Of a stretch of DNA of 44,387 bases, positions 1 through 44,387 are shown piece after piece (within the stretch, counting starts at the first letter, position 1; each line of letters begins with the position of its first letter). Below the pieces are notes generated by a model. That model was not told where the DNA came from. It was given only the letters and a program-made list of their open reading frames with translations, and made no database searches. The stretch covers positions 1 through 44,387 of the forward strand of contig NZ_JAEUMN010000155.1 in assembly GCF_016793225.1 (NCBI RefSeq). Reading direction: 5' to 3'. This DNA comes from Phenylobacterium sp. Its GTDB lineage: Bacteria; Pseudomonadota; Alphaproteobacteria; Caulobacterales; Caulobacteraceae. The position numbers and the translations under genes are program-made.

Positions 1-25
1 GGCTCAAAGCCGGTTGTCAAAACAC

Positions 26-40
26 CTAGTGACCACTAAG
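26..40. promoter_or_regulatory. Palindromic operator TAGTG-N2-CACTA, copy 1
   Basis: CTAGTGACCACTAAG contains perfect 5-base arms TAGTG and CACTA around a 2-base centre. It lies 43 bases upstream of the chosen ATG of the Gfo/Idh/MocA gene. The same arms occur twice in front of the TonB receptor at 5.4 kb, so this is probably the binding site of a shared regulator. The TetR protein encoded at 2.3-3.0 kb is the nearest candidate (inference). Confidence 0.55.
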
Positions 41-82
41 TGTCCGTTGGACCCGGGCCTGCCCGACGCTTCTGGAGTTCCC

Positions 83-1252
83 ATGCAGCAACGCAAACGA
101 CATCGGATCGCGGTCATCGGCCTGGGCATGCGGCTCGGGATGCTGCTGCGCGCCGCGCGCGCCGAGGGCTGGGACTTCGACCTTGCTGGCTACGTGGACC
201 CCGCGCCGGTGGGCCTGCCGCTGCTCGCGGAACAGGGCATCGAGGCGGGCGCAGCCTACCCTGACGTGCCGGCGCTGCTGGCCGACGGTCCCTTCGATCT
301 CGTGATGATCGGCTCGCCGAACCACCTTCACCTGGAGCACCTCAGGGCGAGCCTGGACCACCCGGGCATGGTCTTCATCGAGAAGCCCATCGTGCGCACC
401 GAGGCGGAGTCGTTCGAGGCGGCGCGGCTGGTGCGCGAGCGCGGCGCAGGGCGGGTGCTGGTGGGCCTTGTCGCGCGCTCGGCGCCGATCGTCTGCACGG
501 CCCTGGAGAGGCTCGACGACGGCGTGATCGGCGACATCATCTCCATCGACGCGACCGAGCACCTGCCGCCCGCGCACGGGGCCTACCTCGCCCGCAACTG
601 GCGCCGCCGCGTCGAGTGGGGCGGCTCGTACATGCTGGACAAGGTCTGCCACGACTTCGACATCCTCGGCCGGATGGTCGGCGCGCGGCCGAGCCGGGTG
701 GCCAGCTTCGGCGGCCGCCGCATCTTCACCGCCGACACCGCGAACGTGTCCCGCGACCAGGGCCCGGCGATCCTGCGCCGCCTCTCCGGCTGGAACGCGG
801 CGCCCGACATCAGCGGGGCCGACATGGACGTCACCGATCACCAGGTCGCGATCGTGGAGTACGCCAACGGCGTGCGGCTGTCCTTCCACTCGAACACCAG
901 CGCCGCCGCCCCCGAGCGCCGCTGGAACCTGATCGGCGCCCGCGGGGCGATCACGATCGACCTCGTCCAGAACACGATGGTGGTCACGCCGCTGGAGACG
1001 CGCGAGGCCATCGAGACCTTCCGCTGGCGCGGGCCGGTCGGCGACTCCCACGGGGGCGCGGACCAGGCCATGGCGCGCGACCTCGTCGCCGCGCTGGACG
1101 GTGAGCGGGCCTTCCCCGTCTCGGTGACCGACTCGCTCGTGGCCGGCCTGACGGTGATGGCGATCGACCGGGCGCTGGCCGAGAACCGCATCGTCGACTG
1201 CGCGCCGCTGTGGACCCAGCTCGACGCGGCCGAAGCGGGCCTCGCGGCGTGA
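83..1252 (+). CDS. Gfo/Idh/MocA family NAD(P)-dependent oxidoreductase
   Basis: A 389-residue soluble protein. The N-terminal Rossmann fold begins with the glycine-rich IAVIGLGMRLG stretch near residue 9. The family signature EKP is at residues 100-102, and DKVCHDFD carries the probable catalytic His190. The family oxidises or reduces sugars, inositols and related polyols with NAD(P). The frame is open upstream to position 14, but ATG 83 directly precedes the Rossmann strand and leaves the palindromic operator at 26-40 in the leader, so I chose it. The stop overlaps the GTG start of the next gene (GTGA), implying translational coupling to the BadF-type kinase. The exact substrate cannot be read from sequence. 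Shared operator sequences tie it to the TonB receptor at 3.1-5.4 kb, suggesting work on a sugar imported by that receptor. Confidence 0.88.
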   Translation: MQQRKRHRIAVIGLGMRLGMLLRAARAEGWDFDLAGYVDPAPVGLPLLAEQGIEAGAAYPDVPALLADGPFDLVMIGSPNHLHLEHLRASLDHPGMVFIEKPIVRTEAESFEAARLVRERGAGRVLVGLVARSAPIVCTALERLDDGVIGDIISIDATEHLPPAHGAYLARNWRRRVEWGGSYMLDKVCHDFDILGRMVGARPSRVASFGGRRIFTADTANVSRDQGPAILRRLSGWNAAPDISGADMDVTDHQVAIVEYANGVRLSFHSNTSAAAPERRWNLIGARGAITIDLVQNTMVVTPLETREAIETFRWRGPVGDSHGGADQAMARDLVAALDGERAFPVSVTDSLVAGLTVMAIDRALAENRIVDCAPLWTQLDAAEAGLAA

Positions 1253-2169
1253 GGACCACGCCGTCGCTGGTGATCGGCATCGACGCCGGCGCGACCAAGA
1301 CCGCGGCCGTCTCCGGCGGGCTGGACGGCGGGGTGCTGAACCGGCTGCGGACGGACCCCAGCGCGGTCGTGGGCCTGCCCGAGCCGCGGCCGCTGGCCGT
1401 GCTGCGGCGCGTGGTGGACGAGCTCGCGCCCCACAGGGCGGCGCTCGCGCACGTCGCGATCGGGCTGAGCGGCGTCGACTTTCCCGACGAGTTCCTGGAG
1501 CAGCATCGCCGGGTCGCCGCCGCGCTCGACCTGCCGGCCGAACGGCTGCTGCTGGTCAACGACAGCGTCGTCGCGCTGGCCGGCGCCGCGACGCACGAGA
1601 GGGCCACGCTGGTGCAGCACGGCACCGAGGTGACCATGGCCTGGCGCGCGCAGCTGGGCGGGGAGGCGGTGTTCGACAGCGTGGGCATCGCCGACTGCTT
1701 CGACGTTCGGCTGAAGGCCGTGCCGCTGGTGGCCCGCATGCTGGACGGCCGCCTGCCGGTCACGGCGCTCCGGGACCAGGTGCTGGCGCATTGCGGCGTC
1801 AGCGGCGAGGACTTCCCGCGCTGGATGATGCGCGATCCGCGGGCGAAGGAACGGGTCCTGCAGCTGGGCCCGGTGGTGTTTGCGGCCTGGCAGGCCGGCG
1901 ATGCGGCGGCGGCCGGCCTCGTGGCGCGGGCGGTCGACGACTACGTCGTGGCGACGGCGGCCATGGCGGCGCGGATGGGGCCCGGGCCGTTCCAGGCCTG
2001 CTTCGGCGGCGGCACGATCGCGCAGGGCGGGGCCCCGCTGATCGCCGCCATCGCCCAGCGGCTGGCCGAGGCGCGCCCGGATGCGACGCTGGCCGCGCCG
2101 GCCGCGCCCCCCGAGGACGGCGCGCTCATCCTGGCCCGGCGGGCGGCGGCGCGGACGCAGGCCGCCTAG
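1249..2169 (+). CDS. BadF/BadG/BcrA/BcrD-type ATPase, probable N-acetylhexosamine or sugar kinase
   Basis: A 306-residue ASKHA-fold kinase. The first phosphate motif DAGATKT starts at residue 12, a NDSVVALAGA segment follows near residue 105, and the C-terminus has GGGTIAQ and a GALILA segment usual for the family. Characterised soluble members include N-acetylglucosamine kinases; benzoyl-CoA-reductase subunits are longer and have different partners. I chose GTG 1249 because it overlaps the previous stop in a GTGA and starts just before the first beta strand. The stop TAG lies within the terminal CTAGAGC of the palindromic repeat at 2166-2281, so insertion of that repeat has set the C-terminus. 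Few residues appear lost, since the conserved end of the domain is present. Substrate unknown; the coupling suggests it acts on the same sugar as the upstream oxidoreductase. Confidence 0.82.
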   Translation: MRTTPSLVIGIDAGATKTAAVSGGLDGGVLNRLRTDPSAVVGLPEPRPLAVLRRVVDELAPHRAALAHVAIGLSGVDFPDEFLEQHRRVAAALDLPAERLLLVNDSVVALAGAATHERATLVQHGTEVTMAWRAQLGGEAVFDSVGIADCFDVRLKAVPLVARMLDGRLPVTALRDQVLAHCGVSGEDFPRWMMRDPRAKERVLQLGPVVFAAWQAGDAAAAGLVARAVDDYVVATAAMAARMGPGPFQACFGGGTIAQGGAPLIAAIAQRLAEARPDATLAAPAAPPEDGALILARRAAARTQAA

Positions 2170-2281
2170 AGCGCGTTCCGAAAAGTGGGAACCGGTTTTC
2201 GGATCGAAGCGCGCTCAAGGTCTTGATTCAGAGCCTCATTCTCCCGTTCAGACGGTTCCGTCTGAACGGGTGAGGCTCTAG
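2166..2281. repeat. Palindromic extragenic repeat with two hairpins and 7-bp terminal inverted repeats
   Basis: The element is bounded by CTAGAGC (2166-2172) and GCTCTAG (2275-2281). Hairpin 1 pairs GAGCGCG (2169-2175) with CGCGCTC (2210-2216) and CCGAAAA (2178-2184) with TTTTCGG (2196-2202). Hairpin 2 pairs AGAGCCTCA (2230-2238) with TGAGGCTCT (2271-2279), and a perfect 13-bp stem at 2243-2255/2258-2270 encloses two bases. The CCGAAAAGTGGGAACCGG core resembles dispersed extragenic palindromes I know from alphaproteobacterial genomes. It supplies the stop codon of the kinase gene and probably also ends its transcript. Confidence 0.8.
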
Positions 2282-2348
2282 GGGCCGTACGCGATGCCCG
2301 TCCGTCCCGGCAAAGATGCCAAAGCCGGTCTGAATCCTGGCTCAGCGC

Positions 2349-2993
2349 TCACGCCCGGATCCGGTCTTCCATGTGGCGGATGAAATAGCGCATGGCGTCG
2401 GCCATCGAGATCCGCCCGTCGCTCAGCAACCACTGCAGCCGCAGGCCGTCGAGGGTCGCCAGCATCAGCACGGCCTCGGTGTGCGGGTCGAAGTCGTTGC
2501 GGTAGACGCCCGCGGCGCGCCCGGCCTCGAACGAGCGGACCAGGCGGTTGCGGAACGTGTCGTAGCGCCGCCGGAAGTACTCGTTGAAGTCCGACGTCGT
2601 CTCCAGGTGCTCGGCCGACATCAGCACGTCGAGGGCCGTGAGCACCGGGTCGTCCTCGAGGACCTGGCCGAACTCCGCCCACGAGGCGATGTAGCTGGCG
2701 TCGGCCGTGTCCAGGTCGCCCGCCATGCGGGTTTCCTGCTCCTGATCGGTCTCCTCCAGCACCGCGAGCAGGAGCGCGTTCTTGGTCGGGAAGTGGTAGA
2801 GCAGGCCGGCGTCGGTGATGCCGATCTCCTCGGCCAGCATGGCGAGGCTCGTTCCGCGGAACCCGCGCTGCGCGAAGAGCTTGCGCGCGCCCTGCAGAAT
2901 CTCCGCGCGGCGCTTGCGCCCACGCTGCTGGCGCGTCCCGGGCGCGGCGACGCCTTCTGAGGTGGGGGGAGCGTCCGGGGATTCCTCGGTCAT
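2349..2993 (-). CDS. TetR/AcrR family transcriptional regulator
   Basis: A 214-residue regulator. The N-terminal TetR helix-turn-helix lies at about residues 25-72 (RAEILQGARKLFAQRGF, then DAGLLYHFPTKNALL) and is followed by a mostly helical ligand-binding domain with no recognisable ligand signature. The frame continues upstream to a TTG at 3029; I prefer ATG 2993. It sits downstream of the TonB receptor in the same direction but is separated from it by a strong hairpin, so it may have its own promoter. It is the closest regulator to the TAGTG-N2-CACTA operators in front of the oxidoreductase/kinase pair and the receptor, and even-centred palindromes of this size suit TetR dimers. That assignment is inference. 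Confidence 0.88.
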   Translation of the reverse strand: MTEESPDAPPTSEGVAAPGTRQQRGRKRRAEILQGARKLFAQRGFRGTSLAMLAEEIGITDAGLLYHFPTKNALLLAVLEETDQEQETRMAGDLDTADASYIASWAEFGQVLEDDPVLTALDVLMSAEHLETTSDFNEYFRRRYDTFRNRLVRSFEAGRAAGVYRNDFDPHTEAVLMLATLDGLRLQWLLSDGRISMADAMRYFIRHMEDRIRA

Positions 2994-3079
2994 CTCGAAA
3001 TCTAGCGCTGACTTCGCCTGGGATGCCAAGAGCCGGCCGCGTGGCCCGCAGGGCCTTCCATAACGTGCGTGGAGAGTGA

Positions 3080-3112
3080 GAGGCGATGGAGCCGCGACGG
3101 CTCCATCGCCTC
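3080..3112 (-). terminator. Terminator hairpin after the TonB receptor gene
   Basis: A perfect 15-bp stem (GAGGCGATGGAGCCG at 3080-3094 and its complement at 3098-3112) with a 3-base loop starts 32 bases beyond the receptor stop codon. No T-run follows on the minus strand, so it could be a weak or Rho-assisted terminator or an RNA-stabilising end. It separates the receptor from the TetR gene. Confidence 0.6.
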
Positions 3113-3143
3113 GAGTGTCCGCCCGAGGGGAGGTTCGGACGGC

Positions 3144-5393
3144 TTAGAATTCCACGTCCAACGAGGCGCCGATGGTGCGCACCGAGTTGAAGTTCCAGGA
3201 CTGCAGGATCGCCAGGGCGTCGGCCGTGACGTGCGACAGGAAGCTCGGCACGTGCTTGTCCGCGCAGTTCTTGCAGAAGACTGACACGCGGTAGCGCTCG
3301 TTGAACCGGTAGGTGAGGCTGGCCCCGAAGATGTCCACGTCGCCGAGCTTCGTCCCCGGGTCGCCGTTGGGGGAGAAGTTGACGCCGGAGCGGTGGAACC
3401 AGTTGCCCTCGACCGTCAGCGTGTTGGCGCCCACCGGGATGTCGTAGAGCGCCTGCAGGGTGGTCGTGAACTTGGGCGCATTGGCCGGCGCGAGGCCCTT
3501 CGCCTGGAACTGCCCGGCGACACAGCCCTGGGCGGCCGTCTGGCCCGGGTAGCAGGTGGTCACGAAATCCGTGAACTCGGTGTCGATCAGGCTCGCGCCG
3601 AAATTGATCGTCAGGAACTCGGTCGGACGCGCGACGGCGTCGATCTCGACGCCCTGGGAGCGCACGCCCCCGGCGTTGGCCAGGCGGAAGAGCGCGGCGA
3701 CCGGATCGTAGGTCTGGGTCTGGAAGTCGCTGAACTTGTTGTAGAAGCCCGCGACGTTCAACCGCAGCCGGCCGTCGAGCACGGTCGAGCGGACCCCGCC
3801 CTCGACGGCCTTCACCGTCTCGGGGGCGATGTAGGGATTGAAGGCCGTGGAGCCGAGGTTCTGCGGATAGGCGGGACCCTTGTAGCCGGTGGCGTAGGTC
3901 AGGTAGCCCATCACGTCCGGCGTGAACTGATACTGCCCGCCCACCTTGTAGCTGAGGTCGGTGTGGGACTCGGCGAACCGGAAGTTGCCCCGCGGACCGT
4001 AGAGGCCGGGGCCGTTCACGTAGGTCCCGAAGTCCTGCGCGATGCGCACCTTCACCTTGTCGCGGGTCACGCGGGCGCCGGCGATGAGCGTCAGCGCTTC
4101 GGTGACATGGAAGTTGACCTGGCCGAAGGCGGCCGCGCTGTCGACCGTGTTGCGCGAGTCGAAGTCGCCGCCGAAGAAGTTGGGGATGCCCGAGCCGAAG
4201 TTCGCGAACAGCTGCGTGTGGCCGTTGTTGACCGATCCGAAGTAGTAGAGGCCCACTTGGCCGTCGATGCGATCGAAGTCGAACGCGAGCCTGAGCTCCT
4301 CGGTGAACTGGCGGTTGTTCGAGCCGTTCCGGTTGGTGTTGAAGAGGTTGTTGGTCGAGTAGTCGGTGTCCAGGTTGAGCTGCAGGTCGTAGCGCCGCCA
4401 CGCCGTGATGCTCGAGAGCGTCAGCTCGGGCGACAGTTCGTGCGACACGCTGAGCGAGACGCCGTAGGTATCGACGCTGCGGAAGTTGCCCGACGCCGAG
4501 TCGATCCCGTAGCGGAGGTTCTCGGGCCCCGGCGTCGCGCCGATGCGGTTGAGCGCGGCGGCGTAAGTGCCGGCGCCCAGGGTGCGCAGCGTGCGGTCCC
4601 AGATGCCCCCGACCCCACGCTCGCGGCTGTAGTCGGCGACCGCGTAGAGGCTGGTGGCGTCGGACGGCTCCCACAGGTACTTCACCCGGCCGGCGACCCG
4701 CTTCTGGGTCTGGTCGATGTGCGAACCCGCCGGCGCCGTCACGATGGCCTTGGCGATCGGGTCCTGATGCGACCCCAGCACGTTGATGCGCAGCGCGGCG
4801 TTCTCGCCGACCGGCAGGTTGAGCGTGCCGCGCACGACCGCGCCGAAGTCGCCGCCGTCGGCCGTGTCGCGGTTGGCGTACTCCAGTCCCAGCGCGCCGC
4901 TGGTCTCGCGCAGGCGGGGCCGGTTGGTGACGACGCTGAGGAGGCCCGCCGAGGCGTTGCGGCCGAACAGCAGGCCCTGGGGCCCGCGCAGGACCTCGAT
5001 CCGCGCGATGTCGTTGAAGACCCCGTTGCTCTGGAACAGCGGCACGCCCAGGGAGACGTCGTCCACCATCACGCCCACGCTGGAGTCCACCGTCGGCAGG
5101 AAGATGTTGCTGCCGATGCCGCGCAGCGAGAAGGCGTTGTCGGTGGTGGTCTGGAAGCTCGGCGCGACCAGCTGGATCTGGTTGAGGTCGTTGAGCTTGC
5201 GGCTCTGCAGTTCCTCGCCGCCGACGGCGGTCACCGCCACGGGCACCTGCTGAAGATTCTGTTCGAGACGCTGGGCGGTGACCACCACCTCGCTCACCGT
5301 GGCTCCGCGCGCCGCCGCGTCCTGCGCCGCCGCGGGCGATGCCGCCGCGCCGACGACCGCCGCCCCGACCAGAAGCGCCAGTTTCCTGCTCAT
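3144..5393 (-). CDS. TonB-dependent receptor, probable glycan/oligosaccharide uptake
   Basis: A 749-residue outer-membrane receptor. A signal peptide with probable cleavage after the AAA near residue 23 is followed by a TonB box (VSEVVVTAQ, about 33-40), a plug domain with the VLRGPQGLLFGRNASAG motif, a 22-strand barrel region and a C-terminal aromatic ending in DVEF. A CKNC pair lies in a late barrel segment. ATG 5393 is preferred over an upstream ATG at 5423 because GGGAGGGAC lies just before it. TBDRs of this length import siderophores, vitamins or oligosaccharides. The neighbouring sugar genes and the lack of siderophore functions favour a sugar ligand (inference). Two TAGTG-N2-CACTA type operators lie upstream, so it is likely repressed until its sugar appears. 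Confidence 0.9.
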   Translation of the reverse strand: MSRKLALLVGAAVVGAAASPAAAQDAAARGATVSEVVVTAQRLEQNLQQVPVAVTAVGGEELQSRKLNDLNQIQLVAPSFQTTTDNAFSLRGIGSNIFLPTVDSSVGVMVDDVSLGVPLFQSNGVFNDIARIEVLRGPQGLLFGRNASAGLLSVVTNRPRLRETSGALGLEYANRDTADGGDFGAVVRGTLNLPVGENAALRINVLGSHQDPIAKAIVTAPAGSHIDQTQKRVAGRVKYLWEPSDATSLYAVADYSRERGVGGIWDRTLRTLGAGTYAAALNRIGATPGPENLRYGIDSASGNFRSVDTYGVSLSVSHELSPELTLSSITAWRRYDLQLNLDTDYSTNNLFNTNRNGSNNRQFTEELRLAFDFDRIDGQVGLYYFGSVNNGHTQLFANFGSGIPNFFGGDFDSRNTVDSAAAFGQVNFHVTEALTLIAGARVTRDKVKVRIAQDFGTYVNGPGLYGPRGNFRFAESHTDLSYKVGGQYQFTPDVMGYLTYATGYKGPAYPQNLGSTAFNPYIAPETVKAVEGGVRSTVLDGRLRLNVAGFYNKFSDFQTQTYDPVAALFRLANAGGVRSQGVEIDAVARPTEFLTINFGASLIDTEFTDFVTTCYPGQTAAQGCVAGQFQAKGLAPANAPKFTTTLQALYDIPVGANTLTVEGNWFHRSGVNFSPNGDPGTKLGDVDIFGASLTYRFNERYRVSVFCKNCADKHVPSFLSHVTADALAILQSWNFNSVRTIGASLDVEF

Positions 5394-5504
5394 CTTTCGT
5401 CCCTCCCGGCCCCGTGCCGACATCCCGTTCCACGCGAGGCGCGGCCGGATCGGCGGCGCGCCTCTCGAACCCGTTCCGGCCGACTCCGCGGCCTTTCAGA
5501 AATC

Positions 5505-5520
5505 CCTAGAGACCACTAGG
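5505..5520. promoter_or_regulatory. Palindromic operator, copy 2 (receptor promoter)
   Basis: CCTAGAGACCACTAGG is a 16-base palindrome with one mismatched pair, matching the copy at 26-40 in its GACCACTA half. It lies about 112 bases upstream of the receptor start codon and 36 bases centre to centre from copy 3. That spacing is close to three to four helical turns and compatible with two dimers on one face. Confidence 0.6.
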
Positions 5521-5541
5521 TAAATCGTCTGACGAAAAAAT

Positions 5542-5555
5542 CTAGTGTCCACTAA
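5542..5555. promoter_or_regulatory. Palindromic operator, copy 3 (receptor promoter)
   Basis: CTAGTGTCCACTAA has perfect TAGTG/CACTA arms around TC. With copy 2 it forms a tandem operator in the 243-base gap between the TIM-barrel gene and the TonB receptor, both on the minus strand. The gap holds no gene; the A/T-rich stretch around 5531-5541 between the operators is a likely promoter core for the receptor. Confidence 0.6.
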
Positions 5556-5636
5556 CATTTTTGCGATGAGGGCGAGGCGGCATGGCCTGCGGGGGTCCGG
5601 CCGAAGCCCGGTCGAGACCGGCGCGCAATTGGAATG

Positions 5637-6569
5637 TCAGGGGTGCGCCTGGACGGCCGCGGGGCCTGCAGTGGACGCCAGCGCCTCGTCGAACGCGTCC
5701 GACGCGATCTCCCACAGCCGCTCGGCGTCGGACCAGCGGTCGGACTCCTCGCGCAGTTCGCCGTCGGGGCCGGTCGCCAGGCGGGCGTAGTACAGCGGCG
5801 CGCGGCGGCCCTGCCACATGACGGCGGCGGGCAGGAGTTCCGCGGCGAAGGGCAGGACGTCGCCGGGCGCGGCGCCCTGGAGGAAGCCCAGGCAGCACTG
5901 GCGCCACATCTGCCGGAAGTGCCGGATGGCCTCGCGCTGCGGGTCGACGGACATCCCTACCTGGAAGCAGCCCGGATCGCCGATCCGGCCGTGGATCATC
6001 CGGACGCGCTCGAAGACGGGGCCGAGGCGGGCGAGCTTGGCGTCGAAGTCGCCGTAGGTCATCTCCAGCCCCGTGTACCAGTGGCTGAGGTCGGCGGTGA
6101 AGCGCACCTCCGGGAACCGCTCGACGAGCGACAGCGTGCGCCGCATGTCCTGCGCCAGCGTGGCCCGGTGCGTTTCGAGGTGCATCGGATGCCCGTGACG
6201 CGCGGCGGCCTCCAGCATGGCGCCCAGCAGGCGGTCGGCGTCGGCGTCGGTCTCCAGGCCGTCGCCGAGGTGAATGGTGGTGGCGTCCAGACCCAGCTCG
6301 GCGCCCCGGCGCGCGATCGGCTCGGCGTCGGCGGGCGACAGGATGCGGCCTATGCCCGTGGCCCGGAACCCGGCCGCCAGATAGGGCGCCGGATCGCGCG
6401 CCTGCACGCCCTCGACGTTCGCCGCCCTCAGCGCGGCGATCACCTCGTCCGGCTGCGGCCCGGGCCCGACGGACCAGGCGGGCAGCTCGAGGAACGTCAC
6501 GTAGTTCATGTCCTTGCGGAGCCGCGGCGCGGCGGCGCCGCCGTCGTTCAGCCGGTCGGGCGCGCTCAT
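5637..6569 (-). CDS. Sugar phosphate isomerase/epimerase-like TIM-barrel protein
   Basis: A 310-residue soluble protein of the xylose-isomerase-like TIM-barrel superfamily (AP_endonuc_2 domain). Likely metal ligands are Glu132 in LETHR, Asp160 and His163 in ADLSHW, and a late Glu. Members isomerise or epimerise ketoses and inosose-type compounds using a divalent metal; some are dehydratases. It is the last gene of the minus-strand operon, 22 bases after the XylX-like dehydratase. Its role in the pentose route is unclear because the five upstream steps are already covered. It could interconvert a second pentose or process an aldonate side product (inference). Confidence 0.78.
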   Translation of the reverse strand: MSAPDRLNDGGAAAPRLRKDMNYVTFLELPAWSVGPGPQPDEVIAALRAANVEGVQARDPAPYLAAGFRATGIGRILSPADAEPIARRGAELGLDATTIHLGDGLETDADADRLLGAMLEAAARHGHPMHLETHRATLAQDMRRTLSLVERFPEVRFTADLSHWYTGLEMTYGDFDAKLARLGPVFERVRMIHGRIGDPGCFQVGMSVDPQREAIRHFRQMWRQCCLGFLQGAAPGDVLPFAAELLPAAVMWQGRRAPLYYARLATGPDGELREESDRWSDAERLWEIASDAFDEALASTAGPAAVQAHP

Positions 6570-6591
6570 CGTGCGGCTCCCCCGGGCGCCA

Positions 6592-7746
6592 TCACAGCAG
6601 GCCGCGGCGGGCCAGCGAACGCATCAGCGCCCGGGCCCCGAACCGCCAGGGCGGCGCCCGGTCGCTGGTGGTCACCACGTTGGACAGCGCGCCCAGCTTC
6701 GCGGCGCGGATGACGACCCGGTCGCCTTCCTTGTGCGTGAAGCCGCCGCCGGGCGTGTCGCGGTCCTCCGTCGGCGCGAACAGGGTGCCCAGGAACAGCA
6801 TGAAGCCGTCCGGATACTGGTGCTCCGGGCCGCAGGTCTGGCGTACGAGTTCCAGGGGATCGCGGCTGATCCGGCGCATGGAACTGGACCCGCGCAGGAC
6901 ATAGCCGTCCTGGCCCGTCACCGTGAGCTGAAGCTCTGCGGCCCGCACGTCGTCCAGCGAGAATGTCCGGTCGAAGAGCCGCACGAAGGGGCCGATGGCG
7001 CAGGACGCGTTGTTGTCCTTGGCCTTCGACAGCAAGAGCGCGCTGCGCCCTTCGATGTCGCGCAGGTTGACGTCGTTGCCCAACGCCGCGCCCACGACGG
7101 CCCCCGCGGAAGAGCAGGCCAGCACCACCTCCGGCTCGGGGTTGTTCCACTGCGACGTGGGATGCAGGCCGACCTGGGCGCCCGCGCCGACGGCCGACAT
7201 CGGCTGGGCCTTGGTGAAGATCTCGGCGTCCGGGCCGATGCCGACCTCCAGGTACTGCGACCACAGGCCCTTGGCGATCAGGGTGGCCTTGAGCCGCGCG
7301 GCGGCCGGGGAGCCGGGCGCCACGTTCGCGATCTCGTCGCCCAACGCCTCGGCCAGGTCGGCGCGCAGCGCGGCCGCCGCCCGGGCGTCGCCGCCGGCCC
7401 GCTCCTCTATCACGCGCTCCAGCAGGCTGTGGGCGAAGGTCACGCCGGCCGCCTTGATCGCCTGCAGGTCGCAGGGCGCGAGCAGCGCGGGACGGCCGTC
7501 GAACGTGGCCGAGAGCGCGTCTTCCAGGCTGCCCAGCCGCACCCCCGGGGTCGCGGCGACCTGGGCCGCGGGATCGGGCATCTCGAACAGATCGCTAAGC
7601 GTCGGCGCCAGCGCGGAGAGGTCGAAGAGCCCGTCGTCGCGCACCGCCACCGGGCGGGGCCCCGGCGCATCGCCGTCCATCCAGATGCGGCCGACCAGCG
7701 TGCCGGCGCAGCCGTCGTCAGGGAGGATGTCCTTGGCGCGGATCAA
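6592..7746 (-). CDS. xylX: 2-keto-3-deoxypentonate dehydratase (XylX-like, fumarylacetoacetate hydrolase fold)
   Basis: A 384-residue FAH-fold enzyme. Long stretches match my memory of Caulobacter XylX: the TLVGRIW start, LWSQYLEVGIGPDAEIF, WNNPEPEVVL, ALGNDVNLRDIEGRSALLLS, HQYPDGF and the RGLL end. XylX dehydrates 2-keto-3-deoxy-D-xylonate to 2-oxoglutarate semialdehyde. The same compound arises from D-arabinonate, because C2 and C3 lose their stereochemistry. The start is a TTG that overlaps the stop of the lactonase gene (TTGA). No ATG lies before the conserved GRIW strand, so the rare start is well supported. The aldehyde dehydrogenase at 11.7 kb would take its product. A shorter FAH-fold hydrolase acting on 2,4-diketo acids is the alternative but is normally about 100 residues smaller. 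Confidence 0.85.
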   Translation of the reverse strand: MIRAKDILPDDGCAGTLVGRIWMDGDAPGPRPVAVRDDGLFDLSALAPTLSDLFEMPDPAAQVAATPGVRLGSLEDALSATFDGRPALLAPCDLQAIKAAGVTFAHSLLERVIEERAGGDARAAAALRADLAEALGDEIANVAPGSPAAARLKATLIAKGLWSQYLEVGIGPDAEIFTKAQPMSAVGAGAQVGLHPTSQWNNPEPEVVLACSSAGAVVGAALGNDVNLRDIEGRSALLLSKAKDNNASCAIGPFVRLFDRTFSLDDVRAAELQLTVTGQDGYVLRGSSSMRRISRDPLELVRQTCGPEHQYPDGFMLFLGTLFAPTEDRDTPGGGFTHKEGDRVVIRAAKLGALSNVVTTSDRAPPWRFGARALMRSLARRGLL

Positions 7747-8576
7747 GGCTGAACCCCATAGAACGCCTGCGCCGTCCCGCCCATGATCGCGGCGCGGTCG
7801 GCCTCGGGGAGGTCGGACAGCAGGATCTCGGTGGCCTCGGCCCAGCGGCCGTAGTCCGCGGCGCGGTTCACCACCGGCCAGTCGCTGCCCCACATCAGGC
7901 GCGATGGGCCGAACGCCTCCAGCAGCGTCTCGGCGTAGGGCCGCAGGTCGGCGACGGTCCAGTCGGGCCGCGCCTCGGTGACGAGGCCGGAAAGCTTGCA
8001 CACGGCGTGCGTCTCGCGCGCCAGCGCGTGCATCGCCTGGGCCCATGCGGCGTGCTCGCGCCCGGCGATGTCGGGCTTTGCGCCGTGGTCGACCACGACC
8101 GGCAGGTGGGGATGCCGCTCGAGGAAGCGTCGCAGCGCAGGCAGGTGCCGGGGCTTCACGAGCGCGTCGAAGGTGAGCCCCGCCTCGGCCATGGCCGCGA
8201 AGGACGGGGCCAGTCCGGGGCGCAGCAGCCATTCGTCGTCGGGCAGGTCCTGCAGCATCGGCCGGAGGCCCAGCGCCCCGGGGCGGGCGGCGAACGCGCG
8301 GACGGCCTGGGGGGCGCCGGGCGCCTCCAGGTCGATCCAGCCCACCACGCCGGCCACGAACGGCGTCCGGCCGGCGAGGTCGAGCAGGAAGTCCGTCTCG
8401 GCGGCGGTCGGCGCCGCCTGCACCAGCACCGTGCGGTCCACGCCAGACGCCGTCAGGTGCGGGGCGAGGTCGCACGGGAGGTAGTCGCGGTAGATCGGCT
8501 CGAGGCGGGGTGTCAGCCATCCGTAGTCCCCGCGCGAGAGGCGCCAGAAGTGCTGATGCGCGTCGATCCGGATCAT
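7743..8576 (-). CDS. Amidohydrolase-family sugar lactonase (fuconolactonase/aldonolactonase type)
   Basis: A 277-residue metal-dependent amidohydrolase of the COG3618 group. It opens with DAHQHFW at residues 4-10 (metal-binding HxH) and continues with VVDHGAKP near the middle and WGSDWPV towards the end, which carries the conserved Asp. Characterised relatives hydrolyse L-fucono-, L-rhamnono- and related aldonolactones. ATG 8576 overlaps the mutarotase stop (ATGA). In this operon it would hydrolyse the lactone made by the aldo/keto reductase to the free aldonate. It has no signal peptide, so the reaction is cytoplasmic. The substrate is inferred from neighbours; pentono- or fuconolactone both fit. 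Confidence 0.85.
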   Translation of the reverse strand: MIRIDAHQHFWRLSRGDYGWLTPRLEPIYRDYLPCDLAPHLTASGVDRTVLVQAAPTAAETDFLLDLAGRTPFVAGVVGWIDLEAPGAPQAVRAFAARPGALGLRPMLQDLPDDEWLLRPGLAPSFAAMAEAGLTFDALVKPRHLPALRRFLERHPHLPVVVDHGAKPDIAGREHAAWAQAMHALARETHAVCKLSGLVTEARPDWTVADLRPYAETLLEAFGPSRLMWGSDWPVVNRAADYGRWAEATEILLSDLPEADRAAIMGGTAQAFYGVQP

Positions 8577-9001
8577 GGCCGGATCACGCCCTTGACGAGG
8601 ATGAGGTTGCCGTAGAGTCGGCACTCGCCCGTGGCGACGATGGCGAAGGCGCGCCGCGCGCGGGCGTAGAACTCATGCCGTTCCAGCGGCTGGGGCGGAC
8701 CGGCCTGGCCTGCCTCCGCCACGATCTCGGCGAAGCGCCGCACCACCTCGGGCGTCGGCTCGGCGGGGTCCACGGGCGCCATGGTGAAGGCCGCGCACGG
8801 CTGGAAATCGTCGAGCGGGAGCACGCTGAGGATCGCCTCGGCCATGTCGGTGGCCGGATGGCCGTCGGCGCGGCACAGGCGGGCCGCCAGGGCGGCCGCG
8901 GGGAAGTTCGCGTCGACGATCGCGATCTCGTCGCCGTGCCCCATGCTGCGGAGCGCCGCCAGCAGGTCGGGGCCGAGCCGGGGGTCGAGGCCCTTCAGCA
9001 T
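8573..9001 (-). CDS. fucU: FucU/RbsD-family aldose mutarotase
   Basis: A 142-residue protein of the RbsD/FucU fold, full length for the family. It starts MLKGLDPRLGPDLLAALRSMGHGDEI and has the DANFPA active-site segment and the C-terminal GECRLYGNLILVKG. FucU interconverts the anomers of L-fucose and accepts stereochemically related sugars such as D-arabinose, which matches L-fucose at C2-C4. ATG 9001 overlaps the end of the dehydrogenase gene by 7 bases (ATGCTGA), and its own stop overlaps the next start. It would feed the correct anomer to the aldose dehydrogenase. Confidence 0.88.
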   Translation of the reverse strand: MLKGLDPRLGPDLLAALRSMGHGDEIAIVDANFPAAALAARLCRADGHPATDMAEAILSVLPLDDFQPCAAFTMAPVDPAEPTPEVVRRFAEIVAEAGQAGPPQPLERHEFYARARRAFAIVATGECRLYGNLILVKGVIRP

Positions 9002-10095
9002 GCGGACGCGCCCGTCTGAGGGATCGGCGCGGCCTCGCTCAGGAGCCCGGCGGCCTTCAGTTCGGCCCACAGGGCGGCAGGGACCGGGGCGGTCACGGCG
9101 CGGACGTTGCGCACGACCTCCTGAGGCGTGCGCGCGCCCGCCACCACGCACACGACGACCGGGTGGGTCAGCGGAAACTGCAGCGCCGCCTGGGCGAGCG
9201 GGGTCGCATGGCGCAGGCAGATCTCCTCCAGCTCGGTGGCCCGGGCCAGGATTCCGGGCGGCGCCGGCGCGTAGTCGAAATACGCCCCGCGCCTCGGTCC
9301 GGTCGCCAGGATCCCGCTGTTGAACGCGCCGCCTATGACCACGCCGACGCCGCGGGCGGCGCAGTCGGGCAGCAGGTCGTCGGCCGCCGACTGGTCCAGC
9401 AGGCTGTAGCGGCCGGCCAGGAGGAACAGGTCGGGATCGGCGTCCGCCAGCAGCCGTCGGCAGGGGGCGATGCTGTTGACCCCGGCCCCGATCGCCGCCA
9501 CCGCGCCGGAGGCCCGCAGCTCGTCCAGGGCGCGCCAGCCGCCGTCGTGAAGCAACTCGCGCATCCGGACGTCCGCGAGCGCCTCCGAGCCGTGGGCGGC
9601 CGCCTCGATGTCGTGGACGTAGAGCACGTCGACGCGGTGGCGTCCCAGCCGCGCGAGGCTCTCCTCGAACGAGCGCAGGACGCCGTCGTAGGTGTAGGAG
9701 AAGCGGATGCGCGCGGGCGCGTCCGCGAGGTAGATGTCGCGCGTCGCCTCGCCGGCGGCGCAGGGCTCGAGCAGGCGGCCGACCTTGGTCGATACGATCG
9801 TGGCGTCCGGCGCGCGGGCCAGCACGCGCCCCACGCGCTGCTCGGAGAGGCCGCGCCCGTAGAGCGGCGCCGTGTCGACGTAGCGGACGCCCGAGGCCAG
9901 GGCGGACTCCACGGTCGCCTCGGCCTCGGAATCGGACATCACGCGATGCATGTTGCCGATGGGAGCGGCCCCGAAGCCGAGGACGGTGAAGTCGAGGACC
10001 CGCCCGCTGCGGAGCGGAAGGCTGCGCCGCGGCAGCGCCGTGGCCACGCCGTCGCTTCGCGTGTGGATCGTAGACGGCGGGTCGAAGGTCGGCAT
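8995..10095 (-). CDS. Aldo/keto reductase, D-threo-aldose (L-fucose/D-arabinose) 1-dehydrogenase type
   Basis: An aldo/keto reductase of up to 366 residues. The tetrad is visible: Asp and Tyr in VDTAPLYGRGLSE, Lys in STKVG, His in LYVHDIE. The VLGFGAAPIGNMHR opening and APLYG resemble D-threo-aldose 1-dehydrogenases, which oxidise L-fucose, D-arabinose and L-xylose to lactones with NAD(P). It is first in a five-gene minus-strand operon with FucU, the lactonase and the XylX-like enzyme. The start is uncertain. ATG 10095 lies directly beside the operator at 10098-10111 and lacks a ribosome site. GTG 10047 would leave a 50-base leader and an N-terminus closer to the usual length. Confidence 0.87.
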   Translation of the reverse strand: MPTFDPPSTIHTRSDGVATALPRRSLPLRSGRVLDFTVLGFGAAPIGNMHRVMSDSEAEATVESALASGVRYVDTAPLYGRGLSEQRVGRVLARAPDATIVSTKVGRLLEPCAAGEATRDIYLADAPARIRFSYTYDGVLRSFEESLARLGRHRVDVLYVHDIEAAAHGSEALADVRMRELLHDGGWRALDELRASGAVAAIGAGVNSIAPCRRLLADADPDLFLLAGRYSLLDQSAADDLLPDCAARGVGVVIGGAFNSGILATGPRRGAYFDYAPAPPGILARATELEEICLRHATPLAQAALQFPLTHPVVVCVVAGARTPQEVVRNVRAVTAPVPAALWAELKAAGLLSEAAPIPQTGASAC

Positions 10096-10097
10096 AT

Positions 10098-10111
10098 GCT
10101 GACATGTTAGC
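10098..10111. promoter_or_regulatory. TRRCATGYYA operator in the divergent catabolic promoter
   Basis: GCTGACATGTTAGC is a 14-base palindrome with one mismatched pair, centred on CATG. It lies in the 94-base region between the aldose dehydrogenase (minus) and the UxaA-family dehydratase (plus), so one dimer could control both units. The 10-base core recurs twice before the GH172 gene. The GntR/FCD protein at 13.1-13.8 kb is the likely binder (inference). Confidence 0.5.
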
Positions 10112-10189
10112 GGCGGCGCTCATGCCGTCAATCTGCGAAACTCCGGAGCGATTTCGCGGAATAGAAATTTTACCGGCGAGGGCGACGCG

Positions 10190-11719
10190 TTGGAGACTCG
10201 ACACCACACGGCGAATGCGGCGGTGGTCCGGCTTCACCCCGGCGACAACGTCGTCATCGCCGCGCGCCGCATCGCGTCGGGGGTGGCGATCCCGTCGGAA
10301 GGCGTCGCGACGTCCGGACCGATCCCGGGCGGCCACAAGCTGGCGGCGCGCCCGATCCGGCAGGGCGAGGCGGTTCTGAAGTACGGCCAGGTCATCGGGG
10401 TCGCCGTCTCGGACATCGCCGCGGGCGCCCACGTGCACAGCCACAACCTCGCCGCCAGCGATCTGCGGCGGGTCGCCCCGCCCACGCCGGCGCTGTCGGG
10501 CCCGGGCGCTGCGCGCACCTTCCAGGGATTCCGCCGCGCCAACGGCAAGGTCGGCGTCCGCAACTACATCGGCGTCCTGACGTCGGTGAACTGCTCGGCG
10601 ACCGTGGCGCGGCTGCTGGCCGAGCGCGCGACCCAGAGCGGCCTCCTGGCGGACCACCCGACCATCGACGGGATCGTGCCGATCGCCCACACGTCCGGCT
10701 GCGGCATGGCGGGCTCGGGCGAGGGCTTCGAGATCCTGCGGCGCACGCTGTGGGGCGCGGCGGCGAACCCGAACTTCGGCGCCGTCCTGCTGGTCGGGCT
10801 GGGCTGCGAGGTCCTCCAGGTCGGCGCGTTCATCCGCGACTACGGCCTGGCGCAGAACCCGGCCTTCCAGTCCTACACCATCCAGGACGCCGGCGGGACG
10901 CGCCGGGCGGTGGAGCAGGGGCTGGAGCGCCTGGCGGATCTGATCCCCCTCGCCGCTGCGGCGACCCGTTCGGAATGCCCGGCCGGCGAGCTCGTGGTGG
11001 GGCTGCAGTGCGGCGGCTCGGACGCCTGGTCGGGGGTCACGTCGAACCCGGCGCTGGGCAATGCGGTCGACCGCCTGGTGGCGCTGGGCGGGACGGCGAT
11101 CCTGTCCGAGACGCCCGAGGTCTACGGCGCCGAGCACCTCTTGTACGCGCGGGCGCGGGATTCCGAAGTGGCGGAGCGCCTGAAGGCCCGGATCGCCTGG
11201 TGGAAGGACTACACGGCGCGACACGGCGTCGAACTGGACAACAATCCGTCGCCCGGCAACAAGGCCGGCGGGCTGACGACCATCCTCGAGAAGTCGCTGG
11301 GGGCGGTGGCCAAGTCGGGCACGGCGCCGCTGAACGACGTGATCGAGTACGCCCAGCCGCTGCGCGGGCGCGGCCTGGTGTTCATGGACAGTCCCGGCTT
11401 CGATCCCTGCTCGGCCACGGGGCAGGTGGCCTCCGGGGCCACCCTCATCGCTTTCACCACGGGCCGCGGGTCCGCGTTCGGCTGCAAGCCGTCGCCGTCG
11501 ATCAAGCTGTCGTCCAACACCGACGTCTACGAGCGCATGCGCGAGGACATCGATCTGGATTGCGGCGCGATCGCCACCCAGCAGGCCACCGTGGCCGAGA
11601 AGGGCGCCGAGATCCTCGACCTGATGCTGCGCGTGGCGTCCGGCGAGCCGACGGCCAGCGAGAGCCTCGGCTATGGCGCGGCCGAGTTCGTGCCCTGGCA
11701 GATCGGCGCAACGCTCTAG
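10190..11719 (+). CDS. UxaA-family sugar-acid dehydratase (altronate/galactarate dehydratase type)
   Basis: A 509-residue protein with both parts of the family. An N-terminal SAF-like domain (to about residue 90) contains GAHVHSHNL. A large C-terminal UxaA domain has NYIGVLTSVNCSA, HTSGCGM, LVGLGCEV, GLQCGGSD and the GSAFGCKPSPSIK segment; its Cys residues suit the family's metal or Fe centre. Known members dehydrate D-altronate or galactarate to 2-keto-3-deoxy acids. Here it would convert the aldonate from the lactonase to 2-keto-3-deoxypentonate, a step normally done by IlvD/EDD or enolase-type enzymes in related pathways. TTG 10190 follows a GAGGG and is the best start before the SAF domain. 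The aldehyde dehydrogenase starts 8 bases downstream. Confidence 0.87.
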   Translation: METRHHTANAAVVRLHPGDNVVIAARRIASGVAIPSEGVATSGPIPGGHKLAARPIRQGEAVLKYGQVIGVAVSDIAAGAHVHSHNLAASDLRRVAPPTPALSGPGAARTFQGFRRANGKVGVRNYIGVLTSVNCSATVARLLAERATQSGLLADHPTIDGIVPIAHTSGCGMAGSGEGFEILRRTLWGAAANPNFGAVLLVGLGCEVLQVGAFIRDYGLAQNPAFQSYTIQDAGGTRRAVEQGLERLADLIPLAAAATRSECPAGELVVGLQCGGSDAWSGVTSNPALGNAVDRLVALGGTAILSETPEVYGAEHLLYARARDSEVAERLKARIAWWKDYTARHGVELDNNPSPGNKAGGLTTILEKSLGAVAKSGTAPLNDVIEYAQPLRGRGLVFMDSPGFDPCSATGQVASGATLIAFTTGRGSAFGCKPSPSIKLSSNTDVYERMREDIDLDCGAIATQQATVAEKGAEILDLMLRVASGEPTASESLGYGAAEFVPWQIGATL

Positions 11720-11727
11720 GAGGCATC

Positions 11728-13152
11728 ATGTCCACGCTCGACCTGGCCCACCACATCGGCGGCCATGCACGCCCGGCGTCGCCCGTGCTGGAGCAGCGCA
11801 ACCCGGCCCGCCTCGACGAGGTGGTCGCCCGGGTCCCCGAGGCGACGGCCGACGACGTCGGCGACGCCGTGGCGGCCGCGAACGCCGCCCTGCCCGGGCT
11901 GTCGGGCGTGGAGGCGCGGGCCGACGCCCTGCACGCGATCGGCGAGGCGTTGATGGCGCGGCGATCGGACCTCGGGCTCCTGATCGCCCGCGAGACGGGC
12001 AAGACCGTGGTCGATGCGCAGGGCGAGGTGATGCGGGCGGCCCGGCTCTTCCGCTTCTTCGGCGGCGAGGCGTTGCGGATCGTCGGCGAGCGCTACGCCT
12101 CGGTGCGGCCCGGCGTGACCGTGGAGGTGAGCTACGATCCCGTGGGCGTGGTGGGCGCCATCACCCCGTGGAACTTCCCGGTCGCGATCCCGGCCTGGAA
12201 GATCGCGCCTGCGCTGGCCTACGGCGACGCGGTGGTGTGGAAGCCGTCCGAGCACGCGTCGGCCGTCGCCGCGGCGCTGATGGAGGTGATCGCCGGCGCC
12301 GGCCTGCCGGCGGGGGCGGTGAACATGGTCCTGGGCGCGGGCGGCGCCGGGCGGGCCCTCTGCGCGGCGCCGCTCGAGGCGCTTTCCTTCACCGGCTCGG
12401 AGGCGACCGGCCGCGTGGTGCGCGAGGCGGTGACGGCGCGGGGCGCGCGCTGCCAGGCCGAGATGGGGGGCGTGAACGGGCTGATCGTCCTGGCCGACGC
12501 GGACCTGGACGCCGCCGCCGAGGCGGTGGTGAACGGCGCCTACTTCGCCGCGGGCCAGAGATGCACCGCCACCTCCAGGATCATCGTCGACCGGCAGGTC
12601 TTCGCGCCGCTGGTCGCCCGCGTCGGCGAGCGGATGCGGGCCCTGCGGATCGGCGACCCCTCCGATCCCGCGACCCAGGTCGGCCCGCTGGTCTCGGCGC
12701 GCCAGAAGTCGGCCGTCCAGGACGGGATCGCGGCCATGGCCGCCCGCGGCCGCCGACCCGTCGAAGCCGGTCGCGGCGCCGCCGCGCCCGAGTGCTTCGT
12801 GGACCCCGTCCTCTTCGATTCCATGTCGCCGGACGACCCGCTGGCCCAGGAGGAGGTCTTCGGGCCCGTGGCCGGCGTCATGGTGGTGGACGGCTACGAG
12901 GCCGCCCTGGAGACGCTGAACCGCGTCCGCTTCGGCCTGTGCGGGGGCCTGTTCACCCGGTCGCTGAAGCACGCCGAGCACTTCAAGCGTCACGCCCGCG
13001 TGGGGATGGCGATGATCAACCTGCCCACGGCCGGGGTCGACTACCACGCGCCCTTCGGCGGCATGAAGGCCTCGAGCTACGGCCCGCGCGAACAGGGCCG
13101 CGCCGCCCGCGAGTTCTTCACCGTGACGCGGACGGCCTATCAGGCTCCCTGA
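11728..13152 (+). CDS. Aldehyde dehydrogenase, probable 2-oxoglutarate semialdehyde dehydrogenase
   Basis: A full-length, 474-residue NAD(P) aldehyde dehydrogenase. It has the ITPWNFP oxyanion Asn, catalytic Glu245 in AEMGG and nucleophile Cys279 in GQRCTATSR. QRCTA-type sequences and the general pattern match the 2-oxoglutarate-semialdehyde dehydrogenases of pentose and glucarate pathways. AGGAGG at 11718-11723 gives a clear ribosome site for ATG 11728. With the XylX-like enzyme it would deliver pentose carbon to the TCA cycle as 2-oxoglutarate. Lactaldehyde oxidation is an alternative if the substrate were a 6-deoxyhexose, but the XylX-like partner argues against it. Its 3' end overlaps the convergent GntR gene by 13 bases. 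Confidence 0.88.
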   Translation: MSTLDLAHHIGGHARPASPVLEQRNPARLDEVVARVPEATADDVGDAVAAANAALPGLSGVEARADALHAIGEALMARRSDLGLLIARETGKTVVDAQGEVMRAARLFRFFGGEALRIVGERYASVRPGVTVEVSYDPVGVVGAITPWNFPVAIPAWKIAPALAYGDAVVWKPSEHASAVAAALMEVIAGAGLPAGAVNMVLGAGGAGRALCAAPLEALSFTGSEATGRVVREAVTARGARCQAEMGGVNGLIVLADADLDAAAEAVVNGAYFAAGQRCTATSRIIVDRQVFAPLVARVGERMRALRIGDPSDPATQVGPLVSARQKSAVQDGIAAMAARGRRPVEAGRGAAAPECFVDPVLFDSMSPDDPLAQEEVFGPVAGVMVVDGYEAALETLNRVRFGLCGGLFTRSLKHAEHFKRHARVGMAMINLPTAGVDYHAPFGGMKASSYGPREQGRAAREFFTVTRTAYQAP

Positions 13153-13832
13153 GGACCGGAGCCCGTCTCCGCCAGTTCCGCCAGCTCCATCTCGACCGTC
13201 TTCGAGACCATCGCCAGGTGGGCGCGCATCGCGGCGGCAGCGTACTCCGGGTCGCCCGTGGCGATCGCCTCGACGAGGCGGCGGTGCTCGGACAGCGTCG
13301 CTTCGGGGCGCCCCGGCTTCGGCAGCCGCAGGCGCCTCGGCCGGTCGAGGGGCGCGCGGGCGGCGTCCAGCAGGCGCAGCGCGCGCGGCGACTTCAGCGC
13401 CGCGAAGATCGTCGAGTGCAGCGCCTCGTCCAGGTCGTAAAAGGCGGCCAGGTCGCCGCGTTCCAGGGCTTCGGCCTGCTGGGCGATGTTCTCCTCCAGC
13501 TGCGCGACCAGCGCGGCGTCGGCCCGCTGGGTCACCCGCCGGGTCGCCTCCACCTCCAGCGCCGTGCGGATGAACAGGCTCTCGCGAACGTCGTCGGGCC
13601 GGATCGGGGCCACGAAGCTGCCGTGCTGGGGAAAGACGTCCACCAGCGCCTCGTCGGCCAGGCGCGCGATGGCCTCGCTCACCGGCGCGCGGGAGACCCC
13701 CATCTCCAGCGCAAGCTCGTCCTTCCGCAGGGGCGTCCCGGGCGGCAGCGCGAGCTCGCGGATGCGCCGGCGAAGCTCCCGGTACACCCGCTCGGCCTTG
13801 GATCCGTCGACGCCTGTGACCGCCCGCACCAT
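13140..13832 (-). CDS. GntR-family regulator with FCD ligand domain
   Basis: A 230-residue FadR-subfamily GntR protein. The winged helix at about residues 10-75 includes LRKDELALEMGVSRAPVSEA, followed by GSFVAP. The C-terminal FCD domain shows the usual metal/ligand residues: Asp and His in DLDEALH, His in SEHRRL and His in MRAHL. Such proteins normally repress sugar-acid genes and release DNA on binding a pathway acid. It is convergent with the aldehyde dehydrogenase and followed by the GH172 gene on the same strand. It is the best candidate for binding the TRRCATGYYA sites before the catabolic genes and GH172; direct binding is not shown. Confidence 0.9.
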   Translation of the reverse strand: MVRAVTGVDGSKAERVYRELRRRIRELALPPGTPLRKDELALEMGVSRAPVSEAIARLADEALVDVFPQHGSFVAPIRPDDVRESLFIRTALEVEATRRVTQRADAALVAQLEENIAQQAEALERGDLAAFYDLDEALHSTIFAALKSPRALRLLDAARAPLDRPRRLRLPKPGRPEATLSEHRRLVEAIATGDPEYAAAAMRAHLAMVSKTVEMELAELAETGSGPQGA

Positions 13833-13939
13833 CCGACACCCTTAACGTCTTTGCGGCGGACGCGCGACGCGCGGCGGACGTCCGCGGCGGAGACGACCCC
13901 TGGCCGGGTCGACCGGCCCCGGCGTCCCGCGGGCTCCCG

Positions 13940-15076
13940 TCACACCACCTCCAGGACGTCCCTGTCGGGCAGGGGCGGGAACGGCGCCGTCGGCAGCGTC
14001 TGGTACCAGAAGGCCGTCGAGGCGATGTCGTCCTGCAATGGCAGGTAGCGCCGCTCCGGGCCGGACCGCCAGCCCAGAGCCTGGATGGTCACCCGCAGGT
14101 CGCTGGCGAAGCGGATCGGGTCGGGGATGTGCCAGCGGTAGAGCCCGAAGCGCTGCTGCGAGTCGTAGACGCCGTCGGGGCGGATCACCTGCGGCAGGCC
14201 GGCGTAGGGCGTGTTGAACTCCACGTAGGCCGAGGGCGGCGCCCGCCCGGCTTCCAGGCCCGGGCGGCCGATGCGGAGAGGAATGCTGGGATCGAAATTG
14301 TAGGCCCCGCAGAAGTAGTCCTCGGTGCCCGTGCCGCAGATGGTGGGGAACGCGCCGTCGCCGTCGAGGTAGAACTTGATCTCGCCCTCGCCCCACCAGC
14401 CGTTGTTGTTGACGCCCCAGGCCATGTAGCAGCCGACGAAATGGCCCTCGCCGGTCACCCCGTCGAGGATGGTGTGGACGCTCTTGTAGGGCAGGGGATT
14501 GCTGCGCCGGAACTGCGCGTGGAAGTAGGCGCAGTCCTCCGGGACGTCCGTGAGGACGTAGTTGATCTGGTAGTAGCAGAAGATGGCCTCGGCGCTGAGG
14601 TTCGTCAGCGTGAGCCGCGCGCGCCGGCGGAAAGGCATCTCCCAGTAGCAGTTGAACCCGCGGCCGGGGTTCGTGCACACGGCCAGGGACGAGACCTGCG
14701 CCCAGCGCTCCCATCCGTTTGCGAAGAAGTCGCCGACGGGGCACTCGACCGACGGGTGCGGCTGGTCGTCCCAGTAGATCCGCAGGATCGCATGGCGCAG
14801 CTTGCCGCGCGCCAGGGTCATCCAGATCTGCTGGATCGCGCCCTGGCCCGTGATCTCGCCCAGCAGAAAGGTCTCGCCGGCCGCGATCTCCACCGACGGA
14901 GAGACCTTCCAGCCCTGGCCGAGGTCGCGCGCCGGGACCGCCCCGGTCCCCTCCACGGCCATGCCGCCCGCGCCCTTCTCGCCGGTGAAGTTCTCGGGGC
15001 TGATGGAGCGCGTCCGCGCGTCGGACAGCCGCGACAGCGTGCCCATGTCCGCTCCAAGTCCCGAGAACCGCGCCAT
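13940..15076 (-). CDS. GH172 (DUF2961) glycoside hydrolase, possible alpha-D-arabinofuranosidase
   Basis: A 378-residue DUF2961 protein. It has the family blocks YWDDQPHPSVECPVGDFF, CYWEMPFRRRARL, YYQINY, YFHAQFRR, GEGEIKFYLDGD and GTGTEDYFCGAYNF. The family became GH172 after members were shown to act on alpha-D-fructofuranosides and alpha-D-arabinofuranosides of mycobacterial D-arabinan. Candidate catalytic acids are Glu230 or Glu232 in GEGE and Glu252 in GTEDY (inferred from spacing). ATG 15076 has GGAAGG before it and places two TRRCATGYYA operators in the promoter; an upstream ATG at 15169 would put both sites inside the gene. No signal peptide is seen, so it probably works on imported oligosaccharides. 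Neighbouring D-arabinose-type catabolic genes support a D-arabinan role. Confidence 0.85.
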   Translation of the reverse strand: MARFSGLGADMGTLSRLSDARTRSISPENFTGEKGAGGMAVEGTGAVPARDLGQGWKVSPSVEIAAGETFLLGEITGQGAIQQIWMTLARGKLRHAILRIYWDDQPHPSVECPVGDFFANGWERWAQVSSLAVCTNPGRGFNCYWEMPFRRRARLTLTNLSAEAIFCYYQINYVLTDVPEDCAYFHAQFRRSNPLPYKSVHTILDGVTGEGHFVGCYMAWGVNNNGWWGEGEIKFYLDGDGAFPTICGTGTEDYFCGAYNFDPSIPLRIGRPGLEAGRAPPSAYVEFNTPYAGLPQVIRPDGVYDSQQRFGLYRWHIPDPIRFASDLRVTIQALGWRSGPERRYLPLQDDIASTAFWYQTLPTAPFPPLPDRDVLEVV

Positions 15077-15092
15077 TCCCCAGCCCTTCCGC

Positions 15093-15102
15093 TGACATGC
15101 CA
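15093..15102. promoter_or_regulatory. TRRCATGYYA operator 1 of GH172 promoter
   Basis: TGACATGCCA, centred on CATG, lies 16 bases upstream of the preferred GH172 start. Its GCTGACATG half is identical to the site at 10098-10106 in the catabolic promoter. Confidence 0.45.
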
Positions 15103-15156
15103 ATGGGCGGACGAAGCCCGCGCCCGAAGTGTCGGATTGTCCCGCCCGACAGGCAT

Positions 15157-15166
15157 TAACATGCCA
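15157..15166. promoter_or_regulatory. TRRCATGYYA operator 2 of GH172 promoter
   Basis: TAACATGCCA (TGGCATGTTA on the other strand), 64 bases from operator 1 centre to centre, close to six helical turns. A pair of in-phase sites would suit cooperative or looping repression. It overlaps an upstream in-frame ATG, which argues that the ATG is not used. Confidence 0.45.
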
Positions 15167-15233
15167 CATCGGGAGCGCCAGACGTCAACGCTCGAACCGC
15201 GCCCGCCGCGGCGCGGCCGCGCGGGGGGCCCGG

Positions 15234-16895
15234 TCAGCCGCCCCAGTAGACGTACTCGTCCTCCGCGGTCTGGGGTTCGGCCAGGGTGTGGTCGAGCATG
15301 ACGGGGGAGAGACCCAGCTGCGGCCAGAGCGGCTTGACCTGGGCGGCGTTGTGCCGGGCCAGCAGGCGCTTCAGTTCGGCCACCTTGCCCGGCATGGCCG
15401 CGGCCAGGTTGATCCGCTCGGTCGGATCGTTGGCGAGGTCGAAGAGCCAGTCCTTGTCCGGCCGGTCGGTGACCTGCAGCTTCCAGTCCCCGGCGCGGAC
15501 GACCTGGTAGTCGCCGCTGCGCCAGAAGAGGTTCTCGTGCGGCCGGCCCCGGGCCTTGCCGGTGACGTAGGGGACCAGGTCCACGCCGTCGATCACCCGG
15601 TCCCGGGGCAGCGGGACCCTGGCCGCCGCGGCGGCCGTGGCGAAGATGTCGAAGTGCGATACGGGGGCGCGATAGGCGGACCCGGCCGGGATCGCGGCCG
15701 GCCAGCGCATCAGGTAGGGCGTCCGGACGCCGCCCTCGAAGTAGGTCAGCTTCCAGCCGCGGAAGGGCCGGTTGATGTCGGGCAGCCCGACGTAGCCCGC
15801 CCCGCCGTTGTCGCTGACGAACACCACGAGCGTGTTGTCCTTCAGGCCATCCTCCTCGAGCTGCTGCAGCACCCGGCCGACCCCGCGGTCGAGGGCGCGG
15901 ATCATCGCGGCGTAGACCCGCATCCGGTGATCCTTGATGTGCGACAGGGCCGCGTAGTCGGCCTTGGTCGCCTGCAGCGGCGTGTGCGGGGCGTTGTAGG
16001 CGAGATAGGCGAAGAACGGCCGGTTGCGGTTGGCGTGGATCGCCTTCACCGCCTCGTCGGTGAGGTAGTCGGTCAGGTAGGCCTTGGGCCGGAAGCCCGG
16101 ACCGCCGTCCTTCTGGGCGTAGAACGGCATCGACTGCCAGAGGAAGCGGTCGATGGGGTCGAAGTCCTGCATGGAGTTGACGACGCGGGGGTCGTCCTTC
16201 GGCAGGTACATGGAGCCGCTGGTCAGCAGGCTCTCCTTGAAGCCGCGCCGGGTCGCGCCGAATTCGGGCGCCTCGCCCAGGTGCCACTTGCCGAAGTGCA
16301 GGGTGTGGTAGCCCGCGCGCTGCAGCAGGTCGGCGAGGGTGATCTCGGTCTGCGGCAGGCCCATCTTGGCGAACGGGATCATGTCCTTCTCCCGCTCGGG
16401 GAAGGAGACGCCGTTGTGGATGCCGTAGTTGAAGGTCCGCATGTTCCGGCCCAGCGCGGGCGGCGCGGGCGTGAACTCGAAGCCGAAGCGGGTGGGGTAG
16501 CGCCCCGTGAGGATCGCCGCGCGGGACGGCGCGCAGGTGCCGTGCCCGGCGTAGCCCTGGGCGAAGTTGACGCCTTCGCGGGCGATGGAATCGATGTTGG
16601 GCGTGGGCACGGCGCCGCCGGCCACGCCGCCGCCGTTCACGGTCAGGTCGTTGTAGCCGAGGTCGTCGGCCACGATCAGCACGATGTTGGGCGGACGACG
16701 CCCGCCGCGCGGGCGATCCGGACCCTGCTGCCAGGTGATCTCCATCGGCGGACCGACCTCGGCCGGTCCGAAGGCCTTGGGCGCGGCGGGCGCCTGCGCC
16801 CGGGCGCCTCCGGAGAGCGACGCGCCTGCGGCGGTCGCCAGGACGGCGGCGACCGCAGCCGAGGCCGCAAGACGGAACTTGATGCGCTGGATCAT
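15234..16895 (-). CDS. Type I (formylglycine) sulfatase, periplasmic
   Basis: A 553-residue arylsulfatase-like enzyme. A signal peptide runs to about residue 34 (GARA, then QAPAAP). The metal site VLIVADDLGYNDL follows, then the formylglycine motif C121-A-P-S-R with AAILTGR, GKWHLG, and VFVSDNGG. The Cys-type motif needs conversion to formylglycine by a maturase not present in this window. It would remove sulfate esters from sugars or other compounds in the periplasm. It is co-directional with GH172 and ends 157 bases upstream of it, but neither known operator lies in front of it. Link to the sugar system is therefore only positional; the 79-base gap before the start shows nothing distinctive. 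Confidence 0.9.
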   Translation of the reverse strand: MIQRIKFRLAASAAVAAVLATAAGASLSGGARAQAPAAPKAFGPAEVGPPMEITWQQGPDRPRGGRRPPNIVLIVADDLGYNDLTVNGGGVAGGAVPTPNIDSIAREGVNFAQGYAGHGTCAPSRAAILTGRYPTRFGFEFTPAPPALGRNMRTFNYGIHNGVSFPEREKDMIPFAKMGLPQTEITLADLLQRAGYHTLHFGKWHLGEAPEFGATRRGFKESLLTSGSMYLPKDDPRVVNSMQDFDPIDRFLWQSMPFYAQKDGGPGFRPKAYLTDYLTDEAVKAIHANRNRPFFAYLAYNAPHTPLQATKADYAALSHIKDHRMRVYAAMIRALDRGVGRVLQQLEEDGLKDNTLVVFVSDNGGAGYVGLPDINRPFRGWKLTYFEGGVRTPYLMRWPAAIPAGSAYRAPVSHFDIFATAAAAARVPLPRDRVIDGVDLVPYVTGKARGRPHENLFWRSGDYQVVRAGDWKLQVTDRPDKDWLFDLANDPTERINLAAAMPGKVAELKRLLARHNAAQVKPLWPQLGLSPVMLDHTLAEPQTAEDEYVYWGG

Positions 16896-16974
16896 CTTCG
16901 AGCCTCCCCGTGTGGGCCGGACGGGCCTCCCGTCGCCGCGCGCTGCGGACCCGCGCCCGCGCCGCGCCGTCGCC

Positions 16975-17412
16975 TCAGGGGGCTTCGGCGACGACCTCGT
17001 CGCGGACGTGCGGCCGCGTGCGGATGTTCAGCTGGCCGGCCAGCCCGGCGTGCCGATGGTGGGAGATGGCCTGCATCCCGGGGCACCGCATCATCTCGCT
17101 CATCGCGGCGAGGGACGGGTATTCCGCCAGCGCGATCATGTCCCAGAGCTCGCCCACCTCGCCCAGCAGGATGCCCGTCACGGCGCCCGAGTAGATCGAA
17201 CGGCCGCCGTACGAGGCCAGCAGCTTGCGGACCTCCACCGTGTAGCGCGCGTACGCCTCGGCGCCCGTGATGTGGGCGTCCGACCCGTCGGCGTACTCCG
17301 CGAAGGGCTTGAACTTCAGCAGGTTGACCATGACGAAGCGGCCGTCTTCCGGCCCGCTGAAGAAGGCCTTGGCCTGCTCGCCACCCGGCTGCACCGCATT
17401 GGTAACCAGCAT
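16975..17412 (-). CDS. DUF1330 domain protein
   Basis: A 145-residue soluble protein of the dimeric alpha/beta-barrel DUF1330 family, with the typical VMVNLLKFKP strand near residue 28 and an EYPS strand later. The family has no agreed function. ATG 17412 has GAGGTG upstream and is preferred over an in-frame start further 5'. It precedes the sulfatase on the same strand with a 79-base gap and could be co-transcribed. The 229 bases before it are shared with the divergent zinc operon. Confidence 0.75.
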   Translation of the reverse strand: MLVTNAVQPGGEQAKAFFSGPEDGRFVMVNLLKFKPFAEYADGSDAHITGAEAYARYTVEVRKLLASYGGRSIYSGAVTGILLGEVGELWDMIALAEYPSLAAMSEMMRCPGMQAISHHRHAGLAGQLNIRTRPHVRDEVVAEAP

Positions 17413-17609
17413 CGCGACACCTCGTTGGACGCAGCGGCGTCCGAAATCGGAACTCTGATTCACATTGGTAGATCGGAATCCGTGTTCGCATCAACCTCGG
17501 TGTTGGCGGCGCGCGCCATCGGGCGGCATCGGCGGCCCTCGGCGGTCGCAGCGGCCCCGGCGACCCCGTCTTCCAGCGGAGCATTGCGCGGCCGAACCTC
17601 TTGATGGTA

Positions 17610-17624
17610 CGTTATATCATATCA
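17610..17624. promoter_or_regulatory. Zur-like box 1
   Basis: CGTTATATCATATCA matches TGTTAT-N3-ATAACA at 10 of 12 arm positions. It lies 17 bases before the first gene of the operon and overlaps a plausible -10 element, GTTATATC, so Zur binding would block transcription while zinc is sufficient. Confidence 0.65.
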
Positions 17625-17641
17625 TCTTGAGGAGTTGCGGC

Positions 17642-17962
17642 ATGCGGCTGACGATCGGGATCCTGGGCGCGGCGCTGCTGGTCGCGGGGCCGGCCAGCGC
17701 CTGCGACGAGCACGGGGGCGGCTTCTTCGGCCGATACAGCGGCTACGAGGGCGGCGACTACGGAGAGATCCTCGCGATGCGCGCGCGCGCCGAGGCCGAG
17801 CGTGAGCAGGCGATGGAGACCGCGCGGCGCAGCTTCCTCGCGCGTTTCGACATCGAGGCCGAAGCCCCTTCGTCCCTGTCGGCGGCCGCCGCCGACAAGG
17901 CTGAGCTGAAGCGGATTTCCAATGTTGATCCAAGCGCGCCGGCTGACGCACAGGATCGCTGA
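17642..17962 (+). CDS. Small secreted protein of the zinc-regulated ABC operon
   Basis: A 106-residue protein with a clear signal peptide ending at ASA before C21. The mature part begins CDEHGGGFFG, a possible metal-binding start, then a Gly/Tyr stretch and a charged helical segment rich in Glu and Arg. C21 follows a lipobox-like GPASA, so it could be a lipoprotein, though the fit is imperfect. GAGGAG precedes ATG 17642. Its end overlaps the ABC ATPase gene by 41 bases. In Pseudomonas aeruginosa the comparable Zur-controlled operon (PA4063-PA4066) starts with a small secreted His-rich protein, and this may be its counterpart. I recognise no named family. Confidence 0.65.
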   Translation: MRLTIGILGAALLVAGPASACDEHGGGFFGRYSGYEGGDYGEILAMRARAEAEREQAMETARRSFLARFDIEAEAPSSLSAAAADKAELKRISNVDPSAPADAQDR

Positions 17963-18572
17963 GCGGACGATCCTCGACCTGCCGGGTTTCGAGATGCCGC
18001 GGGGCGAGCACACCGTCCTGCTGGGTCCGTCCGGATGCGGGAAGACGACGCTCATCAACATCCTCACGGGTCTGGTGACGCCCACCTCGGGGGAGGTGTT
18101 CATCGATGGCCGCCCCATGACGGGAGCCAGGCCCGCCGCGCGCGATGCGTTGCGGCGCGAGTGCATCGGCCTGGTGTTCCAGACCCTCCGGCTCGTCTCC
18201 GCCCTCACGGTCCGGCAGAACCTGTCGCTCGCGCAGCATCTGGCCGGAGGGCGCAGCGACGAGGCCGAGATCGACCGCCTCATCGCCCAGGTCGGCCTGT
18301 CCCATCGGGCTCATGCGCGCCCCCGCGAACTCAGCCAGGGCGAGAGCCAGCGGGCGGCGATCGCGCGCGCCCTGTGCGCCCGCCCGGCGCTGCTCGTGGC
18401 CGACGAGCCGACATCGGCGCTCGATGACGCCAATGCGGGCGCCATGATCGACCTTCTGCTGGCGAGCGCCGAGTCCGGGGGCTCGACGCTCCTGATCGCG
18501 ACACATGACCGGCGTATCCGGGAACGCTTTGCCCGGACCGTCGAACTCGAGCCCGTGGCGCTGGCGGCGTGA
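17922..18572 (+). CDS. ABC transporter ATPase, LolD/MacB type, zinc-regulated
   Basis: A 216-residue ABC ATPase with Walker A GPSGCGKTT (about residue 34), Q-loop VFQTLRL, signature LSQGESQR, Walker B LLVADEPTSALDD and the ATHD switch His. It resembles LolD/FtsE-type ATPases that drive mechanotransmission permeases rather than solute channels. It starts inside the end of the preceding gene, and its stop overlaps the permease GTG (GTGA). The Zur box, the DUF3299 partner and the operon order match the zinc-responsive PA4064-type system known from Pseudomonas (from memory). Confidence 0.85.
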   Translation: MLIQARRLTHRIAERTILDLPGFEMPRGEHTVLLGPSGCGKTTLINILTGLVTPTSGEVFIDGRPMTGARPAARDALRRECIGLVFQTLRLVSALTVRQNLSLAQHLAGGRSDEAEIDRLIAQVGLSHRAHARPRELSQGESQRAAIARALCARPALLVADEPTSALDDANAGAMIDLLLASAESGGSTLLIATHDRRIRERFARTVELEPVALAA

Positions 18573-19846
18573 CGCTCTCGGGACTGACGCTCGCCTACCT
18601 GCGCGACCGGGCGCTCAACACGGCGCTGAACGTGCTGATCCTGACGCTGGCGGCGGCGACGCTGACGATCCTGGTGCTGTTCTCGGCCCAGCTCGGGGAG
18701 CGCTTCGACAGGGACGCCCGAGGGGTGGATCTGGTGGTCGGAGCCAAGGGCTCGCCGCTGCAGCTGATCCTCTCCAGCGTCTACCACGCCGACGTCCCGA
18801 CCGGGAACATCCCGCTCTCCACGCTCGAGGCGCTGCGCAGCGACCCCACGGTGGCGAAGGCGATCCCGGTCGCCCTCGGCGACAACTTCCGCGGCTTCCG
18901 GATCGTCGGGACCGAGGCGGCCTATGTGGAGCACTACGGCGGCCGCCTCGCGCAGGGCCGGCTGTGGGCGGGCGAAGGCGAGACCGTCCTCGGCGCCGAG
19001 GTGGCGCGGCGCACGGGCGCCGCGCTGGGCCAGAAGTTCCTGGGCTCCCACGGCCTCGGCGACGGCGGCGGCGGCGAGCACGACGCCCATCCGTTCCGGG
19101 TCGTCGGCGTGCTGCGGCCGACGGGCACGGTCCTGGATCGCCTGATCCTCACGTCGGTCGAGAGCGTGTGGGACGTCCACGGCATCGACCACGACGGCCA
19201 CGAAGGGCGCGGCGACGGGGCGCATGCGGACGCCGATCATGACCACGACGTGCACGACCATGCGCCGGCGAACGCGAGCCGGCAGGTCCAGGAGCTGCGC
19301 CCCGAGGTCACCGCGATCCTGGTCAGCTACCGATCGGCCCTGGCCGCCGTCCGGCTGCCCGCCTTCGTGAACCGTCAGACCGGCCTGCAGGCGGCCGTCC
19401 CCGCGGTGGAGACGGCGCGCCTGCTGTCGCTCGTGGGCGTCGGCCTCGACGCCGTCCGCGCCTTCGCGCTCCTCCTGCTCCTGACGGGAGGGCTTTCGAT
19501 CTTCGTGGCGCTCTACACCGCGCTTCGCCAGCGCGAGGCCGACATGGCGATGCTGCGGGTCATGGGCGCCAAGCCCGCCGGCATCTTCGGCCAGGTTCTG
19601 TCCGAAGGCCTGCTGCTCGCCGCTGCGGGCTCGATCCTGGGACTCGCCCTGGGCCACGGGGTCGTGGCTGTGGCCGCCGCGAGCTTCGAGCGCCTGGGCG
19701 AGATCGGACTCACCGCATGGCGCTTCGAACCGGCCGAGGCGCTGATCGTCGCGGCGGCCCTGACGGCCGGCGCCGCCGCCGCCCTGATCCCGGCCCTGCG
19801 GGTGTTCCGGGTCGACATCGCCCGAACCCTGTCGCAAGCCGCTTGA
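18569..19846 (+). CDS. FtsX-like ABC permease with His/Asp-rich periplasmic loop
   Basis: A 425-residue MacB/LolC-type permease. One N-terminal membrane helix (about 20-42), a large periplasmic domain, and three C-terminal helices around 300-410 form the FtsX domain. The periplasmic domain holds a striking His/Asp segment at about residues 207-231 (IDHDGHEG, then HADADHDHDVHDHAP) and a shorter GGGGEHDAH, both likely zinc ligands. The GTG start overlaps the ATPase stop. Mechanotransmission permeases do not usually move ions through the membrane, so it may sense zinc or release zinc-binding or lipid-linked partners in the periplasm. Function in zinc supply is inferred from regulation and the histidines. 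Confidence 0.85.
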   Translation: MTLSGLTLAYLRDRALNTALNVLILTLAAATLTILVLFSAQLGERFDRDARGVDLVVGAKGSPLQLILSSVYHADVPTGNIPLSTLEALRSDPTVAKAIPVALGDNFRGFRIVGTEAAYVEHYGGRLAQGRLWAGEGETVLGAEVARRTGAALGQKFLGSHGLGDGGGGEHDAHPFRVVGVLRPTGTVLDRLILTSVESVWDVHGIDHDGHEGRGDGAHADADHDHDVHDHAPANASRQVQELRPEVTAILVSYRSALAAVRLPAFVNRQTGLQAAVPAVETARLLSLVGVGLDAVRAFALLLLLTGGLSIFVALYTALRQREADMAMLRVMGAKPAGIFGQVLSEGLLLAAAGSILGLALGHGVVAVAAASFERLGEIGLTAWRFEPAEALIVAAALTAGAAAALIPALRVFRVDIARTLSQAA

Positions 19847-19857
19847 GGACCGTCGTC

Positions 19858-20355
19858 GTGATCGACCGCCGAACTCTTGGCCTCTCTGCCCTCGCCTTCG
19901 TGGCCAGCCCCGCCGCGGCCGCCCTCCAGCCGCAGCCGCGGCCTGCAGCGCCGAGCGAGGCGGTCTGGAAGCCGGCCGACACGCCGCCCGGCGGCGTCGC
20001 CTGGTCGTTGCTCGAATCGACCCGGGAGATCACCCGCACCGACGCCAAGGGCTACATCCGCTCCAAGCCCATCTTCCCGCCCGGGGTGAAGGCCCTCGAC
20101 GGCAAGGTGGTGAAGGTGGCCGGCTACATGATGCCGCTGCAGAACGGGGCGCTGCAGAAGCACTTCGTGCTGCTGGCCTACCCGCCGGACTGCCCCTTCC
20201 ATCTCAACCCGAACCCGATGCAGTTCATCGAGGTGAAGTCGCCCGCGGGGCTGGGCTTCGACTACCGCGTGAAGGTGATCAGCGGCACGCTGAGGCTCGG
20301 CGGCCACGACGAGGGCGGGATCTTCTACCGCATTTGGGACGCTCGCCCGGCGTAG
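19858..20355 (+). CDS. DUF3299 periplasmic protein
   Basis: A 165-residue protein with a signal peptide (IDRRTLGLSALAFVAS, then AAA) and a DUF3299 domain: a KVVKVAGYMMPL strand, a PPDCPFH segment with Cys and His, and a final strand rich in Gly. The DUF3299 family often accompanies this LolD/FtsX-type pair in zinc-responsive operons. GTG 19858 follows GAGGA and lies 11 bases beyond the permease stop. It probably works in the periplasm with the His-rich permease. No enzymatic motif is evident. Confidence 0.8.
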   Translation: MIDRRTLGLSALAFVASPAAAALQPQPRPAAPSEAVWKPADTPPGGVAWSLLESTREITRTDAKGYIRSKPIFPPGVKALDGKVVKVAGYMMPLQNGALQKHFVLLAYPPDCPFHLNPNPMQFIEVKSPAGLGFDYRVKVISGTLRLGGHDEGGIFYRIWDARPA

Positions 20356-20494
20356 GTCCCGCCAGACGTCCCGCCGCGGGCGACGACCGCCCGCCCCAGG
20401 TCGCGCAGCCGTCGCGGACATGACGCCACGCCGCGTCCGGCGCGTCTTGTCCGGCGCCGCCGGTTTCCCGTTGCACCGGCGCTCAGATATGCAA

Positions 20495-20509
20495 TGTTAT
20501 AACATAACA
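20495..20509. promoter_or_regulatory. Zur-like box 2
   Basis: TGTTAT-AAC-ATAACA is a perfect match to the 6-N3-6 palindrome. An overlapping ATGTTATAACAT is also a perfect 12-base palindrome. It lies 19 bases before the small Cys-rich gene and overlaps a -10-like GTTATAAC. It is the strongest of the three boxes. Upstream, 20356-20494 holds only GC-rich sequence with a GTCCGGCGC direct repeat at 20435 and 20449. Confidence 0.8.
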
Positions 20510-20528
20510 GTCTTGGAGGGGGCGAACG

Positions 20529-20684
20529 TTGCGGTCGCCGGACAGCCTGCTCAATCGCCTCGACCCGGAGTCGCTGCAGCGGATCATGCTCGCCCTGCAC
20601 CGCGATTGCGACTGCTGCGAGCCCGACCCGGGCGCGCCCTTGCCACGCTTTCAATGCGATCCGGCCGAGGAGGATTCCCCATGA
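20529..20684 (+). CDS. 51-residue Cys-rich peptide, first gene of a Zur-controlled operon
   Basis: A short frame starts at TTG 20529, six bases after a strong GGAGGGGG, and ends in a stop that overlaps the MerC-domain gene (ATGA). The 51 residues form a helical N-terminus (SLLNRLDPESLQRIMLALH) followed by a CDCC cluster (Cys27, 29, 30) and a further Cys43, with His24 nearby. Such a Cys/His set could bind zinc. Location directly under the best Zur box, the ribosome site and the coupled stop/start make it likely to be translated. I recognise no family. A leader with regulatory rather than protein function is possible. Confidence 0.6.
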   Translation: MRSPDSLLNRLDPESLQRIMLALHRDCDCCEPDPGAPLPRFQCDPAEEDSP

Positions 20685-21109
20685 GTCCCGCCGGTCACCT
20701 GCTGGACGGATCGGCCATCGGCCTGTCGGGCCTGTGCCTGGCCCATTGCCTGCTGCTGCCGCTGGCCGCCGCCCTCTTGCCGGCGCTGGGCGCGTGGGCC
20801 GACATCGAATGGGTGCACGCGCTGTTCGTGCTGATCGCCGCCCCATTGTCCGGCCTCGCGCTGCTGGCCGGGCCGAAGAGCGGCGCGCGCCGCGCACCGG
20901 TGCTCGGCCTGGCGGCCGGCGGCCTCGTCCTGCTCGGGCTGGGCGCCTTCCTGGCCGACGGCGAGGCGACCGAGACCGGGCTCACGGTCGCCGGCAGCCT
21001 CGGCCTGGCTGCGGCGCACATCTGGAACTGGCGGCGCCGGAGCCTTCACTTCGGTGAAGGACCGGCCGTCGGCGAGAGCGGGCGCCTGTGCCCCGCGGGA
21101 GACCACTGA
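20681..21109 (+). CDS. MerC-domain membrane protein
   Basis: A 142-residue inner-membrane protein with four predicted helices. The first carries CLAHCLLLPLAAAL, the paired-Cys signature of MerC proteins (about residues 19-23). MerC transports mercuric ion in mer operons, but stand-alone MerC-domain proteins are also found beside Zur-type genes and may move zinc. GAGGAGG precedes ATG 20681, which overlaps the stop of the Cys-rich peptide. It is followed after one base by the COG0523 gene, so the set is one operon. No merA, merT or merR lies nearby, so mercury resistance is unlikely. Confidence 0.82.
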   Translation: MSPAGHLLDGSAIGLSGLCLAHCLLLPLAAALLPALGAWADIEWVHALFVLIAAPLSGLALLAGPKSGARRAPVLGLAAGGLVLLGLGAFLADGEATETGLTVAGSLGLAAAHIWNWRRRSLHFGEGPAVGESGRLCPAGDH

Positions 21110-21110
21110 G

Positions 21111-22079
21111 ATGACGCCGCGCATGCCGATACCCGTGACGGTGCTGACAGGCTACCTCGGCGCCGGGAAGACCACCCTCCTGAACCGCATCCTCTCGGAA
21201 GACCACGGCAGGACCTACGCCGTGATCGTCAACGAGTTCGGCGAGCTCGGGATCGACAACGACCTCGTCGTCGGCGCCGACGAAGAGGTGTTCGAGATGA
21301 ACAACGGCTGCATCTGCTGCACGGTGCGCGGCGATCTGATCCGCATCCTGAACGGACTGATGAAGCGCAAGGGCGGCTTCGACGGCATCCTGATCGAGAC
21401 GACGGGACTGGCCGATCCGGCGCCGGTGGCGCAGACGTTCTTCGTCGACGACGACGTCCGCCAGCGCACCCGCCTCGATGCGATCGTCACCGTCGTCGAC
21501 GCCAAGCACCTCGAGGCGCGGCTGGACGACAGTCACGAGGCTGCCGAGCAGGTCGCCTTTGCCGACGTCATCCTGCTGAACAAGGTCGACCTCGTGTCCG
21601 CCGAGGAGGTCGCGCGCCTTCAGGCCCTCATCGGGCGCATCAACCCGACGGCGCGGATTGTCCCGACCACCAACTGCGCCGTCGACATCGCGGACGTGCT
21701 GGATCAGGGCGCCTTCGACCTGAACCGCATCCTGGAGATCGAGCCGGGCTTCCTGGGCGAAGACGATCACGAGCACGACGCGGCGGTGGCGTCGGTGTCC
21801 ATGAGCCTCGACCGGCCGCTGGATTCCAACCGCGCCCGGGCCTGGGTCTCGTCGATCGCGGCCGAGCAGGGACAGGACATCCTGCGCTGGAAAGGCATCC
21901 TCCACATCGCGGGCCAGGATCGCCGGCTCGTCTTCCAGGGGGTGCACATGCTGCTGGACGTGGACCTGCAACGCCCGTGGCGGGACGACGAGGCGCGCGT
22001 GTCGCGCGCGGTGTTCATCGGCCGGGATCTGCCCGCGGCGCAGCTGAAGGCGGGCTTCGAAGCCTGCGCGGTGCGTTGA
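21111..22079 (+). CDS. COG0523 GTPase, zinc metallochaperone (ZigA/ZagA type)
   Basis: A 322-residue G3E-family GTPase. Walker A GYLGAGKTT lies near residues 13-21, the metal-binding C67-I-C-C motif in NNGCICCTVRGDL, the guanine motif NKVD around 160, and a CobW C-terminal domain with GRDLPA. A DDHEHD cluster near residue 225 adds a possible zinc site. Zur-controlled COG0523 members deliver zinc to key enzymes during starvation; cobalt (CobW) and nitrile hydratase activators are the alternatives. The Zur box 0.6 kb upstream and coupling to the MerC-domain gene favour zinc. The following NiCoT gene starts in its stop codon (TTGA). Confidence 0.9.
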   Translation: MTPRMPIPVTVLTGYLGAGKTTLLNRILSEDHGRTYAVIVNEFGELGIDNDLVVGADEEVFEMNNGCICCTVRGDLIRILNGLMKRKGGFDGILIETTGLADPAPVAQTFFVDDDVRQRTRLDAIVTVVDAKHLEARLDDSHEAAEQVAFADVILLNKVDLVSAEEVARLQALIGRINPTARIVPTTNCAVDIADVLDQGAFDLNRILEIEPGFLGEDDHEHDAAVASVSMSLDRPLDSNRARAWVSSIAAEQGQDILRWKGILHIAGQDRRLVFQGVHMLLDVDLQRPWRDDEARVSRAVFIGRDLPAAQLKAGFEACAVR

Positions 22080-22912
22080 GCGAGCCCGCCCTGCTCACCG
22101 GACCGGCGCTGGGGCTGATCCTCCTCCTCGGCCTGCGGCACGGCCTGGACCCGGACCACATCGCGGTGATCGACAACCTGACCCTCCGCGCCACCGAGGA
22201 GCGGCCCCGCTGGGCGCCGTGGACCGGGACGCTGTTCGCGGTCGGCCATAGCCTGGCCGTGGCCGTGGTGGCCGTGGGCTTCGCCATCGTCGCGCCCCGG
22301 TTCGTCTGGCCGGCGTGGGCGACAGAGGCCGCCGACTGGGCGGTCATCGGACTGCTGGTCCTGGTGGGCGCCCTCAACCTGCGGGCCCTCCAGCGGGCCG
22401 GGGCCTATACGCCGGTCGGGTGGCGTCAGGGCCTGGTCCCCCGCGCCTTGCGGACCAGTTCTCATCCGCTGGCGGTGGTGACGGTCGGGATCGTGTTCGG
22501 CCTGGTCTTCGACACCGCCACCCAGGCCGCGGCCTGGGGTCTCGCCGCCGCCTCGACGGCGGGCCTCGGCGGCGCCGTGGCCGTGGCCGCCGTCTTCGCG
22601 GCCGGCATGATCCTCACCGACACCGCCGACAGCCACATCGTGGCGAGGCTGCTCCGCGATCGCGGCGACGCCGAGCGGGTGCGGCGCTATCGCCACGGCG
22701 TCGGCTGGCTGATCGTCGCCCTGTCGTTCGGAATGGCGGCCTACGCCCTGGCCGGCCGCCTGGTCGCGGGTTCGGCCGAGCTTTCCGAGGGTCTGTTCAC
22801 CGGCCTGGGCGTGGCGATGGCCCTGACCGTGGTCGGCGCCCTGGCGTGGGAGCGGCTGCGGACGCGACACGGCGCGAAGGCGTCGTTCCGGGCTCCGGGC
22901 CCGGGGATCTGA
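22076..22912 (+). CDS. NiCoT-family nickel/cobalt (or zinc) transporter
   Basis: A 278-residue membrane protein with about eight helices. The family signature RHGLDPDHIAVIDN near residues 20-33 replaces the usual RHAxDADHI, and VGHSLAVAVV and FDTATQ follow. Classical members import Ni2+ or Co2+ with high affinity. The altered first signature, and co-transcription with a Zur-controlled COG0523 gene, raise the possibility that it moves zinc. TTG 22076 overlaps the previous stop and starts immediately before the first helix; no better start exists. It is convergent with the PhoD gene, with 22 bases between stops. Confidence 0.85.
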   Translation: MSEPALLTGPALGLILLLGLRHGLDPDHIAVIDNLTLRATEERPRWAPWTGTLFAVGHSLAVAVVAVGFAIVAPRFVWPAWATEAADWAVIGLLVLVGALNLRALQRAGAYTPVGWRQGLVPRALRTSSHPLAVVTVGIVFGLVFDTATQAAAWGLAAASTAGLGGAVAVAAVFAAGMILTDTADSHIVARLLRDRGDAERVRRYRHGVGWLIVALSFGMAAYALAGRLVAGSAELSEGLFTGLGVAMALTVVGALAWERLRTRHGAKASFRAPGPGI

Positions 22913-22934
22913 GGGTGTCGCTGGCGGGCGAGGT

Positions 22935-24515
22935 TCACGCGGGCATGACACCGGGCCGGCCGGTCTCCACGGCAAAGCGCCGGAGGGTCGAAACCGTGGC
23001 GTTCGGGTCGCGCCGGTCCGACACCTTCCGGTAGGCGACGTCGAGGCGCTGCGGTCCGAGGTCGCCGACGAGGTAGCCATGCGACCGCAGGTCCAGGAAC
23101 CGGACATGCGGGTTCCGGGCCTCGGCGTCGGCCAGGCCGCGTCCCGGGTTGTCGGCCGTGATGCTGGTGGTCACGAACTCGGCGGCCACGGTGGGCGAGC
23201 GGGGGTCGCGGAAGTCCGATTTCAGGTCGTTGGCCCAGAACGAATGGATGTCGCCCGCCAGGAAGACCGGGTTGGGCGTCCGCGCGTCCGCCAGCGCCCC
23301 AAGCATCCGGGTTCGGTTCGCCTGATATCCGTCCCACCCGTCGGTGTAGTGGCCGACGCGGCCGTCGGCCGCGGTCTGCTCCAGGCGCGCGACGACCAGG
23401 TCCTGGGCGACCACGTTCCATCGCGCGTCGGCGCGCCGGAACCGCTCTTCGAGCCAGCGCTCCTGCCGGGGGCCCAGCATCGAGCGACGGGGATCCTCCA
23501 TCTCGTCGCAGAGCGTGACGCGGCCACGACGCGACGCCGCGGTCTGGCACGGCTGGGGCGAGCGGTGCTGGCGTCCGTCGAGCACGGTGAACTCGGCGAG
23601 GCGGCCGAACCGGGTCCGGCCGTGGAGCCGCATGTCCGGCCCGCGCGGCCGCGCCCAGGGGCGCAGGGGCATGTGCTCGTAGAACGCGCGGTAGGCGGCC
23701 GCGCGCCGGCGCAGGAACTCGGCCGTGGGCGTCGAGGCGTCCTGCGACCAGCGGTTGGCGTAGTCGTTCTGCACCTCGTGGTCGTCCCAGGTGACGAGGC
23801 ACGGCGCCGCGGCATGCAGGGCCTGCAGGTCGGGATCCGTCCGGTAGAGGGCGTAGCGGTTTCGGTAGTCCGCCAGCGTCACCGCGTCGCCCTGGCGATC
23901 GTGCCGCCGGACAAGTCCCTGGCGTTCCGGGCGATGGCTGTATTCGTAGATGTAGTCGCCGAGGAACAGGACCAGGTCGGCCGCTTCGGCGGCCATGTGG
24001 CGGTAGGCGCTGAACCAGCCGGACTCCCAATGGGCGCACGAGGCGACGACGAAGCGAAGGCGCGTGTTGTCGGCCGCCACATCCGGGGCGGTCCGCGCCC
24101 GTCCGACCGGGCTTGCGTGGCCCAGCGCCTCGAACCGGTACCAGTACGGACGGTCCGGCGGCAGGCCGCCGACCTCGAGGTGGATGGCGTGGCCGTCCTG
24201 AGGCGTGGCCCAGACCTCGCCCTGCCGCACGATGCGCCTGAAACCGTCGTCGGCCGCGACCTCGAAGCGCGTGCGCACCGGGCTCGAGAGGCCGCCGCGG
24301 CCGTCGGGCGCGAGCGGGTCCGGCGCCAGCCGCGTCCAGAGCACGAAGCCGTCCGGCGAGGGCGCGCCGCTGGCGACGCCGAGGGTGAAGGGGTCGATGC
24401 TGGCGCGTGCGCGGCGCGGGACGACAGCCCCGGGCGCTGCGAGGCCCACCAGCAATCGGCGACGATCGGTGAGGGGGCTCACCGTCGCCGCCGACCCGCT
24501 GTTCCACCGGACCAT
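22935..24515 (-). CDS. phoD: PhoD-type alkaline phosphatase
   Basis: A 526-residue PhoD-family phosphodiesterase/phosphatase. A twin-Arg leader (DRRRLLVGLAA near residues 17-27) implies Tat export. GVASGAPSPDGFVLWTRL marks the N-terminal domain; then come VASCAHWESGWFSAYRHMA, LVLFLGDYIYEY, CLVTWDDHEVQNDYAN and FLAGDIHSFWAND, the metal-binding blocks of the metallophosphatase core. Bacillus PhoD uses iron and calcium, unlike zinc-dependent PhoA. ATG 24515 is the first start that keeps the twin-Arg motif near the N-terminus. It is divergent from the TonB receptor, and Zur box 3 lies 217 bases upstream. Confidence 0.9.
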   Translation of the reverse strand: MVRWNSGSAATVSPLTDRRRLLVGLAAPGAVVPRRARASIDPFTLGVASGAPSPDGFVLWTRLAPDPLAPDGRGGLSSPVRTRFEVAADDGFRRIVRQGEVWATPQDGHAIHLEVGGLPPDRPYWYRFEALGHASPVGRARTAPDVAADNTRLRFVVASCAHWESGWFSAYRHMAAEAADLVLFLGDYIYEYSHRPERQGLVRRHDRQGDAVTLADYRNRYALYRTDPDLQALHAAAPCLVTWDDHEVQNDYANRWSQDASTPTAEFLRRRAAAYRAFYEHMPLRPWARPRGPDMRLHGRTRFGRLAEFTVLDGRQHRSPQPCQTAASRRGRVTLCDEMEDPRRSMLGPRQERWLEERFRRADARWNVVAQDLVVARLEQTAADGRVGHYTDGWDGYQANRTRMLGALADARTPNPVFLAGDIHSFWANDLKSDFRDPRSPTVAAEFVTTSITADNPGRGLADAEARNPHVRFLDLRSHGYLVGDLGPQRLDVAYRKVSDRRDPNATVSTLRRFAVETGRPGVMPA

Positions 24516-24731
24516 GGCTCGACTCACGGGATCCGGCGGGCGCTCTCTGAGAGGTCCCGCAACCGGGCGACCTGGCCGCAGACCCTCGCGCGCGAGGCCG
24601 CCCGCAGGCGTGCGGGCCCGGCGCGATCCAGCCTGAAGCCGCAGCCGGCGGCGATCCGGGCCGGCGGGGCGGCGGGCGCAGCGGCGAAGGACTTCATCGG
24701 GACCCCGGACGACAGGCTTGATAAGATGAAA

Positions 24732-24746
24732 TGATATAACGTAACA
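24732..24746. promoter_or_regulatory. Zur-like box 3
   Basis: TGATAT-AAC-GTAACA matches the TGTTAT-N3-ATAACA palindrome at 10 of 12 arm positions and shares the AAC centre with box 2. It overlaps GATATAAC, close to the Caulobacter -10 consensus GCTANAWC, and has TTGATAA nine bases further upstream. It lies 20 bases before the receptor start, in the 251-base gap shared with PhoD. Confidence 0.7.
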
Positions 24747-24766
24747 GTAGCTCATGGGAATGGGGG

Positions 24767-26839
24767 ATGAGTTCCATGGGCGTTCTGAAACGGGGTCTTG
24801 CGGGCGTGCTTCTGCTGTCGTCGCTGGCCAACGAAGCGCTGGCGGCGGACGACGCGTCCCTCGACGCGGTCGTGGTCACCGGCCGCAACATCGAGAACTA
24901 CCAGGCGGTGGACACCCTCACCGGGTTCAAGACCGACGTCGAACTGCGTGACTTGCCGCTTTCGATCTCGGTGGTGTCGCAGGAACTCATCCAGGACCGG
25001 TCGCTCAACCAGCTGGGCGAGGCGCTGGACAATGTCTCGGGCGCCCAGCGGAAGGCCGGCTACGGAGGCGTGCAGAACTTCGGAGCCTACCTCCGCGGCT
25101 TCGATGCGAGCTTCCTCACCCTGCGCAACGGCGTGCGCGACTTCGGCTTCTACACCCTGCGCGACACCGCCAACGTCGAGCGGTTCGAGGTGCTGAAGGG
25201 CCCCGGCTCGGTGCTTTACGGCGCCGTGAGCCCGGGGGGCATCACCAACACCATCACCAAGAAGCCGACGGCGGAACCCATGCTGCGGGTGCAGGCCATC
25301 GCCGGCAGCCGGGACCGCTATCGTGGCGAGATCGACGTGGGCGGCCCGATCGCGGGATCGCTCTACGGCCGCCTCAACCTGGCCGCCGACGACGCCGACA
25401 GCTTCCGCGACCGCACCGGCAGCGACGGCTACTTCCTGGCGCCCGTGCTGACCTGGAAGGCCACGGACGACGTCGACTGGACCGTGGAGGTCGAGCATCG
25501 CCGCAGCGACTACACCTGGGACCTCGGCCTGCCGCGGCACCCCAATAGTTTCAAGGTTCCGATCAGCCGTTTCCTGGGCGAGCCGGACGGGGTCAATTCG
25601 GTCACCTCGACCTACGCCGCCTCCACGCTGGAGTGGCGGCTGAGCGAGGCCTGGAAGCTGCGCCAGGTGACCGGCTACGCCTGGACCGACGGCGACTACC
25701 ATCTGCGGACGTTCAGCGGGGTGGCCCCCAATGGCCGCACCGTGAACCGGGTGGCGTACGACAACTGGGAGAAGTCGCACACCTTCGTCGCCCAGAACGA
25801 GGTCGTGGGCGCCTTCGAGACCGGACCGCTGGGGCACCGGTTCGCGGCGGGCGTCGAGTACTACGACACCGAGCAGTCCTACTCGTTCTTCTTCTCGAGC
25901 CTGGCGGCGATCGACCTGTTCGCGCCGGTCTACGGCGCCCGGCCCGGGCCCGGCGGCTTCGTGCTGTTCGCGGACGAGGTGTCCAGCCGGGCGACCGGCG
26001 TCTACGCCCAGGACCTGGTCTCGCTCGGCGACCGCTGGAAGCTGCTCGTGGGCGCCCGCTACGACCGGGTGCGGAACAAGAGCGTCAACCTGCTGACCGG
26101 GGCGCTGTCGCGCAAGAGCAGCGACGAAGGCTTCAGCCCGCAGGTGGGTCTCGTCTACCAGCCTGACGCGGCCACGAGCCTCTACGCCAGCTACGGCGAG
26201 TCCTTCCTGTCGATCACCAGCGGGCGCAAGGCGAACGGAGAGTACCTCGATCCCGAGGAGGGGCGGCAGCTGGAGGTGGGCGTCAAGCGGACCTGGCTGG
26301 GCGGCCGGCTGTCGACCACCCTGGCCGCCTATCAAATCACCAAGAAGAACGTCTCCACGCCCGATCCCGCCAACCCCGTCTTCCGCGTGCAGACGGGCGA
26401 GCAGGAGAGCAAGGGCGTCGAGCTGGACGTGGCCGGCTCCCCGGCGCCCGGCTGGGACGTGATCCTGGGCGTGTCCTACATCGACGCGCGGGTGAGCCGC
26501 GACAACACCTTCCGCGTCGGCTCGCAACTGCCCGGCGCGCCCATGCACAGCGCCAGCCTCTGGAACAAGTACACGCTGCAGGGCGGACCGCTGGAAGGCC
26601 TGGAGCTGGGGCTCGGCGTCTACTACGTCGACGACCGCGCGATCGCCCTGCCGAATCCCGCCTTCCGGCTGCCTAACTATGTGCGGTTCGACGCCATGGC
26701 GGCCTACGACGTCGGCCGCTGGCGGGTGCAGCTCAATCTGAAGAACCTCGGCGACAAGCGGATCTACGACCTCTCCAGCACGGCGATCTTCCCCCAGGAG
26801 CCACGCTCGGCGACCCTGCGCATCGCCTACGCCTACTAG
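24767..26839 (+). CDS. TonB-dependent receptor, siderophore-receptor type, zinc-regulated
   Basis: A 690-residue outer-membrane receptor: signal peptide to about residue 26 (NEALA, then ADD), TonB box DAVVVTG, plug with VEVRFEVLKGPGSVLYGAVSP-like layout (VLKGPGSVLYG near residue 143), then a barrel ending in an aromatic residue (AYAY). The plug pattern fits the siderophore-receptor branch, which includes receptors for metal-chelator complexes. A Zur-like box lies just upstream, so the cargo is probably zinc or a zinc chelate. ATG 24776 is an alternative start with better spacing to GGGGG. The next gene starts 9 bases after the stop, forming an operon with two permeases, an ATPase and another receptor. 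Confidence 0.9.
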   Translation: MSSMGVLKRGLAGVLLLSSLANEALAADDASLDAVVVTGRNIENYQAVDTLTGFKTDVELRDLPLSISVVSQELIQDRSLNQLGEALDNVSGAQRKAGYGGVQNFGAYLRGFDASFLTLRNGVRDFGFYTLRDTANVERFEVLKGPGSVLYGAVSPGGITNTITKKPTAEPMLRVQAIAGSRDRYRGEIDVGGPIAGSLYGRLNLAADDADSFRDRTGSDGYFLAPVLTWKATDDVDWTVEVEHRRSDYTWDLGLPRHPNSFKVPISRFLGEPDGVNSVTSTYAASTLEWRLSEAWKLRQVTGYAWTDGDYHLRTFSGVAPNGRTVNRVAYDNWEKSHTFVAQNEVVGAFETGPLGHRFAAGVEYYDTEQSYSFFFSSLAAIDLFAPVYGARPGPGGFVLFADEVSSRATGVYAQDLVSLGDRWKLLVGARYDRVRNKSVNLLTGALSRKSSDEGFSPQVGLVYQPDAATSLYASYGESFLSITSGRKANGEYLDPEEGRQLEVGVKRTWLGGRLSTTLAAYQITKKNVSTPDPANPVFRVQTGEQESKGVELDVAGSPAPGWDVILGVSYIDARVSRDNTFRVGSQLPGAPMHSASLWNKYTLQGGPLEGLELGLGVYYVDDRAIALPNPAFRLPNYVRFDAMAAYDVGRWRVQLNLKNLGDKRIYDLSSTAIFPQEPRSATLRIAYAY

Positions 26840-26848
26840 GCCGCCGCC

Positions 26849-28270
26849 GTGATCGGGTCGGTTGCGCGCCGCGAGCTCGCGCTCCAGCTGCGGGACGGCC
26901 GCCTGCTGATGACCGGCGCGGTGCTGCTGCTGGCGGTGCTCGCGGCGACGGCCGCCGGCTGGTTCCAGTTCGACCGGGCCCGGGCGGAACGGGAGCACTT
27001 CATCGCCGAGGCGCGCCAGCAGTGGCTGGACCAGGGGGCGCGGCACCCGCACCGGGCCGCGCACTTCGGGGCCTATGTGGCGATGCCGCAGCTCAGCCTC
27101 GCCATGTTCGAGCCGGGCCTGCGGCCGTTCGCGGGCCAGACGCTGTGGCTGGAGGCGCACGATCGGCCCGCCTTCGCCAACATTCCCTCGGAGGACGACC
27201 TCACCCTCCAGACCGGCCTGGGCGTCGCAAGCGGCTCGGCGATCCTGCAGATGCTGGGCGGGCTCCTGGCCCTGACGCTCGGGGCCCTGGCGATCGTCCG
27301 CGACCGCGAGAGCGGCGTCCTGCGCCTGGCGCTAGCCCAGGGCGTGAGGCCGCGGGCGTGGGCGGGCGGCAAGCTGCTCGGCCTGGCGACCGTGCTGGCT
27401 CTGCCGCTTGCGCCGGCCGCCGGCCTGGCCCTGGCGGCGGCGGCCTTTGCGGCCGCGCCGGGGACGCGGTTCGACATCCTGGCCCGGGGCCTGCTGCTGC
27501 TGGCGGCGGACGGCCTGCTGCTGCTGGCCCTGCTGGCGGCGGGGATCGCGATCTCGGCGGTGGCGCGCTCCTCGCGCGGGGCGCTGGTCGCCGCCCTCGG
27601 CCTGTGGGTGGGCGTCTTCGTTCTCGCGCCCAGGGCGGCCGCGACCCTGGTCGAGCGCTTCGCGCCGGCGCCGACCCTGCAGGTCTATCAGAAGGCGGCC
27701 GGCCAGGCCTTCGACGAAGGCTACGGCGGCAAGCCCGGCTATGCGGCGCAGCTGAAGGCGCTGGAGGCCGAGACCCTGCGCCGCTACGGCGTGACCCGCC
27801 TCGACGATCTGCCGGTCGGGTTCTCCGGCATCCGCATGCGCCACATGGACGCCTGGAGCACCGAGGTCGACGACCGCGAGTACGCCCGGCTCCTCGGGAT
27901 CTACGAGGCCCAGGCCCGGATCCGCATGGGCGTCGCGGTGGCTTCCCCCTTTGTGGCGGCCCGCAGCGTCGCCCAGGGCATGGCGGGCATGGACTGGGCC
28001 CACCACCGACGCTTCCTGGAGGCCGCCGAGGCCTACCGTCGGGGCTTCGGCCTGCAGATGAACACCCTGCTCGAACGGCGCGTCCGGGGCAGCCGCTGGG
28101 AGACCGACGGCGACCGCAGCGACTGGGCGGCGGTGGCTCCCTTCCGCTACGAGACGCCCGGCGTGGGGTGGGCGCTCGCACGGCAGGCCGGGTTCCTCGG
28201 GCTGCTGGCGGCCTGGTGCCTCGCCGCCTTCGCCGCGCTCGCCATCGCCACGCGGCGGCTGAGACCATGA
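26849..28270 (+). CDS. ABC-2 type permease with DUF3526 domain (first copy)
   Basis: A 473-residue membrane protein. Helix 1 is near residues 18-38. A soluble segment of about 100 residues follows (helical, ending in GVASGSAILQ), then a cluster of five helices at about 130-260. A second large loop comes next (about 270-430), and a last helix closes the protein. This ABC-2/DUF3526 layout resembles the NosY group. The GTG start at 26849 lies 9 bases after the receptor stop, and the stop overlaps the second permease (ATGA). The two permeases have equal length and related layout, suggesting a heterodimer from an old duplication. ABC-2 permeases generally export or flip their cargo, unusual next to import receptors. 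Confidence 0.82.
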   Translation: MIGSVARRELALQLRDGRLLMTGAVLLLAVLAATAAGWFQFDRARAEREHFIAEARQQWLDQGARHPHRAAHFGAYVAMPQLSLAMFEPGLRPFAGQTLWLEAHDRPAFANIPSEDDLTLQTGLGVASGSAILQMLGGLLALTLGALAIVRDRESGVLRLALAQGVRPRAWAGGKLLGLATVLALPLAPAAGLALAAAAFAAAPGTRFDILARGLLLLAADGLLLLALLAAGIAISAVARSSRGALVAALGLWVGVFVLAPRAAATLVERFAPAPTLQVYQKAAGQAFDEGYGGKPGYAAQLKALEAETLRRYGVTRLDDLPVGFSGIRMRHMDAWSTEVDDREYARLLGIYEAQARIRMGVAVASPFVAARSVAQGMAGMDWAHHRRFLEAAEAYRRGFGLQMNTLLERRVRGSRWETDGDRSDWAAVAPFRYETPGVGWALARQAGFLGLLAAWCLAAFAALAIATRRLRP

Positions 28271-29688
28271 GGCCGCTCTGGCGGCAGGAGGCGCGCCTCT
28301 TCCTGCGCGCGCCCGGGGTCGCGCCCCTGCTGGCGGTCCTGTTCGCCCTCAGCGTCCTGGGCGCCTGGAACGGCGCCCAGCGCCTCGAGGCCGAGCGCGC
28401 GCGGATCGCCGAGGCGGTGGCGGCGGATCAGGCCGCCTTCGCGAGGAAGCGCGACCAGCTCGTGGCGCTCGAAGCCGGCCGCGCGCAGGAGGGCCAGTTC
28501 GGCAGCGCCCGCAAGGCCCACCAGGCGGTGATGAGCGCGGGGCGGCCCCTGGTCCCGCCGCCCGCGGAGCTGGGGGTCCTGTCCGCCGCCGAGGCGCGGC
28601 CGACGCCCGACCTGCTGGCCGTGAGCCTGCTCACCCGCCACCGCGACCAGCAGCCGACCCTGGACGATCCGACCAACCGCCTCGACGGCCCCTTCGACCT
28701 GTCGTTCGTGGCGACCTGGCTGGCGCCGTTGTTCCTGCTCTTCCTCACCTACGACGTGCTGGCGCGCGACCGCGAGCAGGGCAGCGCGGGGCTGCTCGCG
28801 AGCCAGGGCCGCACGCTGGCGGCCATCGCGGCGGTGCGCCTGGCCGTCCGCTTCGTCGCCGTGTTCGCGGTCGTGGGCGCCGTCGCAGTCGCCGCGGCCG
28901 TCGTCACCGAGGCGGGCCGAGCCTCTCTGCCCGCCCTCCTCGCCTGGCTGGCGGGTCTGGCGCTCTGCCTGGGAACCTGGTGCGCCCTGGCCGGGGCGGT
29001 GAACGCCAGGGCCCGCAACTCCGCCTCGGCCAGCCTCGCCCTGCTGTCGATCTGGATCGCCACATGCCTCCTGGCCCCGGCGGTGATCAGCGCCGCGGTG
29101 GGCGCCGTTGCGCCGCCGCCAGACCGGCTCGGCGGCGTGCTGGCCATGCGCGAGATCGAGAGCGGCCTGAACCGCCGCCGGGCCGAGGTCACGGCCGCCT
29201 ACTACGCCGCCAGGCCGCAGAACCGCCCCGTCCGCCAGGGCGACGAGTACGAGCACTACTTCGTCACCGAGATGTTCCCCCGGACCCTGGCGTTCGACGC
29301 GGCCTTCGCCCCGGTGGCGGCGGGCATGGATCGGGCCCGCGTGCGCCAGGCCGAAGCCCTGCGGTGGGCTTCGCCCGCAAGCCCTTCGCTGGCGCTGAAA
29401 CTGCTGACGGAAGACCTTGCGGGCGGCGCGCCCGAGCGGCGGGTGCGCTATCTGGCTGACGTCGACGCATGGCAGGCGCGCTGGCGCGGCCACTTCGAGC
29501 CGAAGCTCGCGTCCATGCGCTTCCTGACGGTCGAGGACTACGACCGCATGCCGCGGTTCGAGCCCCGCCCCGAGGCCGCCGCCGCCCGGTGGGGCCGGAT
29601 CGTGGCCCTGCTCGGGGCGCTCGCCCTGCCGCTCCTTCTTGCCCTGGCCTGGGCCTGGCGCGCGCTGCGCTCGGCCGGCCCTCTCTGA
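28267..29688 (+). CDS. ABC-2 type permease with DUF3526 domain (second copy)
   Basis: A 473-residue paralogue of the preceding permease. Helix 1 (about 14-30) is followed by a long helical periplasmic segment, membrane helices from about 145 to 290, a further large loop with EYEHYFVTEMFPR, and a C-terminal helix. ATG 28267 overlaps the first permease stop, so the two are probably made in equal amounts. Together with the ATPase they form a complete ABC transporter without a periplasmic binding protein. Cargo unknown; zinc or a zinc-binding small molecule is inferred from the Zur box. Confidence 0.82.
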   Translation: MRPLWRQEARLFLRAPGVAPLLAVLFALSVLGAWNGAQRLEAERARIAEAVAADQAAFARKRDQLVALEAGRAQEGQFGSARKAHQAVMSAGRPLVPPPAELGVLSAAEARPTPDLLAVSLLTRHRDQQPTLDDPTNRLDGPFDLSFVATWLAPLFLLFLTYDVLARDREQGSAGLLASQGRTLAAIAAVRLAVRFVAVFAVVGAVAVAAAVVTEAGRASLPALLAWLAGLALCLGTWCALAGAVNARARNSASASLALLSIWIATCLLAPAVISAAVGAVAPPPDRLGGVLAMREIESGLNRRRAEVTAAYYAARPQNRPVRQGDEYEHYFVTEMFPRTLAFDAAFAPVAAGMDRARVRQAEALRWASPASPSLALKLLTEDLAGGAPERRVRYLADVDAWQARWRGHFEPKLASMRFLTVEDYDRMPRFEPRPEAAAARWGRIVALLGALALPLLLALAWAWRALRSAGPL

Positions 29689-29696
29689 GGTTCCCG

Positions 29697-30422
29697 ATGC
29701 TGTCGGCCGAACGCCTGCACAAACGCTACGGCGCCCACACCGCCCTCCACGGCCTGGACCTGACCGTGCGGCCGGGCGAGGTCTACGCGCTCCTGGGGCC
29801 CAACGGCGCAGGGAAGACGACGACCATCAACTGCTTCCTGGGCTTCGTGCGGCCGGACGGCGGCCGGGCCCTCGTGGATGGCCGCGACCCGGCCCTCGAC
29901 CCCCAGGGCGCCCGCCAGGCGCTGGCCTACATTCCGGAGCAGGTGAACCTCTACGGCTGGTTCAGCGGCCGCGAGAACCTCGCCTACTTCGCCGAGCTCG
30001 GCGGCCATCGCTACAGAAAGGCTGAGCTCGGCGGCTTCCTGACCGAGGCCGGCCTCGAGGCCGACGCCCACGACCGGCCCGTGAGCGGCTACTCCAAGGG
30101 CATGCGGCAGAAGGTCGGCATCGCCATCGCGCTCGCCAAGGACGCCCGCGCGCTGCTGCTGGACGAGCCCACCAGCGGGCTCGATCCGCGCGCCTCTCAC
30201 GAGTTCAGCGAGCTGCTGCGCCGGCTCTCCGCGCGGAAGGTCTCGATCCTCATGGCCACCCACGACATCTTCCGCGCGCTCGACGTGGCGAACCGCATCG
30301 GCATCATGGTGGGCGGGCGGCTGATCGAGGAGATGGACGCCGGGGGGCTCTCCGCCGCCGGTCTCGAGGCGCGCTACCTGAACGCCACGCTCGCCGCGGC
30401 GCCAGCGGAGGCTGCGCCATGA
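29697..30422 (+). CDS. ABC transporter ATPase of the zinc-regulated ABC-2 system
   Basis: A 241-residue ATPase with Walker A GPNGAGKTT (about residue 34), Q-loop IPEQVNLY, signature YSKGMRQK, Walker B ALLLDEPTSGLDP and ATHD. It is of the CcmA/NosF export-type group normally paired with ABC-2 permeases, and follows the two DUF3526 permeases by 8 bases. GAGG precedes ATG 29697. Its stop overlaps the start of the second receptor (ATGA), so receptor and ATPase are translationally coupled. Confidence 0.9.
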   Translation: MLSAERLHKRYGAHTALHGLDLTVRPGEVYALLGPNGAGKTTTINCFLGFVRPDGGRALVDGRDPALDPQGARQALAYIPEQVNLYGWFSGRENLAYFAELGGHRYRKAELGGFLTEAGLEADAHDRPVSGYSKGMRQKVGIAIALAKDARALLLDEPTSGLDPRASHEFSELLRRLSARKVSILMATHDIFRALDVANRIGIMVGGRLIEEMDAGGLSAAGLEARYLNATLAAAPAEAAP

Positions 30423-32398
30423 GGGCCTCCCCCGGGCCGCCCGCCGCGGCCGTCATCGTGGCGTCGGCCCGCGCGAAGGGGCGCCGGCGCGTCGCGGCCT
30501 GGGCCGGCGCGGCCGCCCTGGCCTTCGCATCCGGAGCCGCCGCGCAGCGGGTGTCGGAGAACGCCGTGACCAGCGCGGAGGACGCCTTCGGCAACAGCGT
30601 CGGGCGCGAGACGATCGGCCTCTATTCCTCGAGTTCGGTGCGCGGCTTCTCGGCCTTCGCGGCCGGCAACGCCCGCATCGACGGCCTGTTCTTCGATCCG
30701 GTCTGGAACCCCACCCCCAGGATCCGCCGCTCGACGTCCATCCGCGTGGGGCTGTCGGCCCAGGGCTTTCCCTTTCCCGCGCCGACGGGGGTCGTCGACT
30801 ACGCCCTGAAGCGGCCCGGCGCCGCCCGCGCCCTGTCGGCCTACGCGACGGTCGACACCTACGGCACGGCGGCGCTGGAGATCGACGCGGAAACGCCGCT
30901 CCACGAGACTCTGAGCCTCGCGGGCGGGTTCAGCCTGAACCGCAACGCCTTCTTCAACGACACCGAAGGCCTGCAGCACGTGGAGGGGCTGATCGCGAGC
31001 TGGCGACCTCGCCCCGGGATCGAGATCCGGCCGTTCTGGGCCCGCTCGGACATCTACGACGACGAGTTCGGGCCCACCTATGCGCCGGCCGGCGCCTTCC
31101 TGCCCACCCGCCGCACGCGGCGCGAGTTCGAGGGGCCGCAGCAGCCGAAGTACCGCAGCACCGCGCACCTCTACGGCGTCCTCGCCGACGCCGCGCCCGC
31201 GCAGGACTGGCGCGTGCGGGCCGGTCTCTTCCGGACGGCGTTCGACGACCAGCGCACGGCCACGAACCTCCTGCTGAACCTGCAGCCCGACGGCCGGGCC
31301 GACCAGATCCTGATCGTGGATCCGCCGTCCAAGCTGGCCTCCACCAGCGGCGAGCTTCGGGTCAGCCGCGCCGTCGCCGAGGGACCGCGGCTGCACGTGC
31401 TGCACCTGAACCTCCGCGCCCGCGACCGGCGCGACCGCTACGGCGGCTCCGACGTCGTCGATCTCGGCCCGACGGTTGTCGGCCGCCCCGTCGCGCCGCT
31501 GGAGGGTCCGTTCGACTTCGGCCCCCAGACCTTCGACCGTGTGCGCCAGTGGACCGGAGGCCTGGCCTACGAGGGCCGCTGGCGCGGCCGCGGCGAGATC
31601 AGCCTCGGCGTCCAGAAGACCGACTACCGCAAGACCGTGGACCAGCCGGGGCTCCCCCGCGCCGTCTCCGAGACGAGCCCGTGGCTCTACAGCCTCGCCG
31701 GCGCCGCCTACCTCAGCGACAGCCTCGCGCTCTACGCGGGCTACACGCGCGGCCTCGAGGAAACCGGGGTCGCGCCCGACAACGCCGCGAACCGCAACGA
31801 GGCCCTGCCGGCGATCCGCACGCGTCAGCGCGACGCGGGCCTGCGCTGGACGATCCGTCCGGACCTGAAGCTGGTGGCCGGGGTGTTCGAGGTCGAGAAG
31901 CCCTATTTCAATCTCAACGAGCGGCAGGTCTTCACCGCCCTGGGCGATGTCCGGCACCGCGGCGTCGAGGCCTCCCTGTCCGGCAAGCTGACGCCGCGCG
32001 TCGACGTCGTGGCGGGCGGCGTGTTCATGTGGCCGCGCGTGACCGGCGAAGGCGTGGCCCTGGGGCGGGTCGGCCGACGCCCCGTGGGCCAGCCGACGCG
32101 GAACCTCCAGCTCAACGTCGACTGGCGGCCCCCCGGCCTGGAGAACCTGTCGCTCGACCTGGGCGCGACGCATCTGAGCCGTCGGCCTGCGACGCGCAGC
32201 AACGACGTCTTTCTCCCGTCGCGCACCCTTGTCGACCTTGGCGCCCGCTACCGGTTCGAGGCGCACGGCCGCGACGCCTCGCTGCGCCTGCGTGTGACCA
32301 ACCTGTTCAACGTCCACGGCTGGGACCTGCGCGGCGCCGGGGCCTACGACCTCATCCCGGGCCGGGTCGCCAGCGTGGCGCTTGCCGTCGACTTCTGA
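30419..32398 (+). CDS. TonB-dependent receptor, last gene of the ABC-2 operon
   Basis: A 659-residue receptor with a long, Arg-rich N-terminus before a hydrophobic signal segment (AWAGAAALAFASGAAA, about residues 27-42). A compact plug (VRGFSAFAAGNARIDGLFFD, then PAPTGVVDYAL) and a barrel ending AVDF follow. No standard TonB box is evident; ENAVTSAED is the only candidate. The plug lacks the usual ExLRGP signature, so it belongs to a divergent branch. Start coupling to the ATPase (ATGA) is unusual for a receptor and implies obligatory co-function. It ends the zinc operon; 39 bases separate it from the convergent methyltransferase gene. Confidence 0.82.
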   Translation: MRASPGPPAAAVIVASARAKGRRRVAAWAGAAALAFASGAAAQRVSENAVTSAEDAFGNSVGRETIGLYSSSSVRGFSAFAAGNARIDGLFFDPVWNPTPRIRRSTSIRVGLSAQGFPFPAPTGVVDYALKRPGAARALSAYATVDTYGTAALEIDAETPLHETLSLAGGFSLNRNAFFNDTEGLQHVEGLIASWRPRPGIEIRPFWARSDIYDDEFGPTYAPAGAFLPTRRTRREFEGPQQPKYRSTAHLYGVLADAAPAQDWRVRAGLFRTAFDDQRTATNLLLNLQPDGRADQILIVDPPSKLASTSGELRVSRAVAEGPRLHVLHLNLRARDRRDRYGGSDVVDLGPTVVGRPVAPLEGPFDFGPQTFDRVRQWTGGLAYEGRWRGRGEISLGVQKTDYRKTVDQPGLPRAVSETSPWLYSLAGAAYLSDSLALYAGYTRGLEETGVAPDNAANRNEALPAIRTRQRDAGLRWTIRPDLKLVAGVFEVEKPYFNLNERQVFTALGDVRHRGVEASLSGKLTPRVDVVAGGVFMWPRVTGEGVALGRVGRRPVGQPTRNLQLNVDWRPPGLENLSLDLGATHLSRRPATRSNDVFLPSRTLVDLGARYRFEAHGRDASLRLRVTNLFNVHGWDLRGAGAYDLIPGRVASVALAVDF

Positions 32399-32437
32399 CG
32401 GGGGACGACGATCGCGCGGCGTCGGCGTCGGCGCAGG

Positions 32438-33139
32438 TCAGGCGTAGGCCACCCAGCCCCGCCACGTGAAGGCGGCGTAGAACGGCGTCACGTCCTGGAA
32501 GCCCGCGGCGCGCAGCACCGCCTCGTCCTCCTCGGGCGACAGCAGGGCGAGGCTCGCGTCCACGGTCGTGCGGATGACTTCGGCCTGCTCTCGGTCCACC
32601 CCCTGTGCGACGGCGAAGGCCGCATAGCGCGCCAGCCACCGCGCCCGGGCCGCCGGGTCCTGCGGGAAGCTGGAGTGCGCCGCGACGAAGGGCGCGCCGG
32701 GACGAAGGCGACGGCGGATCTCGGCGACGGTGCGGCGTCGTTCCGGGGCGTCCAGGAAGTGCAGCGTCAGCAGGCAGGTGGAGGCGTCGAAGGGGCCCTC
32801 GGGCGCATCGTCCACATAGCCTTCGATCAGTTCGGCCCGGTCCGCGAGCGGCCCCAGGGTCCGGCGCGCAAGGCCCAGCATCTCCGGGGCGGGGTCGACG
32901 CCGGTGAAGGTCCAGCGGGGCTGGGCGGTCGCCAGGGCGCGCAGCTCGAGCCCGCCGCCGGCGCCCACGACCAGGACCCGCGCATCGGCCGGCGCACGCT
33001 CGGCAAGCAGGATCGCCGTCATGTGATGCAGGTCGGCGAACCCGGGCACGAACCGTGGCGGGCCCTCGGCGTAGCGCGCCACCGCGTCGGGGTCGGAGAA
33101 AGGCTTCAGCAGCGGGCTACGGTCGGCTTGGTCCGCCAT
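32438..33139 (-). CDS. SAM-dependent class I methyltransferase
   Basis: A 233-residue Rossmann-fold methyltransferase. The SAM motif I is VLVVGAGGGLE (about residues 53-63), the acidic GVDPAPEML follows, and STCLLTLHFLD is the post-II segment. A GYVDD loop and the C-terminal LLSPEEDEAVLRAAGF are common in small-molecule methyltransferases of this type. The substrate cannot be named. ATG 33139 with GGAG upstream starts within the last 23 bases of the Rrf2 gene, so the pair is coupled and probably controlled by the same operator. Confidence 0.82.
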   Translation of the reverse strand: MADQADRSPLLKPFSDPDAVARYAEGPPRFVPGFADLHHMTAILLAERAPADARVLVVGAGGGLELRALATAQPRWTFTGVDPAPEMLGLARRTLGPLADRAELIEGYVDDAPEGPFDASTCLLTLHFLDAPERRRTVAEIRRRLRPGAPFVAAHSSFPQDPAARARWLARYAAFAVAQGVDREQAEVIRTTVDASLALLSPEEDEAVLRAAGFQDVTPFYAAFTWRGWVAYA

Positions 33140-33593
33140 GGGAAGACTCCAGGGATCGCGCGCCGGGGCGCGCCGAAAATCGTGCGTGAAACTCGGCGCT
33201 GAGGTCGGCAAGGGTCACCGCCCGGAGGCGCGCGAGGAGCAGCGCCTCGGCCTCGCGCAGGACGCCGTCGAGGTGGACGTTGACCGCCTGCTCGACCAGG
33301 CAGGCCGGGTCGGCGTCCCGGTGCCCGATGGCGAAGAGCGAGGGGCGACCCAGGCTGTCGTAGACGTCGGCGAGCGTGATCGCGGCGAGGTCGCGCCCCA
33401 GGCGCCAGCCGCCCCCGTGGCCCTTCTCGGAACGCACGAAGCCGCGTTCGCGCAATCCGGCGAGCGTCCGGCGCACCACGGCGGCGTTGGTGTTCATGGC
33501 GCGCGCCAGCATCTCCGAGGTCACGGGCCCGTCGTGCTCGGCCATGTGCAGGAGGACGTGGAGGACGCCCGAGAGGCGGCTGTCGTGGTTCAT
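33117..33593 (-). CDS. Rrf2-family transcriptional regulator without Fe-S cysteines
   Basis: A 158-residue Rrf2 protein: winged helix (SRLSGVLHVLLHMAE, then RRTLAGLRERGFVRSEKGHGGGW) and the dimer helix with ITLADVYDSLG. Iron-sulfur members such as IscR, NsrR and RirA carry three clustered Cys. Only Cys98 is present here, so it is more like the cluster-free CymR/YwnA branch and may sense by that single thiol or by a ligand. ATG 33593 lies inside a perfect inverted repeat (33591-33613), pointing to autoregulation. It leads a two-gene unit with the methyltransferase. Confidence 0.87.
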   Translation of the reverse strand: MNHDSRLSGVLHVLLHMAEHDGPVTSEMLARAMNTNAAVVRRTLAGLRERGFVRSEKGHGGGWRLGRDLAAITLADVYDSLGRPSLFAIGHRDADPACLVEQAVNVHLDGVLREAEALLLARLRAVTLADLSAEFHARFSARPGARSLESSHGGPSRP

Positions 33594-33613
33594 GTAGCAA
33601 CAATAGCTACATG
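33591..33613. promoter_or_regulatory. Inverted-repeat operator over the Rrf2 start codon
   Basis: CATGTAGC-N7-GCTACATG has perfect 8-base arms over 23 bases, the size expected for an Rrf2 dimer. The left arm contains the regulator's own ATG, so binding would directly block the gene. The rest of the 33614-33745 gap holds the start region of the divergent thiolase-like gene. Confidence 0.7.
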
Positions 33614-33745
33614 ATATCCCGCTGGCGAGCGGCAATCTCCGACGAGCCCTGACGTGAGGTGGACGGCGGGAAGGTCCAGTCGCCGCTCGGCTTACGCAAC
33701 GCCACGTACGATAGAGTCGGCGTCCTGCGGATTTGAGGGGCAGCC

Positions 33746-35278
33746 ATGAGCGTAAGCGACCGAACGCCGGTGATCATCGGAGTGGGCGAGGCGTCCGAGC
33801 GGATCGACGCGCCCGATTATGCCGCGCTGTCGCCGGCGGACCTCGCCGCCCGGGCGGCCGCCACGGCGCTCGCCGACGCGGGGGCGGACGGGCTCGCCGC
33901 CCACATCGACGTGGTCGCCGCCATCCCGCAGTTCGAGGTCTCCGGCCCGCGCGTCGTGGCGCCCTTCGGGGCGTCCAACAACTTCCCGCGCTCGCTGGCG
34001 CGGCGGGTGGGCGCCGACCCGGTGCGGGCGATCTGGGAGGCGGTCGGAGGGCAGGGGCCGCAGCACCTCGTCAACGAGCTGGCGCACGCCATCGCCGCGG
34101 GCGAGGCCGAGATGGCCCTGATCGCGGGCTCCGAGGCGATCTCGACGGTGCGGCATCTGCAGGCGAAGGGCGAAACGCGCGACTGGGCCGAGATCGCCGA
34201 CGGCGCGGTCGAGGACCGCCGCTTCGACGCCCAGGGCATGCTGACGGCCGAGCTCGTGCAGCACGGGGCGCGCACGCCGATCAGCGTCTATGCGATGTTC
34301 GAGAACGCCCGGCGGGCGCGCGAGGGCAAGGACCGCGCCGCCTACGCCCTGGAGATGGGCCGGCTCTTCGCGCCCTTCACCCAGGTCGCGGCCGGCAACC
34401 CGCACGCCATGAGCCGCGAGGTCTATTCGCCTGAGGCGCTGGCCACGGTGACCGAGCGCAACCGGCTGACCAGCGATCCCTTCCCGCGCCGCATGGTGGC
34501 CCGCGACCAGGCCAACCAGGGCGCCGCGGTCCTGCTCACCTCGGTGGGGAAGGCCCGCGCGCTCGGCGTGCCGCAGGACCGCTGGATCTACCTCTGGGGC
34601 GGCGCCGACGTGAAGGAGCGCACGCCCGTGGAGCGGGCGGACCTTTCGCGCGGGCCGGCGTCGGTGGCGGCGGCGAAGCGGGCCCTGGAGGCGGCCGGCG
34701 TGGACCTGTCCGACATCGGCGTCATCGACCTCTACTCGTGCTTCCCCATCGCGGTGTTCAACATCTGCGACGGCCTGGGCCTGGCGCCCGACGATCCGCG
34801 CGGGTTGACGGTGACCGGCGGCCTGCCGTTCTTCGGCGGGGCCGGCAACAACTACTCGATGCACGCGATCGCCGAGATGGTGCGCCGGCTCCGCGCCCGC
34901 CCGGGCGCGGTCGGGTTCTTGGGCGCCAACGGCGGCTTCCTCTCCAAGTATTCCGTCGGGATCTATTCGTCGGCGGAGCGCGCGTTCCAGCCGTTCGACT
35001 CGAAGCCCCTGCAGGCCGAGGTGGACGCCTGGACCGCGCCCGCGCTCGACCAGGGCTTCGAGGGCGAGGCGGCCGTGGAAACCTATACGATCGACTATGC
35101 CCAGGCCTCCCCGCGGGGCGTGGTCGTGGCGCGCAGCCCCGCCCGCGCCCGCGTCGTCGCCATGACCGACGATCCCGCCGTGGCCCGCGAGATGATCGAG
35201 ACGGACCCGCTGGGCCGCCGGGTGACGATCGCGGCGGGCGACCAGGGCCTGCGACGGGTGCAGGGCTTCTCAGGCTAG
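33746..35278 (+). CDS. Thiolase-superfamily acetyl-CoA acetyltransferase-like protein, no nucleophilic Cys
   Basis: A 510-residue thiolase-fold protein: PVIIGVGEASERI opening, GSEAIST, IDLYSCFPIAVFN and GGLPFFGGAGNNYSMHAI in the second half. Where thiolases carry the nucleophile Cys, this protein has GGQGPQHLVN (about residues 101-110). The C-terminal CxG is replaced by GANGGFLSKYSVG. This pattern also occurs in a branch annotated as acetyl-CoA acetyltransferases, so the substitution is a family trait and not a local mutation. Classical thiolysis is therefore doubtful; a non-decarboxylating or SCP2-like role is possible. GAGGGG precedes ATG 33746. It may serve the acyl-CoA cluster at 38-44 kb. 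Confidence 0.85.
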   Translation: MSVSDRTPVIIGVGEASERIDAPDYAALSPADLAARAAATALADAGADGLAAHIDVVAAIPQFEVSGPRVVAPFGASNNFPRSLARRVGADPVRAIWEAVGGQGPQHLVNELAHAIAAGEAEMALIAGSEAISTVRHLQAKGETRDWAEIADGAVEDRRFDAQGMLTAELVQHGARTPISVYAMFENARRAREGKDRAAYALEMGRLFAPFTQVAAGNPHAMSREVYSPEALATVTERNRLTSDPFPRRMVARDQANQGAAVLLTSVGKARALGVPQDRWIYLWGGADVKERTPVERADLSRGPASVAAAKRALEAAGVDLSDIGVIDLYSCFPIAVFNICDGLGLAPDDPRGLTVTGGLPFFGGAGNNYSMHAIAEMVRRLRARPGAVGFLGANGGFLSKYSVGIYSSAERAFQPFDSKPLQAEVDAWTAPALDQGFEGEAAVETYTIDYAQASPRGVVVARSPARARVVAMTDDPAVAREMIETDPLGRRVTIAAGDQGLRRVQGFSG

Positions 35279-35349
35279 GTTCCGCTCACGGGCGGGGCGC
35301 CCGACCGGCCTCCTGGCGCGGAGGCGACCAGTCGTCTGCCGGCCGCGCC

Positions 35350-35610
35350 TCACGCGCTCGAATCTTCGCGCCCGCTCCGTCTGCGAAACCTCTCGGAGGT
35401 CGCGGCCTGCCGCGCGCTCACGGCGTATCCGATGCGTGCATAGGCTTCGACGAGGCTGCCGAAGCGCCGGATGTAGGTGTTGGGGGCGCGCGTGATCTCC
35501 GAAGCCTCGATCAGGCTCGAACTGAGCTTCCCGCGAGCCGCCAGCAACCGCCGCAACTCGTCCAGAAGCTCATCGTCCGTCGGTCTTCTAGACCTGGCGC
35601 TACTGCTCAT
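35350..35610 (-). CDS. Small protein resembling the C-terminal tail of serine recombinases
   Basis: An 86-residue protein. The core TDDELLDELRRLLAARGKLS with SSLIEAS, then NTYIRRFGSLVEAYARIGY, resembles a helical module I know from the C-terminal part of recombinase and homing-type proteins of Alphaproteobacteria (from memory). No catalytic recombinase domain is present in any frame nearby. It may be a remnant of a lost integrative element or a stand-alone DNA-binding protein. ATG 35610 is chosen; an ATG at 35640 is also in frame. The neighbouring 35641-35858 holds no gene. Confidence 0.5.
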   Translation of the reverse strand: MSSSARSRRPTDDELLDELRRLLAARGKLSSSLIEASEITRAPNTYIRRFGSLVEAYARIGYAVSARQAATSERFRRRSGREDSSA

Positions 35611-35858
35611 GCCGCCACCAAAGCAGCCGCTGCGCCGCATGGCGAGAGCTTCAGGCGCGGATTGTCCTGTCAGCAGGAACTTTCCCGCGAAGTCCTAGGG
35701 GCCCATGCCATCGGTGCGACGCCCTGCGCGGGTGCTCCCGTCTGCGGCCGCCCCTGCCCGGCAAAGCTGTTCATGAGATCGAGGTGACGAACCGTCCTGC
35801 GGTCTTCCGCCGGGCCTGACTGCGCGGCGCGGAAGGCCGCCGGCGCGCCCCAGCCGAA

Positions 35859-35917
35859 TTTGACGGAAGGAACTAACGATGTTAACGCGTGTCAAGTAGA
35901 CGTTGCGGTCCGTCAAA
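35859..35917. promoter_or_regulatory. Inverted repeat TTTGACGGA ... TCCGTCAAA upstream of TonB receptor
   Basis: Perfect 9-base arms at 35859-35867 and 35909-35917 with 41 bases between them, just before the receptor gene. The left arm contains TTGACG, the Caulobacter-type -35 element. Between the arms, GTTAACGCGTGTCAAG also has partial symmetry. It is a likely control region for the receptor operon, perhaps for the TetR protein at 40.6 kb (inference). The rest of 35611-35940 shows no gene. Confidence 0.4.
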
Positions 35918-35940
35918 TAAGAACATGCTGGGAGGGAAGG

Positions 35941-38145
35941 ATGCACGATCGTCTGAAGGGGACCCTGTTCGCGGCTACGGCGATGGGCCTGGCGGGGACG
36001 GTGCTCGCGCCACCCGCGCGCGCCGAGGAGGCGATGGCCGCCCGCGGAGAGACCGCCCTCGGTGAGGTGGTCGTGACCGCCACCCGCCGCGAAACCGATC
36101 TTCAGAAGACCCCCGTCGCCGTCACGGCGTTCACGGGCGAGGCGTTGGAGCGCAGCGCCATCCGTTCTGTGGCGGACCTGCAGTTCTCGGTCCCGGGCCT
36201 GGTGTTCAGCCAGAACGGCACGGCCTTCACGACATTGCGGGGTGTGGGCACTTCCCAGCCCGGCTCGGCCGTGGAGGCGGGGGTCGCCACCAACATCGAC
36301 GGGGTGTTCGTTGGCCGGGTGAGTTCGGTGCAGAACTACTTCGACCTCGCCGGCATCGAGGTGCTGCGCGGGCCGCAGGGCACCCTCTACGGGCGCAATG
36401 CGACAGGCGGCGCCATCAACATCACGTCCAAGCGACCGGAACGCGAGTTCGGGGCCGGCGGGCTGCTCACGGTGGGCAACTACGACCTGCGGCGTGTCGA
36501 GGCCTACGTGAACGTGCCGCTGGGCGCGACCGCCGCCGCGCGTCTCTCGGTGCTCAACATGGAACGGGACAGCTACCTCACCAACCTCACCGGCCAGACG
36601 GTGAAGGGCGAGACGGCCCACGGCTATCGCGGCTACCTGGAGTGGACCCCGACCGAGCGACTGACGCTCGACGTCATCGCCGACTACCTGCGTTCCACGG
36701 GCGCGGGGCAGGTGAGCCAGAACCTCAACGGGGGGATCCATCCGATGTCGCCCGTCGGGACAAGGACCACGACCCGGGCGGATGCGATCTTCCAGACCTA
36801 TCCGAACTACGTGTACCGCGAGAACTGGGGCCTGAACGCCACGGCCGAACTGGAGCTGGACGTCGCCACGCTGAAGTCGATCACCGGCTATCGAGAGGCG
36901 ATCTGGCGGGGACAGAACGGCCTGTCCGCCACCACCGATCCCACCGCCTTCATCCCCTTCGACGAGGGGTCGAACCAGTTCTCGCAGGAACTGCAGGTGC
37001 TGAGCCCCAAGGGCTCCCGCGCCACCTGGGTGGCGGGGATCTACCATTTCCGCGAAGAGGTGGACGCGAGCTATGCGCCGGAGTTCCTGATCTCGCGCGC
37101 CGCGCCGCTGTACGACAGGTCGCTCCTGAACCAGGTGTTCACGAACACCTCGTGGGCGGTCTACGGCCAGCTGACCTATCCGCTCACGGAGCGGCTACGC
37201 GTCACCGCGGGCGCCCGCTACACCCGGGACCACAAGGAGGGTACGGGCGGCGGCAGCGAGAACATCTTCTTCCGGGGCGCCCCGCCGTTCCTGGTGATCC
37301 CGACGCCGGTATCGGTCGACAAGCGATGGAAGGCGTTCACGCCCAAGGTTGGGGTGGAGCTCGACCTTTCGGACGACGCCCTGCTCTACGCGTCGGCGAC
37401 GCGCGGCTACAAGTCGGGCAACTCCAACCTGACCTTCATGGCGCCTCCGGTGCGACCGGAGTACGTCTGGTCGTATGTGGCGGGGGTGAAGTCGCGGTTC
37501 CTCGACAATCGCCTGCAGGTGAACGCGGAAGCGTACTACGCCAAGTACACCGACATGCAGGTGTTCGCGCTGCAGCAAGGCGGCAGCACCGTCACCGCGC
37601 TGTTCATCAACGCGGCCAAGGCCGACATGAAGGGCTTCGACGTCGAGGTGCTGGCCCGGCCGATGCCGCGGCTGCAGCTGAGCGGCTCCTACGCCTACCT
37701 GGACGCGCGCTTCATCGACTTCCCCGGGGCCGTCGACTCGTTCCTCAACGCATCGGCGCCTGCGGCGGACCGGCTGAAAGACAATCGGCTGCCCCGCGCG
37801 CCCAAGCACACCGTGAACGTTGCGGCCCAGTACGAGGCCGACCTAGGGGGCGGCTGGCGGCTCACTCCGCGGGTCGAGTACGCCTACCGCAGTCGCGTCT
37901 ACTTCAGCCAGTTCAACCACATCGAGACCTCGCAGGGCGGCTTCGCACTGGTGAATGCACGGGTCACGCTGGCCGAGCCGAGCGGACGCTGGACCCTCGC
38001 GGCGTTCGGGCGGAACCTCACGGACAAGGACTATCTCGAGTACATCAGCGAGGCGAACGGCGGCGGCGTTCCCCCCGGCAACGTCGTGAGCGGCTTCTAC
38101 GCCGCGCCCCGGACCTACGGTCTGGAGCTACGGGCACGATTCTGA
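35941..38145 (+). CDS. TonB-dependent receptor of the acyl-compound catabolic cluster
   Basis: A 734-residue receptor: signal peptide to about residue 28 (PPARA, then EEA), TonB box LGEVVVTAT, plug with ADLQFSVPGLVFSQ and EVLRGPQGTLYGRNATGGAIN, and a long barrel ending in ELRARF. The plug signature belongs to the large Caulobacter/Sphingomonas receptor group that takes up plant-derived and hydrophobic compounds as well as siderophores. GGGAGGGAAGG precedes ATG 35941. It is followed 105 bases later by an alpha/beta hydrolase, VOC and enoyl-CoA hydratase genes, so the ligand is probably the compound that these enzymes degrade. It shows no iron or zinc box. Confidence 0.9.
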   Translation: MHDRLKGTLFAATAMGLAGTVLAPPARAEEAMAARGETALGEVVVTATRRETDLQKTPVAVTAFTGEALERSAIRSVADLQFSVPGLVFSQNGTAFTTLRGVGTSQPGSAVEAGVATNIDGVFVGRVSSVQNYFDLAGIEVLRGPQGTLYGRNATGGAINITSKRPEREFGAGGLLTVGNYDLRRVEAYVNVPLGATAAARLSVLNMERDSYLTNLTGQTVKGETAHGYRGYLEWTPTERLTLDVIADYLRSTGAGQVSQNLNGGIHPMSPVGTRTTTRADAIFQTYPNYVYRENWGLNATAELELDVATLKSITGYREAIWRGQNGLSATTDPTAFIPFDEGSNQFSQELQVLSPKGSRATWVAGIYHFREEVDASYAPEFLISRAAPLYDRSLLNQVFTNTSWAVYGQLTYPLTERLRVTAGARYTRDHKEGTGGGSENIFFRGAPPFLVIPTPVSVDKRWKAFTPKVGVELDLSDDALLYASATRGYKSGNSNLTFMAPPVRPEYVWSYVAGVKSRFLDNRLQVNAEAYYAKYTDMQVFALQQGGSTVTALFINAAKADMKGFDVEVLARPMPRLQLSGSYAYLDARFIDFPGAVDSFLNASAPAADRLKDNRLPRAPKHTVNVAAQYEADLGGGWRLTPRVEYAYRSRVYFSQFNHIETSQGGFALVNARVTLAEPSGRWTLAAFGRNLTDKDYLEYISEANGGGVPPGNVVSGFYAAPRTYGLELRARF

Positions 38146-38205
38146 ACCTCGCGGAGCCACGCAGGAGCCTCCCCTCCCGCCGCGTGGCTGACGCGGGCGC
38201 ACCTG

Positions 38206-38231
38206 CCTCGCGGAGCGCTGCTTCCGCGAGG
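38206..38231 (+). terminator. Hairpin between receptor and hydrolase genes
   Basis: CCTCGCGGA (38206-38214) pairs perfectly with TCCGCGAGG (38223-38231) around an 8-base loop. A second stem, GCCACGC/GCGTGGC, lies at 38156-38188, and CCTCGCGGAGC is directly repeated at 38147 and 38206. No T-run follows, so it may attenuate or stabilise mRNA and lower expression of the downstream enzymes relative to the receptor. Confidence 0.4.
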
Positions 38232-38249
38232 CCCTCTCTCCAGGACGCC

Positions 38250-39197
38250 ATGGCCGACAGTCACTACATCGATCCGGAAATCCGCCCGCTGCTCGAGCAG
38301 ATGGCGGCGAACTATGGCGACTTCAGCAAGCTCTCTGTCGCCGAGACGCGCGCCATGTTCGCCCAAACAGCGGCAGCCACGGCGCGGCCACTGCCGGACG
38401 ACTGCGTCGACGACTTCTTCGAGGTTCCGGGCCCCGCCGGGCCGATACCCTGCCGCCTCTTCCGGCCCGCGGGCGCGACGGGCGCGCTTCCGGTCGTCGT
38501 GCTCTTCCTCAGCGGCACCTATGTTGCGACGTCCCTGGATCAGGTTGGGAACAACCCCGTCGCCCTCGTCCAGGCCCTGGGCTGCATGGTGGTGACGCCG
38601 CTGCACCGCATCCCACCTGAAGCTCCGTTCCCCGCCGCCTACGACGATTGCTTCGCCGTCTATCGCTGGCTGCTCGAGAACGGCGGCGTGATCGGCGGAA
38701 ACGGCGCGATCGTGCTGCTGGGGGAGAGTTCCGGCGCGACCCTGGCCGCCAGCGTCTGCATCGACGCGCGGGAGGCGGGACTGGCGCAGCCGCGGCTCCA
38801 GGTGCTCGCCGAACCGCTCCTCGACCACCAGTCCGAGACGCCGTCCATCAACGAATTTGCCTATGTGCTGTCCAAGGCGGACATCCGTAGGGGTTCGGCG
38901 CTCTACTTCGGCGATCAGCCGCCGCCGCCCCGAGCCTCGCCGCTTCGCGCGGACCGTCTGGCGGGAGTGGCTCCGGCCTACGTGATCACGGCCGGCCTCG
39001 ATCCCCTGCGCGACGAGGGCTTCGCGTTCGTGGCGCGGTTGCGGGCCGAGGGCGTCACCGTCGCTCATCGCAACCACGACGGCCAGGTCCACGGCTTCTT
39101 CTCGATGCACGAGCAGCTCACCCAGGCCCGTATCGCCTTCCGGGAATGCTGCGCGGCCATCCAGCTCGCCTTCGAGGGCGGGCTCCTGCCCAAATGA
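38250..39197 (+). CDS. Alpha/beta hydrolase (HSL-like fold) lacking the HGGG motif
   Basis: A 315-residue hydrolase. The triad is readable: Ser160 in GESSG, Asp251 in TAGLDPLRDEG and His281 in QVHGFF. In the hormone-sensitive-lipase family the oxyanion hole is HGGG, followed by xxxGS; here the aligned segment reads FLSGTYVATS (about 86-95). Residues before the fold form a helical cap (residues 1-50). It could be an esterase with an altered oxyanion hole or act on an unusual ester. ATG 38250 was chosen by the MADSHYIDPE start typical of the fold. It lies between the receptor and VOC genes, suggesting action on the imported compound. Confidence 0.85.
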   Translation: MADSHYIDPEIRPLLEQMAANYGDFSKLSVAETRAMFAQTAAATARPLPDDCVDDFFEVPGPAGPIPCRLFRPAGATGALPVVVLFLSGTYVATSLDQVGNNPVALVQALGCMVVTPLHRIPPEAPFPAAYDDCFAVYRWLLENGGVIGGNGAIVLLGESSGATLAASVCIDAREAGLAQPRLQVLAEPLLDHQSETPSINEFAYVLSKADIRRGSALYFGDQPPPPRASPLRADRLAGVAPAYVITAGLDPLRDEGFAFVARLRAEGVTVAHRNHDGQVHGFFSMHEQLTQARIAFRECCAAIQLAFEGGLLPK

Positions 39198-39216
39198 CGC
39201 CCAAGGAGCTTCACGC

Positions 39217-39675
39217 GTGAACATACACAGCCTCTTCCACGTCAACCTGAACTGCGTCGACTTCGAGCGCTCTCTGGCGTTCTACCAGGCGCTCGGTTTC
39301 ACGGTGGAGATCCCGTTCCCGGAAGCCGGCCACCGGGCCGTGGGCGAGGGGCTCGGCGTGGGCGAGCACTGGGTCAAGGGCGCCCTTCTGCGCCTGGGCG
39401 ACGATCCGAACGCCGCGCGGCTCGACCTGCTGGAGTGGATACGCCCCCGCAACTCCGAGCCTTCGCCCCTGAAGCTCACGGATCCGGGCATCGTGCGGAT
39501 CGCCCTGTCGTCGTCCGACTTCGAGGCCGACGTGGCCCGGCTGCGCGAGCTCGGCGTGACCTTCGTCGCGGATGTCGTCTACCGGAAGACGCCGGACGGC
39601 GAGAGGCCGTGGTTCGTGTGCTTCCAAGATCCCGATGGAAACGTGCTGGAACTCGTGAACCGGCCGCGGAGCTGA
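39217..39675 (+). CDS. VOC/glyoxalase-superfamily protein
   Basis: A 152-residue VOC protein with paired beta-alpha-beta-beta-beta modules. The opening FHVNLNC carries a possible metal ligand (His8), DLLEW a Glu, and VCFQDPDGNVLELVN the final Glu typical of the superfamily. Functions range from glyoxalase and epimerase to ring-cleavage dioxygenase; the two-module size suits a small lyase, isomerase or epimerase. GTG 39217 follows AAGGAG. The start of the enoyl-CoA hydratase lies 6 bases after its stop. It may act on a CoA ester or on an oxidised product of the hydrolase (inference). Confidence 0.83.
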   Translation: MNIHSLFHVNLNCVDFERSLAFYQALGFTVEIPFPEAGHRAVGEGLGVGEHWVKGALLRLGDDPNAARLDLLEWIRPRNSEPSPLKLTDPGIVRIALSSSDFEADVARLRELGVTFVADVVYRKTPDGERPWFVCFQDPDGNVLELVNRPRS

Positions 39676-39680
39676 ATCCG

Positions 39681-40556
39681 ATGGCGGAAGCCGAAGCGTC
39701 CGTCCTCTACGCCGTGCCCGCGCCCGGTGTCGCGCGGGTGACGCTCAACCGCCCGCAGCGCAAGAACGCGCAGAACGTCGAGTTACTCTATGCCCTCGAC
39801 GCCGCCTTCCAACGGGCGGCGCGGGATCCCGCCGTCAAGGTGGTGATCCTGGACGCCGCGGGAGACACCTTCTCCTCGGGCCACGACCTCTCCGCCGACG
39901 CTGACAGCCCGCTCGAGGGCTTTAACCTCGTGGGTCTCTGGGCCGACTTCCAGGCTCCGGGACAGGAAGGCCAGATGGGCCGGGAGTGGGAGATCTACCT
40001 GGGCCTGTGCGAGCGCTGGCGCAGCCTGCCGAAGCCCACCATCGCGCAGGTGCAGGGCAAGTGTATCGCCGGTGGGCTGATGCTGGCCTGGGTCTGCGAT
40101 CTGATCGTTGCGGGCGAAACGGCCAGCTTCCAGGATCCGGTGGTGGCGTTCGGGATCTGCGGCGCGGAATACTTCATGCACCCGTTCGAGTTGGGCGCGC
40201 GGCGGGCCAAGGACTGGCTGTTCACGTCGGATTGGCTGTCGGCCGAAGAGGCGCGGCAGGTCGGCATGGTCAGCCGGGTCTTCCCGGACGCGGAACTCGC
40301 CGCCGAGACCCTCTCGCTGGCGCAGCGCATTGCGCAGAAGCCGCTCTTCGCGCTGAAGATGGCCAAGGAGGCCATCAACCAGTCGCAGGATGCGGCGGGA
40401 CGGCGGACGGCCCTGCTGCAGTCGTTCTCCATCCACCAGCTGTGCCATAGTCACTGGCGCAGCATCCACGGTGTGCCTGTGGACCCGAGCGGGCTGCCGC
40501 CCAAGCTGCGCGAGGGCATCTACGACTACTTCCGCAAGGTGGAAGACGGCCGCTGA
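39681..40556 (+). CDS. Enoyl-CoA hydratase/isomerase family protein
   Basis: A 291-residue crotonase. ARVTLNRPQRKNA opens the fold, SSGHDLS (about residue 69) supplies the first oxyanion strand and GKCIAGGLMLAWVCDLIVAG the second; SFQDPVVAFGICG follows. The C-terminus is long with an aromatic HWRSIHGV segment. Crotonases hydrate, isomerise or hydrolyse CoA thioesters. The usual catalytic Glu positions are not obvious, so an isomerase, hydrolase or lyase role is possible. ATG 39681 lies 6 bases past the VOC stop, so the genes are one operon. The convergent TetR gene ends 31 bases beyond. Confidence 0.87.
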   Translation: MAEAEASVLYAVPAPGVARVTLNRPQRKNAQNVELLYALDAAFQRAARDPAVKVVILDAAGDTFSSGHDLSADADSPLEGFNLVGLWADFQAPGQEGQMGREWEIYLGLCERWRSLPKPTIAQVQGKCIAGGLMLAWVCDLIVAGETASFQDPVVAFGICGAEYFMHPFELGARRAKDWLFTSDWLSAEEARQVGMVSRVFPDAELAAETLSLAQRIAQKPLFALKMAKEAINQSQDAAGRRTALLQSFSIHQLCHSHWRSIHGVPVDPSGLPPKLREGIYDYFRKVEDGR

Positions 40557-40586
40557 GCGGGGCCGAAGCCCGCCGCGTCGAGGCGG

Positions 40587-41207
40587 TCAGCCGCGCGGGC
40601 GCAAGCCGTCCGAGATCAGGGTGATGAACGATTGCGCCACCTCGTCGGCGCTCAGGTCCCCCTGCGGGTCGAACCACTTGGGCATCCAAGACAGAGAGCC
40701 GAGGATCCAGAACTCCGTGAACTTGGGGTCCACGGGCGCGATCGACCCGTCAGCCATCCCTTCGCGGATGTAGCCGCGCATGCGCTGCTCGAGCTGCTTC
40801 GCCCGGCCGCTGATCGCCTTTCGGTGTTCGTCCGTCAGCGCGCCGAGGTTGTCCAGGATCGCGTAGGTCTCGGCATTGGGGTTGATGTGGAACTTCACGA
40901 AGTGCTCGATCTTCTCGAGCCCGTTGGTTCCGGCCCCGTCGGCGTGATCGTAGGCGGCCTCAGCGAGGTCGAGCGCCCGCTCGTAGCATTTCAACAGCAA
41001 GTCTTCCTTGCTGCTCGTGTAGTGGTAGAGCGCCTGCTTCGTGATGTTGAGGACGCTGGCGACGTCCGCGAGCGACAAACCCTCGTAGCCGTGCTTGTTC
41101 AGCATGACCGAGGCGACGCTCACGAGGGCCCGAAGCTTCAGTTCCCGCTGGCGAAGCCGCGACTGCGCCCGTTCCGCCTCCGCGGCCGCCCAGCCGTTGG
41201 AGATCAT
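40587..41207 (-). CDS. TetR-family regulator of the catabolic cluster
   Basis: A 206-residue TetR protein. The N-terminal DNA-binding domain covers ALVSVASVMLNKHGYEGLSL with ADVASVLNITKQALYHY, and the C-terminal helices resemble TetR members controlling fatty-acid and acyl-CoA genes. The position, divergent from the MFS/acyl-CoA dehydrogenase operon and convergent to the enoyl-CoA hydratase, suggests control of both units. The frame continues to TTG 41213; ATG 41207 is preferred. A CoA thioester is a plausible effector (inference). Confidence 0.87.
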   Translation of the reverse strand: MISNGWAAAEAERAQSRLRQRELKLRALVSVASVMLNKHGYEGLSLADVASVLNITKQALYHYTSSKEDLLLKCYERALDLAEAAYDHADGAGTNGLEKIEHFVKFHINPNAETYAILDNLGALTDEHRKAISGRAKQLEQRMRGYIREGMADGSIAPVDPKFTEFWILGSLSWMPKWFDPQGDLSADEVAQSFITLISDGLRPRG

Positions 41208-41339
41208 GCTCAAGGTGTCGTCCTCTCAAAATCCACCCGCGGCCTGCCGCGGACTCACTCGCCAATTCATCTTTTGTTGCCGACGGGTAAGTCGCATGCA
41301 TCGCCCGAACGACGCAAGTTGCCAGAGAGATGATCGCAA

Positions 41340-41368
41340 TTGACGCTCGGCAAGCAAACTCCTAGCGT
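41340..41368 (+). promoter_or_regulatory. Possible sigma-73-type promoter for the MFS/dehydrogenase operon
   Basis: TTGACGC at 41340 matches the Caulobacter -35 element; 14-15 bases further lies CCTAGCGTC, a partial match to GCTANAWC. It sits about 40-65 bases upstream of the MFS start. Weak prediction. Confidence 0.3.
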
Positions 41369-41404
41369 CGTCCCGGCGCGGAATAGTCGTCGGGGGAGGA
41401 ATGC

Positions 41405-42757
41405 ATGGACGACCGATCCACGGCGTCGCTCTGGCGGCTGGCGGCGTACTCGCTGCCGGCGATCGGTCTCGCCATGCTCACGGGGCCGATCCTGGTCTTT
41501 CTGCCGAACTACTACGCCACCGAGATCGGGCTCTCGCTGGGCGCCGTCGGCGGCGTCTTCTTCCTCGCGCGCTGCTGGGACGCCGTCAGCGACCTGATGG
41601 TGGGCGTGGCCTCGGACAAGACCCGCAGCCGCTGGGGGCGGCGGGCGCCGTGGGTCGCGCTGGGCGCCCCGGTCCTGTGCCTGGCCGTCTACATGGTGTG
41701 CCTGCCGCCGGACGGCGTCGGGACGCTCTACCTGCTCGTGTGCCTTGTGGCCGTCTACACCGCCTGGACGGCGGTCCAGATCCCCTACACGGCCTGGGGC
41801 GCGGCGATCTCGAACGACTACAAGATCCGCAGCCGCGTCTTCGGCCTGCGTGAAGCCTGCACCGTCATCGGCTCGCTGGCCACGGTGGTGGTCCCATTCC
41901 TCGTGACGGGCGTACCGTCGCCGCCGCTTGATCAGGTGATCGCCATCATCGGGATCGCCGTGATCGGGGTCCTCGTCGCGGCCATCCCGCTCGCCCTGGC
42001 CTTCGGTCCGCCCGCCCGCCTGGAGCCTCCGGCGACCAGCGGCGCCTGGCAGGCCATCCGGCGGCTTCCGCGCAACGCGCCGTTCCTGCGATCCCTGGCG
42101 ATCAATCTCCTCTTCACCAGCAGCCTGATGACCTTCACCGCCGGGATCCTCTTTTACCTGAACGCCGTCCTGGAGCTCGAAGAGGTGTTCCTCCAGCTGC
42201 TGCTTCTGCAGCAGCTCGCGACGATCGCTTCGGTCCCCGGGGTGCTTTGGCTCGCCGATCGACTTGGGCGCCATCGCGCCCTCGCGGCAGGGTGCCTGGG
42301 GGTGGGCGGGGGCTTCCTCGCGCTGGCCATCGTCCCTGCGGGGGTCTTCCTCCCCGCGGCCGCCGCCCTGGTCGTTGTGGGGTGCTCGGCGGGCGCGCTG
42401 TTCGTGCTCATGCCGTCGCTTGCCGCCGACGCCATCGACTACGGCGCCGTGAGGGGCCTTGGCGCCCAGGGTGGACTGTACATGTCGGTGTTCAGTCTCG
42501 TCTCGAAGGCCGCGACCGCCGCTGCCATCGGGGTGGCGCTGCCGGCGCTTCAGGCCGCCGGCTTCGACCCGCGCGCGCCGGCGACGCCGGAGGGTGCGCA
42601 GGCGCTCCGCACCATCTGCCTCTTCCTGCCCTGCGGTCTGCTGGCGGTGGGCGGGGTCGTCGCCTGGACGCACCCGCTGAGCCGACAACGCCACGACTTG
42701 ATCGTGCGCCGCCTGGAGCGTCTGCGTCGGCGCGCCGGCGTGGCCGCGGCCGGATGA
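41405..42757 (+). CDS. MFS transporter, GPH (glycoside/cation symporter) family
   Basis: A 450-residue membrane protein with about twelve helices. After helix 2 come the DKTRSRWGRRAPW loop and IPYTAWGAAIS, signatures of the MelB-like GPH cation symporters; DRLGRHRA is in the sixth/eighth loop. GPH members import sugars, but alphaproteobacterial relatives carry other organic compounds. GGGGGAGGA precedes ATG 41405. The stop overlaps the acyl-CoA dehydrogenase (ATGA). It would move the compound taken up by the TBDR across the inner membrane. Confidence 0.88.
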   Translation: MDDRSTASLWRLAAYSLPAIGLAMLTGPILVFLPNYYATEIGLSLGAVGGVFFLARCWDAVSDLMVGVASDKTRSRWGRRAPWVALGAPVLCLAVYMVCLPPDGVGTLYLLVCLVAVYTAWTAVQIPYTAWGAAISNDYKIRSRVFGLREACTVIGSLATVVVPFLVTGVPSPPLDQVIAIIGIAVIGVLVAAIPLALAFGPPARLEPPATSGAWQAIRRLPRNAPFLRSLAINLLFTSSLMTFTAGILFYLNAVLELEEVFLQLLLLQQLATIASVPGVLWLADRLGRHRALAAGCLGVGGGFLALAIVPAGVFLPAAAALVVVGCSAGALFVLMPSLAADAIDYGAVRGLGAQGGLYMSVFSLVSKAATAAAIGVALPALQAAGFDPRAPATPEGAQALRTICLFLPCGLLAVGGVVAWTHPLSRQRHDLIVRRLERLRRRAGVAAAG

Positions 42758-43911
42758 GTGCGACCATGACACAGCCCGCCCCAGACGACGAAAGCCTGGA
42801 CATCTTCCGCCGCTCCGCATCGCGCTTCTTCGAGGCCGAGGCGGGTCCCGACGTGGTCGCCGCCTGGCGCGCCGCCGGCGCCGTGCCGCGCACCTTCTGG
42901 TCGGCCGCGGCGCGGGCCGGCCTGTTGGGCGTCTCGGTGCCGGAGGCCTACGGCGGCGGCGGCGGCGACTTCCGCCATGAAGCCGCCCTGGCGTACGAGA
43001 TCTACCGCCGGGGGCTCGACGCCTTCGCCCTGCCGCTGCACAACGCCATGATCGCCCCCTATCTGGTGAGCTTCGGCACGGAGGCCCAGAAGCAGCGCTG
43101 GCTCCCCGGAATGGCGGACGGGCGGCTCATCTCCGCGATAGCCATGACCGAGCCCGGCGCGGGCTCCGACCTGCAGGGGATCAGATCGCGGGCGGTGCGC
43201 GATGGCGACGACTACGTCATCACCGGCCAGAAGACCTTCATCAGCAACGGGCAGACCGCCAACCTCGTCCTCGTCGTCTGCAAGACGGACCCCGACAACG
43301 GCGCGAAGGGGGTCTCGCTGTTTGTGGTCGAGACCGATCAGGCGCCCGGCTTTCGGCGCGGCCGCAAGCTTGAGAAGCTCGGCCTCGAGGCGGCCGACAC
43401 CTCCGAGCTGTTCTTCGACGAGGTGCGGGTGCCTGCCGCGAACCTGCTGGGGGAGGCGGAAGGCCGCGGCTTCTACCAGCTCATGGACAAGCTGGCCCAG
43501 GAGCGGCTGCTGATCGCCATCCAGGGACTGGGAACCCTTGAGCGGGCGCTCGCCGAGACCGTCGCCTACGTGAAGTCGCGCGAGGCCTTCGGCAAGCCGC
43601 TTCTGGAGTTCCAGAACACCCAGTTCAAGCTCGCCGAATGCAAGACCGAGGCGACCGTGGCGCGGGTTTTCGTGGACCATTGCACGGCCCTGCACCTTGA
43701 GGGACGGCTAGATGCGACCACGGCCTCCATGGCGAAGCTCTGGGTGACCGAGGCCCAGTGCCGGATCGTCGACGAGTGTCTGCAGTTGCACGGCGGCTAT
43801 GGCTACATGCTCGAGTACCCCATCGCCCGCATGTACCGCGACAGCCGCATCCAGCGGATCTACGGCGGCACCAACGAGATCATGAAGCTCTTGATCGCGA
43901 GGAGCCTGTAG
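42754..43911 (+). CDS. Acyl-CoA dehydrogenase
   Basis: A 385-residue FAD enzyme. AMTEPGAGSDL and GQKTFISNG form the flavin/substrate region, and the C-terminal RIYGGTNEIMK ends the fold. The YEGT Glu of short- and medium-chain enzymes is Gly here; Glu250 in AQERL is the likely catalytic base, as in long-chain and isovaleryl-CoA dehydrogenases. It would introduce a 2,3-double bond in an acyl-CoA, feeding the enoyl-CoA hydratase encoded in the partner operon. ATG 42754 overlaps the MFS stop. The first in-frame Met pair (MSATMTQ) leaves ATG 42766 as an alternative. Confidence 0.9.
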   Translation: MSATMTQPAPDDESLDIFRRSASRFFEAEAGPDVVAAWRAAGAVPRTFWSAAARAGLLGVSVPEAYGGGGGDFRHEAALAYEIYRRGLDAFALPLHNAMIAPYLVSFGTEAQKQRWLPGMADGRLISAIAMTEPGAGSDLQGIRSRAVRDGDDYVITGQKTFISNGQTANLVLVVCKTDPDNGAKGVSLFVVETDQAPGFRRGRKLEKLGLEAADTSELFFDEVRVPAANLLGEAEGRGFYQLMDKLAQERLLIAIQGLGTLERALAETVAYVKSREAFGKPLLEFQNTQFKLAECKTEATVARVFVDHCTALHLEGRLDATTASMAKLWVTEAQCRIVDECLQLHGGYGYMLEYPIARMYRDSRIQRIYGGTNEIMKLLIARSL

Positions 43912-44387
43912 CCACCGGGACGCCGGCTGACTGAGTGGCGGTGAGCGCAGTCAGGCGCTGAGCTGTCTCCGCCCCGACGCCTAGGCGCCTGGGTCCGGCG
44001 TACCGGTCCCGATGCCTGCTCGATGATGGGCCCGGCAGTCCCCCGTATCGAGGCGCGGGTGGCGCGGCCTATGGACGGGCCAGGGCCCCGCTTGTCGCGG
44101 CCCTGGAGGCGCCTGCTATTGAGGCCCAGGCGGCGCCCGTTCGCAACTGTCCGGCTAGCGGTAGCCGGTAGCGGCTGCGGTGCTGGCGTGAGCGCCAGCC
44201 AGTTAGGAGCCTCAGCGCTGATGGGCGTCCTGGGATCCGGCGTCTAACAGTCCCAACGCGGCGCCGACCTTCTCCAGGCGCTGTTCGACCTGACACCATC
44301 CGAGGCTTGTCGATGGCGGGGCCACCGTCGCCGAAGCCCCCATCCGTTTCGGTGTCTACGACCACACCGTTCTCCGCCGCGCGCCTC
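43912..44387. other. Intergenic end of window, no recognisable gene
   Basis: Short open frames here lack ribosome sites and recognisable motifs. Structures seen: CTGACTG/CAGTCAG arms at about 43927-43954, possibly the terminator of the dehydrogenase operon; a perfect 7-bp tetraloop hairpin GCTGGCG-TGAG-CGCCAGC at 44182-44199; and GGTAGC-type short repeats around 44151-44175. A gene may begin past the window edge. Confidence 0.4.

Follow-up and report, generated by a model that had tools for sequence, protein, structure and literature searches.

Does a GH172 glycoside hydrolase lying beside a set of sugar-oxidising genes form one system with them, and which sugar would such a system serve? The question is raised by a contig of a Phenylobacterium-type assembly (the window, i.e. 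the whole stretch of 44,387 nucleotides that was analysed), on which genes for an aldo-keto reductase (AKR), a FucU-type mutarotase, a COG3618-type lactonase and a XylX-like FAH-fold protein are divergent from those for a UxaA/GarD dehydratase and an aldehyde dehydrogenase (ALDH); beyond the ALDH come a GntR/FCD regulator and the GH172. In the available text of their reports, both D-arabinan degraders route D-arabinose through an isomerase [PMC10509167, PMC10115798], and the bacterial oxidative route is presented, likewise in the available text, as a group of enzymes for which no natural source of the sugar is named [PMC6336799]. If the locus is what it appears to be, an operator-linked alpha-D-arabinofuranosidase would give the oxidative route such a source, a predicted regulator and its binding site could be offered, and D-Araf glycans would seem to feed Alphaproteobacteria as well as Bacteroidota and Actinomycetes.

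We consider the locus to be probably a regulon for the utilisation of D-arabinose, in which the GH172 and the oxidative, non-phosphorylative Route II are joined under the GntR/FCD protein, a reading drawn from gene families, conserved linkage and shared operator sequence, from which every enzymatic step is predicted. The preliminary description had proposed that D-arabinose is liberated from D-arabinan and oxidised to 2-oxoglutarate; the part of this that stands is an oxidative D-arabinose pathway with GH172 as one regulon, at the level of sequence, conserved context and shared operator. What appears to be new is the linkage of GH172 to the oxidative route, each part being already known, and the earlier suggestion that such a system is new in this clade agrees with our searches of open-licence PMC papers, which gave no description of the pairing.

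Gene content and predicted reactions

Every gene named earlier is an open frame at the locus, and the gene set claimed for it (AKR, FucU, COG3618, UxaA, XylX-like protein, ALDH and GH172) is borne out by the frames together with Pfam and NCBIfam. The cytoplasmic GH172 would free D-arabinose from short alpha-D-arabinofuranosyl glycans, and its anomers would be equilibrated by the FucU-type mutarotase (8573..9001, minus strand; Pfam RbsD_FucU), which scores 110 bits with the NCBIfam L-fucose mutarotase (cut-off 141) as against 34 bits with D-ribose pyranase. The AKR (8995..10095, minus strand; Pfam Aldo_ket_red), a predicted D-arabinose 1-dehydrogenase of the L-fucose/L-galactose type, would then yield the lactone; its start is probably closer to 10047 (GTG), judging by eye from the orthologues, and its NCBIfam matches are weak and general. 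Opening of the lactone to D-arabinonate is assigned to the COG3618-type protein, a putative D-arabinono-lactonase (7743..8576, minus strand; Pfam Amidohydro_2) whose top NCBIfam model is L-fucono-1,5-lactonase (229 bits, cut-off 400).

D-arabinonate would be dehydrated to 2-keto-3-deoxy-D-pentonate by the UxaA/GarD-family enzyme (10190..11719, plus strand), the predicted D-arabinonate dehydratase, which has SAF, second and C domains (Pfam SAF and GD_AH), starts at 10190 (TTG) or 10223 (GTG), and has galactarate dehydratase as its top NCBIfam model, under the equivalog cut-off. The long XylX-like FAH-fold protein (6592..7746, minus strand; Pfam FAA_hydrolase), for which the label COG3970 is used by analogy, is the candidate 2-keto-3-deoxy-D-pentonate dehydratase forming 2-oxoglutarate semialdehyde; it scores 455 bits with PDB 9kkt (FAH family protein) and 62 bits with 2q18, the Sulfolobus 2-keto-3-deoxy-D-arabinonate dehydratase. 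Finally, the ALDH (11728..13152, plus strand; Pfam Aldedh) would give 2-oxoglutarate, alpha-ketoglutaric semialdehyde dehydrogenase being the first of its 43 NCBIfam matches (408 bits, cut-off 770). The NCBIfam names of lactonase, mutarotase, UxaA and ALDH thus all come from scores below the equivalog cut-offs, and the FAH and GH172 have no NCBIfam match.

Judged by families, AKR-type aldose dehydrogenase, UxaA/GarD and long FAH stand together at the locus as expected of Route II. The AKR, FucU, COG3618 and UxaA families are promiscuous ones, however, and a Rhodobacteraceae plasmid combines all four with SDR and short FAH in an L-fucose-like Route III. In Herbaspirillum huttiense, D-arabinonate dehydratase belongs to COG2721 (UxaA/GarD) and D-KDP dehydratase to the FAH superfamily (COG3970). 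A close likeness is with cluster 4 of Paraburkholderia mimosarum, which is induced by D-arabinose and in which, as in the window, genes for an AKR (D-arabinose/L-fucose/L-galactose dehydrogenase), D-arabinonate dehydratase and D-KDP dehydratase lie together; a glycoside hydrolase and a mutarotase go unmentioned in the available text of that report, whereas the window adds GH172, FucU, the COG3618-type lactonase, ALDH, and GntR with its operator [PMC6336799]. The Sulfolobus pathway also follows Route II with a FAH-fold 2-keto-3-deoxy-D-arabinonate dehydratase (2q18), but, by the same available text, has a medium-chain dehydrogenase and an enolase-type dehydratase [PMC6336799], which are non-homologous to the enzymes found here.

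GH172 and the shared operator

The GH172 (13940..15076, minus strand), a predicted cytoplasmic exo-alpha-D-arabinofuranosidase, matches Pfam DUF2961 with 319 bits against a curated cut-off of 27 and retains both catalytic Glu, in WWGE and GTGTED. Its top PDB match is 8ic8, the characterised exo-alpha-D-arabinofuranosidase ExoMA1 (about 442-444 bits over residues 10-377), and it carries Asn at the position of ExoMA1 Asn253, the residue that sets the preference for D-Araf over D-Fruf; Asp stands at that position in the GH172 of genomes G002 and G016. The alignment with characterised subgroups that had been proposed thus places ExoMA1 closest, with both Glu and the specificity Asn kept, and from the closest match and the blocking Asn we predict membership of the ExoMA1-like alpha-D-arabinofuranosidase subgroup. 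That the enzyme instead cleaves alpha-D-fructofuranosides is very improbable: GH172 does include a difructose dianhydride I synthase/hydrolase acting on alpha-D-Fruf and alpha-D-Araf substrates, yet the window's protein reaches 135 bits with it as against 444 with the D-Araf enzyme, has Asn rather than Gly where the fructosyl hydroxymethyl would be admitted, and has predicted pentose enzymes as partners.

D-arabinose is also freed by GH172 enzymes in PUL42 of Dysgonomonas gadei, which differs in having GH183 and in belonging to the Bacteroidota [PMC10115798, available text]. The D-arabinan PUL of Microbacterium arabinogalactanolyticum, according to the available text, likewise has a cytoplasmic GH172 exo-alpha-D-Araf-ase, as well as a GH116 exo-beta-D-Araf-ase with a relative in G085, but this Actinomycete has GH183 endo-enzymes and uses D-arabinose via isomerase and kinase [PMC10509167]. 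A search of the window's own genome for a DUF4185/GH183 endo-D-arabinanase gave no match, but its control set was silent as well.

A perfect 12-bp palindromic operator, CTGACATGTTAG, lies between AKR and UxaA (10099..10110) and is the sole exact CTRACATGTYAG of the genome. The exact sequence occurs once each in G000 (the window's own genome), G002, G079, G085 and G089 (~25 Mb), all five copies being at this locus. Two degenerate copies precede GH172, at 15092..15103 (two mismatches) and 15156..15167 (three mismatches), so that the 'similar operator' reported there earlier is confirmed as a perfect copy and two imperfect ones. When the 157 bp preceding GH172 were shuffled 2000 times, a site equal to the better of these two appeared in 0.45% of the shuffles, and two sites of <=3 mismatches in 0.15%; with <=1 mismatch allowed, G079, G085 and G089 contain the pattern no more often than its reversed control. 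In G002, the perfect operator is followed after 22 bp by a GH172–UxaA operon, in which the GH172 frame overlaps UxaA. No operator site was found at the GH172 pair of G089, where the best candidate has five mismatches.

The GntR/FCD protein (13140..13832, minus strand; Pfam GntR and FCD), predicted to act at CTRACATGTYAG, probably controls the entire locus through it, binding and ligand being inferred. Its orthologues (64-65%) stand at the same locus in G079, G085 and G089; in G002 no GntR was found at E<=1e-25 despite the perfect operator.

Relatives and competing substrates

The complete pathway recurs in G079, G085 and G089, with AKR orthologues of 59-60% identity, a sugar ABC importer that is RbsABC-like (partly an eye judgement) and a GH172 pair, apparently exported, which lies 13.5 kb from UxaA and is separated from the cluster by amino-acid-type genes. 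G128, from another family, has GH172-lactonase-FucU adjoining UxaA, and a Variovorax and a Reyranella contig each carry GH172 with AKR, lactonase and FucU. Within the available flanks of 80 GH172 loci of the genome collection, many of which end early at contig ends, AKR/lactonase/FucU were found at two and UxaA/FAH/ALDH at none (E<=1e-8), so that GH172 alone is no sign of the pathway. These counts were taken from tblastn because the gene caller, trained on the window, misses genes elsewhere, calling none at L026, L032, L048 and L063; gene calls were obtained for 11 of the 80 loci. Names given to neighbouring genes and features (LacI, SDR, ABC permeases, signal peptides) were in many cases assigned by eye.

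In the UxaA tree (24 rows, of which L104 and L105, being wrongly chosen reading frames, were disregarded), the window's protein does not group with its counterparts in the full clusters of G079, G085 and G089, with which it shares 54-57% identity. FAH was not found at E<=1e-20 in G002, G063, G080 and G115, all of which have UxaA, and the route there can therefore not be identical. Among 101 genomes, GH172 is present in six of the seven with the AKR (hypergeometric 2.4e-6) and in five of the eight with a close UxaA (2.8e-4); we do not rely on these values because relatedness is uncorrected and because in G078 and G088 the AKR is closer to the L-fucose type.

The locus might instead encode an oxidative L-fucose (or L-galactose) pathway, with GH172 as a neighbour with an unrelated job. 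The top lactonase and mutarotase models are L-fucose ones, and in the PDB the AKR comes nearest to L-galactose dehydrogenases; a plasmid cluster holds AKR-FucU-lactonase with an annotated L-fuconate dehydratase, and SC52 has UxaA with SDR and short FAH. Against this, L-fuconate dehydratase (FucD) was not found at E<=1e-60 in G000, G002, G079, G085 or G089 and is absent from eight of the ten genomes searched, while GH29 was not found in G000 and is absent from nine of the ten. When the long FAH was compared by BLAST (E 1e-5) with the short FAH proteins encoded in two L-fucose-like clusters, there was no match, and with ALDH as terminal enzymes it would not suit a six-carbon substrate. The Route III set of FucD, SDR 4-dehydrogenase and short FAH hydrolase does not fit the locus: no FucD turned up in the genome, and the FAH here is of the other kind. 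Alphaproteobacterial oxidative L-fucose clusters (Nitratireductor plasmid, G088, G115) share AKR and lactonase with the locus, and FucU in Nitratireductor, but have FucD, SDR and short FAH, which the locus lacks; those of G088 and G115, from the same genus, are separate clusters. As GH172 and pathway also have an operator in common, we regard an L-fucose pathway as unlikely.

Nor does it seem at all likely that the pathway serves another free sugar acid or some rare aldose (for instance L-xylonate or D-altronate) and has recruited the GH172. UxaA-family enzymes are promiscuous, and Watanabe et al. are said to have reported in 2019 that the physiological substrate of the H. huttiense UxaA-family homologue is L-xylonate; in Variovorax, furthermore, a UxaA-FAH-ALDH set follows an amino-acid-type ABC transporter, and the part of that region examined shows no AKR. 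However, AKR, mutarotase and lactonase together would make sense for a free aldose alone, the importer of the three relatives is of a sugar type, and the GH172 is of the D-Araf subgroup.

The flanking second module

To the left of the predicted D-arabinose regulon lies a second module (26..5555) with its own operator, YTAGTGRYCACTAR, at 26-39, 5506-5519 and 5542-5555. It comprises Gfo/Idh/MocA (128-1252, plus strand), a BadF/BcrA-type protein (1249-2169, plus strand), TetR (2349-2993, minus strand) and a TonB-dependent receptor (TBDR; 3144-5393, minus strand); the left end of the window is the end of the contig. The preliminary description was silent on the GntR/FCD and TIM-barrel genes, and the TBDR/TetR block lay outside its range. 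A two-mismatch site of the first operator at 5552 was not counted because it overlaps the YTAGTGRYCACTAR site at 5542-5555, and the TBDR was not included in the D-arabinose regulon. As to import, the TBDR beside the locus bears second-operator sites, and the RbsABC-like importer occurs in the relatives only.

A TIM-barrel-like protein of unknown function (5637..6569, minus strand) lies 22 bp after FAH and has no Pfam or NCBIfam match; distant plasmid homologues (27%) are annotated as sugar phosphate isomerase/epimerase or TIM barrel protein. Its role as a pathway enzyme is weakened because its 82% relative in G085 adjoins TBDR-TetR and travels with them (identities 74-83%), apart from the pathway. 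We likewise rejected the sulfatase at 15234-16895, outside the range described earlier, as a member of the system: no operator site of <=3 mismatches precedes it in 16881-17100, the relatives' loci examined gave no sulfatase match, and the PDB entries most similar to it are enzymes acting on carrageenan. A 34% sulfatase relative does occur in G078, where the region also holds an AKR of the L-fucose type.

In G085, both modules and three GH172 genes share ~49 kb of one contig, and the second module is linked to a GH116 resembling exo-beta-D-arabinofuranosidase; the window holds no GH116. It is conceivable, though we hold this only tentatively, that Caulobacterales use two regulons for a composite glycan of D-arabinofuranose and amino sugar, the target being a D-Araf glycan used instead of, or in addition to, mycobacterial arabinogalactan. 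The GntR side would supply GH172 and the oxidative D-arabinose pathway, and the TetR side TBDR, GPH symporter, BadF-type kinase, Gfo/Idh, NagA-/NagB-like enzymes and GH116. The alphaproteobacterium Devosia submarina makes alpha-D-arabinan, and such polymers thus occur beyond Actinomycetes.

Gene order and the probable sugar substrate

Contig C112, which starts with the window (44,387 bases, G+C 71.5%), belongs to an assembly of 4.6 Mb in 197 contigs that is 97.5% complete (genome G000; other G numbers denote comparison genomes, L numbers fetched loci). On the minus strand, AKR (8995-10095) heads a run that continues in transcription order with FucU (8573-9001), the COG3618-type lactonase (7743-8576), FAH (6592-7746) and a TIM-barrel protein (5637-6569); neighbours from AKR to FAH overlap by a few bases, and 22 bp separate FAH from the TIM-barrel gene. 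Divergent from AKR, the plus strand carries a UxaA/GarD fusion (10190-11719) followed by ALDH (11728-13152), beyond which GntR/FCD (13140-13832) and, next to it, GH172 (13940-15076) lie on the minus strand. Pfam and NCBIfam profile searches returned the same families that the preliminary description had assigned. None of the matches listed for ten locus proteins (25 of 43 for ALDH) reached its NCBIfam cut-off, so the protein names denote families and not proven functions; the best of the 43 models for ALDH, likewise below cut-off, is alpha-ketoglutaric semialdehyde dehydrogenase. The TIM-barrel protein is sugar isomerase-like and was matched by no Pfam or NCBIfam model.

The Paraburkholderia mimosarum AKR (COG0667) that oxidises D-arabinose, L-fucose and L-galactose is encoded together with genes for D-arabinonate dehydratase and for the dehydratase of D-KDP, a 2-keto-3-deoxy-pentonate, and induction of these genes is specific for D-arabinose (PMC6336799). 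The Herbaspirillum D-arabinonate dehydratase belongs to the UxaA/GarD superfamily (COG2721), and its FAH-superfamily partner C785_RS13680 prefers D-KDP 34-fold over L-KDP; these genes did not make E. coli D-arabinose-positive, and their in vivo role is said to need further work (PMC6336799). All three families, AKR, UxaA/GarD and FAH, are also present in the window.

Could the locus instead encode an L-fucose pathway? On a Rhodobacteraceae plasmid, the genes for UxaA, GntR, AKR, FucU and lactonase lie together with those for an SDR and a short FAH, so these five families alone cannot tell the sugars apart. The terminal enzymes, unlike the shared families, do discriminate. The window FAH, whose COG3970 label is by analogy, scores 455 bits to 9kkt and 62 bits to the Sulfolobus 2-keto-3-deoxy-D-arabinonate dehydratase 2q18. 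It shares 63% identity with the FAH of a Variovorax UxaA-FAH-ALDH group and 62% with a FAH of G019, next to which lie ALDH and, judged by eye, genes for SDR, LacI and a TonB-dependent receptor (TBDR). A BLAST comparison with the short FAH proteins from two clusters of the L-fucose-like kind gave no match at E 1e-5. From the chemistry, FAH and ALDH would yield 2-oxoglutarate only from a five-carbon acid. In addition, L-fuconate dehydratase (FucD), searched with a protein from a Nitratireductor cluster, was not found at E<=1e-60 in eight of ten genomes, including G000 and four others with a perfect operator; it was present in G088 and G115, there with AKR, SDR and short FAH. GH29 was found in G128 and not in the other nine of ten genomes, in a search whose control matched in 3 of 14 known genomes.

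GH172 and the first palindrome

The preliminary description had proposed aligning GH172 with characterised subgroups. The best match of the protein among solved-structure sequences is ExoMA1 of Microbacterium arabinogalactanolyticum (8ic8), an exo-alpha-D-arabinofuranosidase (444 bits for the whole sequence, 442 for the stretch 10-377). Far lower scores go to 7v1v, a difructose dianhydride I synthase/hydrolase (135 bits), 4kq7 (118) and 8ah3 (111). The D-Araf specificity of ExoMA1 has been ascribed to Asn253, where the fructosyl enzyme has Gly299, and the aligned window residue is Asn (GTGTEDYFCGAYNFD). Among 54 GH172 proteins picked from loci this position is Asn in 37, Asp in 3, Cys in 2 and Gly in 1, the motif not being found in 11. 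The window protein has WWGE and GTGTE where the fructosyl enzyme has its acid/base Glu270 and its nucleophile Glu291. No signal peptide was seen by eye at either possible start, and GH172 is therefore probably cytoplasmic, as is ExoMA1 (PMC10509167). Klebsiella accounts for 42 of the 61 plasmid records in which a GH172 relative was found (E<=1e-40), and the listed Klebsiella rows are 38% identical to the window protein.

The palindrome CTRACATGTYAG was derived from the promoters of this locus and its relatives, where its presence is by construction, and the test is its occurrence elsewhere. Across 15 regions of 14 genomes, mismatch-free copies are confined to the window (from 10099), G002 (910-921, 22 bp before GH172), G079, G085 and G089, one in each, and shuffles (5 per region) gave no perfect or one-mismatch site. 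Genome-wide, the same five genomes hold one exact copy each, every one at the D-arabinose locus, and a sixth, G128, holds none. Sites with up to one mismatch, against a reversed control, number 2/1 in G000, 3/1 in G002, 4/6 in G079, 3/3 in G085, 4/5 in G089 and 6/2 in G128, so that such sites alone say little. One- or two-mismatch sites are found upstream of GH172 in the window as well as in G079 (two) and G085 (two), and 0.45%, 0% and 0.4% of 2000 shuffles, respectively, matched the best of them; the similar operator earlier reported before the window GH172 is thus present. No such site precedes the GH172 pair of G089, and the UxaA/FucU region of G128 has a two-mismatch site (0.9% of shuffles).

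The GntR/FCD protein, which we infer to bind CTRACATGTYAG, is encoded in G000, G079, G085 and G089, the relatives' copies being 64–65% identical to that of the window. Among the 11 genomes searched, G484 has a relative at 38%, and none was found at E<=1e-25 in G002, G063, G080, G115, G016 and G128; G002, with its perfect palindrome, is an exception to the co-occurrence.

Linkage in other genomes

Within the genus, UxaA relatives (E<=1e-60) occur in 22 of 101 genomes, at 54–100% identity in eight (G000, G002, G063, G079, G080, G085, G089, G115) and at only 40–43% in 14; GH172 (E<=1e-10) occurs in 11 and AKR (E<=1e-60) in seven. G079, G085 and G089 carry the complete set UxaA-ALDH, AKR-GntR and FucU-lactonase-FAH behind a sugar ABC transporter (RbsABC-like, partly by eye). 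On the same contig lies a tandem GH172 pair, 13.5 kb from UxaA and 9.7–9.8 kb from the ABC genes, with amino-acid-type genes between pair and cluster. These paired proteins are 49–50% identical to the window GH172, and most have a signal-peptide-like start by eye. Export of GH172 combined with import of the monosaccharide in these relatives and, in the window, a cytoplasmic GH172 would be two arrangements that fit the proposed D-arabinose pathway.

In G002 the frames of GH172 (944-2062) and UxaA (2062-3591) overlap. G128, which belongs to a different family of the class, has genes for a GPH-type symporter (MFS_2), GH172 (72%), lactonase (58%) and FucU (60%) on one strand and UxaA (70%) on the opposite one. 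In a UxaA tree the window protein clusters with those of G002, G063, G080, G115 and G128 (support 100/100), so that the loci with the nearest GH172 (window, G002, G128) belong to one UxaA clade, and the UxaA proteins of the three full clusters fall outside it. Of 80 GH172 loci, only two contain AKR, lactonase and FucU, namely Variovorax L038 (partly by eye LacI, GH172, ABC transporter, FucU, AKR, lactonase) and Reyranella L042 (GH172, AKR, fragmentary lactonase, FucU); UxaA, FAH and ALDH were seen in none at E<=1e-8 in the flanks covered, and Bradyrhizobium loci with a 75–77% GH172 showed no pathway enzyme. In L008 (Bradyrhizobium) and L148 (G484), the genes beside a 77% GH172 look by eye like acyl-CoA dehydrogenase and AMP-ligase genes, and the stretch covered contains no pathway enzyme. 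In L113 66-5194 (G063:C5), a solitary 71% UxaA relative lies a few kb from contractile injection system- or phage tail-like genes (by eye), and similar genes end L038, past the lactonase.

The oxidative D-arabinose pathway has been published, as has the action of GH172 on D-arabinan; among the open-licence PMC papers listed, none combined 'GH172' with 'D-arabinonate' or 'nonphosphorylative', and no title joined them. Judged from sequence, an alpha-D-arabinofuranosidase under shared regulation with a non-phosphorylative pathway would be a new pairing of known parts.

The left flank and possible sources of D-arabinose

The left flank of the window is a separate unit. Its G085 counterpart comprises TIM (82%), TBDR (74%), TetR (83%), a GPH symporter, a BadF-type gene (74%) and Gfo/Idh (86%), and continues with genes for a NagA-like amidohydrolase (by eye), for a NagB-like member of the glucosamine-6-phosphate isomerase family (below cut-off) and for GH116. 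A second palindrome, YTAGTGRYCACTAR, likewise derived from the promoters themselves, lies in the window before Gfo/Idh (26-39, exact match) and with one mismatch each at 5506-5519 and 5542-5555 before TBDR. G085 has four sites (G085:C7 44254, 47498, 51178, 55569), exact before Gfo/NagA and GH116/PhyH and with one mismatch before TBDR and the GPH gene. Sites with zero or one mismatch were absent from shuffles, and no site in the G079, G089, G002 and G128 regions has fewer than two. YTAGTGRYCACTAR marks a putative TetR-type regulon of TBDR and Gfo/Idh-BadF, in G085 also of the NagA/NagB-like genes and GH116.

The G085 GH116 (G085:C7 53113-55545, L190) scores 361 bits to ExoMA2 (8ic6), an exo-beta-D-arabinofuranosidase, and shares its contig with three GH172 genes and the D-arabinose pathway; from about 43 to 92 kb, C7 holds the second module, a TBDR-MFS-GH172 group, the D-arabinose cluster and the GH172 pair. 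SSO3039, also of GH116, is given with EC 3.2.1.52 (PMC10509167), and the G085 substrate may be either D-Araf or an amino sugar.

A search for DUF4185 (GH183) in the window's genome gave no match, and its control was silent too. D-arabinose glycans are known from mycobacterial walls and from pili of P. aeruginosa PA7, and the alphaproteobacterium Devosia submarina is reported to have an alpha-D-arabinan, ->2)-alpha-D-Araf-(1->5)-alpha-D-Araf-(1-> (PMC8707391).

Upstream of GH172, and without its operator, lies a minus-strand sulfatase gene (15234-16895) whose product has a signal-peptide-like start and is closest in the PDB to kappa-carrageenan sulfatases. Further on (17922-22912), an ABC transporter pair, a CobW/COG0523-like GTPase and a NicO-like membrane protein form, by eye, a metal homeostasis cluster, of which the profile scan covered the ABC ATPase.
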